Both the position numbers and the translations under genes were made by a program. Shown piece after piece: positions 1 through 64,000 of a stretch of DNA of 64,000 bases. The number at the start of each line of letters is the position of its first letter. Positions within the stretch are counted from its first letter, which is position 1. Under the pieces are notes generated by a model. It had not been told where the DNA came from. It searched no databases and saw only the letters and a program-made list of their open reading frames with translations. The stretch comes from Neobacillus sp. DY30. Its GTDB lineage: Bacteria > Bacillota > Bacilli > Bacillales > Cytobacillaceae. The DNA lies in assembly GCF_030123065.1 (NCBI RefSeq), contig NZ_CP126093.1, forward strand, positions 4,718,001 through 4,782,000, given 5' to 3'.

Positions 1-100
1 ATTATATACGATTTTGTAAAAAACGTTAAGGAAATAGGAGAATTCACTATCAAGGAAGAATATACATAAAAGAAATGCCATTTTAGAGGGGAAGGAAGAT

Positions 101-298
101 ATGAAACGGAGGAAATTTATCACCAAATACTCCTATACTCCTTGGTATCGAACCTGCAGGAGAGTATGTGAGCAGTTGATTTTGCCGTTTACGATTTTTC
201 AATTAGTCCGAACACTTTTTATTCCCACTGTGTTCGATGTACTTTTGTTAGCCATATTTATTGCCATTGCTGTATCAATCTATTTTGAAATTGTTTAA
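101..298 (+). CDS. small hypothetical membrane protein (65 aa)
   Basis: I do not recognise a family. The ORF has a good ribosome binding site (AGGGGAAGGAAG a few bases before the ATG). The protein starts with a basic stretch (MKRRKF, further Arg at 17-21) and then has two hydrophobic segments, roughly residues 26-42 and 45-64, which suggests a small integral membrane protein with its N terminus in the cytoplasm. It converges on ysxE and shares a terminator hairpin with it. In B. subtilis ysxE is followed by valS, so this gene lies in the ysxE-valS gap. Function unknown. Confidence 0.55.
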   Translation: MKRRKFITKYSYTPWYRTCRRVCEQLILPFTIFQLVRTLFIPTVFDVLLLAIFIAIAVSIYFEIV

Positions 299-332
299 GA
301 GCCCAAAAAGCAAAGTTATTGCTGTTGGGCTC
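299..332. terminator. convergent terminator hairpin between small ORF and ysxE
   Basis: GAGCCCAA (299-306) pairs with TTGGGCTC (325-332), followed on the plus strand by a T-rich run. It starts one base after the stop codon of the small plus-strand gene and overlaps the last codons of ysxE. Confidence 0.6.
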
Positions 333-1359
333 CTTCTTTTGCCTGCTTTTCTTGTTCCTCGAGTTCAGTCATCCTCATTACAACATACTCTGAATTCTTT
401 AGGTGCCAGTATTTGCGTTGCAGCATTCGGACAAATTTCAGCTCATTTTTTGGCTGTTCTTTTTTATAATACCGTTCGACTACCTGGATGATCGGGATCG
501 GATAAGCTAAATAACTAAAGAATAGTAGTTTTTCATCCACTTTGAATGGGAAAAATTTATAGTAATGGTAAATCCAATCCACCGCTTCATCATTTCGTGT
601 TGGCTGGGTATTAAAGGAACGGGATAAGTATGGCAATAAATCATGAATCGGTGAGCCATAATGGGTATTTTCAAAGTTAATAAAATAACCGTACCCTCTG
701 TCGTCATAAAGAAAATGCTCGGATGAGATTTTTCCATGTGCAATGACCATTCGTGCTTTTTCTGCTTCCTTTGTTTTTTCATACCATTCTTCGAATTTAG
801 TTTTCGAAAAGCGAAGTGCCTGAGTGATTTCGTTATAGTATAAGCAAAATACCAATTCAAATGGTGACATATACGTCTTTTTTTCACATTCATCGATAAA
901 TCCATCCAGAAACTCCTGATTCTTATCGAGCACCTCAATCGTTTTTTCGTAATGCTCTGTCCGCTCCTCTTTATTCACACTGATTTCTTTAGCAGTAATC
1001 GTGTGAAGCCTTGCCAATTCACGAAAAAGCTGCTGGTGTTTCTGTGTACGATCTTCCTTTATTTCATTCGACATCCATGGCATTAAGTAGTATAAGGCTT
1101 TATCATGGAGAACTGCATATCTCCCGTCCATGGTTGGATAAATAGGGACAATTCGATTGTAGCCCTTTTGGTAAAGAAGATGGACATGACGAATAAAATC
1201 GGTTCCAGTTGCCGGGTCAATTTTCTTTAATGCAAATGTCCCTTTATTGGAATAGATTTTCTTAATATTGCCGTGTTCCTCAACATAATTAGGCTGTACT
1301 TGGTAGTTATTTAAAATTGGTATCAAGGAATCTACCTGATTTGTGTCCCGCATCGACAT
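316..1359 (-). CDS. ysxE: spore coat-associated protein YsxE (CotS-like kinase fold)
   Basis: 347 aa with the aminoglycoside phosphotransferase/CotS-like fold found in Bacillus spore coat proteins. Recognisable parts are the N-terminal nucleotide-binding-like region (YSNKGTFALKKI, about residue 35) and the region around VIAHGKISSEHFLYDD and GYFINFENTHYGSPIHDL, which corresponds to the catalytic and metal-binding loops of the family. The usual HGDLxxxN motif is changed to HGKISSEH, so catalytic activity is doubtful. It lies directly downstream of spoVID, as in B. subtilis, where YsxE is a SpoVID-dependent inner-coat protein made in the mother cell. Start ATG, with AAAGG upstream. Confidence 0.85.
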   Translation of the reverse strand: MSMRDTNQVDSLIPILNNYQVQPNYVEEHGNIKKIYSNKGTFALKKIDPATGTDFIRHVHLLYQKGYNRIVPIYPTMDGRYAVLHDKALYYLMPWMSNEIKEDRTQKHQQLFRELARLHTITAKEISVNKEERTEHYEKTIEVLDKNQEFLDGFIDECEKKTYMSPFELVFCLYYNEITQALRFSKTKFEEWYEKTKEAEKARMVIAHGKISSEHFLYDDRGYGYFINFENTHYGSPIHDLLPYLSRSFNTQPTRNDEAVDWIYHYYKFFPFKVDEKLLFFSYLAYPIPIIQVVERYYKKEQPKNELKFVRMLQRKYWHLKNSEYVVMRMTELEEQEKQAKEGAQQQ

Positions 1360-1398
1360 TCATCTGCCTTTCAGCCATAGCAAACTGCTTAAAAAGAT

Positions 1399-1423
1399 GT
1401 GAGCAGGTTATAAACCCGCTCAC
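1399..1423 (-). terminator. hairpin after spoVID
   Basis: GTGAGC-a-GGTT pairs with AACC-c-GCTCAC around a three-base loop. On the minus strand it follows the spoVID stop codon and is trailed by ATCTTTTTAAG. It could terminate or attenuate transcription between spoVID and ysxE. Confidence 0.55.
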
Positions 1424-1438
1424 CCTGTGTTAGGTTGA

Positions 1439-2539
1439 CTATTTTTTTGCTAATGCAGCAGGAACATATAATACTTGACCCTCAAAGACATCTTGATTGA
1501 GCTCAAGATTATTGTAACGCAGCAAATTTGGGACCGATACATGATAACGATCGGCAATACCATCCAGCGTATCGCCCTTTTGAACAATGCAAACTTTTAA
1601 TCTAGCTTGATCAGAGCTGTCTTCCTTGCGGGCAAAGAACTCCGTTAATGTCATTGTTTTCTTCTTCCCAGCCTTCTTTTTGGCTTGCTTTGGCGGCGCT
1701 TCTGGTGAAGACGAACTTTCCTCTAGGACTGGTTCTTTTGCTTCCACAGGCTCTTTAACCTCTTGTTCTGCAATTGGCTGGGCTGGAGCTTCCTCCACGA
1801 TTTCTTCTATCTTTTGGATCTGCTCATTTGCTTCACTTCTTGCATGTTCATAAACAATAGGCTGCTCGGGCAGTTTAGGCTCTTCCTCTTCTTCAGGCTC
1901 TTCATACGTAAAGGTTGGAAACTTCGGAAAAGCTTCAATCTTTTCTTCTTCTGGCTGTTTCCTCGCTTCCGCTTCAAATAAGAACGTATCCTCAAATTGA
2001 TTCTCTTCTTGTTCAGCTTCTTCTAGCTCTTCTTCTCTAGGAACTTCTACCTGATAGCGATGAAGAACTTCAAACTGTTCTTCTTCAACCGCTTCATCCT
2101 CTTGTTGTGTTGAATCATACAGGCCGCTGATGGTTAATTCTGCGGACAATTTAAGACAGCTGCGTTCCGGAATGGAATAATCAAATGACTCCACAATCAC
2201 GTCAATATCGTAAATGCTTTGTATCCGATTATTCGGAATCGTGATATCGACAGGAAAACGGTGTGAGAACTCACAGATGCCTTCCTCTTGTGGATCCACT
2301 CTTTCTACATACTTTTGGTTAGGTACATACTCTTCCTCTTCCACTGTACTCTCTTCGTCATTTCTATATTCGCCTGTTAATTCCAGCGAACCACGTATGG
2401 TTACATATTGATCATTTTCCTGGATGGTGATATCCGGGTCTAGAGAAATCGACACAAGTTCAGTTACTTCCTGTCCTTTTCTAAACCACAAAGACTCCTC
2501 CAAGGAAAATCGCAGGCACGATTGATTCTCCTGAGACAA
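1439..2539 (-). CDS. spoVID: stage VI sporulation protein D (SpoVID), LysM protein
   Basis: 366 aa spore coat assembly factor that encases the forespore with coat layers and interacts with SafA and SpoIVA in B. subtilis. The conserved N-terminal domain occupies about residues 1-140 (LRFSLEESLWF at the start). A long, very acidic Glu/Pro-rich middle follows (about 140-300), then a short basic stretch (KQAKKKAGKKK). The C-terminal LysM domain is at about 318-361 (VQKGDTLDGIADRYHV...LYVP). The start is TTG, chosen because AAAGGAGGAG lies seven bases upstream. ysxE follows. hemL, its normal upstream neighbour, is now separated from it by an IS element. Confidence 0.92.
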   Translation of the reverse strand: MSQENQSCLRFSLEESLWFRKGQEVTELVSISLDPDITIQENDQYVTIRGSLELTGEYRNDEESTVEEEEYVPNQKYVERVDPQEEGICEFSHRFPVDITIPNNRIQSIYDIDVIVESFDYSIPERSCLKLSAELTISGLYDSTQQEDEAVEEEQFEVLHRYQVEVPREEELEEAEQEENQFEDTFLFEAEARKQPEEEKIEAFPKFPTFTYEEPEEEEEPKLPEQPIVYEHARSEANEQIQKIEEIVEEAPAQPIAEQEVKEPVEAKEPVLEESSSSPEAPPKQAKKKAGKKKTMTLTEFFARKEDSSDQARLKVCIVQKGDTLDGIADRYHVSVPNLLRYNNLELNQDVFEGQVLYVPAALAKK

Positions 2540-2640
2540 AGCGACTCCTCCTTTCGTTTCCTTTTAAGCAAAATCACTATGTCACTTACACTCTATGAAC
2601 GAATGGTTTTAAATATGATAAAAAAGCCCTTTTATACACG

Positions 2641-2659
2641 AAAAAACACTCACCAATTT
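2641..2659 (-). terminator. distal half of the hemL terminator, cut off by the IS
   Basis: On the minus strand this reads GGTGAGTGT (2654-2646) followed by TTTTT. It is the 3' stem arm and U-tract of a rho-independent terminator whose 5' arm lies at 4340-4348, on the other side of the insertion element. With the IS and one copy of its TTT duplication removed, the arms form a perfect 9-bp stem around a 7-base loop. Confidence 0.8.
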
Positions 2660-2685
2660 TGATATGCTCCCGGTAAGGTAGACAG
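2660..2685 (+). repeat. IS left terminal inverted repeat
   Basis: Begins TGATATGCTCCCGG and ends GTAGACAG. It matches the inverted right end at 18 of 26 positions by eye, with a shared AAAATAAAAA-like AT-rich stretch inside. Confidence 0.8.
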
Positions 2686-2730
2686 ATTAAAAAATAAAAA
2701 TCTGTTTGCCTTAAAGGGTGAGTTTTTTTT

Positions 2731-3411
2731 ATGTCAAAAAGAGTGCATTCTTTAGAGGATAAAATCAGGATAATAAAAGCATTAGAAGAAGGAAGTCATT
2801 CCATTTCCGAACTAGAATCTATATATAACGTCCATAAAGTCTCCATTTATGATTGGATATATAAATATAAAAAATACGGAGTTGATGGATTAAAAGAATC
2901 CTCTACCTGGAGGAGGTTTTCAAAGGAACTTAAGCAGGACGCAGTAAAGGACTATCTTAGCGGCGAATACTCCATTCGGGAGGTAACTAGAAAGTATGAA
3001 ATTCCTAGTACTTCCACCCTTCGTTGTTGGATAAAGAAGTATAATAGTCATAGAGAATTAAAGGATACGTCAAAAGAAAGGACGAGCTCTATGACTAAAG
3101 GGAGAAAAACTACTTGGGATGAAAGGATTCAAATAGTACTTGATTGTCTAGGGAACGGAAAAGATTATCAAGTAACATCTGAGACCCATAATGTCTCTTA
3201 TCAACAAGTGTACCAGTGGGTTAAGAAATATGAAGATGGCGGAGAAGAAGCACTCAAAGATAAAAGAGGAAGGAAGAAAGAAGAAGTAGAGCTGACCTCA
3301 GAAGAGAAAATGCAGCTTCAAATGAAAAAGTTAGAACGAGAAAATGAGCGGTTACGTGCGGAGAATTTATTCTTAAAAAAGTTAGAGGAGATCGAAAGGA
3401 GGCGAAAATAA
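2731..3411 (+). CDS. IS3-family transposase OrfA (helix-turn-helix)
   Basis: 226 aa DNA-binding subunit. Three successive HTH-type segments can be read: residues about 1-60 (SISELESIYNVHKVSIYDWI), 65-105 (SIREVTRKYEIPSTSTLRCWI) and 125-170 (VTSETHNVSYQQVYQWV). A C-terminal leucine-zipper-like helix (MKKLERENERLRAENLFLKK) follows, typical of OrfA dimerisation. The ATG follows AAAGGGTGAG. OrfA normally binds the terminal repeats and limits transposition. Translation can slip into the OrfB frame at 3375-3381. Confidence 0.9.
   Translation: MSKRVHSLEDKIRIIKALEEGSHSISELESIYNVHKVSIYDWIYKYKKYGVDGLKESSTWRRFSKELKQDAVKDYLSGEYSIREVTRKYEIPSTSTLRCWIKKYNSHRELKDTSKERTSSMTKGRKTTWDERIQIVLDCLGNGKDYQVTSETHNVSYQQVYQWVKKYEDGGEEALKDKRGRKKEEVELTSEEKMQLQMKKLERENERLRAENLFLKKLEEIERRRK
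3375..3381 (+). promoter_or_regulatory. A AAA AAG slippery heptamer for -1 frameshifting
   Basis: In the OrfA frame the codons are TTA AAA AAG, giving the canonical heptamer A-AAA-AAG. A -1 slip here enters the OrfB frame, which stays open to 4289. This would make an OrfAB fusion, as in other IS3-family elements. Confidence 0.8.
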
Positions 3412-4289
3412 GCCAAGTCCGATTTGAAGATAAGTACATTGCTATTCAGGAGCTTCATCAGGAAGAGAATTTGAGCATTCTTTTACTTTGTGAAATAGCC
3501 GGTATTTCACGCGCTGCTTACTATAAATGGCTTAATCGCATACCTACAGATCGAGAACTCCAGAATAGAAAGATTATAGAAGAAATGAAAGCTCTTCAAG
3601 AGAAAGTAGATGGAACTTTTGGTTATCGACAAATGACGTTACATATGAATCGGAAATTTGAAGAGGACATCAATCATAAAAGAATCTATCGATTAATGGG
3701 AATCGGAAATTTACGCTCGGTTATTCGGATAAAGAAGAAATATTCATACAAAAGTTCTACCCCTCAGCATGTGGCAGAAAATGTACTAAATCGCGATTTT
3801 ACAGCAGAAAAGCCTAATGAAAAATGGGTTACGGATGTCACTGAACTTAAATATGGGGCAAAGAAGGCTTATTTAAGCGCCATTCGTGATTTATACGATG
3901 GATCGATTGTTAGCTATGTCCTCGGGCATTCCAATAATAATAAACTTGTATTCAAGACACTTGACCAAGCTACAGCACTTTTGAATGGAGAACGCCCTCT
4001 TATCCATAGTGATCGTGGATTTCAATATACCTCGAAAGGTTTTAAACGAAGAATAGATGCAGTAAAGATGAAGCAAAGTATGTCCCGAGTGGGCAGATGT
4101 ATTGATAACGGACCAATGGAATCCTTTTGGGGAACACTTAAATGTGAGAAGTATTATAGGCGTAAGTATAATACATTTGAAGAACTAACTTTAGCGATAA
4201 ATGAATACATACATTTTTATAATCACGATAGATATCAAAAACGACTAAACGGCCTTAGCCCTATTGAATATAGAGCTAAAGCCGCCTAA
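3375..4289 (+). CDS. IS3-family transposase OrfB / catalytic part of OrfAB (DDE integrase)
   Basis: The frame is open from the slippery site to the stop at 4289. The integrase core shows the DDE motif: first Asp in KWVTDVTELKYG, second in IHSDRGFQYTS, Glu in NGPMESFWGTLKCEKYY followed by the usual Lys/Arg helix. The N-terminal HTH_21-like part (EEMKALQEKVDGTFGYRQM) is present. Independent initiation is also possible: AAAGGAGG lies a few bases before an ATA codon at 3408, and a TTG start exists at 3471. The main product is more likely the frameshifted OrfAB, which catalyses copy-paste transposition. Confidence 0.88.
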   Translation, partial: KKVRGDRKEAKISQVRFEDKYIAIQELHQEENLSILLLCEIAGISRAAYYKWLNRIPTDRELQNRKIIEEMKALQEKVDGTFGYRQMTLHMNRKFEEDINHKRIYRLMGIGNLRSVIRIKKKYSYKSSTPQHVAENVLNRDFTAEKPNEKWVTDVTELKYGAKKAYLSAIRDLYDGSIVSYVLGHSNNNKLVFKTLDQATALLNGERPLIHSDRGFQYTSKGFKRRIDAVKMKQSMSRVGRCIDNGPMESFWGTLKCEKYYRRKYNTFEELTLAINEYIHFYNHDRYQKRLNGLSPIEYRAKAA

Positions 4290-4308
4290 ATCATTTTTAT
4301 TATTTCCA

Positions 4309-4334
4309 CTGTCTACTTGACGGGGGGCAGTTCA
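4309..4334 (-). repeat. IS right terminal inverted repeat
   Basis: Reads inward on the minus strand as TGAACTGCCCCCCG...GTAGACAG and is the inverted partner of 2660-2685. Confidence 0.8.
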
Positions 4335-4339
4335 TTTTA

Positions 4340-4348
4340 GGTGAGTGT
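4340..4348 (-). terminator. proximal half of the hemL terminator, cut off by the IS
   Basis: On the minus strand ACACTCACC (4348-4340) begins eight bases after the hemL stop codon. It is the perfect complement of GGTGAGTGT at 2654-2646, which is followed by TTTTT. The IS inserted into the loop between the two arms. Confidence 0.8.
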
Positions 4349-4356
4349 AAAAGGTA

Positions 4357-5643
4357 TTATTTAAGTTTTGAAAAAGCGATTTCTACTGCTTTGATTGTTT
4401 TTTCGATGTCTTCGTCGGTATGTTCTGTAGACAAGAACAATCCTTCAAATTGTGACGGCGGCAGGAATACTCCTTGTTCAGCCATTTCACGGTAGTACGC
4501 AGCAAAATAATCCAGGTTAGAACTTTTTGCTGTTTCATAGTTGATTACAGGTTCATTAGTGAAGAAGAACCCAATCATCGAACCGGCACGGTTGAAGGTA
4601 ACGGGAATATCATATTTTTCAGCTGCTGCCGTAATCCCTTTTTCAAGTAAATCACCCAAGCGCTTGAATTCTTCGTAATGCTCAGGAGTTAATTGGCTTA
4701 ATGTTTCATAGCCAGCTGTCATCGCAAGCGGATTTCCAGATAGTGTTCCCGCTTGATAAATTGGACCTGCTGGAGCAATTTGCTGCATGATTTCTGCCTT
4801 ACCGCCATATGCGCCAACCGGCAGACCGCCGCCAATTACTTTTCCAAGGCAAGTGATATCTGGCATGATATTAAAATATCCTTGCGCACAATTATAGCCA
4901 ACACGGAATCCCGTCATAACTTCATCAAAAATCAACAAGGCTCCGTTCTGGGAAGTGATCTCGCGAAGACCTTCTAAGAATCCAGGAAGCGGCGGCACAA
5001 GCCCCATATTACCCGCAACAGGTTCAACGATAATACAAGCAATATCATCACCGAATTGCTCAAAAGCGTAATTAACTCCTTCAAGGTCGTTATAAGCTAC
5101 TGTAATCGTATTGCTGGCAACGCCCTCAGGAACACCTGGGCTGTCTGGTAATCCAAGCGTAGCGACACCGGAGCCAGCTTTAATTAACAAGGAATCACCA
5201 TGTCCATGGTAACAGCCTTCAAATTTTAATATCTTATTACGGCCTGTATAGCCGCGTGCTAAGCGGAGCGCACTCATCGTCGCTTCTGTCCCGGATGAAA
5301 CCATCCTTACTACTTCAATCGATGGTACCCGTTCAATGACAAGCTTAGCCAATTCATTTTCCATTACTGTCGGTGCACCATAGCTTGTACCAAGCTCAGC
5401 GACCTTTTTAATACCTTCAACCACTCTATCATTTGTATGCCCAAGGATCAGCGGTCCCCAAGATAAAACGTAATCGATATATTCGTTCCCATCAATATCA
5501 TAGATTTTTGAACCTTTTCCTCTTTCCATGAAAATCGGATCCATATTTACAGATTTAAAAGCACGTACCGGGCTGTTAACACCGCCAGGCATTAAGTGTT
5601 GAGCTTCTTTAAATGCTTCTACTGATTTTGTATATGAGCGCAT
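4357..5643 (-). CDS. hemL: glutamate-1-semialdehyde 2,1-aminomutase
   Basis: 428 aa PLP enzyme that converts glutamate-1-semialdehyde to 5-aminolevulinate, the second step of the C5 haem pathway, in the cytoplasm. The PLP lysine is K268 in [11 protein letters not shown]. The PLP-binding Asp is in [14 protein letters not shown], and the phosphate-binding SSGTEA is at about 117-122. Length is standard for the family. It is the last gene of the hemAXCDBL operon, 26 bp after hemB, with GAGGAAC as ribosome binding site. Its terminator has been split by the IS. Confidence 0.96.
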
Positions 5644-5669
5644 TATCTGTTCCTCATTTCAGTTTAAAA

Positions 5670-6650
5670 TTATTTTTCTTCTTTTAACCAGCGGCATGCG
5701 TCTTTGGCAGCATACGTGATAATTAGGTCTGCACCTGCACGTTTAAAGGCAATTAACATTTCCATTACCGTTTGTCTCTCATCAATCCAGCCATTTGCAG
5801 CTGCAGCTTTAATCATGGAATATTCCCCGCTGACGTTATAAGCAACAACAGGAAGGTTAAAATTATTTTTAACATCGCGAACAATATCAAGATACGGCAT
5901 ACCTGGTTTTACGATTAAGAAATCAGCACCTTCAGCCACATCAGATTCGGCTTCCCTAAATGCCTCCATCCGGTTTGCAGGGTCCATCTGATAGGTTTTG
6001 CGGTCACCGAACTGTGGTGCGCCTTCTGCTGCCTCACGGAAAGGTCCGTAAAAAGCAGAAGCATATTTAACGGCATAAGACATGATTGGGGTATCTTTGA
6101 ACCCAGCTTCATCTAAACCGGCACGAATTGCTGCTACGAAACCATCCATCATATTGGAAGGAGCAATAATATCTGCGCCCGCTTCGGCTTGGGCGATGGC
6201 TGTTTTTACAAGTAATTCAAGAGATTCATCGTTTAAGATTTTATCGCCTTCGACCATACCACAGTGCCCGTGGCTGGTATATTCACACAAGCATGTATCT
6301 GCAACCACAATGATTTCTGGATAATGTTCTTTAATCCAGCGAGTTGCCACTTGGATAATGCCGTGGTCATGGAATGCTTGAGTGCCGCACTCATCTTTTG
6401 TGGTAGGAATACCGAATAATAGAACAGACTTAATACCATGTGCAACGATATCATCCATTTCAGCTTTTAAGTTATCCATTGAAACTTGGAATACACCAGG
6501 CATAGAAGAAACTTCTCTGCGAATGTTTTCTCCTTCATAGATGAATAATGGATAGATGAAGTCATCTGGTGTTAGGTGGTTTTCTCTAACGAGTGCACGC
6601 ATATTAGCACTTGTACGTAATCGGCGGTGACGTGAAAATTGAAGTTCCAT
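5670..6650 (-). CDS. hemB: delta-aminolevulinic acid dehydratase (porphobilinogen synthase)
   Basis: 326 aa enzyme that condenses two 5-aminolevulinate molecules to porphobilinogen. Catalytic lysines are K195 ([12 protein letters not shown]) and K248 ([12 protein letters not shown]). The three active-site zinc cysteines C120, C122 and C130 are present in [16 protein letters not shown], so it is the zinc-type enzyme. It lies between hemD and hemL in the haem operon. The ATG is preceded by GGGGGTAAA. Confidence 0.96.
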
Positions 6651-6682
6651 TTATATTTACCCCCAAATTCTATTTTTGAATA

Positions 6683-7456
6683 TCATTTTTCTAAAAATTG
6701 AATCGTGCTTTTAATCATTTCTTTAACGGTATATTCCTCTGGAGAAACGTGAACTGGCAGTCCATAAGCACGTAATCTCTTCTCTGTGACAGGACCGATG
6801 CAGCTTGTTACACATCTTTTTATATGGTTCTCGAGTTTATACGCCTTCACAACACTCATAAAGTGATCAACAGTCGAGGGACTCGTGAACATTAAGATAT
6901 CAAGCTCATTGTCAAAAAGCATTTGAGCCAGCTTTTCAGTGCTCTCTTCCGGCATATATGTCTCATAGATAACGATTTCATTAACAAGTACACCATGATT
7001 ACTAAGCGTAGTAGAAATATATTCCCTTGCGAGATTCCCCTTAGGAATCAGTACTTTTGAACCACTCGGTACAATAGGCAAGAACTCGTCCGTAAAAACT
7101 TCTGTCACATAGGCAGAGGGTACAAATTCTGCTTTAAATCCTTTTTCCTGCAATACTTCTTCCGTTTTCTTGCCGATTACGGCAATCCTCGGAAAGGAGG
7201 AATGATCTTTCTTTTGATAAAAAGAAAAGAACGTTTCGACAGTGACATTGCTAGTAAATACAATCCAGTCATATGTATTAATTTCAGCCAGAACACGTTT
7301 CAGCTGTTCTGTAAGTTGAATTGGACGAAATGCAATAAGAGGGATTTCAATTGAAATCCCTCCATACTTTTCGACAAGTTGTGAAAAGGATTTTGCCTGG
7401 CCCACTCCACGCGGGACCAAGACCTTTTTGTCTTTCAAACCTAATGGTTTTAGCAT
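6683..7456 (-). CDS. hemD: uroporphyrinogen-III synthase
   Basis: 257 aa. Cyclises hydroxymethylbilane with D-ring inversion to uroporphyrinogen III. The family diverges strongly in sequence; the two-lobed HEM4 pattern is visible in [15 protein letters not shown] (about 83-97) and [15 protein letters not shown] (about 186-200). Its start overlaps the end of hemC by 7 bp, which indicates translational coupling. Identification rests on these motifs plus position between hemC and hemB. Confidence 0.93.
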
Positions 7457-8388
7457 TGACCTTCGAGCTCCCGTTTAACCTTCTCAATCAGGTCCTTAGC
7501 TCCTTTTTCTATTAATAGGTCAGCAGCGGCGATACCAAGCTCTTCAGCGTTTGTTCCTCTAAGTTCCTCTTTAAAAATTTCTTGACCTTCAGGAGAACCT
7601 ACTAAAACATTTAGAACAATTTCATCATTATCAGCAATTTGGGCAAAACCAGCAATCGGAACCTGACAGCCGCCTTCCATTTTATGAAGGAAAGCACGTT
7701 CTGCTTTAACAGCTTTTTCTGTTTTTTTACAAGTGAATTTTTCAAATAATTCAAGAAGTTCTTGATCAACTTCACGGCACTCAATTGACAATGCACCTTG
7801 ACCAACTGCCGGAACACAAACATCTGCATCGATAAACTCGGTGATGGTTTCTTTTGCCCAGCCAAGTCGGGAGAGACCTGCTGCAGCTAGGATAATAGCA
7901 TCATATTCTTCATCTTGGAGCTTTTGTAATCTCGTATCAACATTTCCGCGGATCCATTTAATTTCTAAATCAGGTCGCTTCGCTAAAAGCTGAGCGCTGC
8001 GGCGAAGGCTGCTCGTACCGATGATTGCACCAGGTTTTAAGTCCATTAATTTAATATGGTCTCTTGAAATCAATGCATCGCGATGGTCTTCACGGAAAGG
8101 AATACAGCCAATTGTAAGACCGTCAGGAAGAATCGCAGGCATATCTTTCATACTATGTACAGCCATATCAATTTCTTTATCCAACATGGCTTGTTCAATT
8201 TCCTTAACAAACAAACCTTTTCCGCCTACCTTTGATAGGGTTACATCTTGAATTTTGTCCCCTTTTGTGACAATTTCTTTTACTTCAAATTCAAAGTTGC
8301 CGCCAAGCTTTTTAAGCTGTTCTATCACCCAGTTTGTTTGAGTAAGAGCCAATTTGCTGCGTCTTGAACCTACGATAATTTTTCTCAT
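7450..8388 (-). CDS. hemC: porphobilinogen deaminase (hydroxymethylbilane synthase)
   Basis: 312 aa. Polymerises four porphobilinogens into hydroxymethylbilane. The dipyrromethane cofactor cysteine is C241 in [13 protein letters not shown]. Other hallmarks are [11 protein letters not shown] (7-17), the catalytic Asp in VHSMKDMP and [10 protein letters not shown] (125-134). Ribosome binding site AGGAGG precedes the ATG. Third gene of the haem operon. Confidence 0.96.
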
Positions 8389-8397
8389 GAGTGCCTC

Positions 8398-9231
8398 CTA
8401 TGAGTACCAAAAATGAAATGATGATAATTGACCAAATAAAAAAAAGTTAATTAATACAATTAAAAATGAACCGACGTTCCAAAAGGCTAATTGTCTGCCT
8501 GACATATCTTTAACAATACGGAGATACAAATAGATACTGTATCCGGTTAATAAAATAAATGAACCAATGACTTTCATATCATACCACGGCATCCCTGGAA
8601 CCTTTAAAATGGCCCATTGTAATCCCAGAATCAGGCTTAATAACAGCATCGGAACTCCAATAACTACTAAAATATAAGAGGATCGTTCCAGCTTGCTTAA
8701 ATCTGCGATTCTCAAAAGTCTGGCTCCCCACTTTTTCCTCTTCAACAAATCATACTGAATCAGATAAAGGAGCGAAAGGACAAATGACAGTGAGAAAGCT
8801 CCGTACGATAGGATTGCCATTGTGATATGGATAAGCAAGAGTTCAGACATAAGCTGATTGCTAATGACGTGTGAGTCATATTGAATCGGGGCAAATGTAT
8901 GAATAGCAATAACAATAAAACCTAATATATTTGTAAAGAAAACGATAAAATCGACTTTTAGCAGCCGATTGATTCCCAGCGAAAGCGTTACTAGTACCCA
9001 TGCATAAAAATATAAACCTTCAAAGATCGTTAACACTGGAAATCTTCCTGTTTTGACCATATAAGAAGTTAAAAATACAGTTTGTAATATCCATACAAAC
9101 GCAAGTAACCAGAAGGCTATACGGTTGGCCTTCCGGTTATGGTTGAGAAAATCGAAAAAATATAACAACACACTGAAGGCATATAGGACTACTGTCAATT
9201 CGTGCAGCCGCGTCATATGGAAGTCAAACAT
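8398..9231 (-). CDS. hemX: HemX, membrane protein modulating HemA (CcsA-like)
   Basis: 277 aa polytopic membrane protein with about eight hydrophobic segments and the CcsA/ResC cytochrome c assembly fold. In B. subtilis HemX lowers the cellular amount of HemA (glutamyl-tRNA reductase). The CcsA-type motif PGMPWYDMKVIGSF replaces the usual tryptophan-rich WAxxAWG loop. It lies between hemA and hemC as in B. subtilis, with AAGAGGTACT before the ATG. Confidence 0.92.
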   Translation of the reverse strand: MFDFHMTRLHELTVVLYAFSVLLYFFDFLNHNRKANRIAFWLLAFVWILQTVFLTSYMVKTGRFPVLTIFEGLYFYAWVLVTLSLGINRLLKVDFIVFFTNILGFIVIAIHTFAPIQYDSHVISNQLMSELLLIHITMAILSYGAFSLSFVLSLLYLIQYDLLKRKKWGARLLRIADLSKLERSSYILVVIGVPMLLLSLILGLQWAILKVPGMPWYDMKVIGSFILLTGYSIYLYLRIVKDMSGRQLAFWNVGSFLIVLINFFLFGQLSSFHFWYS

Positions 9232-9243
9232 ATTCAGTACCTC

Positions 9244-10584
9244 TTATGACTGAAAAGAAGCCTGCGGTACTTGAATTACTGCATTATTCGTTTCGGCTGC
9301 TTTCGTTTGTTTTTCTACAAGCTCTTCAATATTAAATATTTTTATAAATAAATCCAATGCCTCTTCAGCGTCTGGACGAGCAGCCAATTCTTTTGCTTGT
9401 AAGATAGGGTCTTTTAATAGCTGGTTGATAATGCTCTTTGTATGTTTATTTAAAACCTTTCTGTCTCTGTCCGATAAATGAGGCAGCTTGCGCTCAATGC
9501 TGACCATGGTTTCGGCTTGAATAGCGACAGCCTTGTCCCTTAGCGCCGAGATAACTGGTACTACTCCCAGCAATCCAAGCCATTGCTTAAAATCAACAAT
9601 TTCCTTTTCAATCATCAACATAATCACTTGTGCAGCTTTCTTACGCTCCTGCAGGTTCGCCTCAACAATTCCTTCTAAATCATCGATATCATATAAAAAT
9701 ACACTTTCAAGTTCTGCAATTCTCGGATCTAAGTCGCGGGGAACAGCGATATCAACCATAAATAATGGTTTGCCCTTTCGCTTTTTCTCCACTTTTTCCA
9801 TCATTGATTTTGTAATGACGAAATCCTTCGCTCCTGTTGAACTAATTAGGATATCCGCATCAGCCAATGACTTTTGCAGTTCATCTATTGTTTTGGCCTC
9901 ACCGGCGAAACGGTTAGCCAGCAATTTAGCCTTTTCAAACGTTCGATTAATCACGGTAACTTTTCTGACACCATTGCCGTGTAAGTTTTGTGCCGCCAGC
10001 TCACCCATTTTACCAGCACCAAAAATTAGAACATGCTTATTCTCAAGTGAACCAAAGATTTTCTTAGCTAGTTCAACGGCAGCATAGCTGACTGAGACCG
10101 CATTGGCACCGATGTCTGTTTCAGCATGGCCGCGCTTCGCAAGTGTAATCGCCTGTTTAAATAACTGATTAAAGACGGTACCTGTCGTACCTAATTCTTG
10201 AGCTAGCATGAAGCTGGTACGAACCTGCCCTAATATTTGTGTTTCACCTAAGACCATTGAGTGAAGACCGCATGCCACTTTGAATAAATGTTCAATCGCT
10301 CCGTCTTCTTCGTATACAAATAGGAAAGGTGAAAACTCAGATTGTTCAATTCCGAACCACTCAGATAAAAACTCTTTAATATAATAGCGTCCTGTATGCA
10401 GCTGATCCACAACCGCATAAATCTCCGTACGATTACAAGTAGATACAATGATATTTTCAAGGATGCTTTTTTTAGTATTTAATTTCTTTATCGCATCCCC
10501 AAGGTCGGCTTCATTAAATGTCAACCGCTCACGAATTTCCACAGGGGCAGTTTTATAGTTTAGACCGATCACTACAATATGCAT
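9244..10584 (-). CDS. hemA: glutamyl-tRNA reductase
   Basis: 446 aa. Reduces Glu-tRNA(Glu) to glutamate-1-semialdehyde with NADPH, the committed step of haem synthesis. The catalytic cysteine is C50 in [10 protein letters not shown]. GxGxMG-type NADPH binding is in [15 protein letters not shown] (about 184-198), and the C-terminal dimerisation helices follow. First gene of the operon and the one whose product HemX controls. ATG with a GGGGGTG ribosome binding site. Confidence 0.96.
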
Positions 10585-10643
10585 TTTTTAGAACACCCCC
10601 AATAAGTAATACAAAAACTACTAATACATTATTAACTAGTCTG

Positions 10644-10677
10644 ATTATAACACGGGGTTTTTTAACTTTTACCCCGT
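10644..10677 (-). promoter_or_regulatory. hemA operon promoter with overlapping inverted repeat
   Basis: A perfect minus-strand -10 box TATAAT is at 10644-10649; no good -35 hexamer stands at the right distance. A 7-bp inverted repeat, ACGGGGT (10652-10658) and ACCCCGT (10671-10677), has arm centres 19 bp apart and covers the spacer and -35 area. This is the layout expected of an operator. A PerR box of the B. subtilis hemA type was not found. Confidence 0.5.
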
Positions 10678-10816
10678 AAATGTGAACAGAATAAGAAAGA
10701 ATATGTTAGTATATATAGGAAAAAAGGTTAATTAAAAAAATAAATATATCATCATTATGTACAGTAACAAAAAAATAGACTAGATTCAAGTAAACCTTTC
10801 TGGAAGTGGTGTTAAA

Positions 10817-11305
10817 ATGAAGAATCAGCGCATTTTCCCTGGAATTATTCTGATAGGCTTTGGAGCCTTTCTATTCTTACAGCAATCTGGATTTACTGCT
10901 CTACAAACATTGTATTCGTGGCCGTCCCTTCTTATTATTATCGGCATTGCATTTTTAGGTCAGGGTTATTCGGCTAATGATCATGAAGCAATCCTGCCAG
11001 GTGTCATCATCGCAGGTTTTGGTTTTCATTACCATCTAGCCGGTAAAATCTTAATCTGGCCTAACAACACCATTGGCATGCTTGTGTTGTTTATATCCAT
11101 CGGCTACTTTCTACGTTTTCAAAAAACAAATAATGGACTATTTCAAGCGTTTCTCTTTTTAGTATTGGCATTATTGTTATTATTTTACGACAAAGTTGCA
11201 GAATATCTTGGATTTCTTCAAAACGGACTAAGTATTGCTTGGAAGTTTTGGCCAGCCATTATCATTCTAATCGGAGTCTACTTCCTTTTTAAGAGAAAAA
11301 AATAA
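10817..11305 (+). CDS. LiaI/LiaF-like four-helix membrane protein (YsxD-like)
   Basis: 162 aa, almost wholly hydrophobic, with at least five likely membrane segments in paired hairpins (GIILIGFGAFLFLQQSG, SLLIIIGIAFLGQG, VIIAGFGFHYHLAG, a long central one and IIILIGVYFLF). This is the repeated pattern of the LiaI-LiaF-like transmembrane domain. By position between hemA and ysxC and by length it may correspond to B. subtilis ysxD, but I cannot confirm orthology. Function unknown; related proteins take part in envelope stress sensing. ATG with a GGAAGTGGTG ribosome binding site. Confidence 0.75.
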   Translation: MKNQRIFPGIILIGFGAFLFLQQSGFTALQTLYSWPSLLIIIGIAFLGQGYSANDHEAILPGVIIAGFGFHYHLAGKILIWPNNTIGMLVLFISIGYFLRFQKTNNGLFQAFLFLVLALLLLFYDKVAEYLGFLQNGLSIAWKFWPAIIILIGVYFLFKRKK

Positions 11306-11330
11306 ACGTCAGGCGAAATTGCCTGACGTT
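11305..11330. terminator. bidirectional terminator between ysxD-like gene and ysxC
   Basis: AACGTCAGGC and GCCTGACGTT form a perfect 10-bp stem with a 6-base loop, with T-rich tracts on both strands, ending two convergent genes. Confidence 0.88.
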
Positions 11331-11335
11331 TCATT

Positions 11336-11917
11336 TTACATATAACTCTGTAAAGCGGACCACGCTTTATCTTTTCCTTCACCCGTTTCGGATGAGAAAA
11401 GAATGATTTGGTCATTTTCTTCTAAATCGAGTGTTTCCTTGGTAACTTTTAAATGTTTCTGCCATTTCCCTCTTGGGATTTTATCCGCCTTTGTGGCAAT
11501 GATGACACAAGGTATATCATAATGCTTTAAGAAATCATACATCATGACATCATCCTGTGTTGGCGGGTGTCGTAAGTCCACGATCAAAACCGCTGCTCTT
11601 AATTGCTCACGGGAAGTAAAGTACGTTTCAATCATTCTTCCCCATGCAGCACGCTCAGTCTTCGACACTTTCGCATATCCATAACCAGGAACATCCACAA
11701 AATGAAGGATTTCATTGATTAAATAAAAGTTTAACGTTTGGGTTTTACCCGGCTTTGACGAGATTCTCGCAAGCCCTTTTCGGTTTAGCATTTTATTGAT
11801 AAAAGATGACTTCCCCACATTCGAACGGCCAGCTAATGCAAATTCTGGCAGATCTGTTTCGGGGTATTGCTCTGGCCTGACGGCACTGATGACGATATCG
11901 GAACTAACTACTTTCAT
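11336..11917 (-). CDS. ysxC: ribosome biogenesis GTPase YsxC (EngB family)
   Basis: 193 aa, essential in B. subtilis for late 50S subunit assembly. G1 motif GRSNVGKS is at 30-37, G3 DVPG at 75-78 and G4 TKAD at about 141-144. Its start overlaps the end of lonA by 4 bp (ATGA type), so the two are translated from one message, as in B. subtilis. Confidence 0.95.
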
Positions 11918-14241
11918 TGTAATCCACCTTCTACTAGTGCATGCCGAAGAACTTCATCGACATGTGAAACAAGAACAAACTCTATTTCACTTCTAACACT
12001 TTCTGGAATATCATCAATATCCATTTCATTATCCTTAGGGAGAATGACTTTGGTTAATCCTGCACGATGAGCACTGAGTGTTTTTTCCTTTAAGCCGCCA
12101 ATCGGAAGCACCCGGCCTCTTAGTGTAATCTCACCTGTCATTCCTACTTCACGGCGAATAGCTTTGCCTGTCAGTGCAGATACAAGTGCCGTTGCCATGG
12201 TAATACCAGCAGACGGACCGTCTTTTGGTACCGCACCTTCTGGAACATGAATGTGAACATCATATTTTTCGTGAAAATCTTCTTCAATGCCAAGTTCCCC
12301 GGCTTTCGAACGAATATAACTAAAGGCTGCCTGCGCTGATTCTTTCATGACATCCCCTAGTTTTCCGGTTAACACCAGTTTTCCTTTACCTGGCGATAAA
12401 GACACTTCGATTTGCAATGTATCTCCGCCAACAGTCGTATAAGCTAGACCGGTCGCAACTCCCACCTGGTCCTCTGTTTCCGCTTGACCGTAACGGAACT
12501 TAGGCTTGCCAAGGAATTCCTCAACATTTTTCTCTGTAACAACCACACGTTTTTTCTCCCCTGAGACAACGATCTTAGCGGTCTTACGGCAGATGGTTGC
12601 CATTTGTCGTTCCAGGCTCCGGACCCCTGCTTCACGGGTATAGTATCGAACTACCTTCAGAATCGCGTCATCACGTACCTGAAGAATTCCTTTCGTTAAT
12701 CCATTTTCTTTAATCTGTTTTGGCAGCAGATGGTCTCTGGTAATATGAACTTTTTCAATTTCTGTATAACCAGCGATCGTAATAATTTCCATTCTGTCTA
12801 AAAGTGGACCTGGAATGGTGGACAAATTGTTAGCAGTCGCAATAAACATGACTTTTGATAGGTCATACGTTTCTTCAATATAATGATCGCTAAAATTATG
12901 GTTTTGTTCCGGATCCAATACCTCAAGCATGGCTGAAGAAGGATCACCACGGAAGTCACTGGACATTTTATCAATCTCGTCTAATAAAAAGACCGGATTA
13001 ATGGTACCTGCCTTTTTCATTCCCTGAATAATCCGTCCTGGCATTGCCCCTACATAAGTCCTACGATGACCGCGAATTTCAGATTCATCGCGAACACCGC
13101 CAAGTGAAATTCGGACAAAATTACGGTTTAATGATGTGGCAATGGAGCGTGCCAAGCTTGTTTTACCTACTCCGGGAGGTCCAGCAAGACAAAGAATGGG
13201 GCCTTTTAACGAATTAGTCAGCTTCTGAACAGCTAAAAACTCCAAAACACGTTCCTTTACCTTTTCTAGACCAAAATGGTCCTGATTGAGGATTTTTTCA
13301 GCACGAAGAATATCAATATCATCATCCGTCCTCTTCGTCCACGGAACCGTAATCAGCCATTCAATATAATTACGAATAACGGCACTTTCTGCTGAGCTTG
13401 ATGGCACTTTTTCATAGCGGTCAAGTTCTTTTAAAGCGGTTTGCTGAACATGCTCAGGCATGCCTGCGTTTTTAATTTTTTCCGTTAATTCAGCGATTTC
13501 ACCAGTTTTGCCTTCTTTATCGCCCAGTTCCTTCTGAATCGCCTTCATTTGTTCGCGCAGGTAATATTCCTTTTGCGTTCTCTCCATTGATCGCTTTACA
13601 CGCTGGCCGATCTTTTTCTCAAGATTGAGTACTTCTTTTTCATTTTGAATGGTATTAATCACCAAATTCATTCGTTGCTTTACATCAATGGTTTCAAGGA
13701 TTTCTTGTTTATCCTTCAGTTTGATTGGCAGATGTGAAGCAATGATATCTGCCATTCTCCCCGGTTCTTCAATATCCACCACTGAAGCATAGGTTTCTGC
13801 TGAGATTTTTTTGGACAGCTTTATGTATTGCTCAAAATATTCAAGCATTGTTCTCATCAATGCCTGGTCTTCTACATCCTTTGTTACAGTTTCTTCGTAT
13901 GTCTCAATGCCGACAGAATAATAATCATCTTCATCATGGAATGACTGTATTTTTGCTCTGTTTAGTCCCTCAACCAATACTCGAATGGTTCCATTTGGAA
14001 GCTTAAGCATTTGTTTAACTTTCGTCAATGTACCAATCTGGTATAAATCCTCTTCGGATGGATCGTCTATTGCAATGTCCTTTTGTGTTGTTAAAAAAAT
14101 TAAATGGTCATCTACCATCGCTTTTTCAAGGGCTTCAACTGATCTTTCACGGCCAACATCTAAATGCAGGACCATTGTCGGATATACTAGCAACCCTCGA
14201 AGCGGCAGGAGGGGGACGATCAATTCTCTCTCTTTCGCCAT
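11914..14241 (-). CDS. lonA: ATP-dependent protease LonA
   Basis: 775 aa cytoplasmic AAA+ protease. The N-terminal substrate domain covers about 8-200. Walker A GPPGVGKT is at 354-361 and Walker B FLLDEIDK at about 418-425. The Ser-Lys protease dyad is S677 (PKDGPSAG) and K720 (GGLKEK). Length matches B. subtilis LonA. GGAGGTG precedes the ATG. It is followed by ysxC and preceded by the sporulation-type lonB. Confidence 0.97.
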
Positions 14242-14342
14242 TCACTTGCACCTCCACATGCATAAATCAATCTTCCCTGCTGACATTTACAGCAGAAATC
14301 GTCTTTGTACAATTCTATCTCATTTGCAAATATGTGTCTAAT

Positions 14343-14372
14343 AATAAGAAAGCCACAATATCTGCTTGTCAA
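14343..14372 (-). promoter_or_regulatory. likely sigma-A promoter of lonA
   Basis: A perfect minus-strand -35 TTGACA lies at 14367-14372. The best -10 is CTTATT at 14343-14348 with an 18-bp spacer. It lies after the lonB terminator and about 100 bp before lonA. Confidence 0.5.
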
Positions 14373-14417
14373 TATATATTTTAATTTTCCCAAGTTAGCA
14401 CATTTTCTTTCATTAAA

Positions 14418-14445
14418 AACACTTCGGTCAAACAACCGAAGTGTT
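14418..14445 (-). terminator. lonB terminator
   Basis: AACACTTCGGT and ACCGAAGTGTT form an 11-bp stem six bases after the lonB stop codon, followed on the minus strand by TTTTTAATG. Confidence 0.88.
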
Positions 14446-14450
14446 TTGCG

Positions 14451-16118
14451 TTAAATGGATTCTTTTTTTGACAGTTCGACGGAAGCTGGTATAACTTGAT
14501 TATGTGCCAGATTATTGACAAGTGCGATGTCAAAGACTTCACTCAAATGGGTAACCGGAACAATTCGGATTCCCTTAATCTCATTTAATATCGATTGCAT
14601 ATTTTCTTCAGGGATAATAACGGTTGTGGCGCCAGCTTTTAGAGCAGCCTTTACCTTAGGATATACGCCGCCGATTGGCTTTACATTCCCATGAATGCTT
14701 ATTTCTCCCGTCATTGCCACTTTATTATCAATCGGCACTTTGTAAATGGCTGAATAAATTCCGGTAGCCATTGCAATCCCTGCAGACGGACCATCAATTG
14801 GAACCCCGCCTGGGAAATTAACATGAATATCGTAATCACCTGCTGGAACACCCATTGACCGCAGGACGGTAATCACATTTTCAATCGAACCCCGCGCCAT
14901 ACTTTTTCTGCGGATTGATTTCCCTTGTCCGCCAATGCTTTCTTCATCGACAATTCCTGTAATATTAATGGAACCTTTATCCTTGGCAGGGATGACAGTT
15001 ACTTCGATTTCCAGCAGTGCCCCTGTGTTCGGACCATAAACAGCCAGCCCATTTACAAGACCCACCCGTGAATCGTCATTAATCTTTCTTTCCATTCTTG
15101 GTGACAGCTGACTAGAATGGGCAACCCATTCTAAATCTTCGTCTTTAATAAATTTGCGTTCATCGGTGATCGCCAGCCCTGCAGAAATTTGAATCATATT
15201 AACAGCTTCGCGCCCATTTCTCGCATATGTAGATAAAATCTCTAATCCGGTTTCACTAATGTCTAATTTTACTTTGTCAGCTGCTTTTTGCCCCACTAGG
15301 ATAATTTCCTCTTGGGTTAAGTCTCTGAAAAAAACTTCCATACAGCGTGACCGAATCGCAGGCGGTATCTCACTTGGAGTTCGTGTTGTCGCACCAATTA
15401 AACGGAAATCCGCCGGCAGTCCATTTTTAAAAATATCATGGATATGTGTGGGTATTTGTGTGTTTTCCTCATGATAATAGGCACTCTCAAGAAATACTTT
15501 ACGGTCCTCGAGCACCTTTAAAAGCTTGTTCATTTGAATCGGATGCAGCTCACCAATCTCATCAATAAAAAGGACTCCGCCATGAGCATTGGTAACAGCT
15601 CCTTGTTTTGGCTGCGGAATACCCGCTTGTCCCATTGCTCCCGCACCTTGATAAATCGGATCATGAACGGATCCAATCAGCGGGTCGGCAATCCCTCTTT
15701 CATCAAACCGAGCTGTCGTTGCATCTAATTCAATGAATACAGAGTTTTGTTTAAATGGAGATTTTTGATTTTTTTTCGCTTCTTCTAAAACTAATCGTGC
15801 CGCAGCTGTTTTCCCAACCCCAGGCGGTCCATAAATAATCACATGTTGTGGATTGGGTCCGCATAGTGCTGCTTTTAATGACTTTATCCCATCTTCTTGC
15901 CCAACAATGTCCTGGAAGCTAGTCGGACGTACTTTTTCAGCTAATGGTTCTGTTAATGAAATCGATCTCATCTTTCGAAGCTGTTCCATTTCCTTACGGG
16001 ATTCCCGATCAATGGAAACCTTTTGTGTCCGTTGGTTCCTTAACAAATTCCAGAAATACAGCCCAATGATAATTCCAAAAAACAGCTGTATAAATAAGGC
16101 AATCCCCGTCCAACTCAT
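14451..16118 (-). CDS. lonB: Lon-like protease LonB (sporulation-type)
   Basis: 555 aa. An N-terminal membrane segment (about residues 5-24, GIALFIQLFFGIIIGLYFW) replaces the long LonA substrate domain. The AAA+ module has Walker [13 protein letters not shown] and Walker B VLFIDEIGEL. The Lon protease domain has its catalytic Ser in PIDGPSAGIAMA. The frame is open 25 codons further upstream, but I chose the ATG at 16118 because AGGAGGG lies eight bases before it and the protein then begins MSWTGIA like B. subtilis LonB. In B. subtilis it acts in the forespore under sigma-F. A matching promoter stands upstream. Confidence 0.95.
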   Translation of the reverse strand: MSWTGIALFIQLFFGIIIGLYFWNLLRNQRTQKVSIDRESRKEMEQLRKMRSISLTEPLAEKVRPTSFQDIVGQEDGIKSLKAALCGPNPQHVIIYGPPGVGKTAAARLVLEEAKKNQKSPFKQNSVFIELDATTARFDERGIADPLIGSVHDPIYQGAGAMGQAGIPQPKQGAVTNAHGGVLFIDEIGELHPIQMNKLLKVLEDRKVFLESAYYHEENTQIPTHIHDIFKNGLPADFRLIGATTRTPSEIPPAIRSRCMEVFFRDLTQEEIILVGQKAADKVKLDISETGLEILSTYARNGREAVNMIQISAGLAITDERKFIKDEDLEWVAHSSQLSPRMERKINDDSRVGLVNGLAVYGPNTGALLEIEVTVIPAKDKGSINITGIVDEESIGGQGKSIRRKSMARGSIENVITVLRSMGVPAGDYDIHVNFPGGVPIDGPSAGIAMATGIYSAIYKVPIDNKVAMTGEISIHGNVKPIGGVYPKVKAALKAGATTVIIPEENMQSILNEIKGIRIVPVTHLSEVFDIALVNNLAHNQVIPASVELSKKESI

Positions 16119-16159
16119 AATTTTCCCTCCTGCTACAGTAAACTTAAGTAAGTATTTAA

Positions 16160-16188
16160 AGTATTTCCTGCATAGAGAGGGAATAAAC
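16160..16188 (-). promoter_or_regulatory. sigma-F-type promoter of lonB
   Basis: On the minus strand GTTTA (16188-16184), exactly 15 bp, then GGAAATACT (16168-16160). Both boxes fit the sigma-F consensus GYWTA-N15-GGHHANHHT at every position. The predicted start site is about 35 bases before the lonB ATG. Confidence 0.75.
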
Positions 16189-16238
16189 CACAAATTGTAA
16201 GAAACTGTTTTTGTTGGCAGATAATCGCCGAAAAAAAA

Positions 16239-16262
16239 GAACCCAGTAATTTTACTGGGCTC
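16239..16262 (-). terminator. clpX terminator
   Basis: CCCAGTAA and TTACTGGG form a compact stem 14 bases after the clpX stop, followed on the minus strand by TTCTTTTTTTT. Confidence 0.85.
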
Positions 16263-16276
16263 TTAGACTGCATATA

Positions 16277-17539
16277 TTAAGCAGACTTTTCTTCTACTAC
16301 AACGGTTCCGTCTTCTAAGACAAGCTTTGGAACACTATTGTTGATAACCGTTTCTTTTGTAATGATACACTTCTGTATATCGTCACGAGAAGGAAGGTCA
16401 AACATGACATCAAGCATGATTCCTTCAATGATAGAACGTAATCCACGTGCACCTGTTTTACGTTCGATTGCTTTCTTCGCAATCTCACTTAGTGCACCTT
16501 CTTCGAATTCCAATTCTACTTCATCGATTTCAAGCATTTTTTGATATTGTTTAACTAAAGCGTTCTTAGGCTTTGTTAAAATTTCAATCAACGCTGCTTC
16601 ATCCAACTGCTCCAGACTTGCAATAACTGGAAGACGGCCGATAAATTCAGGAATTAAACCAAAACGAAGTAAGTCTTCAGGTAATACTTTAGAAAGAAGC
16701 TCTTTTTGTGTAATTTCCTGTTGCTGCTTAACGTCAGAACCAAAACCAATTACCTTTTGACCTAAACGGCGCTTAATAATAGGTTCAATTCCATCAAACG
16801 CACCACCACAAATAAATAAAATATTCGTTGTATCGATTTGAATGAATTCTTGGTGTGGATGTTTACGTCCGCCTTGAGGAGGAACGCTCGCAACCGTACC
16901 TTCTAAGATTTTTAATAATGCTTGCTGTACACCTTCACCAGATACATCTCTTGTGATCGATGGATTTTCTGATTTACGGGCAATTTTATCAATTTCATCA
17001 ATATAAATGATACCCTTTTCAGCCTTTTCCACATCGTAATCAGCAGCTTGAATCAATTTTAAAAGAATATTTTCTACGTCTTCTCCAACATAACCTGCTT
17101 CCGTTAGAGACGTTGCGTCAGCAATTGCAAACGGAACATTTAGAATTCGCGCTAATGTTTGAGCTAATAACGTTTTCCCGCTACCAGTCGGTCCAATCAT
17201 CGCGATGTTGCTCTTAGATAGTTCAACATCATCAATCTTACTGTTAGAATTGATACGCTTGTAATGATTGTACACTGCAACTGATAACGATTTTTTAGCT
17301 TGATCCTGACCAATGACGTACTCATCAAGAATTTCACAGATTTCTCTAGGCTTTGGAACGTCTTTGAATTCTACTTCTTCTTCTGTCCCTAACTCTTCTT
17401 CAACAATTTCTGTACAAAGCTCGATACACTCGTCACATATATAAACACCTGGTCCAGCGACCAATTTACGAACTTGGTCTTGTGTCTTTCCACAGAAGGA
17501 ACACTTTAATTGGCCTTTTTCATCATTAAATTTAAACAA
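16277..17539 (-). CDS. clpX: ATP-dependent Clp protease ATP-binding subunit ClpX
   Basis: 420 aa AAA+ unfoldase that feeds substrates to ClpP. The N-terminal zinc-binding domain is CSFC-x-CDEC (residues about 11-38). Walker [13 protein letters not shown], Walker [10 protein letters not shown] and the GYVGEDVE pore loop are present. The frame is open 34 codons upstream, but I chose the TTG at 17537-17539: AAGGGGTG stands just before it and the protein then starts at the conserved [10 protein letters not shown] with the family length of 420. tig lies upstream, as in B. subtilis. Confidence 0.96.
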
Positions 17540-17590
17540 TTCTTTCACCCCTTGAAAACGTGTTATAACACTATTTAAAGTTGCGTAACA

Positions 17591-17718
17591 CAAACAAAAA
17601 TCCGTTTCTTTTTCGATACTTTTCAGTGGTATGTATTGCATTGTAACACATGGACCCAGCGGACTGGTAATAAAAAGACTTCTTCAATTATGTTTTTCTG
17701 AAAGCGGATTTTTGTTTG
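17591..17718. repeat. 14-bp inverted repeat in the clpX leader
   Basis: CAAACAAAAATCCG (17591-17604) and CGGATTTTTGTTTG (17705-17718) are perfect inverted copies 100 bp apart, both upstream of the clpX start. In the mRNA they could close a long stem. A separate 12-bp palindrome, GTGTTATAACAC (17560-17571), lies closer to the ribosome binding site. Confidence 0.6.
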
Positions 17719-17859
17719 GATTAACCTTTAAATGATACGTATGTACCCATTAAGCATAACCACTTTTCAACAATTTAAATCTTTGATAAGCCGGTTTTAC
17801 TTAATTCGCTATGTAATTCTGTTTTTCCTGCTGCTTGTTAAAAAGGTTTCCCTGTACTT

Positions 17860-17888
17860 ATTATAATATGTAATTGAAAAAATGTATA
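17860..17888 (-). promoter_or_regulatory. candidate clpX promoter
   Basis: Minus-strand TATACA (17888-17883), 17 bp, TATAAT (17865-17860), placed just after the tig terminator. This would give a leader of about 310 bases containing the 14-bp inverted repeat. The rest of the gap between tig and clpX (17540-17931) shows no ORF I trust. Confidence 0.45.
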
Positions 17889-17891
17889 AAA

Positions 17892-17918
17892 ACAGGCACG
17901 ATCAAATCGTGCCATGTT
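17892..17918 (-). terminator. tig terminator
   Basis: GGCACGAT (17895-17902) and ATCGTGCC (17906-17913) form an 8-bp stem with a 3-base loop, followed on the minus strand by TGTTTTTATAC. Confidence 0.82.
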
Positions 17919-17931
17919 TTAACGATCATTA

Positions 17932-19209
17932 TTATTTTTTATTTTCGATTAAAAATTCAACTGCTTTTTGCTTTTGAAGGTCACCTTTGATACCATCAAC
18001 GCCGCCAAGTGCTGCCTTAATGTTATCAACAGTCATGTTGTACATACCAGCCATTTTTTCAAGCTCAGCATTAACATCTTCGTCAGTTACTTCAATGTTT
18101 TCAGCTTTTACAATTGCTTCAAGCGTTAATGCAACGCGAACACGGTTAAGAGCTTCTTCTTTCATTTGCTCACGCAGTGCATTCTCATCTTGACCTGAGA
18201 ATTGGAAGTAAAGCTCAAGGTTCATACCTTGCATTTGCAGGCGTTGTTCGAATTCTTGAAGCATACGGTTTACTTCGTTTGTTACCATAACTTCTGGAAT
18301 TTCAACTGTTGCATTTTCAGCAGCTTTTTCAACTAAAGAATCACGTAAGTTGTGCTCAGCTTCGTGCTTCTTGCTGTCTTCTAAACGAGTTTTAATTTTT
18401 TCTTTTAATGCGTCTAATGTTTCAACTTCATCATCCACATCTTTCGCAAACTCATCATCTAATGCAGGAAGTTCTTTTCCTTTAATTTCATGAACTGTTA
18501 CTTTAAATACTGCTGGCTTACCAGCAAGTTCAGCTGCATGGTATTCTTCAGGGAAAGATACTTCAACATCTTTAGATTCGCCAGTAGCTACTCCTACTAA
18601 CTGCTCTTCAAATCCTGGAATGAATGAACCAGAACCTAATTCAAGTGAATGATTTTCAGCTTTTCCGCCTTCGAACGCTTCGCCATCAACGAATCCTTCG
18701 AAATCGATAACCACTGTATCACCAAGTTCAGCAGTGCCTTCTTCTTTCACAACAAGCTCAGCTTGACGGTTTTGAAGAGTTTCTAATTCTTTCGCTACAT
18801 CTTCGTCTGTTACAGTTGTGTCGAACTCTTCTACTTCTAAACCTTTGTAGTCGCCTAATGTTACTTCAGGCTTAACTTGTACAGTTGCTTTGAAGATAAG
18901 CTCTTTGCCTTTTTCCATTTGTTCAATGTCGATATCAGGACGGTCGATTGGCTCGATTCCTGCTTCGTCGATTGCATTTCCATAAGCTTCAGGAAGAAGA
19001 ATATCTAATGCATCTTGATAAAGAGATTCTACACCAAAACGCTTTTCGAACATTGGACGTGGCATTTTTCCTTTACGGAAGCCAGGTACATTTACTTGCT
19101 TAACAACTTTATTAAAAGCTGCAGTTAAGCCTTCATTTACTTTTTCCGCGCTTACTTCAACAGTAAGGACACCGGTGTTTCCTTCAAGCTTTTCCCATTT
19201 TACTGTCAT
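17932..19209 (-). CDS. tig: trigger factor
   Basis: 425 aa ribosome-bound chaperone with peptidyl-prolyl isomerase activity. The N-terminal ribosome-binding signature GFRKGKMPR is at about 44-52. The FKBP-type PPIase domain (about 160-245) includes [20 protein letters not shown] and [15 protein letters not shown]. The rest is the helical C-terminal chaperone domain. Start placed at the ATG with GGAGGGAAAA upstream, ten codons inside the longest frame, giving MTVKWEK as in B. subtilis. Confidence 0.96.
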
Positions 19210-19322
19210 ACTATTTTCCCTCCAACAATCTATTATCATTTCATTCGTAACGAATTTGGCAGGATAATAAATTACCCTCTATTTTTATGTAAAAGATAGT
19301 TTTTACACAATGCAACCCTTAC

Positions 19323-19350
19323 ATTATAACACAGGATTATTTTCTTTCAA
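19323..19350 (-). promoter_or_regulatory. likely sigma-A promoter of tig
   Basis: Minus-strand TTGAAA (19350-19345), 16 bp, TATAAT (19328-19323), about 115 bp before the tig start and just after the upstream TPR gene. Confidence 0.6.
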
Positions 19351-19359
19351 CACAGTTAC

Positions 19360-20385
19360 CTATATATTGGGATAAGAAATTTCTTCTAATTCTTTGATTT
19401 TGACGAGTGCCTGCTCTATTGTTATAGGACTAATCTCATACTCAGCTGAAATATCATCCATATCCGGATCTCCACCAAAATAATCTAGTACCAGCAAGTG
19501 AAAAGCTGCTGCCCAGGCCGACACGGCTTCAGGCCTAAGTTCAAAAGGATACGCAATAAAGAAGATTCTTTCTACCATCCCTTTCATATTTTCAAATAAA
19601 ACAGGGTCACTATTTTCTAGTTTTGTTTCTAGTATCTTTTCTATTTCCTTCATTTTCGGCTGTGTTTGAATATCTGGTAGTTCCGTTGGCACAACACTTA
19701 AGTCTTCACTAAACTTTTTGACGGAAATTTCCTTATCATATTCCTGCTCTTTTAATAGGGTAAGCAGTATAGTTTTTAAGAATGGGTGGCCTGACTCGGA
19801 GTTTAGATACTCCTTGATTTCATCTAAGAAGGGACGTATATTTTTTTCTGCTAAACTTGAAATGGCAAGCATTTGCTCATTTAAAGTTTTTAGTGAAGAT
19901 AGGTTAAGCTTTTTGAGATGCGTCTCTTCTTTTGCTTCTTCCATTATTTCCTGCTGACTGTTGTCAGCCATTCGTTTGCTAAATTGCAGTATGGTGAGGA
20001 AATGATCATGCCTCTCCGGCGGAATCTCTTTTTCGTCAAACAGGGCTTCAATCGTTGAGACGATCTCCTGGTATTCATGAAGCTGTATTAAGATGGTCAG
20101 ATACAGATCGACCATATGAAAATAATCCCCAATTCCTTTTAGCAGCATTTCATTTGCCAGGTCTCTCGCTTTTATGTAGGCTCCTGCTTCAAAATAAGCG
20201 AGCACCAGACCTATTAATATATCACTATTTTCGGGGTCATGTTCCTTTGCTTCCTCAAGCAATGTGATCGCTTCTTGATACCTCTTGTTTTGCAGGCTCT
20301 CAAGCCCCTTATCCGTCAATCTCTTTTCGAGTCCGGGAAGGAATATGACATTATCTTTCCGTTTCGCTCGTTCCCGTTTTTTCAT
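19360..20385 (-). CDS. ysoA: TPR-repeat protein, YsoA-like
   Basis: 341 aa soluble protein. N-terminal basic residues (MKKRERAKRKD) are followed by tetratricopeptide-like helices at about 25-130 (GLESLQNKRYQEAITLLEEAKEHDPENSDILIGLVLAYFEAGAYIKARDLA). The rest is charged and helical, ending in a conserved-looking segment (EAVSAWAAAFHLLVLDYFGG, then SPITIEQALVKIKEL). Position upstream of tig and length agree with B. subtilis YsoA. Molecular role unknown; a protein-protein interaction scaffold is the usual inference for TPR proteins. Confidence 0.8.
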   Translation of the reverse strand: MKKRERAKRKDNVIFLPGLEKRLTDKGLESLQNKRYQEAITLLEEAKEHDPENSDILIGLVLAYFEAGAYIKARDLANEMLLKGIGDYFHMVDLYLTILIQLHEYQEIVSTIEALFDEKEIPPERHDHFLTILQFSKRMADNSQQEIMEEAKEETHLKKLNLSSLKTLNEQMLAISSLAEKNIRPFLDEIKEYLNSESGHPFLKTILLTLLKEQEYDKEISVKKFSEDLSVVPTELPDIQTQPKMKEIEKILETKLENSDPVLFENMKGMVERIFFIAYPFELRPEAVSAWAAAFHLLVLDYFGGDPDMDDISAEYEISPITIEQALVKIKELEEISYPNI

Positions 20386-20475
20386 ACTTCATACCGTCCT
20401 CTGCTTCTGTATGGAAAATAGTGTAGCATGAATTGTCTAAAAAACAAAAAACTTACCATTGCAATAGGGTGCTAG

Positions 20476-20677
20476 ATTGTTCCCGTTTTTTTGCGGATTA
20501 CTATTTACGGGCACTATTCGCACCTAATTGTTCCCGTAATTTTGTTGATTGAAATTTATGGTCACAATTCACCTCTGATTGTCCCCATAATTTTGCTCAT
20601 CCCAATTTACGGGAACAATCCCCTCTGATTGTTCCCGTAATCTTGCTCATCCCAATTTACCGGCACAATCCCTTCCT
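20476..20677. repeat. four tandem ~51-bp palindromic repeats
   Basis: Units start at 20476, 20527, 20578 and 20628 (spacing 51, 51, 50). Each begins ATTGTTCCCGTAA and ends with the near inverse TTTACGGGAACAAT, followed by a short CCCCTCTG-like spacer, so each can fold into a hairpin of about 13 bp. Units 3 and 4 are the most alike (both have TTGCTCATCCCAATTTAC) and unit 1 is the most degenerate. The 370-bp stretch from ysoA to the tRNA holds only these repeats and a tRNA terminator. Confidence 0.85.
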
Positions 20678-20709
20678 GACGTTTCAAGTATCCACTAGAA
20701 ACAAAAAAA

Positions 20710-20730
20710 CTCACCTTCTAAAAAGGTGAG
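20710..20730 (-). terminator. tRNA-Arg terminator
   Basis: CTCACCTT and AAGGTGAG form an 8-bp stem, followed on the minus strand by TTTTTTTG, downstream of the tRNA. Confidence 0.85.
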
Positions 20731-20755
20731 TAATGTCTTTTGGTATGTAGTTAAA

Positions 20756-20832
20756 TGGCGTCCCAGGAGAGATTCGAACTCCCGACCGTACGCTTAGAAG
20801 GCGTATGCTCTATCCGGCTGAGCTACTGGGAC
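20756..20832 (-). tRNA. tRNA-Arg (anticodon UCU)
   Basis: A 77-nt cloverleaf with encoded CCA. Acceptor GTCCCAG/CTGGGAC, D-arm with AGCTCAGCCGGATAGAGC, anticodon loop CTTCTAA within stem ACGC/GCGT, and T-arm GGGAGTTCGAATCTCTC. Anticodon TCT reads AGA/AGG arginine codons. Confidence 0.96.
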
Positions 20833-20859
20833 GTAATAAGTATTTCAAAGACAAGATTT

Positions 20860-20888
20860 ATTATATAATCCAAATATATGAAAGTCAA
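20860..20888 (-). promoter_or_regulatory. tRNA-Arg promoter
   Basis: Minus-strand TTGACT (20888-20883), 17 bp, TATAAT (20865-20860), 28 bases before the tRNA 5' end. Confidence 0.85.
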
Positions 20889-20919
20889 CAGCATTTTAAA
20901 ACTTTTTTAAAAATAAAAT

Positions 20920-20944
20920 GAGGGGAAGAAAAAAATCTTCCCTC
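20920..20944 (-). terminator. ysnB terminator
   Basis: GAGGGGAAGA and TCTTCCCTC form a stem that overlaps the ysnB stop codon. The minus strand continues ATTTTATTTTT. Confidence 0.75.
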
Positions 20945-21461
20945 ATCTAGTTGGCAAAGCAAATTCAAACGCTAAATCTTTGAGTTCTCGTCCACTAATG
21001 TCGTAAACAGTCATATTGATTTTATCATTTAATAACTCTAAAACGACATATGTTTTTTCCAAACGTCCCCTGGGCATTCGTATGCTGCCAGGGTTCAAAA
21101 ACAGCGTATCCCCAATCACTTCTGCTCCCAATATATGAGAGTGTCCGAAACAGGCAATATCTGCTCCCACCTCTGCTGCCTTGTATTGTAAGTTCATTAA
21201 TGATGACTTTACTGAATACTTGTGACCATGAGTAACAAAGAACTTACGTCCAGCAATCTCTGTTGTCGTTTCCAATGGGTAGCTGCCAAAATCGCAATTT
21301 CCCTTCACAGTCAAATAACCATTCATCACTTCATCGTCAGGCATCATTTCAGAATCGCCACAATGAATCATTAAATCTACTTCGTTCATGTGCCGCTCTC
21401 TTAACATTTTGAGCTCATTCGTTAAACCATGGCTATCACTAACAATGAGAACTTTGCTCAT
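20943..21461 (-). CDS. ysnB: metallophosphoesterase, YfcE/MJ0936 family
   Basis: 172 aa single-domain calcineurin-like phosphodiesterase. The metal-binding motifs appear in order: DSHG (8-11), HCGDSE (about 33-38), GNCDF (about 54-58), THGHKYSV (about 74-81) and GHSHILG (about 106-112). The substrate is not evident. It overlaps rdgB by 4 bp at the 3' end of the rph-rdgB-ysnB cluster, the B. subtilis arrangement. Confidence 0.9.
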
Positions 21462-22069
21462 GATTTTTCCGCTCTTTCCATAATAGCATCTAACATACCT
21501 TCAAGCTTTTTCAAAGCATTGGCTCGATGACTTATTTTATTCTTTTCGTCTGAAGTTAGTTCTGCCATAGTACGGCTTTTGTCTGGCACATAAAAAACAG
21601 GGTCATAGCCAAAGCCATTTGATCCTCGCTCCTCCTCGAGAATTCGCCCTTCACATGTCCCAGACACAGTAACGGTTTTTTTGCTTGGCATAGCTGCTGC
21701 CAGGGCACAATAAAATCTTGCCGTACGATCCTCTTCGGAGACTCCCTTTAATTCGGTCAGAACCTTTTCGAGATTTTTCTGATCGTTCTTAGGCTCACCG
21801 GCATATCGTGCTGAATAAATACCTGGTCTGCCTTCTAATGCGTCTACGATTAGGCCGGAATCATCGCCAATAACCATTTTATTTAATGTCTTCGATACTG
21901 CTTCCGCTTTTAAAATTGCATTCTCTTCAAAGGTAGATCCTGTTTCTTCAACATCTTCAATTTCAGGATAATCTAGAAGTGTTTTAACTGCGATTCCTCT
22001 CGGTGCAAAGATATGTTCAAATTCTCTTGCCTTACCTGGATTTTTGGTTGCAATAATTACTTCCATCAT
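21458..22069 (-). CDS. rdgB: XTP/dITP pyrophosphatase (RdgB/Ham1 family)
   Basis: 203 aa house-cleaning enzyme that hydrolyses ITP, dITP and XTP. The nucleotide-binding [12 protein letters not shown] is near the N terminus, with [23 protein letters not shown] and [13 protein letters not shown] as the family signatures. The longest frame starts with a TTG 12 codons earlier inside rph. I prefer the ATG at 22069, since AAGGGGATACGGAG stands just before it. Known as ysnA in B. subtilis. Confidence 0.93.
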
Positions 22070-22082
22070 ACTCCGTATCCCC

Positions 22083-22835
22083 TTATTTTTTTCGTCTCGC
22101 TTCAATTTTAGATGTAATTTCTTCCCCTAACGCATTTTTCTGATGTTCGAATAGCTCCATAAGTCCTTCCTGAGCTGCACCTAAAAGATCCAGAAGCTGC
22201 TGGTGCGAGAAAGTAGATTCTTCGCCAGTTCCCTGTAATTCTACGAATTCACCATTCCCAGTCATAACCACATTCATGTCTACTAATGCTTTAGAATCTT
22301 CCGCGTAATTTAAATCTAGAACGGTTTCGTTATTTTTTAAGATTCCAACACTTGTAGCAGCTAAGTAATCTGTAATTGGAAATTTCGCACCCTTTTTTTC
22401 TCCAAGTCGATGAAGGGCGATTGCCATGGCAACAAAAGCTCCAGTAATAGAAGCGGTCCTTGTTCCTCCGTCTGCTTGAATGACATCACAATCAATCCAT
22501 ACCGTTCTTTCCCCTAGTGCAGATAAGTCGACCACGGCTCTTAAGGCTCGTCCAATTAAACGCTGAATCTCCATCGTTCTTCCAGTGACCTTACCTTTTG
22601 AAGATTCCCGAATGTTTCTAGTTTCCGTGGCACGCGGCAGCATGGAATATTCAGCTGTTATCCAGCCTTTGCCTTCACCTCTCATAAAAGGAGGAACTCT
22701 CTCCTCAATACTTGCAGTACAAATTACCTTTGTATTACCCACGGAAATAAGAACTGATCCTTCCGGGTGCATTAAATAACCAGTTTCAATATGTATTGGT
22801 CTTAATTGCAGTCTTTCTCTACCATCGACACGCAC
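22083..22835 (-). CDS. rph: ribonuclease PH
   Basis: 250 aa phosphorolytic 3' exoribonuclease that trims tRNA 3' ends. Family motifs include [36 protein letters not shown] and [18 protein letters not shown]. An ATG two codons upstream (22841) is only two bases from AGGAGG. The GTG at 22835 is eight bases away and gives MRVDGR, matching MRHDGR of B. subtilis Rph, so I use the GTG. The C-terminal extension is slightly longer than usual and basic (IEARRKK). Confidence 0.94.
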
Positions 22836-22894
22836 TACCATTTCCTCCTTAATGGCGAGAACATCTTTCCCGCCATAAAAAAATCAAATAAAGA

Positions 22895-22918
22895 AGAGGA
22901 AGCCCGAAAGGCACCCTC
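22895..22918 (-). terminator. probable gerM terminator
   Basis: AGAGGAAGCCC and GGCACCCTCT form an interrupted stem around GAAA. The minus strand continues with TTTATTTGATTTTTTT. It separates gerM from rph. Confidence 0.55.
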
Positions 22919-22955
22919 TCTGATTGTCACTATATAGTATATCAAAAATCAATTT

Positions 22956-24002
22956 TTAGAAACTACCTGTATTGACTTTTTCTGGACGAGTAACAGGTTC
23001 CGATAATTTTTCACCCTTATCTGTCTCTAACTCTGCCTTACCATCTACCGTAATTGCAACACTTTCAATACCTTTTTGTTCGGTCAATGAAAGAACGAGC
23101 GCGTTCAGTAAATGTTCAGAAACAATTTTTTCTTCAAAGCTTCCGTAGATAGATTCATTGAAGTTTAACGTTACCTTTCCATCTTCAATTTTCGGAGCTT
23201 CTAAAAGTTCCACATCAGGCATAAACTCTGAAGCCAAATTAGATTTTACATTTGGTCCTTTAACCAGTTCATTGACAACGGCGACGATATTATTCTTTTC
23301 GCTTGTGTTAACCCGTTTCGTAACAGGTACATAATAGTAAGATCCTTCTTCACCGCCGATGTAATAGACGGTCACTGGCTTTGTGTTTGTAATATCCGTC
23401 ACGCCGGCTGTATCATGATTGATACCCGTAGTTCTGGATAGATTCTCACTGATTGGTGTTCCATTAACAGGCATTTCGTTTAAATCATGCCCATTCATTT
23501 GAAGCTTTACCTTATTCACTGTATCAAACTGTGTAAGTGTCCAGGTTACCGCTTCAAGAATCTTTCTCTCATCTTCAGGCTGATAGTTCTTAAACTCATT
23601 CGAGAAGTCCACTACCGCAACGCCATCTTTAATGTTAACGGAAACCTGAGTATCCTCTGGCAGTACCGCACGGAAATCATTTGGAAGCATATTAGTAACA
23701 GGTCCGTTTGCAACTAAGTATTCTAAAGCTTGCTTCGCTACAGAAGCAGTTTTCGGCAATGTTAGTGTTTGAGGCACCACTAACCCGTCTTTATTAATTA
23801 AGTATAACTCTGTTTTCACTGTTCCTTCGACTTCTTCACTCTTACCTGTGGTTTCCTTAGTCGGGTTTGTATCGGTTACGGTAACCTCTTTTGGCGGATC
23901 CACCTTTTTCTGCACTTCACTTCCGAACAAACCGCACCCCGATAATAGAAGTGTTGAAGCAAAAACGGCTGTAACTAGGGGTTTTACTTTATTTTTAGAC
24001 AT
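22956..24002 (-). CDS. gerM: spore germination lipoprotein GerM
   Basis: 348 aa. A lipoprotein signal peptide ends in LLLSGC, with lipidated Cys23. Two GerMN domains follow at about residues 65-190 (NKDGLVVPQTLTL...FDTVNKVKLQMNG) and 205-335 (TVYYIGGEEGSYYYVPVTKRV...GIESVAITVDG). In B. subtilis GerM is a sporulation protein bridging the two membranes with the SpoIIIAH-SpoIIQ system and is needed for germination. It lies upstream of rph, as in B. subtilis. Confidence 0.93.
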   Translation of the reverse strand: MSKNKVKPLVTAVFASTLLLSGCGLFGSEVQKKVDPPKEVTVTDTNPTKETTGKSEEVEGTVKTELYLINKDGLVVPQTLTLPKTASVAKQALEYLVANGPVTNMLPNDFRAVLPEDTQVSVNIKDGVAVVDFSNEFKNYQPEDERKILEAVTWTLTQFDTVNKVKLQMNGHDLNEMPVNGTPISENLSRTTGINHDTAGVTDITNTKPVTVYYIGGEEGSYYYVPVTKRVNTSEKNNIVAVVNELVKGPNVKSNLASEFMPDVELLEAPKIEDGKVTLNFNESIYGSFEEKIVSEHLLNALVLSLTEQKGIESVAITVDGKAELETDKGEKLSEPVTRPEKVNTGSF

Positions 24003-24115
24003 ATTTTTTCCCTCCTAAGACAGTTTGTACTAACATGTATACGAGCCTATGAAAATAATTAGACCGTCTTTAGAAAGAAAATTAGGACATTACTTTTATT
24101 TTTTTCAAAAAAAAT

Positions 24116-24136
24116 AAGCTCCTTTAATAGGAACTT
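24116..24136 (-). terminator. racE terminator
   Basis: AAGCTCCT and AGGAACTT pair (one G-U) just after the racE stop, followed on the minus strand by ATTTTTTTTG. Confidence 0.7.
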
Positions 24137-24138
24137 AA

Positions 24139-24933
24139 TTATAATTTAATCTTTTTGACATTACTTATAGGTACTCCGAGCCACTGAGAGGCAATTTTTG
24201 AGAAGATATACCTTGAGCCTGTTGTATAAAATTCATGCAGCGGTTCGACCTCATCGGATTCGAGGATATTGTTATACTGAAGAATGGCACTAATTTCCCT
24301 TGCCGTTTCATCTCCAGAGCTGATTACATTCACACCATCACCCATCACTTTTTGAATAAGCGGTTCAAGCAGCGGGTAATGGGTGCACCCGAGGATAAGG
24401 GTATCTAGGTTTTGATTTTGCAATGGTTTTAAGGCTTCGATGACGATTCTTTCTGCAATTTCTCCATCATACTCACCACTCTCCACGAGGGGGACGAACT
24501 TGGGACAAGCTTGTCCAGTAACAAATAACCGGCTGTTCAGTGCTTTTAAGGCTTTTTCATAAGCACCGCTCTTGATTGTACCTTCTGTACCAATAATCCC
24601 TACCCGAAAGTTCTTTGTCCGCTTGATAGCGGTGCGTGCTCCAGGGTAAATTACCCCGATTACTGGTATACTCAGCTCATTTCTAATCTCATCCAGGACA
24701 GCCGCCGTAGCAGTATTACAGGCTATGACAAGCATTTTAATCTTTTTTTCTAACAAAAATGTAGTTAGTTCCCAGGTGAATCTTTTAACTTCTTTAAGAG
24801 GTCTAGGGCCGTACGGGCATCTTGCCGTGTCTCCTAAGTATATTATTTTTTCATTCGGAAGCTGTCTCATAATCTCTTTGGCAACCGTTAATCCGCCAAC
24901 TCCGGAATCTATAACACCAATGGGTTGTTTCAA
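24139..24933 (-). CDS. racE: glutamate racemase
   Basis: 264 aa. Supplies D-glutamate for peptidoglycan. N-terminal [16 protein letters not shown] and [11 protein letters not shown] are characteristic. The two catalytic cysteines lie in [10 protein letters not shown] (about 73) and [11 protein letters not shown] (about 184). Lies 16 bp downstream of the MarR-type gene ysmB, as in B. subtilis, where it is called racE (murI elsewhere). Confidence 0.95.
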
Positions 24934-24949
24934 AATTTTCGCCTCATTT

Positions 24950-25399
24950 TTAACGCATGTCTTGATGCAATTTCATTAAATTGGTTTGAAGTTGTTGAAT
25001 TTCTTCTACTGAGAAATTAGTCAAAACTTCCTCTAAGTAAACTTGACGTTTCTTTATGACTTCATCTATTATTCTTTCGCCTTCTTCAAGTAAGTGGATT
25101 CTGACGACACGGCGGTCCTTAGGATCCTTTACCCTGACGACCAGCTGGTTTTTTTCCATCCGGTCTACAAGGTCAGTTGTCGTACTAAAGGCCAAATACA
25201 TTTTAGTAGACAACTCTCCAATGGTCATATCACCATCCTCAAAAAGCCACTGCAGTGCTACAAACTGCGGCGGGGTTATTTTATAATGGCTAAGCATTTC
25301 TCTGCCTTTCTGCTTAATAATACCTGATATATAACGCAAATCTTTTTCTATTCTAGCGACAATTTCCGCGCTGAGCTTTTGTGTATCTTCCACAGTCAT
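24950..25399 (-). CDS. ysmB: MarR-family transcriptional regulator YsmB
   Basis: 149 aa winged-helix regulator. The recognition region is [46 protein letters not shown] (about 60-105), with the DxRD-type wing of MarR proteins. Ligand and targets are unknown. Probably co-transcribed with racE. The gene name follows synteny with B. subtilis gerE-ysmB-racE. Confidence 0.87.
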
Positions 25400-25570
25400 C
25401 TCTATAACACTCCTATATTGGCTTCCCTATGCCTAATTTTCGTAGACTTTACCCGTTCTTTCATCTTGCTCTATTTTCTACTTTTTTCGCTAAAATTTCA
25501 AGTTGAAACATATCCCACCGCAAACTCATATGTATATATCCAATTTTTGTAAAAAACCCCTTACAAAAAC

Positions 25571-25602
25571 ATGAACCGGCCTCCCGCAGGAAGCCGGTCA
25601 TG
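25571..25602 (-). terminator. gerE terminator
   Basis: A long stem with ATGA/TCAT ends and a CCGGC-TCC core closes around CGCA directly after the gerE stop, followed on the minus strand by GTTTTTG. Confidence 0.82.
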
Positions 25603-25603
25603 A

Positions 25604-25828
25604 TTAAAGTTCTAGCTCTCCCATACGAAGGAGCTCTACAACTGCTTGTGAACGCCCCTTTACACCAAGCTTTTGCATAGCATTGGAAATATGATTTCGA
25701 ACCGTCTTTTCGCTTATAAATAATTCACCAGCGATTTCCTTAGTAGTTTTATCCTGTACTAAGAGTTCGAATACTTCTCTTTCACGTTTGGTGAGTAACG
25801 GCTTGTGAGTATATTCATTCTCCTTCAA
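25604..25828 (-). CDS. gerE: late mother-cell transcription factor GerE
   Basis: 74 aa, the same length as B. subtilis GerE. It is essentially one LuxR/NarL-type HTH domain ([51 protein letters not shown]). GerE activates and represses sigma-K-dependent coat genes late in sporulation. The start is TTG with AAGGAGGG upstream. A sigma-K-like promoter lies about 60 bp further upstream. Confidence 0.96.
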
Positions 25829-25892
25829 GTATTGTGACCCTCCTTGCCTTCGCCAGTTATGAACCGTATGGTGGGTATATATTTAGTCAGGA

Positions 25893-25921
25893 TATCTTAT
25901 GTGAATAACACACCTAGAGTG
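25893..25921 (-). promoter_or_regulatory. candidate sigma-K promoter of gerE
   Basis: Minus-strand CAC (25921-25919), 17 bp, CATAAGATA (25901-25893). The -10 fits the sigma-K consensus CATANNNTA exactly and the -35 fits the short MAC element. Expected leader is about 55 bases. Confidence 0.5.
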
Positions 25922-25969
25922 ACTAGAAATGCTTGAAGGAGAATAATTTTATGAAAAAAATTAATAAAA

Positions 25970-25994
25970 AAAGTCCTTTTGTTAAAAGGACTTT
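25970..25994 (-). terminator. sortase gene terminator
   Basis: AAAGTCCTTTT and AAAAGGACTTT form an 11-bp stem with a 3-base loop overlapping the stop codon, followed on the minus strand by a T-rich run. Confidence 0.85.
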
Positions 25995-26589
25995 AAATTG
26001 GTTTAGCATATATGATATAGCGTTGTGGAGCGTTTCCAACAAAACGGAATGGATAGCAGGTGATTACGATTAATTCTTCCTTTGTATTTTGTAATGTAAT
26101 GATTGACCGATCTTCAGCGTCAACAATCTTAGTATTTGTTAATTCATATTTGAATTTCCCGTTTGGCATGTGTACTTCAAAAATATCTCCAGGTTCAAGC
26201 TCACCTAAACGGCGAAACACCGTATCACGGTGTCCAGATAACACAATCTGTCCATTTTCACTCGGGAAGTATGAACCTTTATAATGACCGACTCCTTTTT
26301 TTAAATCATTCGGGTCGGTACCTTCAACAATTGCTAGTTCAGATTTAATCTTAGGTATGGTTAACAAACCGACCGTATCACCGAATTTAGGCGGATCGAT
26401 TTTTTTAGGATTCTTAAAAGGTTCTTCTGCATCATAATTAGACTCAGCCTGCGCTACTATTCTTTTAGCTTCTTTTAGTGAAGCGTCGCTCATAAAGTTC
26501 GTCTCAACGATTTGCCAAACCCCGATTCCAATTACAACCAGTCCTGCCAATATAATAAGTAACGGTAGCTTCTTCACCCTATATACCAT
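25993..26589 (-). CDS. class D sortase
   Basis: 198 aa membrane-anchored transpeptidase. An N-terminal basic end and one membrane segment (about 8-26) are followed by the sortase beta-barrel. The catalytic triad is visible: H120 in LSGHRDTVF, C178 in VITCYPF and R190 in APQRYII. The GHRDTxFRRL and TCYPF.F.G.AP.R patterns are those of class D. There is no LPxTG-type protein in the window. In B. subtilis ysmA occupies this site between gerE and sdhB. The first ATG has little spacing to a purine run; a GTG four codons in (MKKLPL) is an alternative start. Confidence 0.88.
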   Translation of the reverse strand: MVYRVKKLPLLIILAGLVVIGIGVWQIVETNFMSDASLKEAKRIVAQAESNYDAEEPFKNPKKIDPPKFGDTVGLLTIPKIKSELAIVEGTDPNDLKKGVGHYKGSYFPSENGQIVLSGHRDTVFRRLGELEPGDIFEVHMPNGKFKYELTNTKIVDAEDRSIITLQNTKEELIVITCYPFRFVGNAPQRYIIYAKPI

Positions 26590-26665
26590 CCTTTTCCCAA
26601 CTTTGAAAAGATCTTACTATTAGTATACCAAAGGCAGTCTAAAAGTCCTATCCAAAAAGAAAAGA

Positions 26666-26697
26666 AAACCTTCTTTTCGTAATAGAAAAGAAGGTTT
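26666..26697 (-). terminator. sdhCAB operon terminator
   Basis: AAACCTTCTTTTC and GAAAAGAAGGTTT form a 13-bp stem after sdhB, followed on the minus strand by a T-rich tract. Confidence 0.88.
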
Positions 26698-26711
26698 AAA
26701 GAATCTTTGTA

Positions 26712-27473
26712 TTATACCTGATCGCTTCCGAAGAAGTTTCTAAATGCTTGGAATGTTGTATCACGGTTTAATGCTGCAATCGATGTGGTTAATGGAATTC
26801 CTTTCGGACATGACTGCACGCAGTTCTGTGAGTTACCACAGTTCGCAAGTCCGCCATCCCCCATAATTGCTTCTAAGCGTTCAGCTTTATTCATCTCACC
26901 AGTTGGATGAGCATTGAATAAACGTACTTGTGAAAGCGGCTGAGGTCCAATAAAGCTTGAATTGCTGTTTACGTTCGGACAAGCTTCCAGGCACACACCA
27001 CATGTCATACACTTTGAAAGTTCATAAGCCCATTGACGCTTTTTCTCTGGCATACGTGGACCAGGTCCTAAATCGTATGTTCCATCGATTGGAATCCAAG
27101 CTTTTACTTTCTTTAATGCATCGAACATTCTGCTTCGGTCAACCTGAAGGTCACGTACAACTGGGAATGTTCTCATTGGTTCAAGACGGATTGGCTGCTC
27201 CAATTGATCAACAAGTGCTGAACATGATTGGCGCGGCTTCCCATTAATCACCATTGAACAAGCACCGCAAACTTCTTCAAGACAGTTACTATCCCAAGTA
27301 ATCGGAGTAGTAGCTTGTCCTTTTGTATTAACAGGGTTTCTGCGAATTTCCATTAAAGCAGAAATTACGTTCATATTCGGACGATAAGCTAATTCAAACT
27401 CTTCATCATAAGGAGCAGAATCAGGACTATCTTGACGGGTAACAATAAATTTTACTGTTTTATTTTCAGACAT
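26712..27473 (-). CDS. sdhB: succinate dehydrogenase iron-sulfur subunit
   Basis: 253 aa subunit of complex II that passes electrons from SdhA to the membrane anchor. The [2Fe-2S] cysteines are in CLEEVCGACSM (about 64-74) plus a downstream Cys (RQSCSALV). The other clusters use CMTCGVCLEACP and CGNSQNCVQSCPKG. Begins 6 bp after sdhA. Confidence 0.96.
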   Translation of the reverse strand: MSENKTVKFIVTRQDSPDSAPYDEEFELAYRPNMNVISALMEIRRNPVNTKGQATTPITWDSNCLEEVCGACSMVINGKPRQSCSALVDQLEQPIRLEPMRTFPVVRDLQVDRSRMFDALKKVKAWIPIDGTYDLGPGPRMPEKKRQWAYELSKCMTCGVCLEACPNVNSNSSFIGPQPLSQVRLFNAHPTGEMNKAERLEAIMGDGGLANCGNSQNCVQSCPKGIPLTTSIAALNRDTTFQAFRNFFGSDQV

Positions 27474-27479
27474 GTATTC

Positions 27480-29237
27480 CTACTCCCCTTTCTTTTTTGC
27501 ATAGTTGCGTTCACGAGGCTTAATTAAGGAAACGTCAATATCCTCGTAATGGAAAGCTGGTGCAGATGTGCTATCAACAAATTTCGCCATAGTTGTTTTT
27601 AAGAAGTTTTCGTCATCACGGTTCGGGAATTCAGGCTTATAATGTGCACCGCGGCTTTCATTACGATTGTAAGCACCGATCGTGATAACACGTGCCAGTT
27701 GAAGCATGTTTTGTAACTGACGCGTAAAGGTTGCACCTTGATTGCTCCATTTACTTGTATCTTGAATGTTAATATTTTTATAACGTTCTAATAACTCTTG
27801 AATCTTTTCATCTGTCTTTAATAGCCTGTCATTGTGACGCACAACGGTCACATTATCCGTCATCCATTCGCCAAGCTCTTTATGAAGAACGTACGCATTT
27901 TCCGTACCATTTAATGACATAATGGAAGTCCACTTTTCTTCTTGTTCCTTGACATGACGGTCAAATAAAGTAGAAGAAATAGCATCTGAACTCTTTTCAA
28001 GACCTTTGATATATCTAACCGCATTTGGTCCAACAACCATACCGCCATAAATAGCAGATAGTAATGAATTTGCACCTAAACGATTGGCACCGTGCTGTGA
28101 ATAATCACACTCACCTGCAGCAAAAAGGCCAGGAATGTTCGTCATTTGGTCGTAATCAACCCATAGCCCACCCATTGAATAGTGTACAGCAGGGAAAATT
28201 TTCATCGGAACTTTACGCGGATCGTCACCCATGAATTTTTCATAGATTTCAATGATACCGCCAAGTTTAATGTCTAATTCCTTTGGATCCTTGTGTGAAA
28301 GATCTAGGTATACCATGTTTTCGCCATTAATACCCAGCTTCTGATCCACACAGACAGAGAAAATTTCACGTGTTGCAATATCACGTGGTACTAAGTTTCC
28401 ATAAGCAGGGTATTTTTCTTCTAAGAAATACCAAGGTTTTCCGTCTTTATAGGTCCACACACGTCCGCCTTCACCACGTGCTGATTCACTCATTAGGCGT
28501 AGCTTGTCATCACCAGGAATGGCAGTTGGGTGGATTTGAATCATTTCACCATTTGCGTAATATGCACCTTGCTGGTACACGATAGATGCAGCTGAACCTG
28601 TATTGATTACAGAGTTCGTTGTTTTTCCGAAGATGATTCCAGGGCCGCCTGTTGCCATAATAACTGCATCACCAGCAAAGGATTTAATCTCCATCGATGT
28701 AAGGTTTTGAGCAACGATCCCTCGGCAAACTCCATCGTCATCTACAACTGCTCCTAAGAATTCCCAGCCTTCGTACTTGGTTACTAATCCTGCTACTTCA
28801 TGACGGCGAACCTGCTCGTCCAATGCATAAAGCAGCTGCTGACCTGTGGTTGCACCAGCAAAGGCAGTTCTTGAATGCTGAGTACCACCGAAGCGGCGGA
28901 AATCTAATAGTCCTTCCGGAGTACGGTTAAACATAACCCCCATCCGGTCCATTAAGTGAATGATACCAGGTGCTGCCTCACACATAGCCTTAACTGGAGG
29001 CTGGTTGGCTAAGAAGTCTCCGCCATATACGGTATCATCAAAGTGAATCCATGGTGAATCCCCTTCACCTTTTGTATTTACTGCTCCATTCATACCACCT
29101 TGGGCACAAACGGAGTGGGAACGTTTAACTGGAACAAGTGAAAATAATTCTACGGGTGTTCCTTCTTCTGCAACTTTGATGGTTGCCATTAAGCCGGCTA
29201 AGCCGCCACCAACTATGATCACCTTACCCTTACTCAT
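27480..29237 (-). CDS. sdhA: succinate dehydrogenase flavoprotein subunit
   Basis: 585 aa FAD-containing catalytic subunit. N-terminal dinucleotide fold IVGGGLAGLMATIKVAE; the FAD-linking His region is RSHSVCAQGGMNGA (about 39-52). Substrate residues are in HPTAIPGDDKLRLMSESARGEGG and HYSMGGLWVD. Works in the TCA cycle and respiratory chain at the inner face of the membrane. Confidence 0.97.
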   Translation of the reverse strand: MSKGKVIIVGGGLAGLMATIKVAEEGTPVELFSLVPVKRSHSVCAQGGMNGAVNTKGEGDSPWIHFDDTVYGGDFLANQPPVKAMCEAAPGIIHLMDRMGVMFNRTPEGLLDFRRFGGTQHSRTAFAGATTGQQLLYALDEQVRRHEVAGLVTKYEGWEFLGAVVDDDGVCRGIVAQNLTSMEIKSFAGDAVIMATGGPGIIFGKTTNSVINTGSAASIVYQQGAYYANGEMIQIHPTAIPGDDKLRLMSESARGEGGRVWTYKDGKPWYFLEEKYPAYGNLVPRDIATREIFSVCVDQKLGINGENMVYLDLSHKDPKELDIKLGGIIEIYEKFMGDDPRKVPMKIFPAVHYSMGGLWVDYDQMTNIPGLFAAGECDYSQHGANRLGANSLLSAIYGGMVVGPNAVRYIKGLEKSSDAISSTLFDRHVKEQEEKWTSIMSLNGTENAYVLHKELGEWMTDNVTVVRHNDRLLKTDEKIQELLERYKNINIQDTSKWSNQGATFTRQLQNMLQLARVITIGAYNRNESRGAHYKPEFPNRDDENFLKTTMAKFVDSTSAPAFHYEDIDVSLIKPRERNYAKKKGE

Positions 29238-29300
29238 TGTGACTCACTCCCTTAATCCAAAAATCCGATATTTTTCAACACAGTGTATGAAGTTGATTTT

Positions 29301-29909
29301 TTAAACAAATGCTAAAAGTGTGCTAATTCCCACGATTGATAGGATAATGAAAACACCAATGGTAAAATATGTTGAAATTACTTGTGAACGTGGGGAAACA
29401 GTAATACCCCAGCTAACCAAGAATGACCACAAACCATTTGCAAAGTGGAAAATAGTTGAAATGACACCAACTAAATAGAAACCAAACATGAATGGTGAAG
29501 AAAGGATATCCGCCATCATGTCATAGTTAACATGTGCACCGAAAGCTGCTGCAACACGAGTTTCCCATACGTGCCATGTAATAAAGATTAACGTAATGAC
29601 ACCAGAAACACGCTGTAATAAGAACATCCAATTTCTGAAATATCCATACTTTCCGGCATTATTTTTTGCAGTAAAAGCAATATAAAGGCCATAGATTGCA
29701 TGAAATAAAATTGGTAAATAAATAATTACTGTTTCTAGGACAATTCTAAAAGGAAGGTTCCCCATAAAATCTGCCGCATTGTTAAAGGCCTCAGGACCTC
29801 TTGTAGCAAAATTGTTGACTACTAAATGCTGCACAAGGAATAAACCTATAGGAATTACTCCTAGTAAAGAATGCAATCTTCGATTCAAAAACTCACGATT
29901 CCCCGCCAT
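29301..29909 (-). CDS. sdhC: succinate dehydrogenase cytochrome b558 subunit
   Basis: 202 aa membrane anchor with five predicted membrane helices and conserved histidines for two haems (RRLHSLLG, LVQHLV, LFHAIYG, TWHVWE, FHFANGLW). It transfers electrons to menaquinone. Haem must be inserted before the soluble subunits assemble. First gene of the operon. Its ribosome binding site is an unusually G-rich AAGGGGGG. Confidence 0.95.
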   Translation of the reverse strand: MAGNREFLNRRLHSLLGVIPIGLFLVQHLVVNNFATRGPEAFNNAADFMGNLPFRIVLETVIIYLPILFHAIYGLYIAFTAKNNAGKYGYFRNWMFLLQRVSGVITLIFITWHVWETRVAAAFGAHVNYDMMADILSSPFMFGFYLVGVISTIFHFANGLWSFLVSWGITVSPRSQVISTYFTIGVFIILSIVGISTLLAFV

Positions 29910-29929
29910 AATTAACCCCCCTTAAATTT

Positions 29930-29944
29930 TTAACATGATGTTAA
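29930..29944. repeat. 7-1-7 palindrome in the sdhC leader
   Basis: TTAACATGATGTTAA is a perfect inverted repeat with a single central base. It lies between the sdhC promoter and the sdhC ribosome binding site. The spacing resembles Fur-family operators, but the sequence is not a Fur or PerR box. Confidence 0.55.
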
Positions 29945-30011
29945 GCCTTCAACTATTTTTCTTGTAAAAATTTCAAACTTACCACCACTGTGACAATTAT
30001 GTGACATGTCC

Positions 30012-30040
30012 ATTTTACTCCCATCAGGTATTAGCGTCAA
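30012..30040 (-). promoter_or_regulatory. sdhC promoter
   Basis: Minus-strand TTGACG (30040-30035), 17 bp, TAAAAT (30017-30012), giving a leader of about 95 bases. The rest of the 440-bp gap up to yslB is AT-rich and without a supported gene. Confidence 0.75.
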
Positions 30041-30298
30041 GAAAACGGATACACAAAAATTATATAAAAATTAAATTTTTTAAATATATTGATATTATAA
30101 TAAATTATAAGTTAACCTCTTGCAATTGGAATTATCTTGTATACAATCCAGTAGAATTACAATAAATAATTAAATTATATCCATAGTCTGTTGTCTAAAA
30201 TGGGAAAGATAATTATCATGAAAGACACGCTATTATATTGCAAAATAACAATCCTTTACCACTCTAACGCTTTACACTACATTTTGTAAAAAGTGTTC

Positions 30299-30326
30299 TT
30301 AACTTAAAGCCGTAATTGTATATAAT
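30299..30326 (+). promoter_or_regulatory. yslB promoter
   Basis: TTAACT (30299-30304), 16 bp, TATAAT (30321-30326), 26 bases before the yslB ATG. Confidence 0.6.
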
Positions 30327-30352
30327 AGAATGGTAGAAAGAGGGGAAGCAAA

Positions 30353-30805
30353 ATGAATGAAAGCACTGCCGTCGAACTTACTTTACAATTGAATGAACCA
30401 AGAAATATTTCACTGTTTGGATATGAATTGATTCGTGAATTCATATTGCCGGAAATCTTAGGAAAAGACACACCAGAAATTCTTTACTGGGCTGGGAAAC
30501 GATTAGCTCGCAGCCATCCATTAAATAGCCTTGATGAAATCATCGATTTTTTCTCAAAAGCCTCATGGGGGCAGCTCGAAATAAAAAAAGAGCGTAAAGA
30601 TGAAATTGAATTTGAACTAGTCAGCCCGCTGATCGTTTCGCGGGTAAAATCAAAAGCTGAGCACTATTTTCAAATTGAAGCTGGCTTTCTAGCTCAACAA
30701 ATCGAACTCCAAAAACAAGTCATCACCGAAACCTTCGAACACCCGGTAAAAAAATCAAATAAAGTCCTATTTACCGTCAAATGGGATCGTAAAGATACTA
30801 TTTAG
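30353..30805 (+). CDS. yslB: YslB family protein (DUF2507)
   Basis: 150 aa soluble protein of the DUF2507 family, which has a V4R/TRAPP-like fold. Visible features are the N-terminal helix region (LFGYELIREFILPEILGKDTPEILYWAGKRLAR) and the conserved SKASWGQLEI. Function unknown. It stands divergent from sdhC and convergent with lysC, the B. subtilis neighbours. AGAGGGGAAGC precedes the ATG. Confidence 0.88.
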   Translation: MNESTAVELTLQLNEPRNISLFGYELIREFILPEILGKDTPEILYWAGKRLARSHPLNSLDEIIDFFSKASWGQLEIKKERKDEIEFELVSPLIVSRVKSKAEHYFQIEAGFLAQQIELQKQVITETFEHPVKKSNKVLFTVKWDRKDTI

Positions 30806-30812
30806 TATGCAG

Positions 30813-30848
30813 AAAAGCTTTCATCAGGGTCTACCGATGAAAGCTTTT
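30813..30848. terminator. bidirectional terminator between yslB and lysC
   Basis: AAAAGCTTTCATC and GATGAAAGCTTTT form a 13-bp stem, with a T run on the plus strand and AT-rich sequence on the minus strand. Confidence 0.85.
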
Positions 30849-30853
30849 TCTTA

Positions 30854-31342
30854 TTATTCGCTGTCTGCTGAAAGACCAAATGCTTGGTGAAGTACTTCTA
30901 CTGCCTTAAGCATGTGTTTTTCTTCCACTACGGCTGAGACTTTAATTTCTGAAGTGCTGACCATTTTTATTTGGATTTGGTTTTCGGCTAGAACTTCAAA
31001 CATTTTTGCGGCTACTCCAGGGTTCGAAATCATCCCTGACCCCACGATGGAAACTTTCGCCAGTTGATTTTCTGCATCAAGCTGTTCATAGTTTAGTACA
31101 TCCTTGTTATTTTCAAGGACATTTAATGTTTCCATAAGATCCTGAGTTTTGATGGAGAAGGCGAGATTTGATGTTTCCGCTTCTGTTGTGCTTTGAACAA
31201 TAATGTCGACGTTCAAATGATTCTCAGCAAGCGTTGTAAAAATGGTTGATAGGCTTGTTAAAGAATTCGCAAGTCCTAACACACTTACCTTCGTTATTTC
31301 ATCTTCAAATGCCACTCCACGGACTACAAGGTTTTGTTCCAT
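30854..31342 (-). CDS. lysC: aspartate kinase beta subunit from internal start
   Basis: An in-frame ATG at 31342 (MEQNLVVRGVAF) is preceded eight bases upstream by GAGGAGGA, a ribosome binding site stronger than that of many full genes here. It would give a 162-aa product made of the two ACT domains. B. subtilis LysC is known to be an alpha2-beta2 enzyme with beta translated from an internal start at the equivalent place. Confidence 0.8.
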   Translation of the reverse strand: MEQNLVVRGVAFEDEITKVSVLGLANSLTSLSTIFTTLAENHLNVDIIVQSTTEAETSNLAFSIKTQDLMETLNVLENNKDVLNYEQLDAENQLAKVSIVGSGMISNPGVAAKMFEVLAENQIQIKMVSTSEIKVSAVVEEKHMLKAVEVLHQAFGLSADSE

Positions 31343-32077
31343 TGACGCTTCCTCCTCAATTACTGTTCCTTCTACTCTCTCCATACTTGAGCGAACTTCT
31401 AGTTTGACTTGATAATTTTTTGCAAATTCTACCGCTCTGGGATGCAGTACCCCAGCACCTAAATTGGCTAGCTCGAGCATTTCATCATAAGATACGGACT
31501 GTAATTTACGTGCACTCTTCACATATCTAGGGTCAGTAGTGAATACACCCGTTACATCCGTATAAATATCACATTTATCCGCCTTTAGTGCTGCAGCAAG
31601 TGCCACCGCCGTCGTATCAGAGCCGCCTCGACCAAGAGTAGTAATCTCACCATTTTCTGTAATACCTTGGAAACCTGCAACAATGACGACCTTACCTTCA
31701 TCAAGCTGATTCTTTACAGCCTCTGTATTTATTGTTGTAATGCGGGCATTTCCATGAACAGGCTCAGTGACAATTCCCGCCTGCCAGCCAGTAAACGAAA
31801 CGGCAGGAAGATTCTGTTCATTGAGTGCCATTGACAATAAGGCAATCGTCACCTGTTCTCCTGTGCTCAACAGCATATCCATATCCCGTTTGTTAGGAAC
31901 GGCTGAAATTTCTTTTGCAAGATCTACCAGCTGATCCGTGGATTTCCCCATTGCTGAAACGACCACGACTACCTGATTTCCTTGATCACTTTCATCTTTT
32001 ACTCGTTGTGCTACATTAAGAATTCTTTCCACACTACCAACCGAAGTACCACCAAACTTTTGTACAATTAAACCCAT
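30854..32077 (-). CDS. lysC: aspartate kinase (lysine-sensitive, LysC)
   Basis: 407 aa. Phosphorylates aspartate, the first step towards lysine, threonine, methionine and diaminopimelate. Kinase motif VQKFGGTSVGS is at 5-15, with the catalytic region TLGRGGSDTTA and two C-terminal ACT domains (about 255-405) that bind lysine. The single gene encodes alpha and beta subunits by an internal start. It is controlled by the L-box riboswitch immediately upstream. Confidence 0.96.
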   Translation of the reverse strand: MGLIVQKFGGTSVGSVERILNVAQRVKDESDQGNQVVVVVSAMGKSTDQLVDLAKEISAVPNKRDMDMLLSTGEQVTIALLSMALNEQNLPAVSFTGWQAGIVTEPVHGNARITTINTEAVKNQLDEGKVVIVAGFQGITENGEITTLGRGGSDTTAVALAAALKADKCDIYTDVTGVFTTDPRYVKSARKLQSVSYDEMLELANLGAGVLHPRAVEFAKNYQVKLEVRSSMERVEGTVIEEEASMEQNLVVRGVAFEDEITKVSVLGLANSLTSLSTIFTTLAENHLNVDIIVQSTTEAETSNLAFSIKTQDLMETLNVLENNKDVLNYEQLDAENQLAKVSIVGSGMISNPGVAAKMFEVLAENQIQIKMVSTSEIKVSAVVEEKHMLKAVEVLHQAFGLSADSE

Positions 32078-32142
32078 TTTTTCCCCTGCTTTCAGTTATA
32101 GGTTTAGCTATCATTATATGTTTCCCCGCAAAAAAAATAAAA

Positions 32143-32169
32143 AAGCAATGAGAGGGCATCTCATTGCTT
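32143..32169 (-). terminator. riboswitch-controlled terminator upstream of lysC
   Basis: AAGCAATGAGA and TCTCATTGCTT form an 11-bp stem, followed on the minus strand by TTTTTTATTTTTTTT. It is placed between the aptamer and the lysC start as in other L-box leaders. Confidence 0.92.
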
Positions 32170-32185
32170 GAATACACAAAAAAAT

Positions 32186-32371
32186 TCTGCGTCTACAATG
32201 TAAGATAGCTCTCCAAGGCATTAAGCCTTGACAATCCGGCATTTATTCAATACAGGACCAGCAAAGAAAGATATGAGACTTTCTTCACTTCGGCGAACAT
32301 CCCCTTTCATGATTCATCACTGAAGCTCACTCTTCTCCGAATCACTACTATTGAAGCTCGCACCTCTACCT
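32186..32371 (-). ncRNA. lysine riboswitch (L box) aptamer
   Basis: On the minus strand the leader begins AGAGGTGCGAGCTTC, the conserved 5' side of the lysine aptamer, continues with GAAAGGGG and CCGAAGTGAAG, and closes with a helix ending near GACGCAG. Together with the downstream terminator and lysC it is a transcriptional OFF switch for lysine. Confidence 0.93.
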
Positions 32372-32413
32372 TCACTTTAGTATTAAAAAGTGATAGTAAT
32401 ATAATTTTCAATT

Positions 32414-32442
32414 ATTATAGCATAGCGGAATTTTTCTGACAA
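32414..32442 (-). promoter_or_regulatory. lysC promoter
   Basis: Minus-strand TTGTCA (32442-32437), 17 bp, TATAAT (32419-32414), lying against the end of uvrC and upstream of the riboswitch. Confidence 0.85.
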
Positions 32443-32445
32443 TGT

Positions 32446-34218
32446 CTATGATTGAAGTTTTTTTATTAATTCTTCCGCGACTTGAGCTGGAATGCCGATG
32501 GCTCTGAACTCTTCGAATGTAGCTTCTTTCATTTTTTTAACCGAGCCAAATTCCTTTAGCAGCTGCTTTTTACGTTTTTCACCGACACCTGGAATGTCGT
32601 CCAACAGCGATTGAAACGCACTTTTTCCACGTGTTTGACGATGAAAAGTAATTGCAAAACGGTGAACCTCGTCCTGAATTCTTTGAAGTAAATAAAATTC
32701 TTGGCTGTTTCTCCCAAGAGGGATGATTTCAAGCGGATTCCCATATAAAAGCTGAGATGTTTTGTGCTTATCATCCTTCACTAATCCAGCAAGCGGTATA
32801 TCTAAACCCAGTTCATTTTCTAAAACGTCCCGGACAGCCTCCACATGTCCTTTTCCGCCGTCAATAATGATGAGGTCCGGAAGCGGCAGTTGCTCTTTTA
32901 AAGCCCTAGAATACCTTCTTCTTGTTACTTCACGCATCGATTCATAATCATCAGGTCCCTTAACCGATTTAATCTTATACTTTCGGTATTCACGCTTATT
33001 AGGCTTCCCATCAATAAAGACTACCATCGCAGAAACAGGATCTGTCCCTTGAATATTTGAATTATCAAAGGATTCAATTCGATGCGGGGTATAAATCCCC
33101 ATAAGCTCGCCAAGATTCTCAACAGCCTTGATAGTCCTTACTTCATCCTTTTCAATCAGGGAAAATTTCTCATTTAACGCTATTTTTGCGTTTTTAATGG
33201 CCATTTTTATAAGGTCTTTTTTCTGACCACGCTGAGGTTTTAGGACTTTAACTTGAAGAAGCTGTTCAGCGAGATTTAAATCGATTTCATCCTGAATTAG
33301 AATTTCCTTTGGCTTAAAATGATTCGATTTTTCATAAAATTGACCTAGAAAGGTTAGTATTTCCTCTTCCGGCTCATTGTAGATAGGAAACATGGAAACG
33401 TCACGTTCAATGAGTTTTCCTTGGCGTACAAAGAAGACTTGAACACACATCCATCCTTTATCGACAGCATAGCCAAACACATCACGATCGGTAAAATCAG
33501 TCATCGTAATTTTTTGCTTTTCCATAATCGTTTCTATATGAATAATCTTGTCACGGTATTCTTTTGCCCGCTCAAAGTCTAATTCTTCAGAAGCACTGGT
33601 CATTTTCTCAGTTAGTTCATTTTTTATTTCTTTAAATCCCCCATTTAGGAAGCGGGTGATTTCGTCCGTCATTTGTTTGTATTGCTCTTCATGTACTTCG
33701 TTAACACATGGTGCCAGGCACTGACCTAAATGATAGTACAAACATACCCGGTCTGGAAGGGTAGAGCATTTTCGTAATGGGTAGATTCGGTCTAACAGCT
33801 TTTTTGTTTCATTCGCCGCCATGACGTTAGGATACGGACCAAAGTATTTTCCTTTATCCTTTTTGACTTTTCTTGTAATGATTAGTTTCGGATGTCTTTC
33901 CGCTGTCAATTTGATGAACGGATAGGTTTTATCATCCTTCAGCATCACATTATATTTGGGGTCATATTTTTTAATTAAATTTAATTCAAGTAATAGGGCC
34001 TCAATATTTGATGAGGTAACAATATATTCAAAGTCCTCAATCTCGTTGACGAGTCTCAGTGTTTTACCGTCATGTGACCCGGTAAAATAGGACCGTACAC
34101 GATTTTTTAGTATTTTAGCTTTTCCTACATATATGATCGTTCCCTGACGGTCCTTCATCAAGTAGCAGCCAGGCTGATCAGGCAGCAGTGTTAATTTTTG
34201 TTTGATGGTTTCGTTCAT
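32446..34218 (-). CDS. uvrC: excinuclease ABC subunit C
   Basis: 590 aa nucleotide excision repair nuclease. An N-terminal GIY-YIG domain makes the 3' incision ([21 protein letters not shown], about 14-34). A UVR helix (about 203-235) binds UvrB. The C-terminal RNase H-like domain ([20 protein letters not shown]) makes the 5' incision, and helix-hairpin-helix motifs end the protein ([20 protein letters not shown]). In B. subtilis the next gene upstream would be trxA; here a 15-kb locus intervenes. Confidence 0.96.
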
Positions 34219-34304
34219 TCAAGCTGCTCCTCTCCGTCTTTATCTATCTTAAAATTTTATAGCAAATTAGCCATAAATTAAAGCGTTGGTATTTGGTAAA
34301 TAAA

Positions 34305-34329
34305 AAAAACCGGAAAAAATCCGGTTTTT
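34305..34329 (-). terminator. terminator of the GH88-yesL-GH35 unit
   Basis: AAAAACCGGA and TCCGGTTTTT form a 10-bp stem after the GH35 stop codon, with a run of T on the minus strand. Confidence 0.88.
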
Positions 34330-34362
34330 CAGATGAAGTTAATATAGAAAGAAAATAATTGA

Positions 34363-36945
34363 TTATAACGTATTTATTTTTATTTGCAGCGGTGAACGTC
34401 CTTCTTCATCAAAAATGATTAATTCATTTTCCTCTTTTAAGATACTTGCCGGTATTTTATATTCTTCTTGAGGTCCTATTTGCCAATATCGGCCTAAACA
34501 AAAACCATTCACCCAGAAAGTCCCTTTCGATAACCCATCTAGACGTATTTTCACTTTTACATCATCTGTAGATTGCAATGTTGTTGTAAAAGTGGTTTTA
34601 TACCAACATGGTTCCACCTTGTCATTACTTAATTGATTAATCCTTTGCCATTTTTTCGGTTCAGTTAAAAGAGCAGCGCTTTGCATTTTCCAATGATTAA
34701 TCTGATTTGCTTCCTTATATAAATAAAGCTTTAATTTCGAAATTCCTTTGAGCCCTTGCCCGTCAAATTCAAATTCATTAAAGCCATCATTTAAGAGATG
34801 ACCTATATCAGCCACGCCATATGGTGCATCGAAACGATTCCAAGCAGTTTCGTTCGATATGAGCATGACTGGCGCACCATCATTCAAGCGCAATCTTTGA
34901 AGTCCCTCTCCAACAAGGATGGCTTTATCGAAGCCTTGATCATTGACAAATTCCTTCATAAACGAAATTCTTCCCTCTATTTCCGGAATACTTCTTAATG
35001 AATGTGATTTACCGATTCCCTCCACTTTCCAGCCATTTAATAAGTCTACAACAATTCCATCAAGACTAGGTGACTCACTTATTCCCTTCGGTTCCCCCAA
35101 AGCTTGTGTGAAATTGTAACGACCCATATTTTGAACCAAGAAGCGGATGCTGTTATTGCCTTTTTCAACAGGAATCTCGATAGAAGCTGCCCCCAAATCA
35201 TTCACAAGTCCGATATATTGATTGTTAAGGAATACTCTTACTGGATCTTCAATCCTTGGGAAAATTAACGTTTTTTGACCGGTTTCGTTCGATTCAAACT
35301 GTGCCGTATACGATAAATACCCACTCCATTGTCCAAATGAACTAAAGTCCAGCGGTGTAACTGATTCCCTTCCTAAAGACTCATCGATTTTTTCTGAGGC
35401 CTGGTACCAATCTGTTAATGCAAATGTAACCTCCCCTTTATCAGCAAAGATTTTGTCATTCTCCTCCACCGTCTTTCGATCATTCACGACGATTTCAAAA
35501 CACTCATTCTTACCATCCATAATGGAAATAACCTGCGGTTTTGACCCATGAAATAATGTAAATTGCAATTTCCCACTGTCTAGCTTTTCGTAACGCTGCG
35601 GATAGGGGCAGGAAATCGAAAGTTCATCAACATCTTTTACTTGTAAAACTAGTGAGGATTTCTGCCCAGTTTCATGGTAAACAGTACCAATATTATTTGA
35701 AAAACCTGTTGAGTATGCAGTTAGTGCTGAAATCTTCACTGTTTTGCCCGCTAATCTTCCTGCTTTTATATTCTTTACGACAGGTAAAATTCCATCTGGC
35801 TCAATTGTAATACTAAGTTCATGTTGTTCCTCTGGGCTATAAAGTTTTTGAATTGCACGCTCCATTTTCGAATTAGCAAGAAACATTATACTTCCAGCTT
35901 TACTCTGTACTATTTTACATTGCAGCCCGTCAGGCAGTGCAGTACACTCATCACTATTCAAGGGATTTGTTAATATCGGTTCGACCCAATCAATAAAGCT
36001 ATGAACTCTTTTTATTGCCTGATACTTCGCTGTTTCCTGCAAGTACTCCGTTAGAGGTGCATCATAATCATAGGATGTAATCATAAATGTATGTTCACCG
36101 ATCGTACGGCCTCCCCAATGGTCAAAATTGGTACCACCGAAAAACATATAATAATTGATAGCTGTAAAACCTTCCCGCAGCAATTCATATAACGTTTTTT
36201 CTAACATACCTGCTGTCTTTTGGTTTGCTCTAGGCCCGCCCCATTGTTCAAACCAACCGACCCAAAATTCAAGAACTCCTTTTGGCTGACCTTCAAATCT
36301 TTCATCTAATATTTTTGCATGTTCCTCTGTATGAGACCAAAAGTTCCGAAACTCAACCGCACCTTCAACACCGCCATAACAAGTTACTAATGGAACATTT
36401 ATTCCTCTTGTAATGAGTCCGTCTCGTAAATATTCCATATACTTTTTATCAGGTTTTCCAAGTGCTTGAAACTCATTTTCAACTTGAACCATAATGACTG
36501 TACCTGCATTCGTGATCAAATGAGGAAGGATCCGCGGTACTAACTCGTCAAAATACCGATCTACATAGTGTAAAAATGGTTCATGATAACAGCGGTATTT
36601 CATGTTCTCCTTGGAACTCAGCCACCATGGCAGACCACCGAAATCCCATTCCGCACAAATGTATGGTCCTGGCCGCAGAATGACATACAAATTTCTTTCT
36701 TCACATTTCTTTAGGAAAGTTCCCAAATCTTTATCGTTTGCAAAATCCCATACACCTTCCGCCTCTTCATGCCAATTCCAAGGAATATAAGTTTCAATAC
36801 AATTACAGCCCGCTTTTTTTACTTTATCCAGCAGTTCATCCCACTCTGCACGAGGCAGGCGGAAATAGTGAACCGCTGCTGACTTGATGAAAACCCGATT
36901 CCCATCAATAATCCAGCTATTTTTATCAAATTGAATACTGGCCAT
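34363..36945 (-). CDS. GH35 beta-galactosidase
   Basis: 860 aa, no signal peptide, so probably cytoplasmic. The TIM-barrel carries the GH35 signature RPGPYICAEWDFGGLPWWL (91-109), acid/base E158 in VQVENEF and nucleophile E226 in LEFWVGWFEQWGG. Two jelly-roll domains typical of the family lie towards the C terminus (about 520-860, with GTFWVNGFCLGRYWQIGPQEEY near the end). It overlaps the upstream yesL-like gene by 20 bp and ends the operon. It would remove terminal beta-linked galactose, or possibly a related amino sugar, from imported oligosaccharides. The substrate is inferred only. Confidence 0.9.
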   Translation of the reverse strand: MASIQFDKNSWIIDGNRVFIKSAAVHYFRLPRAEWDELLDKVKKAGCNCIETYIPWNWHEEAEGVWDFANDKDLGTFLKKCEERNLYVILRPGPYICAEWDFGGLPWWLSSKENMKYRCYHEPFLHYVDRYFDELVPRILPHLITNAGTVIMVQVENEFQALGKPDKKYMEYLRDGLITRGINVPLVTCYGGVEGAVEFRNFWSHTEEHAKILDERFEGQPKGVLEFWVGWFEQWGGPRANQKTAGMLEKTLYELLREGFTAINYYMFFGGTNFDHWGGRTIGEHTFMITSYDYDAPLTEYLQETAKYQAIKRVHSFIDWVEPILTNPLNSDECTALPDGLQCKIVQSKAGSIMFLANSKMERAIQKLYSPEEQHELSITIEPDGILPVVKNIKAGRLAGKTVKISALTAYSTGFSNNIGTVYHETGQKSSLVLQVKDVDELSISCPYPQRYEKLDSGKLQFTLFHGSKPQVISIMDGKNECFEIVVNDRKTVEENDKIFADKGEVTFALTDWYQASEKIDESLGRESVTPLDFSSFGQWSGYLSYTAQFESNETGQKTLIFPRIEDPVRVFLNNQYIGLVNDLGAASIEIPVEKGNNSIRFLVQNMGRYNFTQALGEPKGISESPSLDGIVVDLLNGWKVEGIGKSHSLRSIPEIEGRISFMKEFVNDQGFDKAILVGEGLQRLRLNDGAPVMLISNETAWNRFDAPYGVADIGHLLNDGFNEFEFDGQGLKGISKLKLYLYKEANQINHWKMQSAALLTEPKKWQRINQLSNDKVEPCWYKTTFTTTLQSTDDVKVKIRLDGLSKGTFWVNGFCLGRYWQIGPQEEYKIPASILKEENELIIFDEEGRSPLQIKINTL

Positions 36946-37591
36946 ACTGGCTCTCCCCTCCTAATACCTTTTTTTGTTCTTCTACCTGAGCAAATACCTT
37001 CAAAGCTGTTTTGGTTACAATAAAACAATACAAGCTACCACTAAAGAAAAATATTGATCCAGGAAGCAGCAATAAGATGAATCCGATGACCACACCGGAA
37101 ATAAACATGATGACTGTATGGATTGGGTGTGTAAAAATTAATAAGAATGCTGTTTTTATATATTGAGTGAATGATAGGTCATAATGTACATAAAGTGGGA
37201 TGAAATATAGGACAACGGCTAAAGATACAAGCAGTAACCCGGCAGATAGAACTGACAGAAAGATAAATGGCCATCCATCTAAGGATTGAAATAATATAAG
37301 ATCCAGTAAAAAAACAGCAATACCAAGTAATAATAGGTATCCGTAGAGATTTGCTTTCACAAATTCTTCCTTATATTTCTTCCAAAACAAGCTAAAAATC
37401 GGTACATCTTCCTCTTCCATAATAAGCTTTCTCATGACGGCAAACATAGCAGCCGTTGCGGGCATGAGGCCCACTAAAAGTAAGCCGAGAAATGAAAATA
37501 TGATCCATAAAATGTTTGTATAAGCAATCAGCATGACTTTCTCTGAGACTCGATAAATCCCTGAAAGCATACCCTTCGTTTCCATCATCAT
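36926..37591 (-). CDS. YesL-like DUF624 membrane protein
   Basis: 221 aa with about five membrane helices and the DUF624 pattern (LLVGLMPATAAMFAVMRKLIMEEEDVPIFSLFWKKYKEEF). DUF624 proteins such as B. subtilis YesL are almost always next to YesMN two-component systems and CUT1 sugar ABC transporters, as here, but their function is not known. Three ATG codons in a row begin the gene, with AGAGGAGCG just before them, so the precise start is uncertain by two codons. Confidence 0.85.
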   Translation of the reverse strand: MMMETKGMLSGIYRVSEKVMLIAYTNILWIIFSFLGLLLVGLMPATAAMFAVMRKLIMEEEDVPIFSLFWKKYKEEFVKANLYGYLLLLGIAVFLLDLILFQSLDGWPFIFLSVLSAGLLLVSLAVVLYFIPLYVHYDLSFTQYIKTAFLLIFTHPIHTVIMFISGVVIGFILLLLPGSIFFFSGSLYCFIVTKTALKVFAQVEEQKKVLGGESQYGQYSI

Positions 37592-37698
37592 CGCTCCTCT
37601 TTTCAGCTAAATCTTTTATTGTATTATTTATGAGATTAGTACGAATGACGGTTTAACATATAAGGTAACTTTGGATCTTTACCATTGTAATCGTCTAA

Positions 37699-38820
37699 TT
37701 ACTCATACCAGTAACCTTTATGTTTTTTCTCTAAACGCATTAAAGCCTCCAGATAAAAGTAATCTCCCCAAATCATATAATCATCGATTGCAAGATTACC
37801 CCGAACATGATAGGAACCATGCTTTAGGAGACCTTCCGCATCTGCTTCATTAATCGTTGAATATTTTTCTACAAGTGATTTCATCATGCTTTGAATCGCC
37901 ACTTCAAAATATGCTCGGTCAGGATCGTCTTCCTTTAAATGACGGATTATTTCGAGAAGACCACACACAGCAATGGATGCTGCCGAACTATCACGAGGTG
38001 TATTTTCATTAATTGGCGCACAAAAGTCCCAATAGGGAACATAATCTTCTGGTAAATGTTCTATAAAATATTTCGCCATTCTTTTTGCTGTTTCTAAATA
38101 AGCTAACTTTTTTGTAGAGTGATAGGAAAGGGCAAATCCATAGATTCCCCAAGCCTGGCCACGTGTCCATGTCGACCCATTTGTATATCCTTGGTGGGTT
38201 GCTCCACCGATAGGCTCACCTGTTCCTTGGTTAAAGAAAAATGTATGATAAGAACTATCATCACCGCGAACAAGATAGCGCCTGCTTTTTTCCGCTTGAG
38301 CTTCAGCAACATCCAGATATTTAGGATCTCCTGTCTGTTCACTCGCCCAATAGAGAATCGGGAGATTAAGAAGACAATCAATAATGATTCTTCCGCCTTC
38401 TATTTCATCGTTTTTTAGCCCCCACGCCTGCAGATACTGACCTTTCTCACGCCAACGGCTAAGCAACTTCTCTGCAGCCTGCAAAGTTAGTTCTCTCGCT
38501 GACTCGTTTTTTTCAATCATCCATTGGGCTTTAGAAGAAAGCGAATACAAAAAACCGATGTCATGATGATTCAAAACAATATTTTTATTTAGGCGATTTT
38601 GAAAGCTATCGACTGTTTGTATAGCCTTTTCTTTAAAAACAGGATCCTTGGAATATTCGTAACAGAGCCATAATAAGCCTGACCAAAAACCATCGGTCCA
38701 GTCGTCATTATTGTTCAATTCATATTTACCATTCACGCTGACGTGCGGGAATAACTCACCGAAATGTTCAATATTCTTTCTTGTTTTTTTAACTGCATCT
38801 TCAATCGCTAATTTCCACAT
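37699..38820 (-). CDS. unsaturated glucuronyl hydrolase (GH88)
   Basis: 373 aa, no signal peptide. An alpha6/alpha6-barrel enzyme that hydrates and releases the 4,5-unsaturated uronate left by polysaccharide lyases. The two key aspartates known from the Bacillus sp. GL1 enzyme (Asp88 and Asp149, 377 aa) align with D87 in NHHDIGF and D148 in RIIIDCLLNLP. WTRGQAWGIYGF and the aromatic-rich C terminus also fit. First gene of the GH88-yesL-GH35 unit, with AGGAG nine bases before the ATG. A regulon motif copy lies 94 bp upstream. Confidence 0.92.
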   Translation of the reverse strand: MWKLAIEDAVKKTRKNIEHFGELFPHVSVNGKYELNNNDDWTDGFWSGLLWLCYEYSKDPVFKEKAIQTVDSFQNRLNKNIVLNHHDIGFLYSLSSKAQWMIEKNESARELTLQAAEKLLSRWREKGQYLQAWGLKNDEIEGGRIIIDCLLNLPILYWASEQTGDPKYLDVAEAQAEKSRRYLVRGDDSSYHTFFFNQGTGEPIGGATHQGYTNGSTWTRGQAWGIYGFALSYHSTKKLAYLETAKRMAKYFIEHLPEDYVPYWDFCAPINENTPRDSSAASIAVCGLLEIIRHLKEDDPDRAYFEVAIQSMMKSLVEKYSTINEADAEGLLKHGSYHVRGNLAIDDYMIWGDYFYLEALMRLEKKHKGYWYE

Positions 38821-38913
38821 GAAAACATTCTCCTAACCTCTCAGCCTTAATCTATTCCTAAACTATTTCTACTAGCCATGTATTTAGTCTAAAAGAAAAA
38901 GGACGAAGGAAAT

Positions 38914-38950
38914 ATGTCTGATTTACAGAAAAATGTGCACAATTTTTACC
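38914..38950. promoter_or_regulatory. candidate YesN-type operator, copy 1 (GH88/PL8 divergent region)
   Basis: GTGCACAATTTTTAC begins at 38935. A weaker partner (ATGTCTGATTTAC) begins 21 bp away at 38914, nearer GH88. Same orientation relative to the minus-strand gene as copies 2 and 3. A degenerate reverse copy, GGTAAAAATT (39021-39030), faces the lyase gene. Confidence 0.6.
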
Positions 38951-39094
38951 TTGAAATGTCATTAAGCTCTTACCAACATGTTTGGTGTTCTAAAGAATCT
39001 GTCAAAATTCTTCTCTTATGGGTAAAAATTTTCATCCACATGTTGCTAGATTAAGTACTAACATTAGTTATTAACCGGTTACTAGGAGGGGATC

Positions 39095-39178
39095 ATGAAA
39101 TTTTATTTTCTTTTAGTACCAAAGCTTTTTGCGAAGGAGGAAGATAAAAAAACTGGATGTTACATTGAAAAATGTTGA
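39095..39178 (+). CDS. possible 27-aa leader peptide upstream of the lyase
   Basis: ATG with a near-perfect ribosome binding site (AGGAGGGGATC) encodes MKFYFLLVPK...IEKC and stops 34 bases before the lyase start. The first ten residues are hydrophobic. It may be a real upstream ORF affecting lyase translation, or a relic of an earlier start. No family recognised. Confidence 0.35.
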   Translation: MKFYFLLVPKLFAKEEDKKTGCYIEKC

Positions 39179-39212
39179 GAGCAGCATTAATTTTTTTCGA
39201 GGAGAGGGAGTA

Positions 39213-42200
39213 ATGAGGAAAATATTAAATTTAGTATTGGTTATCTGTTTAATCGTACCATTATCTATACCACTTATTGAAAACGCTGCCATAGCAAACA
39301 GTGAAACATTTTCTAGTCTAGATTCCGATGTCAGCCTTGGCGAACTTTTAATAAATAATGAGTTTGACGACAGTGAAGATGCAGGGACGTTTGCTTATAT
39401 GTGGGAAAATGGACAAAAGCCAGTCAATTGGGATTTGCGTAATTGGACAAACTCAGGAGGAGCGAATCCGCAAGCAAAACTCATCCAAGACCAGGAAAAA
39501 AATATGGTTCAAATTGATCTAAATAAGACCGTAGGTTTTTTCCAATATTATAATTCCATCCCTGTAAATCCAAACAGTATTTATCATTTTAATGCAAAAG
39601 TCAAAACAAAGGATATTCAAACACCACATAGCTCGAAAAACGCAGTTACTCTTCGGGTAGAACAATTAAAAGATAGTACCGTTTTGGCAAGAAATGACCT
39701 TGCATTTATTAAAAATCACAGCGGGGAATCGGATTGGGTGAACTTATCCGGCTCCATCACGACACGGAGTGATACGAATCATGTCAGAGTGATTCTTATT
39801 ACGGGACAAGTATCAGCAGGTAATGGCTCAACAGGAACCATTTGGGTTGATTCTTTGAGCATGAAACCTGAAGTTGTTTCGCTCGAAAGTATTACCCTGG
39901 CCCCTGAATCTCTCGCCATTCCTAAGGGGGCTACTGCTGAATTAAGCTATACCCTTAATCCTAAGAATGCAACCTTCCAAGATCTTGAATGGTCCTCAAG
40001 TAATGAAGCGGTAGCAAGTGTGGAGAATGGAAAGGTTACTGGCCTTTCCGGTGGTGATGTTATAATTTCGGTTAGTTCCAAGAACGATCCAAGCATTAAT
40101 GCCACATCTACCGTTACAATCTTTGAGGGAGATATCCCTGTGAAAGGAATCTCTTTAAATCACAGTCAGGTTCGTTTAAATGAGGGAAAAGGGACAATTT
40201 TAACTCCAACCATATCACCCTCTTATGCAAGCAACCATCAGGTAGTCTGGAGTTCGTCAAATGAAAACATTGTAAAGGTCAATGGTGGAGTAATCCAGGC
40301 TTTGCAGCCGGGAAATGCAGTCATCACTGCAACAACAGTGGACGGAAACCATCAAGCCTTCACTGCTATTGTAGTAGATCAGTATGAAGAAGACGAATAC
40401 GATCAGATGAGAAAGAAATGGGCGAACTATATTATTCAGAATACCTATATTGATTTAGCTAACCCTCTGATAAAACAAAAAATTGACAAACTGTCAGAAG
40501 ACGCCAAAGTACTATGGGCGAACATGAATAAAAGTGCAGATAGGAAATACATCTGGGAGAATGCGTCCAGTAATACAAATTCTGCAGATGTAACAACCAG
40601 TTTTAGAAATTTAAAGACCTTAACAAGTGCCTATGCCACGGAAGGTTCCGAACTGCAAGGTAATCCGGACCTTTTAAAAGATATCATCAAGTCATTGGAT
40701 TGGATGGTCGAAAACCGTTATAACGGTAACCACTATAACAATTGGTGGGATTGGCAAATTGGTTCGCCACAACTTCTCAATGATATTACAGCCGTATTAT
40801 ATGAATATTTAAGCGATGAACAATTAGTCGAATATATGAATTCCATCAAAACTTATGTTCCAAGACCAACCCATTATTATGGAGTAGGCGGAGCAACCTG
40901 GATCGTCGAAGCAACAGGGGCAAATCTCGTTGATTTAACAAAGGTCGCAGCGGTTCAAGGGATTATTTCGAAAGAAAAAGCAAGAGTTATTTCCGGCCGG
41001 GATCATTTCCCCATGATTGAAATAAAAAAATCAGGGACGGGGAACGGGCTCTATTCCGATGGATCATTTGTCGATCATAGCAATATCGCCTATACAGGAA
41101 CATATGGTGTCGTATTGTTAGGATCTATGGTAGATATGATTTATTTGTTGGACAATAGTTCGTTCACATTAAATGAAGAAGATTTAAATAATATATACGA
41201 CATGATTTTGAATGCATTTCAACCGGTTATTTATCGCGGACTAATGATGGATATGGTAAATGGCCGTGCCATCTCAAGAGGTAATGTCCAAGATATCGGC
41301 CATGGCGTAGGGGCAATGGAGAGAATCATTCAGTATATGGAATTTGCACCGAAGGAGTATAAGTCAAAGTTTGAAAGCATGGTGAAATATTGGATATCTT
41401 CCAATGATTCCGTAAACATGATTGAACGCTTCAGTCGTATTCCTGTCATTACCATGGCAAATAAGATTATAAATGATTCTAGTATTCAGCCAAGAGGAGA
41501 ACTGATCGGCCACTATAACTTTGCGAATATGGACAGGGTCGTCCATAGAAGACCGGGATATGTTTTTGGAATTAGTATGTACTCTAACCGGATTGGTGCC
41601 TATGAAGGAAATATGAATGGTGAAAACACAAAAGGGTTTTATACTGGTTCAGGCATGACCTACTTATACAATAATGATTTACAGCAATATAGCGGTGATT
41701 TCTGGCCGACCGTTGATTCCTATCGTTTGCCAGGTACTACGGTTGATGCAACAAAACAACTGCCAGTAGGCGCAGGTACAGGAAAGACTTCCCCTCAATC
41801 CTGGGTTGGCGGCAGTACAATCGAAGGGCTATATGGAACAAATGGAATGTTCCTAGATCAAAGTATTTACGGAGTGACCTTAAAAGGGAAAAAATCATGG
41901 TTTATGTTCGATAATGAAATCATTGCACTTGGATCGGGTATTCAGAGTAATGACGGACGTCCAATTGAAACGATTGTCGAAAATAGAAAGTTACTAGACA
42001 GTGGAAATAATGCACTGTATGTAGATCATCAAAAAATGTCATCTAACCTTGGCTGGACGGAAGAAAAAATAGGCGTTAACTGGTCACATTTAAGTGGAAA
42101 TGCAAAAGGAAGCGATATTGGTTATTACTTCCCAGAAAAAACTGAAGTAAAATTCCAAAGAGAAGCTCGAACCGGCTCTTGGAAAGACATTAATACAACT

Positions 42201-42710
42201 GGCTCCGAACAATTGATCACAAGAAACTATATGAAAATGAGCATCAATCACGGGGTAAATCCTAGTAATGGAAGCTACTCCTACGTAATACTGCCAAACA
42301 AATCAAAAGAAGAGACAGCGAAATACTCAGAGAATCCAGACATTAAGATTTTAGCTAATAATGAAAAAGTTCAGGCTGTAAAAGAAAAGAAATTAAATAT
42401 CATGGGTGTTAACTTTTGGGAAAATGAAAAAATAACCATTGATAAACTTACTAGCTATCAGAAAGCATCAGTCATGTTCAAGGAAATACCAGGTAAAATG
42501 ATTGAAATAGCGGTAAGTGACCCTACTCATAAGCAGGATTTCATCGAGATAGAATTAGATTATAATATTAAGTCTTCTATCTTTGTAGACCCTAGAATTC
42601 AAATACAGAAAATCAGTCCAGCTAAAACCAAGCTGCTGATTGATGTTAAAGGGGCAATGGGTCAAAGTATAACAGCAGAGTTCAGCCTAAATAATAAACC
42701 TTTGGACTGA
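39213..42710 (+). CDS. secreted polysaccharide lyase family 8 protein
   Basis: 1,165 aa. A signal peptide (MRKILNLVLVICLIVPLSIP, probable cleavage after AIA near residue 28) is followed by a carbohydrate-binding-like beta domain (about 35-215), two BIG2 Ig-like domains (about 220-305 and 310-390) and the PL8 lyase toroid plus beta-sandwich (about 400-1165). Catalytic residues of PL8 are N571 (ATGANLVD), H622 (DGSFVDHSNIAYTG) and Y631, with the aromatic patch NWWDWQIGSP and an NGRAISR arginine. PL8 members cut hyaluronan, chondroitin or xanthan. I cannot tell which from sequence alone. Start chosen at the ATG with GAGGAGAGGGAG. No LPxTG or SLH anchor. Confidence 0.9.
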   Translation: MRKILNLVLVICLIVPLSIPLIENAAIANSETFSSLDSDVSLGELLINNEFDDSEDAGTFAYMWENGQKPVNWDLRNWTNSGGANPQAKLIQDQEKNMVQIDLNKTVGFFQYYNSIPVNPNSIYHFNAKVKTKDIQTPHSSKNAVTLRVEQLKDSTVLARNDLAFIKNHSGESDWVNLSGSITTRSDTNHVRVILITGQVSAGNGSTGTIWVDSLSMKPEVVSLESITLAPESLAIPKGATAELSYTLNPKNATFQDLEWSSSNEAVASVENGKVTGLSGGDVIISVSSKNDPSINATSTVTIFEGDIPVKGISLNHSQVRLNEGKGTILTPTISPSYASNHQVVWSSSNENIVKVNGGVIQALQPGNAVITATTVDGNHQAFTAIVVDQYEEDEYDQMRKKWANYIIQNTYIDLANPLIKQKIDKLSEDAKVLWANMNKSADRKYIWENASSNTNSADVTTSFRNLKTLTSAYATEGSELQGNPDLLKDIIKSLDWMVENRYNGNHYNNWWDWQIGSPQLLNDITAVLYEYLSDEQLVEYMNSIKTYVPRPTHYYGVGGATWIVEATGANLVDLTKVAAVQGIISKEKARVISGRDHFPMIEIKKSGTGNGLYSDGSFVDHSNIAYTGTYGVVLLGSMVDMIYLLDNSSFTLNEEDLNNIYDMILNAFQPVIYRGLMMDMVNGRAISRGNVQDIGHGVGAMERIIQYMEFAPKEYKSKFESMVKYWISSNDSVNMIERFSRIPVITMANKIINDSSIQPRGELIGHYNFANMDRVVHRRPGYVFGISMYSNRIGAYEGNMNGENTKGFYTGSGMTYLYNNDLQQYSGDFWPTVDSYRLPGTTVDATKQLPVGAGTGKTSPQSWVGGSTIEGLYGTNGMFLDQSIYGVTLKGKKSWFMFDNEIIALGSGIQSNDGRPIETIVENRKLLDSGNNALYVDHQKMSSNLGWTEEKIGVNWSHLSGNAKGSDIGYYFPEKTEVKFQREARTGSWKDINTTGSEQLITRNYMKMSINHGVNPSNGSYSYVILPNKSKEETAKYSENPDIKILANNEKVQAVKEKKLNIMGVNFWENEKITIDKLTSYQKASVMFKEIPGKMIEIAVSDPTHKQDFIEIELDYNIKSSIFVDPRIQIQKISPAKTKLLIDVKGAMGQSITAEFSLNNKPLD

Positions 42711-42789
42711 TAAGCTACAAGATGAGGCACCTCTCATAAATTTTACTTAACACCCGCAAGCATATTCCACTTGGTTAATCCTGGCAGAA

Positions 42790-42825
42790 AAAACAGGCAA
42801 CTTCCTAAAGGGAGTTGCCTGTTTT
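42790..42825. terminator. bidirectional terminator between the lyase and yesN-like genes
   Basis: AAAACAGGCAACTTCC and GGAGTTGCCTGTTTT pair with one bulged T. T runs lie on both strands. It ends two convergent genes. Confidence 0.85.
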
Positions 42826-42831
42826 AATATA

Positions 42832-44418
42832 TTAATAATGTATCCTTGCCCGATATTCCCTCGGTGTCATCTTCGTATACTTTTTAAATACTTTTGAAAA
42901 GTAGGTTCGATCTGAATAGCCGCATTTTAAGGCAACCTCTTCTACTGATTCTCCTGTTTGTTCAAGTATTTTTACGGCGACACCGATTTTAAAACGATGA
43001 ACATAATCGGTAAAGTTTTCGCCCGTCAATCGTTTAAAATAACGGGAGAAGTAACTTGGATTTAAATATAAATGAGCAGCCATATCTGTAGAGGTAACAT
43101 TTTTAGAGAGATTCTGAACGATGTACTCATCAATCTCCTGTAACTTTGGCTCTCTAGCGCTGGCTCCGTCCAATTTTCCATTCAAATGAATAAGCTGTGT
43201 AAGCTTGTTTTCTACAAGATTTACTACATCACTTAGTCTAGAGCATTCCTCAAGAAACGAATAAAACTCTTCATTTCCGGATTCAATATATTGTAATTCA
43301 ATTAATCGGATTCTCCGTGCTAAAACCTTCTTCAATTCTTCAGGATCAAAATTCTTTTCCGTTGAGGTTTGGGTGATAACTTTTATTATCTCTTTTACTT
43401 TTTTACTGTCTTTTTCTTTTACAGCGATAACTAGTTCACCCATCTCTTTGTCTAGAAGACGACTGATCGGGCAAAAAGCGCTTTGTTTCGTCTCCTTATC
43501 CCAAATCAAAATCGGTACAGTATTATAAAAAAATCGATAGCGATTGTGAATCATCGGTTTGAAAACAAAACCAACATTTTTTATATCATACGATTGACGG
43601 CCATAGATAAAAGAAATCTCCAGACCTAACAATTCAATTATTTTCTGCTGTATCTCCAATAATAAAGATTGAAGGTACTGATGATGATCAAATTTTATAT
43701 TTTGACGATAATTATAAACAAAAACAATCGATTCTTCCTCATTAAAAAATGTCATACCATGATATTTTTTCGCGATATCACTAGCGATATTATAAAATCC
43801 GTATTTAATTACGGACAGATCTTGATAGGAATACTTTTCCATAAACGTTGATATTGATAAGTGGCCTGTTCCTATAATAAACGAGGGATATTGCCAACTA
43901 ATATCAAGTTTTTTTGCAAACTGGATTAGCATTTCCGGCTCATCTCTTTTTATAAGACGGTCGAATAACGAATGTTTCAGTATTTCAATGTTCCGGTTGA
44001 GTATCTCCTTATAGGATAAATCTTCTACACTAACAGACGTTTCTATCATTTTATTAATCGAATTCTTCAAGCTTTCTTCAAGCTGCTCTTTCGTTAACTC
44101 ATCCTTAATCAAGTAACTATCGGCATTTAGCTGAATGGCTTTTTGTGCATAATGGAAATCCTCATGGCAGGTTAAAAAAATCATTCTAACATCTGGTTTG
44201 ATTTGTTTAAGTTCCGCAGCAAGTTCAAGACCATTCATTTGTGGTAATCCAATATCTGAAATCACCAAATCAGGTTTATACTGTTTAAACATCTCCAAGG
44301 CTTTTACACTTGAAAAGGATGTACCTACTACGTTTAAACCATGTTCCTCCCAATTGATTAGTTGTTGAAGATATTTAATCATTGGTACATCATCATCAAC
44401 CAGCATAATATTAATCAT
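42832..44418 (-). CDS. YesN-type response regulator (REC + AraC HTH)
   Basis: 528 aa. The receiver domain (about 1-120) has acidic pocket VDDD and phospho-acceptor D55 in VISDIGLPQMNG. A long linker of about 300 residues precedes the C-terminal AraC/XylS DNA-binding domain (about 425-525: NVTSTDMAAHLYLNPSYFSRYFKRLTGENF...VALKCGYSDRTYFSKVFKKYTKMTPREYR). The start codon directly abuts the kinase stop codon, so they are coupled. It probably activates the locus by binding the GTGCAC motif pairs. Confidence 0.92.
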   Translation of the reverse strand: MINIMLVDDDVPMIKYLQQLINWEEHGLNVVGTSFSSVKALEMFKQYKPDLVISDIGLPQMNGLELAAELKQIKPDVRMIFLTCHEDFHYAQKAIQLNADSYLIKDELTKEQLEESLKNSINKMIETSVSVEDLSYKEILNRNIEILKHSLFDRLIKRDEPEMLIQFAKKLDISWQYPSFIIGTGHLSISTFMEKYSYQDLSVIKYGFYNIASDIAKKYHGMTFFNEEESIVFVYNYRQNIKFDHHQYLQSLLLEIQQKIIELLGLEISFIYGRQSYDIKNVGFVFKPMIHNRYRFFYNTVPILIWDKETKQSAFCPISRLLDKEMGELVIAVKEKDSKKVKEIIKVITQTSTEKNFDPEELKKVLARRIRLIELQYIESGNEEFYSFLEECSRLSDVVNLVENKLTQLIHLNGKLDGASAREPKLQEIDEYIVQNLSKNVTSTDMAAHLYLNPSYFSRYFKRLTGENFTDYVHRFKIGVAVKILEQTGESVEEVALKCGYSDRTYFSKVFKKYTKMTPREYRARIHY

Positions 44419-46143
44419 CTATTTTTCACCTTCCTTACCTGTTCCAAACGGAATTTGAATAACAATCGATATACCGCCCTTTTCATTTTGCTGAAGTTCA
44501 ATATCTGTATTGGAACCATAATAAAGCTTTAGTCTCTTAGCAATATTCATTAACCCTACTCGATTATAAGATGTTTCTTCAGCGTCAATCTTTAACATTC
44601 GGTTTAACTCTATAAGTTGAAGTTCACTCATCCCTTTTCCATTATCACTTATCATTATAGAAATCGATTGATCCACTTTTTTGGCTCGGATGGTTATTTC
44701 TCCAGCTGTTTTTTCAGAAAATCCATGAACAATGGCATTTTCTATAAAAGGTTGAAGTAATAATTTCGGTAAGCTACTACCTTTCACTTGATCCTCCACT
44801 TCAACTTTCAATTCTACATTCACTTCTGTTCTCATCCTCATGATTTCTATATAATAAAATAACAGTTTGCATTCACTTTCAATTGTAGATGGTTCATCTA
44901 TTTTCATATAAGCTCTTAATAAACTCATTAAGGCGTTTATTTTTTCAGCATGCTCATTATCATTATTTATAAATAAACTGCATTTGATAGAATTTAAGGT
45001 ATTAATCAAAAAATGCGGCCGTATTTGAGCGAATAATGCTTGAAGTTCTATGGTCCTTTTTTCTTCTTGTTCTTTTTCAATCTTTTCAATTAACCCTTTT
45101 ATTTCATCTAACATATGATTAATGGTATTACCCAATTCGTTGATTTCATCTCTGCCATCAGGGATGTACCGGACATCGTGTTTTCCTTGACCAAACTGAG
45201 TAGCAACAAAAGACAGTCTCTGAATAGGACGATTAAGTCTTCTAGCAATTAATAGTGAAATGAACAAAAAGATAAAAAAGAAAACAGCAATTAAAATTGA
45301 ACTTAGTAAAAAGTTTTTGGTAATTTGTCCTGTTACTTCTTCATCCGAGGTCTCATGGATGAGCTTCCATTTTGATATCGGAATGTGAATTTCGTCACGA
45401 ATTTCTCCGCTTCTCGATTCTCCGCCTTGATAAGATATTGCAGGGTCCCCTTCAATCAACTTTCCATTCTCATCAAATAATGCAAGTTTACCAGTCTTGG
45501 CCGATTGAAATAATCGTTTAAAATATCCATTCGAGATGCCTATATTTAACGTCGCTAAAGGTGCACCATTTTGGGGATCTTTTATAACACGACTAAAGTA
45601 GTAATAAGAGTCTGCATCTTCATTCATATAATTAACCGAACCCAATGATTGTAAATGACTGGTCTGATTAACATCAATACGGTCTTGCAACCGATTCCAA
45701 TGTTCTTTCAAAACTGTTAAAGACGCGATTTTACCAGAGATACCATCTGAGTAAGGAACGATAAACTCTTTATTATTAACTAAAAACATATGAATATCCG
45801 AATTTAACATTTTAATGGATATATAGTCAAAGGAAGTGACAACCTTCTGATAGTTATCATAGTCCCGATACCTCTCTATTTTCTCGGTATCGCTAAAATC
45901 ACTAAGATTTCGAATGGTTTCATCGTTTTTCACATAAAAATGAGTAACATAATTTAAATCATCGACTATTTTTGTGATATCTTTGGAGACTAAATTCAAT
46001 ACAGAACGATTGGATAGTTCAATTTTTTCTATTACATTATCCTTTGTTGTTTTATAAGACAATACTGCAATTACCAATACTGGGAGCAAGATTAATATAA
46101 TAAATGATGACTGTATTTTTTGATAATAGCTTAATTTGTTCAT
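44419..46143 (-). CDS. YesM-type sensor histidine kinase
   Basis: 574 aa membrane kinase of the LytS/YesM class. Helix TM1 (about 11-31), an extracellular sensor domain (about 35-275), TM2 (about 280-305) and HAMP (about 305-360) are followed by the His_kinase domain. The phosphorylated histidine is H377 in QIRPHFLINTLNSIK, and the ATPase N and G boxes are PFIENAIVHG and ISDNGKGMS. It likely senses an oligosaccharide or a binding protein. AGGA precedes the ATG; a cre-like site lies just upstream. Confidence 0.92.
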   Translation of the reverse strand: MNKLSYYQKIQSSFIILILLPVLVIAVLSYKTTKDNVIEKIELSNRSVLNLVSKDITKIVDDLNYVTHFYVKNDETIRNLSDFSDTEKIERYRDYDNYQKVVTSFDYISIKMLNSDIHMFLVNNKEFIVPYSDGISGKIASLTVLKEHWNRLQDRIDVNQTSHLQSLGSVNYMNEDADSYYYFSRVIKDPQNGAPLATLNIGISNGYFKRLFQSAKTGKLALFDENGKLIEGDPAISYQGGESRSGEIRDEIHIPISKWKLIHETSDEEVTGQITKNFLLSSILIAVFFFIFLFISLLIARRLNRPIQRLSFVATQFGQGKHDVRYIPDGRDEINELGNTINHMLDEIKGLIEKIEKEQEEKRTIELQALFAQIRPHFLINTLNSIKCSLFINNDNEHAEKINALMSLLRAYMKIDEPSTIESECKLLFYYIEIMRMRTEVNVELKVEVEDQVKGSSLPKLLLQPFIENAIVHGFSEKTAGEITIRAKKVDQSISIMISDNGKGMSELQLIELNRMLKIDAEETSYNRVGLMNIAKRLKLYYGSNTDIELQQNEKGGISIVIQIPFGTGKEGEK

Positions 46144-46164
46144 ATCATTCCTGCCACCCTTTTT

Positions 46165-46180
46165 TAGATTGCGTTTTCAA
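46165..46180 (-). promoter_or_regulatory. candidate cre (CcpA) site upstream of the yesM-like gene
   Basis: Minus-strand TTGAAAACGCAATCTA fits WTGNAARCGNWWWCAW at 15 of 16 positions. It lies 21 bases before the kinase start, where CcpA would block elongation. Confidence 0.6.
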
Positions 46181-46268
46181 CGATTACAATTATTATTTTA
46201 CTACAAAGATCGTTATAAATTTCATACAGACATTATTAACTTCAAAATCTAGTTTTTTAGATGGAACA

Positions 46269-46294
46269 AAAGACCCCTCAGCTGAGGCGTCTTT
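46269..46294 (-). terminator. terminator after the binding-protein gene
   Basis: AAAGAC-c-CCTCAG and CTGAGG-c-GTCTTT form a stem with one mismatch, followed on the minus strand by TTTTG. Confidence 0.7.
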
Positions 46295-46304
46295 ATAAAT
46301 AGTT

Positions 46305-47645
46305 TTATTTTTCGTTTTCTTTTATTACTTTATTTGCTTCATCAGCCATCCACTTTTGAACTTCTTTTGCCGATTTATCTTCAAGGATGAACTGGCTAAA
46401 TCCATCGCCTAAAATTTTATCTAATTCTGCAGCATATGTGATGGAAACATCAGATGCTGGTAAAGCCTCCGTACTGTCGAATAAAGTAGACATTAGTGAT
46501 GCTACATCATAATATTCTTCTTTATCTGCAATCCATTTTTCAACTAATGGTTTTGCATCTCCTTTTTTCCAACCTGGTAACTCTGTTCTTGCGTCCGTTA
46601 AGTTAGTAGAAATAAAGCGGGCAAATTTAAATGCAGCTTCTTTATTTTTAGAACTTTCACCAATTGCTAAATAATTACCGCCCATGAAAATTTCGTTTTT
46701 ATCACCTTTTGACTGAACTGGTACTGGTGCAAAAGCGGTTTTGAATTCATGCGGAAACTGTTGAGTATTACCGGTATCTGCAATCATCCATGTACCAGTT
46801 AGAAGCATGGCTGCGTCGCCATTAAAATATTCGGTCCGGTAGTTTAATTTCGCTCCGATAACATCCGCGTAAGGTTTAATAGATTTATCCGTTTTCTCCA
46901 TTTGACGTCTTAAGTTAAAGAAATATTCATAGGAAGGATCAGTGAAATTGGTTTTACCATCTTCGGTCATAAATGGATGCTTAAGGTGGACTTGAGCAAT
47001 TGGATTCGCATATAATCCCCAATTATGGAAGTATGCCCCATATTGTTTTTCAGTGCCTTCACCCTTTGTTAATTTTTTAGCATATTCACTAAATTCATCC
47101 CATGTCCAACCTGCTTTAGGGACGTCAAGGCCCGCTTCATCTAAAGCTTTCTTATTAAGTAGGACAAAATTGGTAGAAATATTGTTTAAAATTCCATAAT
47201 ACTTTCCTTTATACTTAGGATTAACATAATATTCTTCTTCTGGATTTAACTTATTTTCTTTATATAGGTCATCAAGTGGTGCAACTACACCTTGCGCCGC
47301 TCGTTGGTAAATCGCATCAATGTGTGGAGTCATAAAGACATCAATTGATTCACCTGACGCCATTAGTACATCTAGCTTTTTTAGCGTTTCAAGAGAATTC
47401 CCTGGGACAAGTGAAACATGTTCCACATCAATATTGGGGTTTTCTTTTTCAAACTGTTCAATATATTTGTCCGTTGACGCCTGCATTAACTCATTATCCC
47501 AGTTGTAATACTTAATGGTTACTTTTTCGTCTTTGTTTTTTTCTCCCGTACTTGAACTTGACTCTGAACTGCCTGAACATGCCGATAGAGACATTGCTAG
47601 AAATGCGGTACTTAAAGCTAAAGTGGCTTTCTTTTTTAATCTCAT
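46305..47645 (-). CDS. CUT1 ABC transporter sugar-binding lipoprotein
   Basis: 446 aa extracellular solute-binding protein of the UgpB/MalE type. The lipoprotein signal ends MSLSAC with lipidated Cys23, followed by a Ser-rich linker. The fold signature KYYNWDNELMQASTDKYIEQFEKENPNIDVEHV and GKYYGILNNISTN are characteristic. It should capture oligosaccharides released by the lyase and deliver them to the two permeases encoded upstream. No ATPase gene is present; such importers often share the MsmX-type ATPase. It has its own promoter with an operator pair and cre-like site. Confidence 0.92.
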   Translation of the reverse strand: MRLKKKATLALSTAFLAMSLSACSGSSESSSSTGEKNKDEKVTIKYYNWDNELMQASTDKYIEQFEKENPNIDVEHVSLVPGNSLETLKKLDVLMASGESIDVFMTPHIDAIYQRAAQGVVAPLDDLYKENKLNPEEEYYVNPKYKGKYYGILNNISTNFVLLNKKALDEAGLDVPKAGWTWDEFSEYAKKLTKGEGTEKQYGAYFHNWGLYANPIAQVHLKHPFMTEDGKTNFTDPSYEYFFNLRRQMEKTDKSIKPYADVIGAKLNYRTEYFNGDAAMLLTGTWMIADTGNTQQFPHEFKTAFAPVPVQSKGDKNEIFMGGNYLAIGESSKNKEAAFKFARFISTNLTDARTELPGWKKGDAKPLVEKWIADKEEYYDVASLMSTLFDSTEALPASDVSITYAAELDKILGDGFSQFILEDKSAKEVQKWMADEANKVIKENEK

Positions 47646-47665
47646 TTGGATCCCCCTCTTTTATA

Positions 47666-47681
47666 ATTAAACCGTTTACAT
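47666..47681 (-). promoter_or_regulatory. candidate cre (CcpA) site upstream of the binding-protein gene
   Basis: Minus-strand ATGTAAACGGTTTAAT fits WTGNAARCGNWWWCAW with one mismatch. It overlaps the predicted transcription start, just downstream of the -10 TATAAT at 47687-47692. Confidence 0.65.
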
Positions 47682-47686
47682 TTCAA

Positions 47687-47692
47687 ATTATA
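47687..47692 (-). promoter_or_regulatory. -10 box of the binding-protein promoter
   Basis: TATAAT on the minus strand. No good -35 stands at the right spacing; the nearest operator repeat abuts that position, as expected of an activator-dependent promoter. Confidence 0.55.
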
Positions 47693-47714
47693 CTTCCTGC
47701 TCTTTTTACTTTAC

Positions 47715-47750
47715 GTGCACAATTTGATACAGTTTGTGCACTTTTTTTAC
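47715..47750. promoter_or_regulatory. candidate YesN-type operator, copy 2 (binding-protein gene)
   Basis: Two GTGCAC units start 21 bp apart (47715 and 47736), and 14 of 21 positions agree between units. The distal unit is GTGCACTTTTTTTAC. The site begins 70 bp upstream of the start codon. Confidence 0.7.
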
Positions 47751-47768
47751 TAGTTTCATTCTCACTTC

Positions 47769-48602
47769 TTAACCTTTTACACCGCCAAGAGCAATCCCTT
47801 TAATCACTTGCTTTTGCATAATGATAAAGATAATAACAAGTGGAACAATAGCAGATAATGAAGCCATCATCAGAACCGCAAAGTTATCCGCATAGTCGTC
47901 CTTAAATAATTGCAGTCCTAGAGTAATAGGATAAAGTTCTTTATTAATTAAGAAAATAAGTGGACCCTGATAGTCATTCCAAATCCAAATAAACTTAATA
48001 ATACCTGCTGTTGCTAAAATTGGCTTACATAACGGCATTATTAATTTCCAATAAATCGTAAAGTATCCTGCACCATCTAATTTTGCTGCTTCAATATATT
48101 CATTAGAAATTCCGAGCATGTATTGCCTCATTAAAAAGGTAAAGTAGATTGAGAATAACCCCATCAAGATTAGACCTTCATGTGTATTATAAAGTCCAAG
48201 CCATTTTATCAAAAGAAACCTTGGTACCAATGTCGCTTGTTCCGGTATAATCATGAAACTAAGAACAAGTGCAAAAACGAAATCCCTGCCTTTAAACTGT
48301 AGCTTACTAAAGGCAAACGCAGCCATGGAAGAAAAAATTAGTGTCGACAATGTTTGTATGGCAGCTAGTTTTATAGAGTTAAAATAAAACTTATAAAAAG
48401 GAATTTCAGCCATCCAAACTGCTTTAAAGTTTTCAACAAGATTCCAATCTTTCGGAATCCACTGAATAGGAAATACCATTACATCTTTTTCAAATTTAAA
48501 TGCTGCCGACATCATCCAAATTAATGGAACGAGGAAAAAGAATGATAATACTAACATACCAATTGTGAATAAGATCTTACTAAAATCAAGCTTTTTTTTC
48601 AT
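47769..48602 (-). CDS. CUT1 ABC transporter permease (MalG/UgpE type)
   Basis: 277 aa inner-membrane permease with about six membrane segments. The cytoplasmic EAA loop is EYIEAAKLDGAGYFTIYWKLIMPLCKP, the ATPase contact. The frame is open ten codons further, but the ATG at 48602 has AAGGGGAA upstream and leaves a 16-bp gap after the first permease. Partners: the upstream permease and the binding lipoprotein. Confidence 0.92.
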   Translation of the reverse strand: MKKKLDFSKILFTIGMLVLSFFFLVPLIWMMSAAFKFEKDVMVFPIQWIPKDWNLVENFKAVWMAEIPFYKFYFNSIKLAAIQTLSTLIFSSMAAFAFSKLQFKGRDFVFALVLSFMIIPEQATLVPRFLLIKWLGLYNTHEGLILMGLFSIYFTFLMRQYMLGISNEYIEAAKLDGAGYFTIYWKLIMPLCKPILATAGIIKFIWIWNDYQGPLIFLINKELYPITLGLQLFKDDYADNFAVLMMASLSAIVPLVIIFIIMQKQVIKGIALGGVKG

Positions 48603-48618
48603 TTTAATTCCCCTTCCA

Positions 48619-49563
48619 TCAATAATGTACAAATCGTTTTTGCAGTTTCCAGCTAATTAATGTAATCATTCCTACTATTATAAACAGTAACCATGAAATC
48701 GCAGATGCATATCCCATATTGAATTGTTGAAAACCTTCTTCATAGATACGGAAAACGATTACGGTTGAAGAGTTATTTGGCCCACCTTGGGTTAAGAAGG
48801 CAATTAAATCAAATACCTTAAACGAACCAATCAATAATGTGATAAATAAAAAGACATTTGTTGGTCCAAGCAATGGAAGTGTAATTTTAAAGAATTGCTG
48901 CAGTTGTGAGGCGCCATCGATACTAGCAGCTTCATATAATTCTTCAGGAATACTTGATAATGAAGAAAGGTAGATAATGATTTGATAACCAATTCCCGCC
49001 CAAATCGTAATAATGATAATTGAAATTAAAGAAGTCTTCGGACTTGCTAACCACATTGGTGGATTCTCGATCCCTAATCCAGCTAAAAATTGGTTAATAG
49101 GGCCAAGGGACGGATGGAATAGTGCACTCCATACAGCACCAATTGCAATAATCGATGAAATATAAGGAATAAAAAACGCAATTTTAAAGTAACTTGACAT
49201 GTAGACTTTTGTATGAATAATGACGGCTAATATAATCGCAAGAAACATTCCAATCGGAACAGTGAAAATGGTGAATAAAAAATTATTTTTTAATGCCATA
49301 ATAACTTTTTCATCTTGAAATAATTTTAGGAAATTATCAAATCCAGCAAAGTGTATTGATGACAAGCCTCCAACTAAATTCCATTCAGAAAAGCTGAGAA
49401 CAAGTGAAAATATAAGTGGAAATAAATATAGTAACAAAATTCCAATAATTTCTGGTAATAGGAACAGCCACCCAAATAAACCTTCTCTTCTCCGGTCTGT
49501 CCAAAATATTTTTTTGTGTACATTATTTACAGGTACACCCGTTTCGATGACTTTATTTTCCAC
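48619..49563 (-). CDS. CUT1 ABC transporter permease (MalF/UgpA type)
   Basis: 314 aa inner-membrane permease with about six membrane segments (LFGWLFLLPEIIGILLLYLFPLIFS first). EAA loop is EELYEAASIDGASQLQQFFKITLPLLGP. First gene of the transport unit; the second permease follows after 16 bp. Its promoter region carries operator copy 3. Confidence 0.92.
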   Translation of the reverse strand: MENKVIETGVPVNNVHKKIFWTDRRREGLFGWLFLLPEIIGILLLYLFPLIFSLVLSFSEWNLVGGLSSIHFAGFDNFLKLFQDEKVIMALKNNFLFTIFTVPIGMFLAIILAVIIHTKVYMSSYFKIAFFIPYISSIIAIGAVWSALFHPSLGPINQFLAGLGIENPPMWLASPKTSLISIIIITIWAGIGYQIIIYLSSLSSIPEELYEAASIDGASQLQQFFKITLPLLGPTNVFLFITLLIGSFKVFDLIAFLTQGGPNNSSTVIVFRIYEEGFQQFNMGYASAISWLLFIIVGMITLISWKLQKRFVHY

Positions 49564-49621
49564 TAATGGTACCTCCTTTTATTTTATATTTACACTTTAA
49601 TAGATAGGCGTCCTTTGACTG

Positions 49622-49659
49622 ATACACGATTCTGACTATAATGTGCACTATTTTTACTT
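49622..49659. promoter_or_regulatory. candidate YesN-type operator, copy 3 (permease genes)
   Basis: GTGCACTATTTTTAC starts at 49643 and its partner ATACACGATTCTGAC at 49622, exactly 21 bp away. The two agree at 11 of the first 16 positions. The site begins 59 bp before the permease start codon, in the same orientation as copies 1 and 2. Confidence 0.7.
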
Positions 49660-49691
49660 ATCTTCTTCACTCAGCCAAAATTTTAGCATGA

Positions 49692-49744
49692 CATAAAAAA
49701 AACCAGGTATAAGACACTGATAAAAAGTGTCTTATACCTGGTTT
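49692..49744 (-). terminator. trxA terminator
   Basis: A 19-bp perfect stem (arms 49700-49718 and 49726-49744, core CAGGTATAAGACAC), followed on the minus strand by a run of T. It marks the end of the backbone gene trxA and the edge of the inserted locus. Confidence 0.92.
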
Positions 49745-49776
49745 ATAGTTACTTGGAGATCCCTAGTAAAATAAGC

Positions 49777-50091
49777 TTATACGTGCTTTTCTAATACACC
49801 TGCTAAAGCGTCTTTTGGCTGAAAGCCGACTACTTTGTCAACTACTTCGCCGTTTTTGAAAACAAGTAATGTAGGGATACTCATAACGCCGTATTTAGCA
49901 GCAGTTTCTTGGTTATCGTCTACATCTAATTTAACGATTTTCACTTTGTCGCCCATTTCTGAATCAAGTTCTTCAAGAACTGGAGCGATCATTTTACAAG
50001 GTCCACACCATGGAGCCCAGAAATCTGCAAGAACTAGACCAGAGCCTGTTTCAGCAGAGAAATTTGCATCTGTTACGTTTGAAATAGCCAT
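49777..50091 (-). CDS. trxA: thioredoxin
   Basis: 104 aa dithiol oxidoreductase. Redox centre WCGPC with C29 and C32, followed by the cis-Pro region MSIPTLLVF. It maintains cytoplasmic thiols and supplies ribonucleotide reductase. Length as in B. subtilis. AGGAGG precedes the ATG. Confidence 0.97.
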
Positions 50092-50130
50092 TTGTTTATG
50101 CCTCCTAAATAATTACTAATTTCTATCGAA

Positions 50131-50160
50131 AGTATAGCATTGTTTAAACCATCATGCTAA
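50131..50160 (-). promoter_or_regulatory. candidate trxA promoter
   Basis: Minus-strand TTAGCA (50160-50155), 18 bp, TATACT (50136-50131), about 40 bp before trxA. Confidence 0.5.
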
Positions 50161-50225
50161 TAATCTGTCTCGGATGTAATATACCCTAAAATACTTTTTG
50201 TATTCTCACTAATTATATGTAATAA

Positions 50226-50249
50226 GGCGAACAGTTTTCACTGCTCGCC
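50226..50249 (-). terminator. terminator of the fad/etf unit after etfA
   Basis: GGCGAACAGT and ACTGCTCGCC pair with one mismatch around TTTC, just after the etfA stop. Confidence 0.72.
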
Positions 50250-50255
50250 ATGATA

Positions 50256-51233
50256 TTATGAGTGAACTTTCAATTTTTTAAACTCTTCCGTTAAAAGCGG
50301 CACAACTTCAAATAGGTCGCCAACAATACCGTAGTCTGCTACTTTAAAGATATTTGCCTCTGGATCTTTATTGATCGCAACGATTACTTTAGAGTTAGAC
50401 ATACCTGCTAAGTGCTGAATTGCTCCAGAAATACCGCAAGCGATATATAAGTCAGGCGTTACTACTTTACCTGTTTGCCCAATTTGCAGAGAGTAATCAC
50501 AATAGTCAGCATCACATGCACCACGTGAAGCACCAACTGCGCCGCCAAGTACGTTCGCTAACTCTTTAAGCGGTTCAAAGCCTTCCGCACTCTTAACCCC
50601 GCGCCCGCCTGAGATGACAACTTTTGCTTCACTTAAATCTACACCTTCACTTGCTTTTCTGACCACTTCTTTAATAATCGCACGAAGATCTTTGATCTCA
50701 ACGGATAAAGAAGCCACCTCACCTGTTCTGCTTTCATCTTTGGCAAGTGGTGCGATATTATTTGGTCTTACTGTTGCAAAAATTAACCCGTCCGTTACAA
50801 TTTTCTTTTCAAACGCCTTACCTGAGTAGATAGGTCTCGTAAAGACAACATTTCCACCGGCAACTTCCACTGCTGTGGCATCAGAAATTAATCCAGAGGA
50901 TAATTTAGCGGCAATTCTTGGCGAAAGGTCTTTTCCTAGTGATGTATGGCCTAAAACAAGCCCTCCTGGTTTTTCTTGTTCTAGCACTGCTAATAAGGCT
51001 TGAGCAAAACCGTCAGATGTATATTGATTCAACTTTTCATCTTCAACCACTACAACGCGGTCAGCACCATATTGAACTAACTCTGTCGATAAAGCGCTAA
51101 CATTTTGTCCGATTAAAACACCTACAACTTCTCCGCCTTCTGCTACTGTTTTTCCTGCAGCAATTGCTTCGAATGTAACATTACGTAAAGAACCGTCACG
51201 TGTTTCCCCTAATACCAATACTTTTCTAGTCAT
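50256..51233 (-). CDS. etfA: electron transfer flavoprotein alpha subunit
   Basis: 325 aa. Accepts electrons from acyl-CoA dehydrogenases together with EtfB. The C-terminal FAD-binding domain signature is GRGVKSAEGFEPLKELANVLGGAVGASRGACDADY and GKVVTPDLYIACGISGAIQHLAGM. Lies 63 bp after etfB, in the fatty-acid degradation cluster. Confidence 0.96.
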   Translation of the reverse strand: MTRKVLVLGETRDGSLRNVTFEAIAAGKTVAEGGEVVGVLIGQNVSALSTELVQYGADRVVVVEDEKLNQYTSDGFAQALLAVLEQEKPGGLVLGHTSLGKDLSPRIAAKLSSGLISDATAVEVAGGNVVFTRPIYSGKAFEKKIVTDGLIFATVRPNNIAPLAKDESRTGEVASLSVEIKDLRAIIKEVVRKASEGVDLSEAKVVISGGRGVKSAEGFEPLKELANVLGGAVGASRGACDADYCDYSLQIGQTGKVVTPDLYIACGISGAIQHLAGMSNSKVIVAINKDPEANIFKVADYGIVGDLFEVVPLLTEEFKKLKVHS

Positions 51234-51296
51234 CCCTTTACCTCCTGCAAATCAATTTTTGCTAAACAGATTCTGAAAATTTACGCATAATAACGA

Positions 51297-52070
51297 TTAA
51301 ACAACTTTTGCTTCTGTATGAAGAAGGTGAACGAGTTCCTTTACCTGATCATTTAATTCACCAGATAAAACTTTGCCCGCTTCCTTTTTAGCTGGCAGGT
51401 AAATTTCAATCGTTTTTGTTTTTGCTGCAACATCATCTTCTTCTAGATCTAAATCATCTAATTCTAGGTCATCAAGCGGTTTTTTCTTTGCCTTCATAAT
51501 TCCTGGTAAAGATGGATAACGAGGCTCGTTTAACCCTTGTTGAGCTGTCACTAGTAACGGCAGGCTCGTTTCAATTACTTCAGAATCACCCTCTACATCA
51601 CGTGTAACCGTTACATTTGTTCCATCAATTTCAAGCTTTGTAATAGTCGTTACATATGGAATATTCAATAATTCAGCGACACGCGGACCTACCTGGCCAG
51701 AACCGCCGTCAATGGCTACATTTCCACCTAAAATAAGATCAGCTTGTTTATCCTTTAAGTATTCAGCAAGTATTTTAGCTGTCGTGAATTGATCGCCATT
51801 TTCCACATCGTCTTCAGTATTAATTAACACTGCTTTGTCCGCACCCATCGCAAGGGCTGTACGTAATTGCTTTTCAGATTCTTCAGTACCTACTGAGATA
51901 ACAGTAACCTCACCGCCATTTGCATCGCGGACTTGGATAGCTTCCTCAACGGCATATTCATCGTAAGGGTTGATGATAAATTCTGCACCATCTTCATTGA
52001 TTTTTCCGCCGGAAATGGTAATCTTTTCTTCAGTATCGAACGTTCTTTTTAAAAGTACATAAATATTCAT
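51297..52070 (-). CDS. etfB: electron transfer flavoprotein beta subunit
   Basis: 257 aa AMP-binding partner of EtfA. Signatures are NPYDEYAVEEAIQVRD and ADLILGGNVAIDGGSGQVGPRVAELL. I start it at the ATG with AGGAGGG six bases upstream, seven codons inside the longest frame, giving MNIYVLLK as in relatives. Confidence 0.95.
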   Translation of the reverse strand: MNIYVLLKRTFDTEEKITISGGKINEDGAEFIINPYDEYAVEEAIQVRDANGGEVTVISVGTEESEKQLRTALAMGADKAVLINTEDDVENGDQFTTAKILAEYLKDKQADLILGGNVAIDGGSGQVGPRVAELLNIPYVTTITKLEIDGTNVTVTRDVEGDSEVIETSLPLLVTAQQGLNEPRYPSLPGIMKAKKKPLDDLELDDLDLEEDDVAAKTKTIEIYLPAKKEAGKVLSGELNDQVKELVHLLHTEAKVV

Positions 52071-52168
52071 GGTTTCCCTCCTATAATGCAAAACATTTTT
52101 TCTGTTTCAAAGATTAAGAATATTTATAGCAAAAAAAAATTTATTGGTAACTACTATAAGAAGAGAAG

Positions 52169-52942
52169 TTATTCACCTTTAAAATGCGGCTCTCTTTTTT
52201 CAATAAAGGCCTGAATTCCTTCCTTCGCATCAGAAGTTCCAAATATTTCACCAAATAGCTCTACTTCCTTTTTACAGCCTTCATAAAACTCGTCGGTTTT
52301 TGCATAATTTAATAATTGGATCGTTGCTTTTAAAGAACCTGTGCTTTTCTTAGCAATCTTTCCCGCCATTTTTAATGCCTGCTCCAAAACCTCATTTTCC
52401 GGATACGCATGGTTTGCCAAACCGAATTGAACCGCTTCCAATCCAGTGATGGGTTCAGAGGTAAGCAGCATTTCGGCTGCCCGTGCTGTACCAACATATT
52501 TAGGCAGTCTTTGTGTACCAGCATACCCTGGAATTAATCCGAGCTGAAGTTCTGGAAGACCCAGTTTCGTGTTTTCCCCCACTAACCGGATATGACAGGC
52601 CATGGCAAGCTCTAAACCGCCGCCAAGTGCAGCCCCATGAACAGCTGCAATGATCGGTTTAGGGAATTTCTCCATCCGTTCAAACAAATTCTGGCCGTAC
52701 TTTCCAATATTCGCAAAGCCTTCTGTAGTAAAAACGGTTGTGAATTCTTTAATATCTGCCCCCGCTGAGAAAAATCGCCCTTCCCCATGAATAACAATCA
52801 CCTTAATGTCACGATTTGGTTCAATTTCGTCTAGAACAGCCGACAGTTCTCTTAATAGTCCTTGCGAGAGGGCATTTGCCGGTGGACGCTCGATGGTGAT
52901 CGTCGCGATTGAATCTTGATTAGACCATTTTAAGTACTCCAA
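52169..52942 (-). CDS. fadB: enoyl-CoA hydratase
   Basis: 257 aa crotonase-fold enzyme of fatty-acid beta-oxidation. Oxyanion-hole segments are FSAGADIKEF and AALGGGLELAMACHIRL, and the catalytic Glu region is GLPELQLGLIPGYAGTQRLP. It lies between fadR and etfB as in the B. subtilis lcfA-fadR-fadB-etfB-etfA operon. Confidence 0.92.
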   Translation of the reverse strand: MEYLKWSNQDSIATITIERPPANALSQGLLRELSAVLDEIEPNRDIKVIVIHGEGRFFSAGADIKEFTTVFTTEGFANIGKYGQNLFERMEKFPKPIIAAVHGAALGGGLELAMACHIRLVGENTKLGLPELQLGLIPGYAGTQRLPKYVGTARAAEMLLTSEPITGLEAVQFGLANHAYPENEVLEQALKMAGKIAKKSTGSLKATIQLLNYAKTDEFYEGCKKEVELFGEIFGTSDAKEGIQAFIEKREPHFKGE

Positions 52943-52972
52943 TAATATCCCTCCTCCTCTTGCACAAGAGTA

Positions 52973-53557
52973 TTACTGCCTACTGCAGGCCTTGACCAGC
53001 AGCTGATGAACAGGCTTAGCAAGTGCAACTAAATCGTATTTCTCCTCATTTAAAACCCAGGTTGTAACGGTCTCATCCATCGTGCCGAAAATCATTTGTC
53101 TGGCAAGACGGACATCGAGGTCGCTTGAAAACTCTCCCGTTTCTATTCCTTCGATGATGATTTTATCAATCACTTTTAAATAGCCTTTTAGAACATTGTT
53201 TATACGTAAACGCAATTCTTTATTGGATTGTCGTAATTCAAGCTGGGTTACGATAGCCATGTGATGATCATCAGAAAGGTTTTTAAAATGAGCTTCTATC
53301 ATCATTAATAACTTCTCCGCCGCGGTCTGTTTTCCTGCTATCATTTCATCTATTTTTTCGATAAAGCTTCCCATTTTTTCTTCAAAGAGTGAGATGAGAA
53401 TGTCTTCTTTGTTTTTAAAATAAAGATAAATGGTACCATCAGCGACTCCCGCCTGCTTTGCGATTTTCGAAACCTGTGCCTGATGATAACCTACTTCTGC
53501 AATCGCTATTACGGCAGCATCAATGATTTGCATGTATTTCGGTTTATTTTTTTTCAT
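52973..53557 (-). CDS. fadR: TetR-family fatty acid degradation repressor FadR
   Basis: 194 aa. N-terminal TetR HTH (IIDAAVIAIAEVGYHQAQVSKIAKQAGVADGTIYLYFKNKEDIL) and a ligand domain that binds long-chain acyl-CoA in B. subtilis FadR (YsiA). Its own upstream region carries a perfect operator palindrome, implying autoregulation of fadR-fadB-etfBA. Confidence 0.94.
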   Translation of the reverse strand: MKKNKPKYMQIIDAAVIAIAEVGYHQAQVSKIAKQAGVADGTIYLYFKNKEDILISLFEEKMGSFIEKIDEMIAGKQTAAEKLLMMIEAHFKNLSDDHHMAIVTQLELRQSNKELRLRINNVLKGYLKVIDKIIIEGIETGEFSSDLDVRLARQMIFGTMDETVTTWVLNEEKYDLVALAKPVHQLLVKACSRQ

Positions 53558-53613
53558 ACTAATTCTCCCTCCTCCCGAAGAAAGTAAATTTGTAATTTAA
53601 AAAAGAAAAAATA

Positions 53614-53631
53614 TGAATGAATAGTCATTCA
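53614..53631. promoter_or_regulatory. FadR operator upstream of fadR
   Basis: TGAATGAATAGTCATTCA matches the B. subtilis FadR box TGAATGAMTANTCATTCA at every position. It lies 57 bp before the fadR start and 117 bp after the lcfA stop. Confidence 0.9.
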
Positions 53632-53747
53632 TATTTTTATAATAGAATTTACTTGGAGTTCTGTCAAGAATTCGAAGATAATTTTATATTACTTTACTAC
53701 TTCAAGGTAGACAAGCACTATTATGCAAAAAAAAGAAGTGCAGGGAG

Positions 53748-55451
53748 TTAGGCGTGTTTTTTGTTTTCTTCCTCTATTTTTCTCATTTCTTCTTCGACCA
53801 GTGTTCGTCTTAGAATTTTGCCTACTGCTGTTTTCGGTAATTCTTCTCTAAATTCGTATAATCTTGGTGCCTTATAGGCGGCTAGATATTTTCTGGCATA
53901 TTTGTTTAAGTCATCCGAGGTAATCTGTGAGCCTTCTTTTAAGACCACATATGCTTTGACGGTTTCGCCCCGATAAGGGTCTGGAATTCCCGCAGCAACA
54001 GCTTCCAACACATCTGGATGTTCATATAATACCTCTTCGATTTCCCTTGGATATATATTAAATCCTCCGGCAATAATCATATCCTTCTTTCTATCTACTA
54101 CATAAAAATATCCTTTATCATCCATATAGCCCAGGTCACCAGTATAGAGCCAGCCGTCTTTTATCGTTTCCTCCGTAGCTTCAGGGCGGTTCCAATAGCC
54201 CTTCATGATTTGAGGGCCTTTTATAATTATTTCTCCTATTTCTCCAACCGGCATGTCTTCGCCATCATCCATTGAAACAATCCTTACTTCGGTATTTGGC
54301 CAAGGAACACCAATACTGCCTTTTATCCGTTCTCGGTCCCATAAGAAATTGGCATGGGTGACGGGGGAAGTTTCTGTTAAGCCATACCCCTCAACGAGTT
54401 TCCCGCCTGTAAGTGCCTCAAACTCCTCTTGGACTTCAACCGGAAGTGGTGCAGAACCGCTTAAACAGGAATCAATCGATGACAAATCATATTTTTTCAA
54501 ATCAGGATGATTTAATAGTCCAATATAAATCGTTGGCGCACCTGGAAACAAAGTAGGACGCTGCTTTTGAATGGTCTTTAAGGTGGTCAATGGATCGAAC
54601 TTAGGTAATATAATCATCTTATAAGCCTGCATAACTGATAAAATCATCACAATTGTCATTCCATAAACATGGAAAAATGGAACAATACCTAATACGGATT
54701 CCTCGCCGGGCTTTGCTTTGTAAAGCCATGCCGTACACATGGATGAGTTCGCCACTAGATTTCTATGTGTCAGCATAACCCCTTTCGGAGAGCCTGTTGT
54801 ACCACCTGTATATTGAAGGAGTGCAACATCCTCTTCAAAATCAAAGTCATATTCCAAGAGTTTTTTAGGCTTTATTTTAACGATTTCCTTAAATAAATGG
54901 GTATTGCCTTCATGTTTAACGTTAACGACAATTCCATATTGCTTTTTCTGGATAAATGGGTAAACTAAATTTTTTGGGAATGGCAAGTAGTCTTTGATAG
55001 CGGTTACAATAATGTGCTGCAAGGTAGTTTGCGGCATCACCTTAGAAGCGCGAGGATAGAGGATGTCGAGTGTGATGATCGCTTTTGCGCCGGAGTCCTT
55101 CATTTGGTATTCAAGTTCACGTTCGGTATATAACGGGTTTGTTTGTACGACAATTCCTCCCGCCATTAGTATACCAAAATAACTTATGACCGCTTGTGGT
55201 GTATTGGCAAGCATAATGGCAACGCGGTCACCTCTTGAAATACCAATCTGCTGAAGATAGCTGGCAAAGGATAATGCTTCATCGTATAGTTCTTTATACG
55301 TCATTTCCTTGCCCATAAAATGGATGGCAGTTTTTTCTGGAAAGCTTTTTGCTGCATCTACTAAATACTGCTGAACAGGTTCTTTTCGAAATTCCAGTTC
55401 TGCAGGAATTTCCCCGGGATAGTGCTGCAGCCAAGGTTTAGAATCGTACAT
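53748..55451 (-). CDS. lcfA: long-chain fatty acid-CoA ligase
   Basis: 567 aa adenylate-forming enzyme that activates long-chain fatty acids. The AMP-binding motif is LLQYTGGTTGSPKGVMLTH, A8-type motif GYFYVVDRKKDMIIAGGFNIYPREIEE, and the C-terminal catalytic lysine is in LPKTAVGKILRR. First gene of the degradation cluster, but with its own promoter and without a visible FadR box in front. Confidence 0.95.
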   Translation of the reverse strand: MYDSKPWLQHYPGEIPAELEFRKEPVQQYLVDAAKSFPEKTAIHFMGKEMTYKELYDEALSFASYLQQIGISRGDRVAIMLANTPQAVISYFGILMAGGIVVQTNPLYTERELEYQMKDSGAKAIITLDILYPRASKVMPQTTLQHIIVTAIKDYLPFPKNLVYPFIQKKQYGIVVNVKHEGNTHLFKEIVKIKPKKLLEYDFDFEEDVALLQYTGGTTGSPKGVMLTHRNLVANSSMCTAWLYKAKPGEESVLGIVPFFHVYGMTIVMILSVMQAYKMIILPKFDPLTTLKTIQKQRPTLFPGAPTIYIGLLNHPDLKKYDLSSIDSCLSGSAPLPVEVQEEFEALTGGKLVEGYGLTETSPVTHANFLWDRERIKGSIGVPWPNTEVRIVSMDDGEDMPVGEIGEIIIKGPQIMKGYWNRPEATEETIKDGWLYTGDLGYMDDKGYFYVVDRKKDMIIAGGFNIYPREIEEVLYEHPDVLEAVAAGIPDPYRGETVKAYVVLKEGSQITSDDLNKYARKYLAAYKAPRLYEFREELPKTAVGKILRRTLVEEEMRKIEEENKKHA

Positions 55452-55498
55452 AATACCCCTCCTTTTTATTCTATTGTAAAATTTTTCACTTCCTTATC

Positions 55499-55527
55499 AT
55501 TATAATATAGTCAGACTGTTTAAACAA
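55499..55527 (-). promoter_or_regulatory. lcfA promoter
   Basis: Minus-strand TTGTTT (55527-55522), 17 bp, TATAAT (55504-55499), about 50 bp before lcfA. Confidence 0.65.
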
Positions 55528-55595
55528 TTACAACAACAATATATGCTCACTATATCACGAAATTTTTTTAAAAAATTCAGGTAGGGTTAACAAAA

Positions 55596-55628
55596 AGAGT
55601 GGCAGCATCTATTGAATGCTGTCACCCT
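55596..55628 (-). terminator. siderophore operon terminator
   Basis: AGAGTGGCAGCAT and ATGCTGTCACCCT pair with two mismatches directly after the last siderophore gene, followed on the minus strand by CTTTTTG. Confidence 0.78.
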
Positions 55629-55634
55629 ATCTTT

Positions 55635-57413
55635 TTAAACAACTGCAGGCTTTCCAGCAGCCAGCGGGTTTTTTACTCTTCCAAATTCTGAAGCATGAGG
55701 CCTGTCATCGCCATCGCCATATCCATATTCAATCATCCTGTTCCGGTTCAGGCAAAGTTTCTTAAAGGATGGTCTCAACAGATCAAACAGCTCAAATCGT
55801 TCTTTCAGTTCAGGGAACTGCGCCTGATACGATAGAATCGTCTCTCTTAACATGTTCCAGAAAACAGCTTCATCCAGTTCCCTGCTCCGATGAAGAATGT
55901 CTGCGAGATAGCGGAAGTGGCATACGAATAATCCGGTAAAGATAAATTGACAGAGTCCTTCCGGATCCTCGCTTCTCAACACATTTCTTAACTCTGCAGA
56001 GATGGTTTCAAGCTCTGACAGCGGCTGATCACTGATGTTCACATCATCCACAAAATCTTTGACTGCGAGACGATGCGGTTTGCTGTCCTTTAAAATGACG
56101 ACTGTATTCTGCCCGTGAGGTGAAAAAACGGTTCCATATTGATATAAGTAGTGCAGAAGCGGCGGAAGCAGTACATCAAAAAGCTGTTTTGTCCACTCTT
56201 CTGTGTTGAGGCCTGCCTTTTTTGCAAGTTTAAGCGCATAGGATTCTCCGTCCTCTCCAACATATAAAAGCGCAGCCAGGGTTATCGCCTGCTCTCCTTC
56301 GTCCAGGAACGAATAAATACTTTCTCTCCAGATGACACCAAGCATCTCAAGGAATTGATATGGAGCCCCTTGCAGCTTTGTATAATCTGGATGAGCGTAG
56401 TTCATGCTTGCTATTTCTCCAGGTAGTACAACTCTGCATGTATCACGCAAGAATGAGTCACGATCCCGGATTCCCTGAATATGCTGCGTGATTTCTGGTG
56501 CTAGCACCACCCGTTCAGACGGCAGGCCGCGAAAAACGAGTGTATTCAAAATGCTCATCGGAAGCTTCACATGATATTTCATTTTATCTTCCATGTTCAC
56601 GAACGTTCTGATTGATTGCTGTGGCAGGTACACATCCTCTCCTTTTCCAAGATAAACAATGCGCTTTTCAAACAGCTCTTCTGAAAAAAGCGGTACCAAT
56701 ACATGATTCCACTGCCATTCATGAACAGGCATGAAGAAATAATTCTCCGGCTGAAGACCTTCCTCATGCAGAACCTTCTGAAACGTTACCCAAAGGGAAG
56801 CACCCAGCTCGCTTTTCAGTAAATCCTCATAATCTAATTCTACAATTGAATGAAAACTCCCCTTCTCTTTTGAAACAGCTATCCAGTCAAGCTTGATCTC
56901 CTTCTTCTGTTCCGGCGCATACTGTAGGTAATCCGTATAGGAAAATCCGATTCTTCCTTTGTTATATGTAATCCATGGATGACCGGTCATTTCCCCTTCA
57001 AGCTCGGCATAATCGATTTCAAGGAGGGACTCTGTCCGCTGATTTTCCTGTCTGGCCAAGATATGGGCATCTGCAAGCAGCGTCCGCTTATATTCTTCAA
57101 TCAGATAAGCGGCAGTAAATGGTTTAATGCCGATTTCCTTTTGCAGCTCAAGCAGAAAAGCAACTGCACTTTTAGCATTCGCCCATTCTCCGCCTGTTTT
57201 TTTCTGAATGGAGTCAGGGTCTATCCAGTAGCTGTCCATAAGCCGTTCTTCCGCCTGGAATCTGTACATTGTCCCGCCGTCTAATGAAAGGTGATATAGA
57301 CCATCCGTTTTCTCTGCTGAAATCATGTCTTCATATAAAAACTCTGCAATCATTTTGGCAAGCAGCCGTTTGTTTGCTATTTCCCAATGCCTTTTTTTCA
57401 CGTTCGTTTCCAT
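55635..57413 (-). CDS. NIS siderophore synthetase, IucC/RhbF-like
   Basis: 592 aa IucA/IucC-family ATP-dependent ligase, probably joining the second N-hydroxy-N-acetyl-diaminopropane arm to the citrate half-product. Family signatures: FMPVHEWQWNHVLVPLF, the ATP-binding STRT region reduced here to QQSIRTFVN, KLPMSILNTLVFRGLP and the C-terminal HGQNTVVILKD and KDFVDDVNIS. I start it at the ATG eight bases after AGGAG; a GTG three codons earlier lies too close to that site. Last gene of the operon, 11 bp after the hydroxylase gene. Confidence 0.9.
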   Translation of the reverse strand: METNVKKRHWEIANKRLLAKMIAEFLYEDMISAEKTDGLYHLSLDGGTMYRFQAEERLMDSYWIDPDSIQKKTGGEWANAKSAVAFLLELQKEIGIKPFTAAYLIEEYKRTLLADAHILARQENQRTESLLEIDYAELEGEMTGHPWITYNKGRIGFSYTDYLQYAPEQKKEIKLDWIAVSKEKGSFHSIVELDYEDLLKSELGASLWVTFQKVLHEEGLQPENYFFMPVHEWQWNHVLVPLFSEELFEKRIVYLGKGEDVYLPQQSIRTFVNMEDKMKYHVKLPMSILNTLVFRGLPSERVVLAPEITQHIQGIRDRDSFLRDTCRVVLPGEIASMNYAHPDYTKLQGAPYQFLEMLGVIWRESIYSFLDEGEQAITLAALLYVGEDGESYALKLAKKAGLNTEEWTKQLFDVLLPPLLHYLYQYGTVFSPHGQNTVVILKDSKPHRLAVKDFVDDVNISDQPLSELETISAELRNVLRSEDPEGLCQFIFTGLFVCHFRYLADILHRSRELDEAVFWNMLRETILSYQAQFPELKERFELFDLLRPSFKKLCLNRNRMIEYGYGDGDDRPHASEFGRVKNPLAAGKPAVV

Positions 57414-57424
57414 TCCATTCACTC

Positions 57425-58732
57425 CTATACGGTTTGTTTCTTCCGGGCAAGATGCTGGATTCCAAAGTGCTGAAAGACATTTTTTTCCGGAATCTCAAAA
57501 ATTGTTTTACCGGCAATCGAATTTATGATAACCGCATTCCGATAAGCGCCAAGCCCCAAATCAGGGGCTCCTATCCCATGGGTATGAAGCTCGCCGTTTT
57601 GAATAAATACCTTGTGCTCATCTCTTGTCACATTCATTACGGCCTGATAGTTTCTCGAAATAACAGGGCGTCCTGCTTCGTCCCATTTCATTGAATAAGC
57701 CAGGCTGCTGAATGCTTTAGGCCAGAGGGTTTGGTATCCTGTTGCAGCGATAACGGTATCTGTTTCAACCTTAAACGATTCACCCTCCTCCCTGTGATAA
57801 CAGTCAAGCTCCAGACCGCCGCCATATTCAGAAATATCTTTAACCGCCGTTTTGGCAAGAAGCTGTACCTCGGGCTTTTGTCCGGCGATCGTTCTTTCAT
57901 ATAAAAGATCGTAAATGTCTGCAATTGTATCTGAGCTTATACCCTTATACAGGGAATCCTGCTTTGGCACAACTTCATCCTTCAGGCTTTGAGGCAAGCG
58001 GTAAAAATAATCCGTGTAATCAGGTGAAAAATGTTCAAGCCCGAGCTTAGAATATTCCATTGGAAAGAAACCGTCTGTTCGTGTCAGCCAATTCAGCTTA
58101 TAGCCCACGGTTGCCTGCTCTTTTAAAAGCTCAAGGAAAACCTCTGCGGCACTTTGTCCTGAGCCGATTACTGTAACTGTCTCCCCTAATGCTTCATTCC
58201 TTCTTTGCAAAAACTCCGAAGAATGATAGAGATTACGGCTGCCTGCCGCAGTCCATTCCGGTAAATTCGGGGCACTTCCCATTCCTAGGACCAGATGCTT
58301 TGCGTAATAAGTCTCCACATGTCCTGTCAAAACATCTTCTACACTCACTTCAAAACCATCTGCATGCTCAGCTGCATCAATGACTCTCTTGCTGAACCGG
58401 CATGATGACAGCTGCTTTGAGACCCATTGAAGGTAATGGTTATATTCTCTGCGGGGTATATGAAACGATTCCAGAAAATAGAAGTGGTACAGTCTTTTCT
58501 GGTGACGCAGATAATTCAAAAAGCTATATTTGCTCGCCGGATTCACCATTGTAACGGCATCCGCCATAAAAGGAACCTGAAGAGTCGTTCCTTCGATTAA
58601 TAATCCTTCATGCCAGGCAAACTCCGGTTTTTGATCAAAAAACAAAGCGTCTATTCCGCCTGTTTCATCTATCAGGGCTGCCATACCCAGATTAAACGGA
58701 CCAAGCCCGACACCTATTACGTCATAAATCAC
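57425..58732 (-). CDS. FAD-dependent amine N-hydroxylase (RhbE/IucD-like)
   Basis: 435 aa flavoprotein of the lysine/ornithine N-monooxygenase family. By context it hydroxylates 1,3-diaminopropane. FAD site GVGLGPFNLGMAAL is at the N terminus, the NADPH site VIGSGQSAAEVFLELL near 190, and VIAATGYQTLWP near the C terminus. The GTG start has AAAGGAGG seven bases upstream; it overlaps the acetyltransferase gene by 11 bp. Confidence 0.9.
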   Translation of the reverse strand: MIYDVIGVGLGPFNLGMAALIDETGGIDALFFDQKPEFAWHEGLLIEGTTLQVPFMADAVTMVNPASKYSFLNYLRHQKRLYHFYFLESFHIPRREYNHYLQWVSKQLSSCRFSKRVIDAAEHADGFEVSVEDVLTGHVETYYAKHLVLGMGSAPNLPEWTAAGSRNLYHSSEFLQRRNEALGETVTVIGSGQSAAEVFLELLKEQATVGYKLNWLTRTDGFFPMEYSKLGLEHFSPDYTDYFYRLPQSLKDEVVPKQDSLYKGISSDTIADIYDLLYERTIAGQKPEVQLLAKTAVKDISEYGGGLELDCYHREEGESFKVETDTVIAATGYQTLWPKAFSSLAYSMKWDEAGRPVISRNYQAVMNVTRDEHKVFIQNGELHTHGIGAPDLGLGAYRNAVIINSIAGKTIFEIPEKNVFQHFGIQHLARKKQTV

Positions 58733-59273
58733 TTGTAAGCCTCCTTTCAAAATCTTCTCTTGTGCAAATCATAAACAGGGCTTGTTTATCAGGAAGGGTA
58801 AGCTCCTTTTGCGGAACAAACCCACACTTTTTAAACACGTGAATCATTTTAGCGTTGCGGGTGTCAGGTTCCGCAACAATCCTCGCTGTCCTGCTGTCAG
58901 AAAACATCTGCTGCATGATGTTCTGAAGCATAGGCTTTGCCAAACCTTTTCCTAAATAAGAGGTGTCTCCAATAAGTAAATGAACACCCTGATCAAATGG
59001 TTCTGCATCATAATAGCGGCCGATGATATCGTCTTTTGCCCAATATGTTTCCCAGTAGCTTATCTCTTCCCCGTTCATCATGCCGATCCATAAAGTTTGA
59101 TGCCTGTCTGTAAGTAAACCCTTTAAGTGCTTTGCATACTGGCTGAACGAAAGGTTCTGGTGCCAAAAAGGAATGACGTGCGGCTCATGGTGCCACTGAT
59201 GAAGCATAACTGCATCCTTCTCAAAATCAACTTTGCGGAACGTAATCACTGCGTTTGTTTCTTGTTGAATCAT
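58722..59273 (-). CDS. GNAT N-acetyltransferase (RhbD/IucB-like)
   Basis: 183 aa siderophore acetyltransferase. It likely acetylates N-hydroxy-diaminopropane with acetyl-CoA. GNAT motifs are IGDTSYLGKGLAKPMLQNIM (acetyl-CoA binding) and VAEPDTRNAKMIHVFKKCGFVPQKE. The start codon overlaps the stop of the preceding synthetase gene (ATGA), so translation is coupled. Confidence 0.9.
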   Translation of the reverse strand: MIQQETNAVITFRKVDFEKDAVMLHQWHHEPHVIPFWHQNLSFSQYAKHLKGLLTDRHQTLWIGMMNGEEISYWETYWAKDDIIGRYYDAEPFDQGVHLLIGDTSYLGKGLAKPMLQNIMQQMFSDSRTARIVAEPDTRNAKMIHVFKKCGFVPQKELTLPDKQALFMICTREDFERRLTSDL

Positions 59274-61051
59274 AATGAAGCGACGGCCTCCTCTTTTAAC
59301 AGCGGATTTGGAATATCCACATACACAGACTGAGTTTCAAGTGGACCTACAAGCTCATCTAGATCATGAAATCGTGTCATGAGATTGGCCTTGCAGGGCA
59401 GTTTTTCGCGTTCCAAGAAGCTTTTTATAAGCTGAGAAGGATGTCCATCTGGAACAGAATAGGCTTCCAATTCTTCCCGTATGATGTTAAGCAGCATGCG
59501 TTCGTCTGCCAGTCCTGCCGTCCCGAATGCATTCACAATACCGAACAAATGATTGAAAAAGAAATAGTAGCGCAGGCGCTCATCTGCTATTGCATCTGAA
59601 CAGAAGGTTTCGCTTTTCTGTCCCGCTTCAGGAAGAATTGATTTAAGTAAGCTCATCTTTGATTCACAGAAGTAAAAACCTTGGTTATCACGGTAAAAGA
59701 ATCGATCAGGATATCCGTCTTTCAACTGAACAATGCTGTTTTGCTGATGTGCCTCAAGTGCAATCCCCTTCTCATAATAAAGCCAGAGAATCGGTTTTAA
59801 GGAAATCTTCAAGTAACGCTTTAGCCAGTCCGAACTGATTTCGCTTGTGGTGCGGTTTTCTTTATCTGCTATGCCGCGGATTATACTTGAAAGTCTTGAT
59901 GTTCCTCTTTTCAGTCCATCTTGGCATAAAGAGACGATGGCCGTTGTTTGATTTGCATTTTCCTGATAAAACGGATTTTCGCGAAGAATGACTTCAAACC
60001 CGGATTCTTTCCTATCCTCCAGCTTCATGGTGAGAAATGCCGGATCGTGAACAAACCCAAATTGGGGAAACTTATCTGAAATTTCCTTCCCTAGGCCGGC
60101 CTCCATCAGTTCTTTTACCTCTGCGCCTCGTTCTAATTCCTTCATTAAATTAGTCCGTACTGAATTCGTAATTTTTATGTTCAATGAAAACTTCAACATA
60201 AACGGCACATCAGGATGAAATACTGTTCTCAGTGAGGAGGTGGCAAAGTAAGAACGCCCGTGCTGTCCAAGGTTCTCAATAGCTCCCGCTTCTACAAGAC
60301 TCTTAATCTCATGATTTTGAAGGACATATTTTGCCTGCCATGGATGCAGCGGAAGCAGCGCGTACGTATCCTCTTTTGCATACTTGTTTTTGAAGTCATT
60401 TGTTATGTCTGGATCATCAAGTACCATTTGCTTAATCAGCTGAATGGCTGAATGCGCAAGCAGGGATTTAGAATAAACAAAGTCAGCAGGAACTCTAAAA
60501 TAATGCAGCGGAAAGGAGCCTTTTAATTCAGGTGAATAGGATTCGATTTCCTTTTGATTCATCCCTTCCCTACTTTTTGCTGCAGGATGAAGCAGGTGTC
60601 CGAATAAAAGCGACTGCTCTGCGGCAAGGAAATCAAAGTCTGTGCCATACAATTCTTCTTCATCACCTGAACGGTTTTCAATAAAAGCTGCCATTAGCAT
60701 GCAGCTCCGGGAAATGCGGGTAAGCAGCTCATTCTTTTTTTCATCATGCCGGCCAGTATTCAAGTCTATTAACGTCACATCAATGCAGTCCATGAAACTC
60801 AGTTTTTCGGAACCCCTATAAACTACTGGGCCAACTAAGTGGCGTCCTGTTTCTGAATAATATGCTAAAGGTATGTATAATGCAGATTTACTTTTTAGCA
60901 AAAGCTTCATCCACTTGCCTGAATGGACATGTTTAAGCTCTTGTGGAACATCCTCGGTTAAAAAGCCTTTTCCCGTCTCACGGATATAACAATTTAAATA
61001 GCTTTGCAGAGTAGCATGCTCTGCACGTTTTCTAGCTTCTTCCCTGTTCAT
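59270..61051 (-). CDS. NIS siderophore synthetase, IucA/RhbC-like
   Basis: 593 aa IucA/IucC-family ligase, probably forming the first citrate amide. Signatures: LLPLHPWQAKYVL, FATSSLRTVFH (ATP site), FMLKFSLNIKITNSVRTNL and the C-terminal LEAHQQNSIVQLKDGYPDRFFYRDNQG. I begin it at the ATG seven bases after GGAGGAGG. It overlaps the decarboxylase gene by 20 bp. Confidence 0.9.
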   Translation of the reverse strand: MNREEARKRAEHATLQSYLNCYIRETGKGFLTEDVPQELKHVHSGKWMKLLLKSKSALYIPLAYYSETGRHLVGPVVYRGSEKLSFMDCIDVTLIDLNTGRHDEKKNELLTRISRSCMLMAAFIENRSGDEEELYGTDFDFLAAEQSLLFGHLLHPAAKSREGMNQKEIESYSPELKGSFPLHYFRVPADFVYSKSLLAHSAIQLIKQMVLDDPDITNDFKNKYAKEDTYALLPLHPWQAKYVLQNHEIKSLVEAGAIENLGQHGRSYFATSSLRTVFHPDVPFMLKFSLNIKITNSVRTNLMKELERGAEVKELMEAGLGKEISDKFPQFGFVHDPAFLTMKLEDRKESGFEVILRENPFYQENANQTTAIVSLCQDGLKRGTSRLSSIIRGIADKENRTTSEISSDWLKRYLKISLKPILWLYYEKGIALEAHQQNSIVQLKDGYPDRFFYRDNQGFYFCESKMSLLKSILPEAGQKSETFCSDAIADERLRYYFFFNHLFGIVNAFGTAGLADERMLLNIIREELEAYSVPDGHPSQLIKSFLEREKLPCKANLMTRFHDLDELVGPLETQSVYVDIPNPLLKEEAVASL

Positions 61052-62552
61052 TCTGAAGCCTCCTCCATTCATTTTGTCCGATTTCTTTTATCCTCTTGAT
61101 CAGTTTCGACAGATCCTCTGCTTCTGCGAGAGGATTTAATAGTGTAAATTTCAGGCAAGCATGTCCTTTTACCTTTGTACGAGCAATAACCGCTTCTCCA
61201 TTTGCAAGCAATCTGTCCCGAATTCGGTAGTTTAGTAGATTGATGGCGTACTCTGTAAGCATGCCGTCCCCTATGTACCTGAAAACAACCGTGCTCAGCT
61301 CTGGTTTATGCATAACCATAAATGAACTGTCATTTTCAAGCATTTTATGGGCATCCTTTGCGAGAGTAAGGGTGCGCCCGATGATTTCTGACCAGTCGCT
61401 CCTGCTTATCAGCTGAAAGGACAGGAAGGGTTTTAACGCATCAAATCTTCTTGTTGTCTGCAGGGATTTTCCTACAAGATTCGGTACCTCTTCTTCATCA
61501 TCTTCCTCTGGGTTGAGGTAATCTGCGTGCCGTTTCATATAAGAAAACGAGCTGCGGTCATTAACCAGAAACGCCCCGCAACTGATTGGCTGGTAAAACA
61601 TTTTGTGAAAATCAACCGTAATGGAGTCCGCCTTATCAATGCCTTTCAATTTGTATTTGTACTCCTCTGACATCATGAGGCCTCCCCCATACGCCGCGTC
61701 CACATGGAACCAAAGATTATATTGTTTAGCGGCCTGACTCATTTCTTCTAGGGGGTCTATAGCTCCAAAATCGGTTGTGCCTGCTGTGGCGATTAGAGCA
61801 AAAGGAATCTTTCCATCTTTTTTTAGCTGCTTCAGCTTTTCTTCCAAATCGTTCATGCACATCCTGTGGGCAGCATCTGTATTTACAGGAATGACGGCTT
61901 CTTCTCCAAGCCCTAAAACAGAGGCTGCCTGCTGTACGGAAAAATGGGCAGCGTCCGAGCAGAGAATTTTAAGAAGGTGGTGTTTTACAGGGAGACCCTG
62001 TTTCTTAATATCCCAGTTCCAAAGCTTTAAAGCTGCATGCTCTCTTGCAAGAAGCAGCCCCATCAAATTGGATTGTGTTCCTCCACTTGTCATGACCCCG
62101 TCACCTTCACAAAGGCCGAAAAGGCGGCAAAGCCCATTCATGACCATCTGCTCCACCATGGTTGCAGCCCCGCTTTGATCCCAGGAATCCATTGAAAGAT
62201 TCAATCCTGAAATCAGTACTTCAGCTGCTAAACCAGTCAGCATCGGCGGACAGTGCAGATGTGCTGCACATAACGGATGTTGGACAAATACGGCATGGTT
62301 AGCAACCGCAGATGAGAGCTTGTGAAAAACTTCCCTGGGACTGCCGGCAGTTTCAGGAAGGAACTCAGGAAATTGAGCTTCAAGTCCCTCCTTTAATAGC
62401 TGAGGAGAGGAACCGCTGAATGGAGCATTTGCAAGAACGGCTGATTTAAGTGTTTCCATTGCCTGGTTCATTACATGTTGATAGCTTTCGAAGCTTCCTT
62501 GTGAATTTGTGAGAAAAAAAGCATCGATTTTTGTTTTTACGCTGGCTGTCAT
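61032..62552 (-). CDS. L-2,4-diaminobutyrate decarboxylase (RhbB-like)
   Basis: 506 aa group II PLP decarboxylase. It makes 1,3-diaminopropane, the diamine of schizokinen and rhizobactin. PLP lysine is in TVDFHKMFYQP, with the upstream WFHVDAAYGGGLMMSEEY Asp that contacts the ring nitrogen and the TSGGTQSNLMGLL phosphate loop. Start at the ATG eight bases after AGGAGG. Follows the aminotransferase gene by 12 bp. Confidence 0.92.
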   Translation of the reverse strand: MTASVKTKIDAFFLTNSQGSFESYQHVMNQAMETLKSAVLANAPFSGSSPQLLKEGLEAQFPEFLPETAGSPREVFHKLSSAVANHAVFVQHPLCAAHLHCPPMLTGLAAEVLISGLNLSMDSWDQSGAATMVEQMVMNGLCRLFGLCEGDGVMTSGGTQSNLMGLLLAREHAALKLWNWDIKKQGLPVKHHLLKILCSDAAHFSVQQAASVLGLGEEAVIPVNTDAAHRMCMNDLEEKLKQLKKDGKIPFALIATAGTTDFGAIDPLEEMSQAAKQYNLWFHVDAAYGGGLMMSEEYKYKLKGIDKADSITVDFHKMFYQPISCGAFLVNDRSSFSYMKRHADYLNPEEDDEEEVPNLVGKSLQTTRRFDALKPFLSFQLISRSDWSEIIGRTLTLAKDAHKMLENDSSFMVMHKPELSTVVFRYIGDGMLTEYAINLLNYRIRDRLLANGEAVIARTKVKGHACLKFTLLNPLAEAEDLSKLIKRIKEIGQNEWRRLQNEQGRS

Positions 62553-62564
62553 TTTCTTCACCTC

Positions 62565-63917
62565 CTATACAAAACTTGGCATAAGCGCTTTTTCCGCTGC
62601 CATCGCCGCTTCGAAGAACAGATCGCACACCGTTTCAAGCTGCTCTTTTGTGATAATCAGCGGAGGAAGGAATCTGACGGTACTTCCATAGCGGCCGCCA
62701 AGCTCCAGGATCAGACCTCGTTTAAAGCATTCCAGCTGAATTTTCTTAGCCAGCTGCGGATTTGCAGGATAACTGCCGAGTGCATCTGCAGGAGCGGTTT
62801 TGTCGACGATTTCCGCTCCAACCATAAGACCTAAACCGCGAACGTCACCAATGGATTGGACATCTTGTTTCATTTCCTTTAAGCGCAGCATGAGGAAATC
62901 CCCAAGCAGAGCTGCCTGCTCGTCAAGTTTTTCCCGCTTAATAAACTTCATTGTTGCCGTACCTGCTGCCATGGCCAGCTGATTGCCGCGGAAGGTTCCT
63001 GCATGAGCGCCAGGCCCCCACTGGTCTAATTCTTTGTGATAGACAACGACCGCAAGAGGCAGAGTACCGCCAATTGCTTTTGATAAAACAACCGCATCAG
63101 GAATAATGCCGGCATGCTCAAATGCAAACATTTTTCCCGTGCGCCCGAATCCTGTCTGCACTTCATCCACAATAAGTGGAATCTGTTGTTCAGAAGTAAT
63201 CCGGCGGACTTGCTTCACCCATTCATCAGGTGCAGGTATGGCGCCTCCCTCACCCTGAACAACTTCCATTACCATTCCCGCAGGCTTTACAATCCCTGAT
63301 TCCGGATCATTCAAAGTCCGTTCAATGAATGTCGATCCGACTGCTGCTCCTTCTTTTCCTCCGATGCCAAACGGACAGCGGTATGCATATGGATAAGGAA
63401 GAAAATGAACATCAGACATCAGATTCGGAATTTTTGTCTTCGGACCAAGATTCCCCATTAGGCTAAGGGATCCATTAGTCATTCCATGGTATCCGCCTTG
63501 AAACGAGAGCATCCCCCCCCTTCCAGTTGCCGTTTTCACAAGCTTCATTGCTGCTTCAATCGCATCTGAACCAGATGGGCCGCAAAATTGAATCTTCGCA
63601 TTTTCTGCAAATGAGGCGGGCAGTGCATCAAACAATTCTTCCACAAACTCCTCTTTCATCGGCGTCGTAAGATCAAGCGTATGTAGCGGGCGTTTCCCTC
63701 TAATTACATTTTCCATTGCTTCAATCACAACAGGATGGTTATGGCCAAGTGCAAGTGTACCTGCTCCTGCTAGACAGTCTATGTACGTTTTGTTCTCCAC
63801 GTCTTTTACATAAATCCCTTCTGCTTCACTAATGGCAATCGGAATTCTGCGCGGATAGGATCTTGCATTCGATTCCCGTTGGTTTTGACTGCTTAGGTAG
63901 AATTCATTTGTCAGCAA
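62565..63917 (-). CDS. diaminobutyrate--2-oxoglutarate aminotransferase (RhbA-like)
   Basis: 450 aa class III PLP aminotransferase that produces L-2,4-diaminobutyrate from aspartate semialdehyde and glutamate. PLP lysine is in VVLSKAIGGTLPL; IVDEVQTGFGRTGKMFAFEHAGI and CGPSGSDAIEAAMKL are the cofactor sites. The start is TTG with AGGAAGGTGAT just upstream. First gene of the operon, under a Fur box. Confidence 0.93.
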   Translation of the reverse strand: MLTNEFYLSSQNQRESNARSYPRRIPIAISEAEGIYVKDVENKTYIDCLAGAGTLALGHNHPVVIEAMENVIRGKRPLHTLDLTTPMKEEFVEELFDALPASFAENAKIQFCGPSGSDAIEAAMKLVKTATGRGGMLSFQGGYHGMTNGSLSLMGNLGPKTKIPNLMSDVHFLPYPYAYRCPFGIGGKEGAAVGSTFIERTLNDPESGIVKPAGMVMEVVQGEGGAIPAPDEWVKQVRRITSEQQIPLIVDEVQTGFGRTGKMFAFEHAGIIPDAVVLSKAIGGTLPLAVVVYHKELDQWGPGAHAGTFRGNQLAMAAGTATMKFIKREKLDEQAALLGDFLMLRLKEMKQDVQSIGDVRGLGLMVGAEIVDKTAPADALGSYPANPQLAKKIQLECFKRGLILELGGRYGSTVRFLPPLIITKEQLETVCDLFFEAAMAAEKALMPSFV

Positions 63918-63937
63918 ATATAATCACCTTCCTGATT

Positions 63938-63956
63938 GAAAATAATTCTCATTCTC
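63938..63956. promoter_or_regulatory. Fur box upstream of the siderophore operon
   Basis: GAAAATAATTCTCATTCTC contains the 7-1-7 core TGAAAATAATTCTCA (63937-63951), one mismatch per half-site from TGATAATNATTATCA. Its extra overlapping hexamer fits the 19-bp Fur consensus. It lies about 20 bp before the first gene. Confidence 0.85.
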
Positions 63957-64000
63957 AATTAAAAATAAAAAACGTTCTCTTATCATCGTTTTTAAAGTTC

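Follow-up and report, generated by a model that had tools for sequence, protein, structure and literature searches.

The window, a stretch of 64,000 nucleotides from Neobacillus sp. DY30, contains a YesMN-type two-component system whose genes are adjoined by those of a solute-binding protein and two sugar permeases, with a PL8-family lyase and a GH88-family hydrolase nearby (Table 1). The response regulator, YesN, comprises a receiver domain, with its aspartate in the context LVISDIGLPQ, and a C-terminal AraC-type HTH, while the kinase, YesM, has the HAMP, His_kinase and HATPase_c domains of its class. Lyase, GH88 hydrolase and importer together make up the gene complement of a hyaluronan or chondroitin utilisation cluster. 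The start of the lyase was assumed to be the ATG at 39213, in a reading frame that opens at 39129. The protein scores below the cut-offs of both the NCBIfam HylB model (584 bits; cut-off 1350) and the chondroitinase-AC model, and the PL8 family includes further substrate specificities; the predicted substrate is a lyase-degraded uronic-acid polysaccharide, probably hyaluronan or chondroitin.

Table 1. Genes and proposed regulatory features of the locus, in window coordinates
Feature	Position	Strand	Evidence or remark
GH35 glycosidase, last gene of the GH88 unit	34363..36945	-	PF01301
DUF624 membrane protein, downstream of GH88	36926..37591	-	PF04854
GH88-family unsaturated glucuronyl hydrolase	37699..38820	-	PF07470
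Proposed -10 TAGACT, GH88 promoter	38886..38891	-	22 bp past unit 2; geometry control
Two-unit operator, GH88: GTAAAAATTGTGCAC-N6-CTGTAAATCAGACAT	38914..38949	-	33.7 bits; 5/5 orthologous loci
Probable fourth two-unit operator, PL8: GTCAAAATTCTTCTC-TTATGG-GTAAAAATTTTCATC	39001..39036	+	First seen by eye
Proposed -10 TAACAT, PL8 promoter	39059..39064	+	22 bp past unit 2
PL8 lyase with Big_2 repeats, hyaluronate-lyase-like	39213..42710	+	PF08124, PF02278, PF02884
YesN-type response regulator, receiver and AraC-type HTH	42832..44418	-	PF00072, PF12833, PF00165
YesM-type sensor kinase	44419..46143	-	HAMP, His_kinase (PF06580), HATPase_c
Solute-binding protein, sugar ABC transporter	46305..47645	-	PF01547
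cre-like site ATGTAAACGGTTTAA	47667..47681	-	Shortly after the binding-protein -10
Proposed -10 TATAAT, binding-protein promoter	47687..47692	-	22 bp past unit 2
Two-unit operator, binding protein: GTAAAAAAAGTGCAC-N6-TATCAAATTGTGCAC	47715..47750	-	34.6 bits; between permease stop codon and binding-protein gene
ABC sugar permease (second)	47769..48632	-	PF00528
ABC sugar permease (first)	48619..49563	-	PF00528; NCBIfam UgpA-like, below cut-off
Proposed -10 TAAAGT, permease promoter	49594..49599	-	22 bp past unit 2
Two-unit operator, permease pair: GTAAAAATAGTGCAC-N6-GTCAGAATCGTGTAT	49622..49657	-	35.4 bits

The 15-mer GTGCACWWTTTTTAC occurs in exact form on the plus strand of the window at 38935, 47736 and 49643, and reads GTAAAAAWWGTGCAC towards the minus-strand genes. 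At each of the three sites, a second, weaker unit of the same orientation lies 21 bp closer to the gene (CTGTAAATCAGACAT, TATCAAATTGTGCAC and GTCAGAATCGTGTAT), and the proximal end of the resulting 36-bp element is 94, 70 and 59 bp (coordinate differences) from the start codons of GH88, the binding protein and the permease, respectively. The original prediction had described co-oriented copies at these three positions, 59-94 bp from the start codons of minus-strand units, with a weaker repeat 21 bp nearer the gene and no copy before the kinase gene. All of this was borne out, the last point by the absence of any copy with up to three substitutions upstream of yesM in the window and five orthologous loci. 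It had further proposed searching for the motif genome-wide and at related YesMN loci, its frequent occurrence elsewhere in the genome being an argument against a local regulon; we ran these searches with patterns and with a profile of the 36-bp element (R1). In the 6.14-Mb genome there are three exact 15-mers, every one at this locus, and the three sites reach 33.7-35.4 bits, compared with 17.5 bits for the genome's next best match, which falls within an ORF; the searches thus did not speak against a local regulon. The six one-mismatch copies elsewhere in the genome all lie inside ORFs of at least 70 codons. Looser searches for the 15-mer had no power as a test: up to three mismatches gave 15 matches in the window, no enrichment over a shuffle mean of 10.7, and up to two gave 79 in the genome versus 113 for the reversed control. 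Discrimination came only from the exact form and the two-unit profile.

Because the motif had been chosen after the fact, the real test was its conservation in other genomes, and this it passed. The three profiled sites are kept in all five orthologous loci (18 of 18 sites with the window included), one with a 1-bp deletion in unit 1 and one with a 1-bp insertion before unit 2, and in L044-L046 the GH88 site is retained despite unrelated upstream DNA. YesN is 72-89% identical at these close loci. Outside the profile, loci with a YesN of 34-40% identity carry the element before GH88, binding-protein or permease genes in rearranged gene orders. The held-out genomes G105 and G156 (YesN 37-40% identical) have their best two and best three genome-wide matches, respectively, at their own YesN locus, and three loci from another family (L131-L133; YesN 39-40%) have GTCAAAATNNTGCAC before GH88 and permease and a related two-unit element before the binding protein. 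Unit spacing is 22 bp in a few relatives (L046 and L131-L133). The pattern GTMAAAATNNTGCAC, drawn after inspecting those loci, occurs exactly 39 times across 14 genomes, and 23 of these occurrences fall at the YesN locus; the reversed pattern occurs six times. Site and regulator thus occur together across genomes, bar seven genus members that lack this YesN (G107, G108, G123, G124, G127, G141 and G160) and have one weak profile match each, at 18.1-20.1 bits, within the range of held-out true sites. Among the three of these matches inspected in sequence (G108, G124 and G127), that in G127 is accompanied, by eye, by a partial second unit.

The element tracks the regulator and its targets, and is by far the strongest genome-wide at this locus. 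The local YesN regulon with AraC-type two-unit sites that was originally proposed remains the best reading of these sequences, and the 36-bp element is very likely the operator of the adjacent YesN-type response regulator. It is unlikely that the operator belongs instead to a regulator encoded elsewhere, of the AraC or the LacI/GntR sugar-regulator type, with YesN controlling something else. The binding of YesN to the element is a prediction, the genome possibly encodes many AraC-type proteins (101 first-look YesN candidates, one over the cut-off) and the kinase gene has no copy; strong sites, however, stand solely beside this YesN clade and its genes, and in two loci (L047 and L048) the element precedes yesN itself. 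The layout bears on this too, since a 21-bp direct repeat at -35 is that of AraC, whereas a LacI/GntR regulator would give a palindrome. The araI1 and araI2 half-sites of E. coli are likewise direct repeats with a 21-bp spacing, and the inner of the two occupies the -35 region.

Read in the direction of the gene, the layout consists of a 15-bp unit, 6 bp, the weaker unit, about 22 bp and a -10 hexamer, with no evident -35 box. A -10 at 21-23 bp was counted at 19.0 of 24 close sites (a non-independent set from six related genomes), versus a mean of 2.4 and a maximum of 7.9 in 2000 shuffles; the held-out sites gave 8.8 of 22, versus a shuffle mean of 2.2 and maximum of 7.5. These counts took the L131 binding-protein match (7416) as unit 1; it is actually unit 2, unit 1 lying 22 bp ahead of it and a TATAAT following at 21 bp. 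The spacing, with its shuffle control, places the inner unit at the -35 position of proposed promoters with a weak or no -35 box. Unit 2 is itself weak and variable, and the -10 lies at 25 bp in the permease sites of L131-L133 and at about 24 bp in L134 and L135, where the motif match is weaker; the DUF624 sites of L047 and L048 depart from the spacing altogether, and at the yesN site of L047 the fit is poor. In the window, the permease -10 is outscored over a wider range by a hexamer at 35 bp, and that of PL8 ties with one at 10 bp. A generic sigma-70 scan gave 50 promoter-like matches, a number equal to that in shuffles, and missed all four proposed promoters; their absence is as expected if an activator is needed.

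It is improbable that the element serves repression, or works as a transcript-leader signal, instead of serving activation. Repression is common at sugar-gene operators and the elements lie 58-93 bp from three of the start codons, but each keeps a fixed distance from the proposed -10 on its upstream side, neither over it nor after it, the outcome of the sigma-70 scan agrees with a need for activation and a search of 37000-50300 matched no Rfam family. Chance likeness of A/T-rich stretches combined with recent common descent, with which the unenriched mismatched 15-mer and the high YesN identity of close loci would agree, is scarcely credible, as the element persists at 34-40% regulator identity in rearranged gene orders, the genome's next match scores half, the held-out genomes contradict it and the distant loci sharing the element have three to four matches in five of seven cases and one in the other two, versus 0-0.1 per 20 kb in Markov controls.

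The PL8 lyase is probably a fourth target of YesN, the layout fitting and the profile missing it. Its element, absent from the list of sites in the original prediction, has two co-oriented units about 21 bp apart, more weakly marked than at the other three sites, and all five orthologous loci have a similarly arranged element ahead of PL8. Profile R1 did not recover it in any of six genomes (the window and L042-L046), because it is too divergent from the other sites. With an ungapped matrix from the same alignment, it ranks 33 of 127930 places in the window and 6, 13, 4, 5 and 7 of some 36000-40000 places in L042-L046. Doubt over this element leaves the main explanation as likely as before, since that rests on the other sites.

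In the mechanism that we propose, YesM would sense an extracellular breakdown product of the uronic-acid polysaccharide and phosphorylate YesN, two molecules of which would bind next to each other, facing the same way. Anchorage of the pair would fall to the strong upstream unit, GTAAAAATAGTGCAC at the permeases, and the weaker unit, 21 bp farther downstream, would accept the second molecule. Since about 22 bp separate the end of unit 2 from the -10, the inner YesN would occupy the -35 position and may contact RNA polymerase in place of the -35 box, and phosphorylated YesN would thereby activate polysaccharide uptake and breakdown. The certain responders in this model would be the permease pair, the binding protein and the GH88-DUF624-GH35 unit, with the PL8 lyase probably a fourth. 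A promoter of its own within the transport cluster would yield extra binding protein. The cre-like site there, ATGTAAACGGTTTAA, which differs from the CcpA consensus by one mismatch, is present in all six binding-protein promoters (the window and five orthologous loci) and, lying over the predicted start point, would add CcpA repression. The yesMN genes, having no operator, would probably be expressed at a constant basal level.

Regulators that share the element carry the second-helix-turn-helix (HTH2) signature G[YF]SDR[TA]YFSK[VI]FKKY. Three more distant loci (L049-L051; YesN 27-29% identical) have no element match with up to one mismatch, and their HTH2 reads GYDNQSYFIK[IL]FK. On balance, we incline to the view that this signature sets the code and that a YesN clade found in two or more families of the class has retained GT[AC]AAAATNNTGCAC-N6-weak unit-N22-(-10) at 34-40% identity in the rest of the regulator. 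If so, two helices would suffice to predict the operators of YesN proteins not yet studied, and hence their regulons. The candidate operator of this locus is conserved and sharply delimited; it has an explicit geometry, a recognition-helix signature to match, and three firm target promoters besides a probable fourth. Binding by YesN, its dependence on phosphorylation and the identity of the inducer can now be put to direct test, and the operator offers a way into the prediction of YesN regulons from sequence.

To our knowledge, YesMN systems are numerous in Bacillales and Clostridia and few have a defined DNA site. The YesN of B. subtilis is RhgR, whose site was reportedly defined in one earlier paper. 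The original prediction held the present operator to be undescribed. Its sequence and regulon do look undescribed, whereas published work on AraC-family sugar regulators already includes the 21-bp tandem layout, in the available text of PMC3870299 and PMC8579813, making the operator a well-supported new instance of a type of switch that is already known. Among the matches listed by our literature search, which covered mainly freely accessible article text, none describes an operator of YesN at a hyaluronan, chondroitin or PL8 locus, and the available excerpts of PMC10766802 and PMC5430744 give no operator.

Several known systems resemble the one described here. A recent study of pneumococcal YesN reports, in its accessible part, no clear repeat motif (PMC11034029). 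In Clostridium cellulolyticum, the AraC-type response regulator of XydS/XydR binds upstream of polysaccharide-degradation genes, and the xydS/xydR genes are not self-regulated, as proposed for yesMN here; the text at hand maps binding to stretches of ~246 and ~272 bp and defines no consensus site (PMC3572039). AviRS, BxgRS, MosSQ and other systems of Caldicellulosiruptor likewise pair a sensor kinase with an AraC-type regulator beside a sugar ABC transporter, and their sites, tandem repeats separated by large spacers, lie ahead of promoter elements and were interpreted as activator sites in three of five such systems; the systems differ from this one in organism, substrate and gene set, and the likeness is one of description, not of site sequence (PMC8579813, as far as available). 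RhgR, placed with RhaR in the AraC family of Bacillales, controls rhamnogalacturonan genes, likewise for a lyase-dependent uronic-acid polymer, with another sugar and another regulator than this YesN and a likeness drawn apart from any motif comparison (PMC3870299, in the part available). A further analogy is E. coli AraC at araI1-araI2, sites named in PMC6018408 (in excerpt). The element would share with it 21-bp direct half-sites, an inner half-site at -35 and activation of a promoter with a poor -35 box; AraC, however, is a one-component arabinose sensor that acts with DNA looping, whereas here no distal third site was noticed and the switch would be phosphorylation.

In the window, the 15-mer GTGCACWWTTTTTAC occurs in three exact copies at 38935, 47736 and 49643, the positions claimed for it in the original prediction, and the copies read GTAAAAAWWGTGCAC toward the minus-strand genes. 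A weaker second unit follows each GTAAAAAWWGTGCAC by 21 bp, as the claimed tandem has it, giving a 36-bp element. The surrounding genes encode a PL8 lyase, a GH88 hydrolase, a DUF624 protein, a GH35 protein, a sugar-binding protein, two permeases, a YesM-type kinase and a YesN-type regulator, which together form a polysaccharide-utilisation cluster. Its substrate is probably hyaluronan or chondroitin; the PL8 lyase scores 584 bits with the HylB model, below the cut-off of 1350. Terminator-like minus-strand hairpins lie after the thioredoxin gene (49700-49744) and in the gap separating yesM from the binding-protein gene (46273-46288), and would keep regulon transcripts apart from trxA and yesMN.

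Positions of the two-unit elements and of variable genes at the window and orthologous loci
Feature	Locus	Position	Orientation	Description
36-bp element	window	38914-38949	toward minus-strand genes	exact 15-mer and weaker unit
36-bp element	window	47715-47750	toward minus-strand genes	exact 15-mer and weaker unit
36-bp element	window	49622-49657	toward minus-strand genes	exact 15-mer and weaker unit
Two-unit element before PL8	window	39001-39036	+	GTCAAAATTCTTCTC-TTATGG-GTAAAAATTTTCATC, seen by eye
Differing PL8 lyase	L044	5754-8678		between GH88 and yesN
Differing PL8 lyase	L045	10761-14408		between GH88 and yesN
Differing PL8 lyase	L046	about 10508-13543		between GH88 and yesN
Heparinase II/III-like gene	L043	12398-14185		PF16889, PF07940
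Heparinase II/III-like gene	L044	2554-4404		PF16889, PF07940
Heparinase II/III-like gene	L045	15778-17799		PF16889, PF07940
Heparinase II/III-like gene	L046	14974-17139		PF16889, PF07940

The motif is not frequent elsewhere: across the 6.14-Mb genome the exact 15-mer is found three times, all at this locus, and the six one-mismatch copies outside it all fall inside ORFs. Loosely matched, the 15-mer showed no enrichment (up to 3 mismatches in the window, up to 2 in the genome). R1, a profile of the element built from an alignment (A1) of 18 sites in six genomes, gives the three sites 33.7-35.4 bits, and no other place in the genome exceeds 17.5 bits. This gap is partly built in, because the three sites belong to the training set; the fair test lies in held-out genomes. 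Among 61 genomes of the genus, 14 gave an R1 match with E no higher than 0.02. Seven of them carry this YesN or the distant form of it; the other seven carry neither and have a single match each (18.1-20.1 bits), indistinguishable from chance.

A YesN match at the cut-off was found in 9 of 193 genomes of the family, with at least 72% identity in six of the nine, the window's genome counted; five named records, three of them Neobacillus, hold the close form. In the five orthologous loci, L042-L046, all three sites are kept (15/15); one site in L044 has lost 1 bp from unit 1, and one in L046 has gained 1 bp ahead of unit 2. In L044-L046 the PL8 gene differs and has the opposite orientation (protein 42-44% identical), and GH88 has unrelated DNA on its upstream side, yet the GH88 site persists. 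In the N. niacini locus (L043; named record L054), PL8 appears as two ORFs, 6994-9684 and 9712-10548, and may be interrupted. Between GH88 and DUF624, L043-L046 carry a heparinase II/III-like gene, and L042 has there an ORF, 698 aa or longer, with no family assigned; the heparinase-like gene appears to have been lost or never gained in the window, since the gap there is only 107 bp (37592-37698).

A further two-unit element, before PL8, is a probable fourth site. It is kept in L042 and L043, and the differing PL8 of L044-L046 is likewise preceded by a two-unit element with the same layout, with a -10-like hexamer 21-22 bp away in all six loci. Speaking against the site, R1 misses the PL8 element in all six genomes, and an ungapped matrix puts it at rank 33 of the window's 127930 places and at ranks 4 to 13 in L042-L046, in L044 directly behind the three trained sites.

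The proposed check beside YesMN loci of relatives showed that the element recurs in distant held-out loci. In L047 and L048 (YesN 37-40% identical, gene order rearranged), it precedes GH88, DUF624, the binding protein and yesN with at most 2 mismatches. The best three R1 matches of genome G156 and best two of G105 fall at these YesN loci; their binding-protein sites are far weaker (E 0.4 and 3.9). At L047 6258-6294, two 15-mer copies diverge between GH88 and DUF624, that at 6272 (minus) matching the degenerate pattern exactly and that at 6280 (plus) with one mismatch; the window has no such divergent pair. When 398 genomes of the class were searched with the DNA-binding domain, five further YesN came up, all from one other family, and all five loci were fetched (L131-L135). 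In L131-L133, GTCAAAATNNTGCAC precedes both GH88 and the permease, and the binding protein has a related element of two units upstream; the form kept in L134 and L135 (YesN 34-35% identical) is weaker. No element within 1 mismatch was found in L049-L051 (YesN 27-29% identical). The pattern GTMAAAATNNTGCAC, drawn after inspecting the loci, has 39 exact matches in 14 genomes, of which 23 fall at the YesN locus; reversed, the pattern gives 6. One of the 14 genomes, G843, has no exact match. Six of the 16 matches off the YesN locus are the word GTAAAAATACTGCAC, which sits inside an ORF in the window's genome.

Across the loci examined, the element accompanies one YesN clade, a link that is correlative and drawn from sequence comparison. 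The second helix-turn-helix of element-sharing YesN is nearly invariant (GYSDRTYFSK[VI]FKKY), with GFSDRAYFSKVFKKY in L134 and L135; L049-L051 have GYDNQSYFIKIFKNY or GYDNQSYFIKLFKTH at that position. In the DNA-binding domain, sharers are 52-93% identical to the YesN of the window, and non-sharers 43-45%.

A -10-like hexamer lies 22 bp after unit 2 in all four window promoters, an assignment in which ties were broken toward 22. In a wider test with ties shared and no preference for 22, 19.0 of the 24 close sites had their best hexamer at 21-23 bp (mean of 2000 shuffles 2.4, largest 7.9), as did 8.8 of the 22 held-out ones (shuffles averaging 2.2, at most 7.5); here the window's permease promoter has its best hexamer at 35 bp instead, and the PL8 promoter a tie with one at 10 bp. 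If a 17-bp spacer is assumed, the -35 hexamer would start on the final base of unit 2. Where weak -35 boxes were predicted earlier, nothing TTGACA-like is seen by eye at any of the four window promoters. All four are also absent from the 50 promoter-like matches of a sigma-70 scan. The arrangement is an activator layout.

From the protein families and this geometry, we infer a chain in which YesM would receive an outside signal and pass phosphate to YesN, which, paired on the 21-bp direct repeat, would contact polymerase at the -35 position. The site in the gap between the second permease and the binding-protein gene belongs to the latter, whose product can thus be made in excess. Directly after the -10 of this gene lies a cre-like site (47667-47681), in the same place in L042-L046 (6/6 genomes) and identified against the CcpA consensus; this suggests glucose repression through CcpA at the promoter. 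A weaker cre-like site (2 mismatches) follows the window's PL8 promoter. As predicted, no copy precedes the kinase gene, yesMN lacking a site in the six close loci; because yesN is preceded by one in L047 and L048, autoregulation would vary between loci.

This operator was not found in the literature searched, of which coverage was partial, and a study of pneumococcal YesN found no clear repeat (PMC11034029). The 21-bp tandem layout itself is already known: direct repeats of the same periodicity are described for rhamnose regulators of the AraC family in Bacillales, Bacteroides and Enterococcus (PMC3870299), and for AraC-type two-component regulators, tandem repeats that have large spacers and lie upstream of promoters are reported and interpreted as activator sites (PMC8579813).
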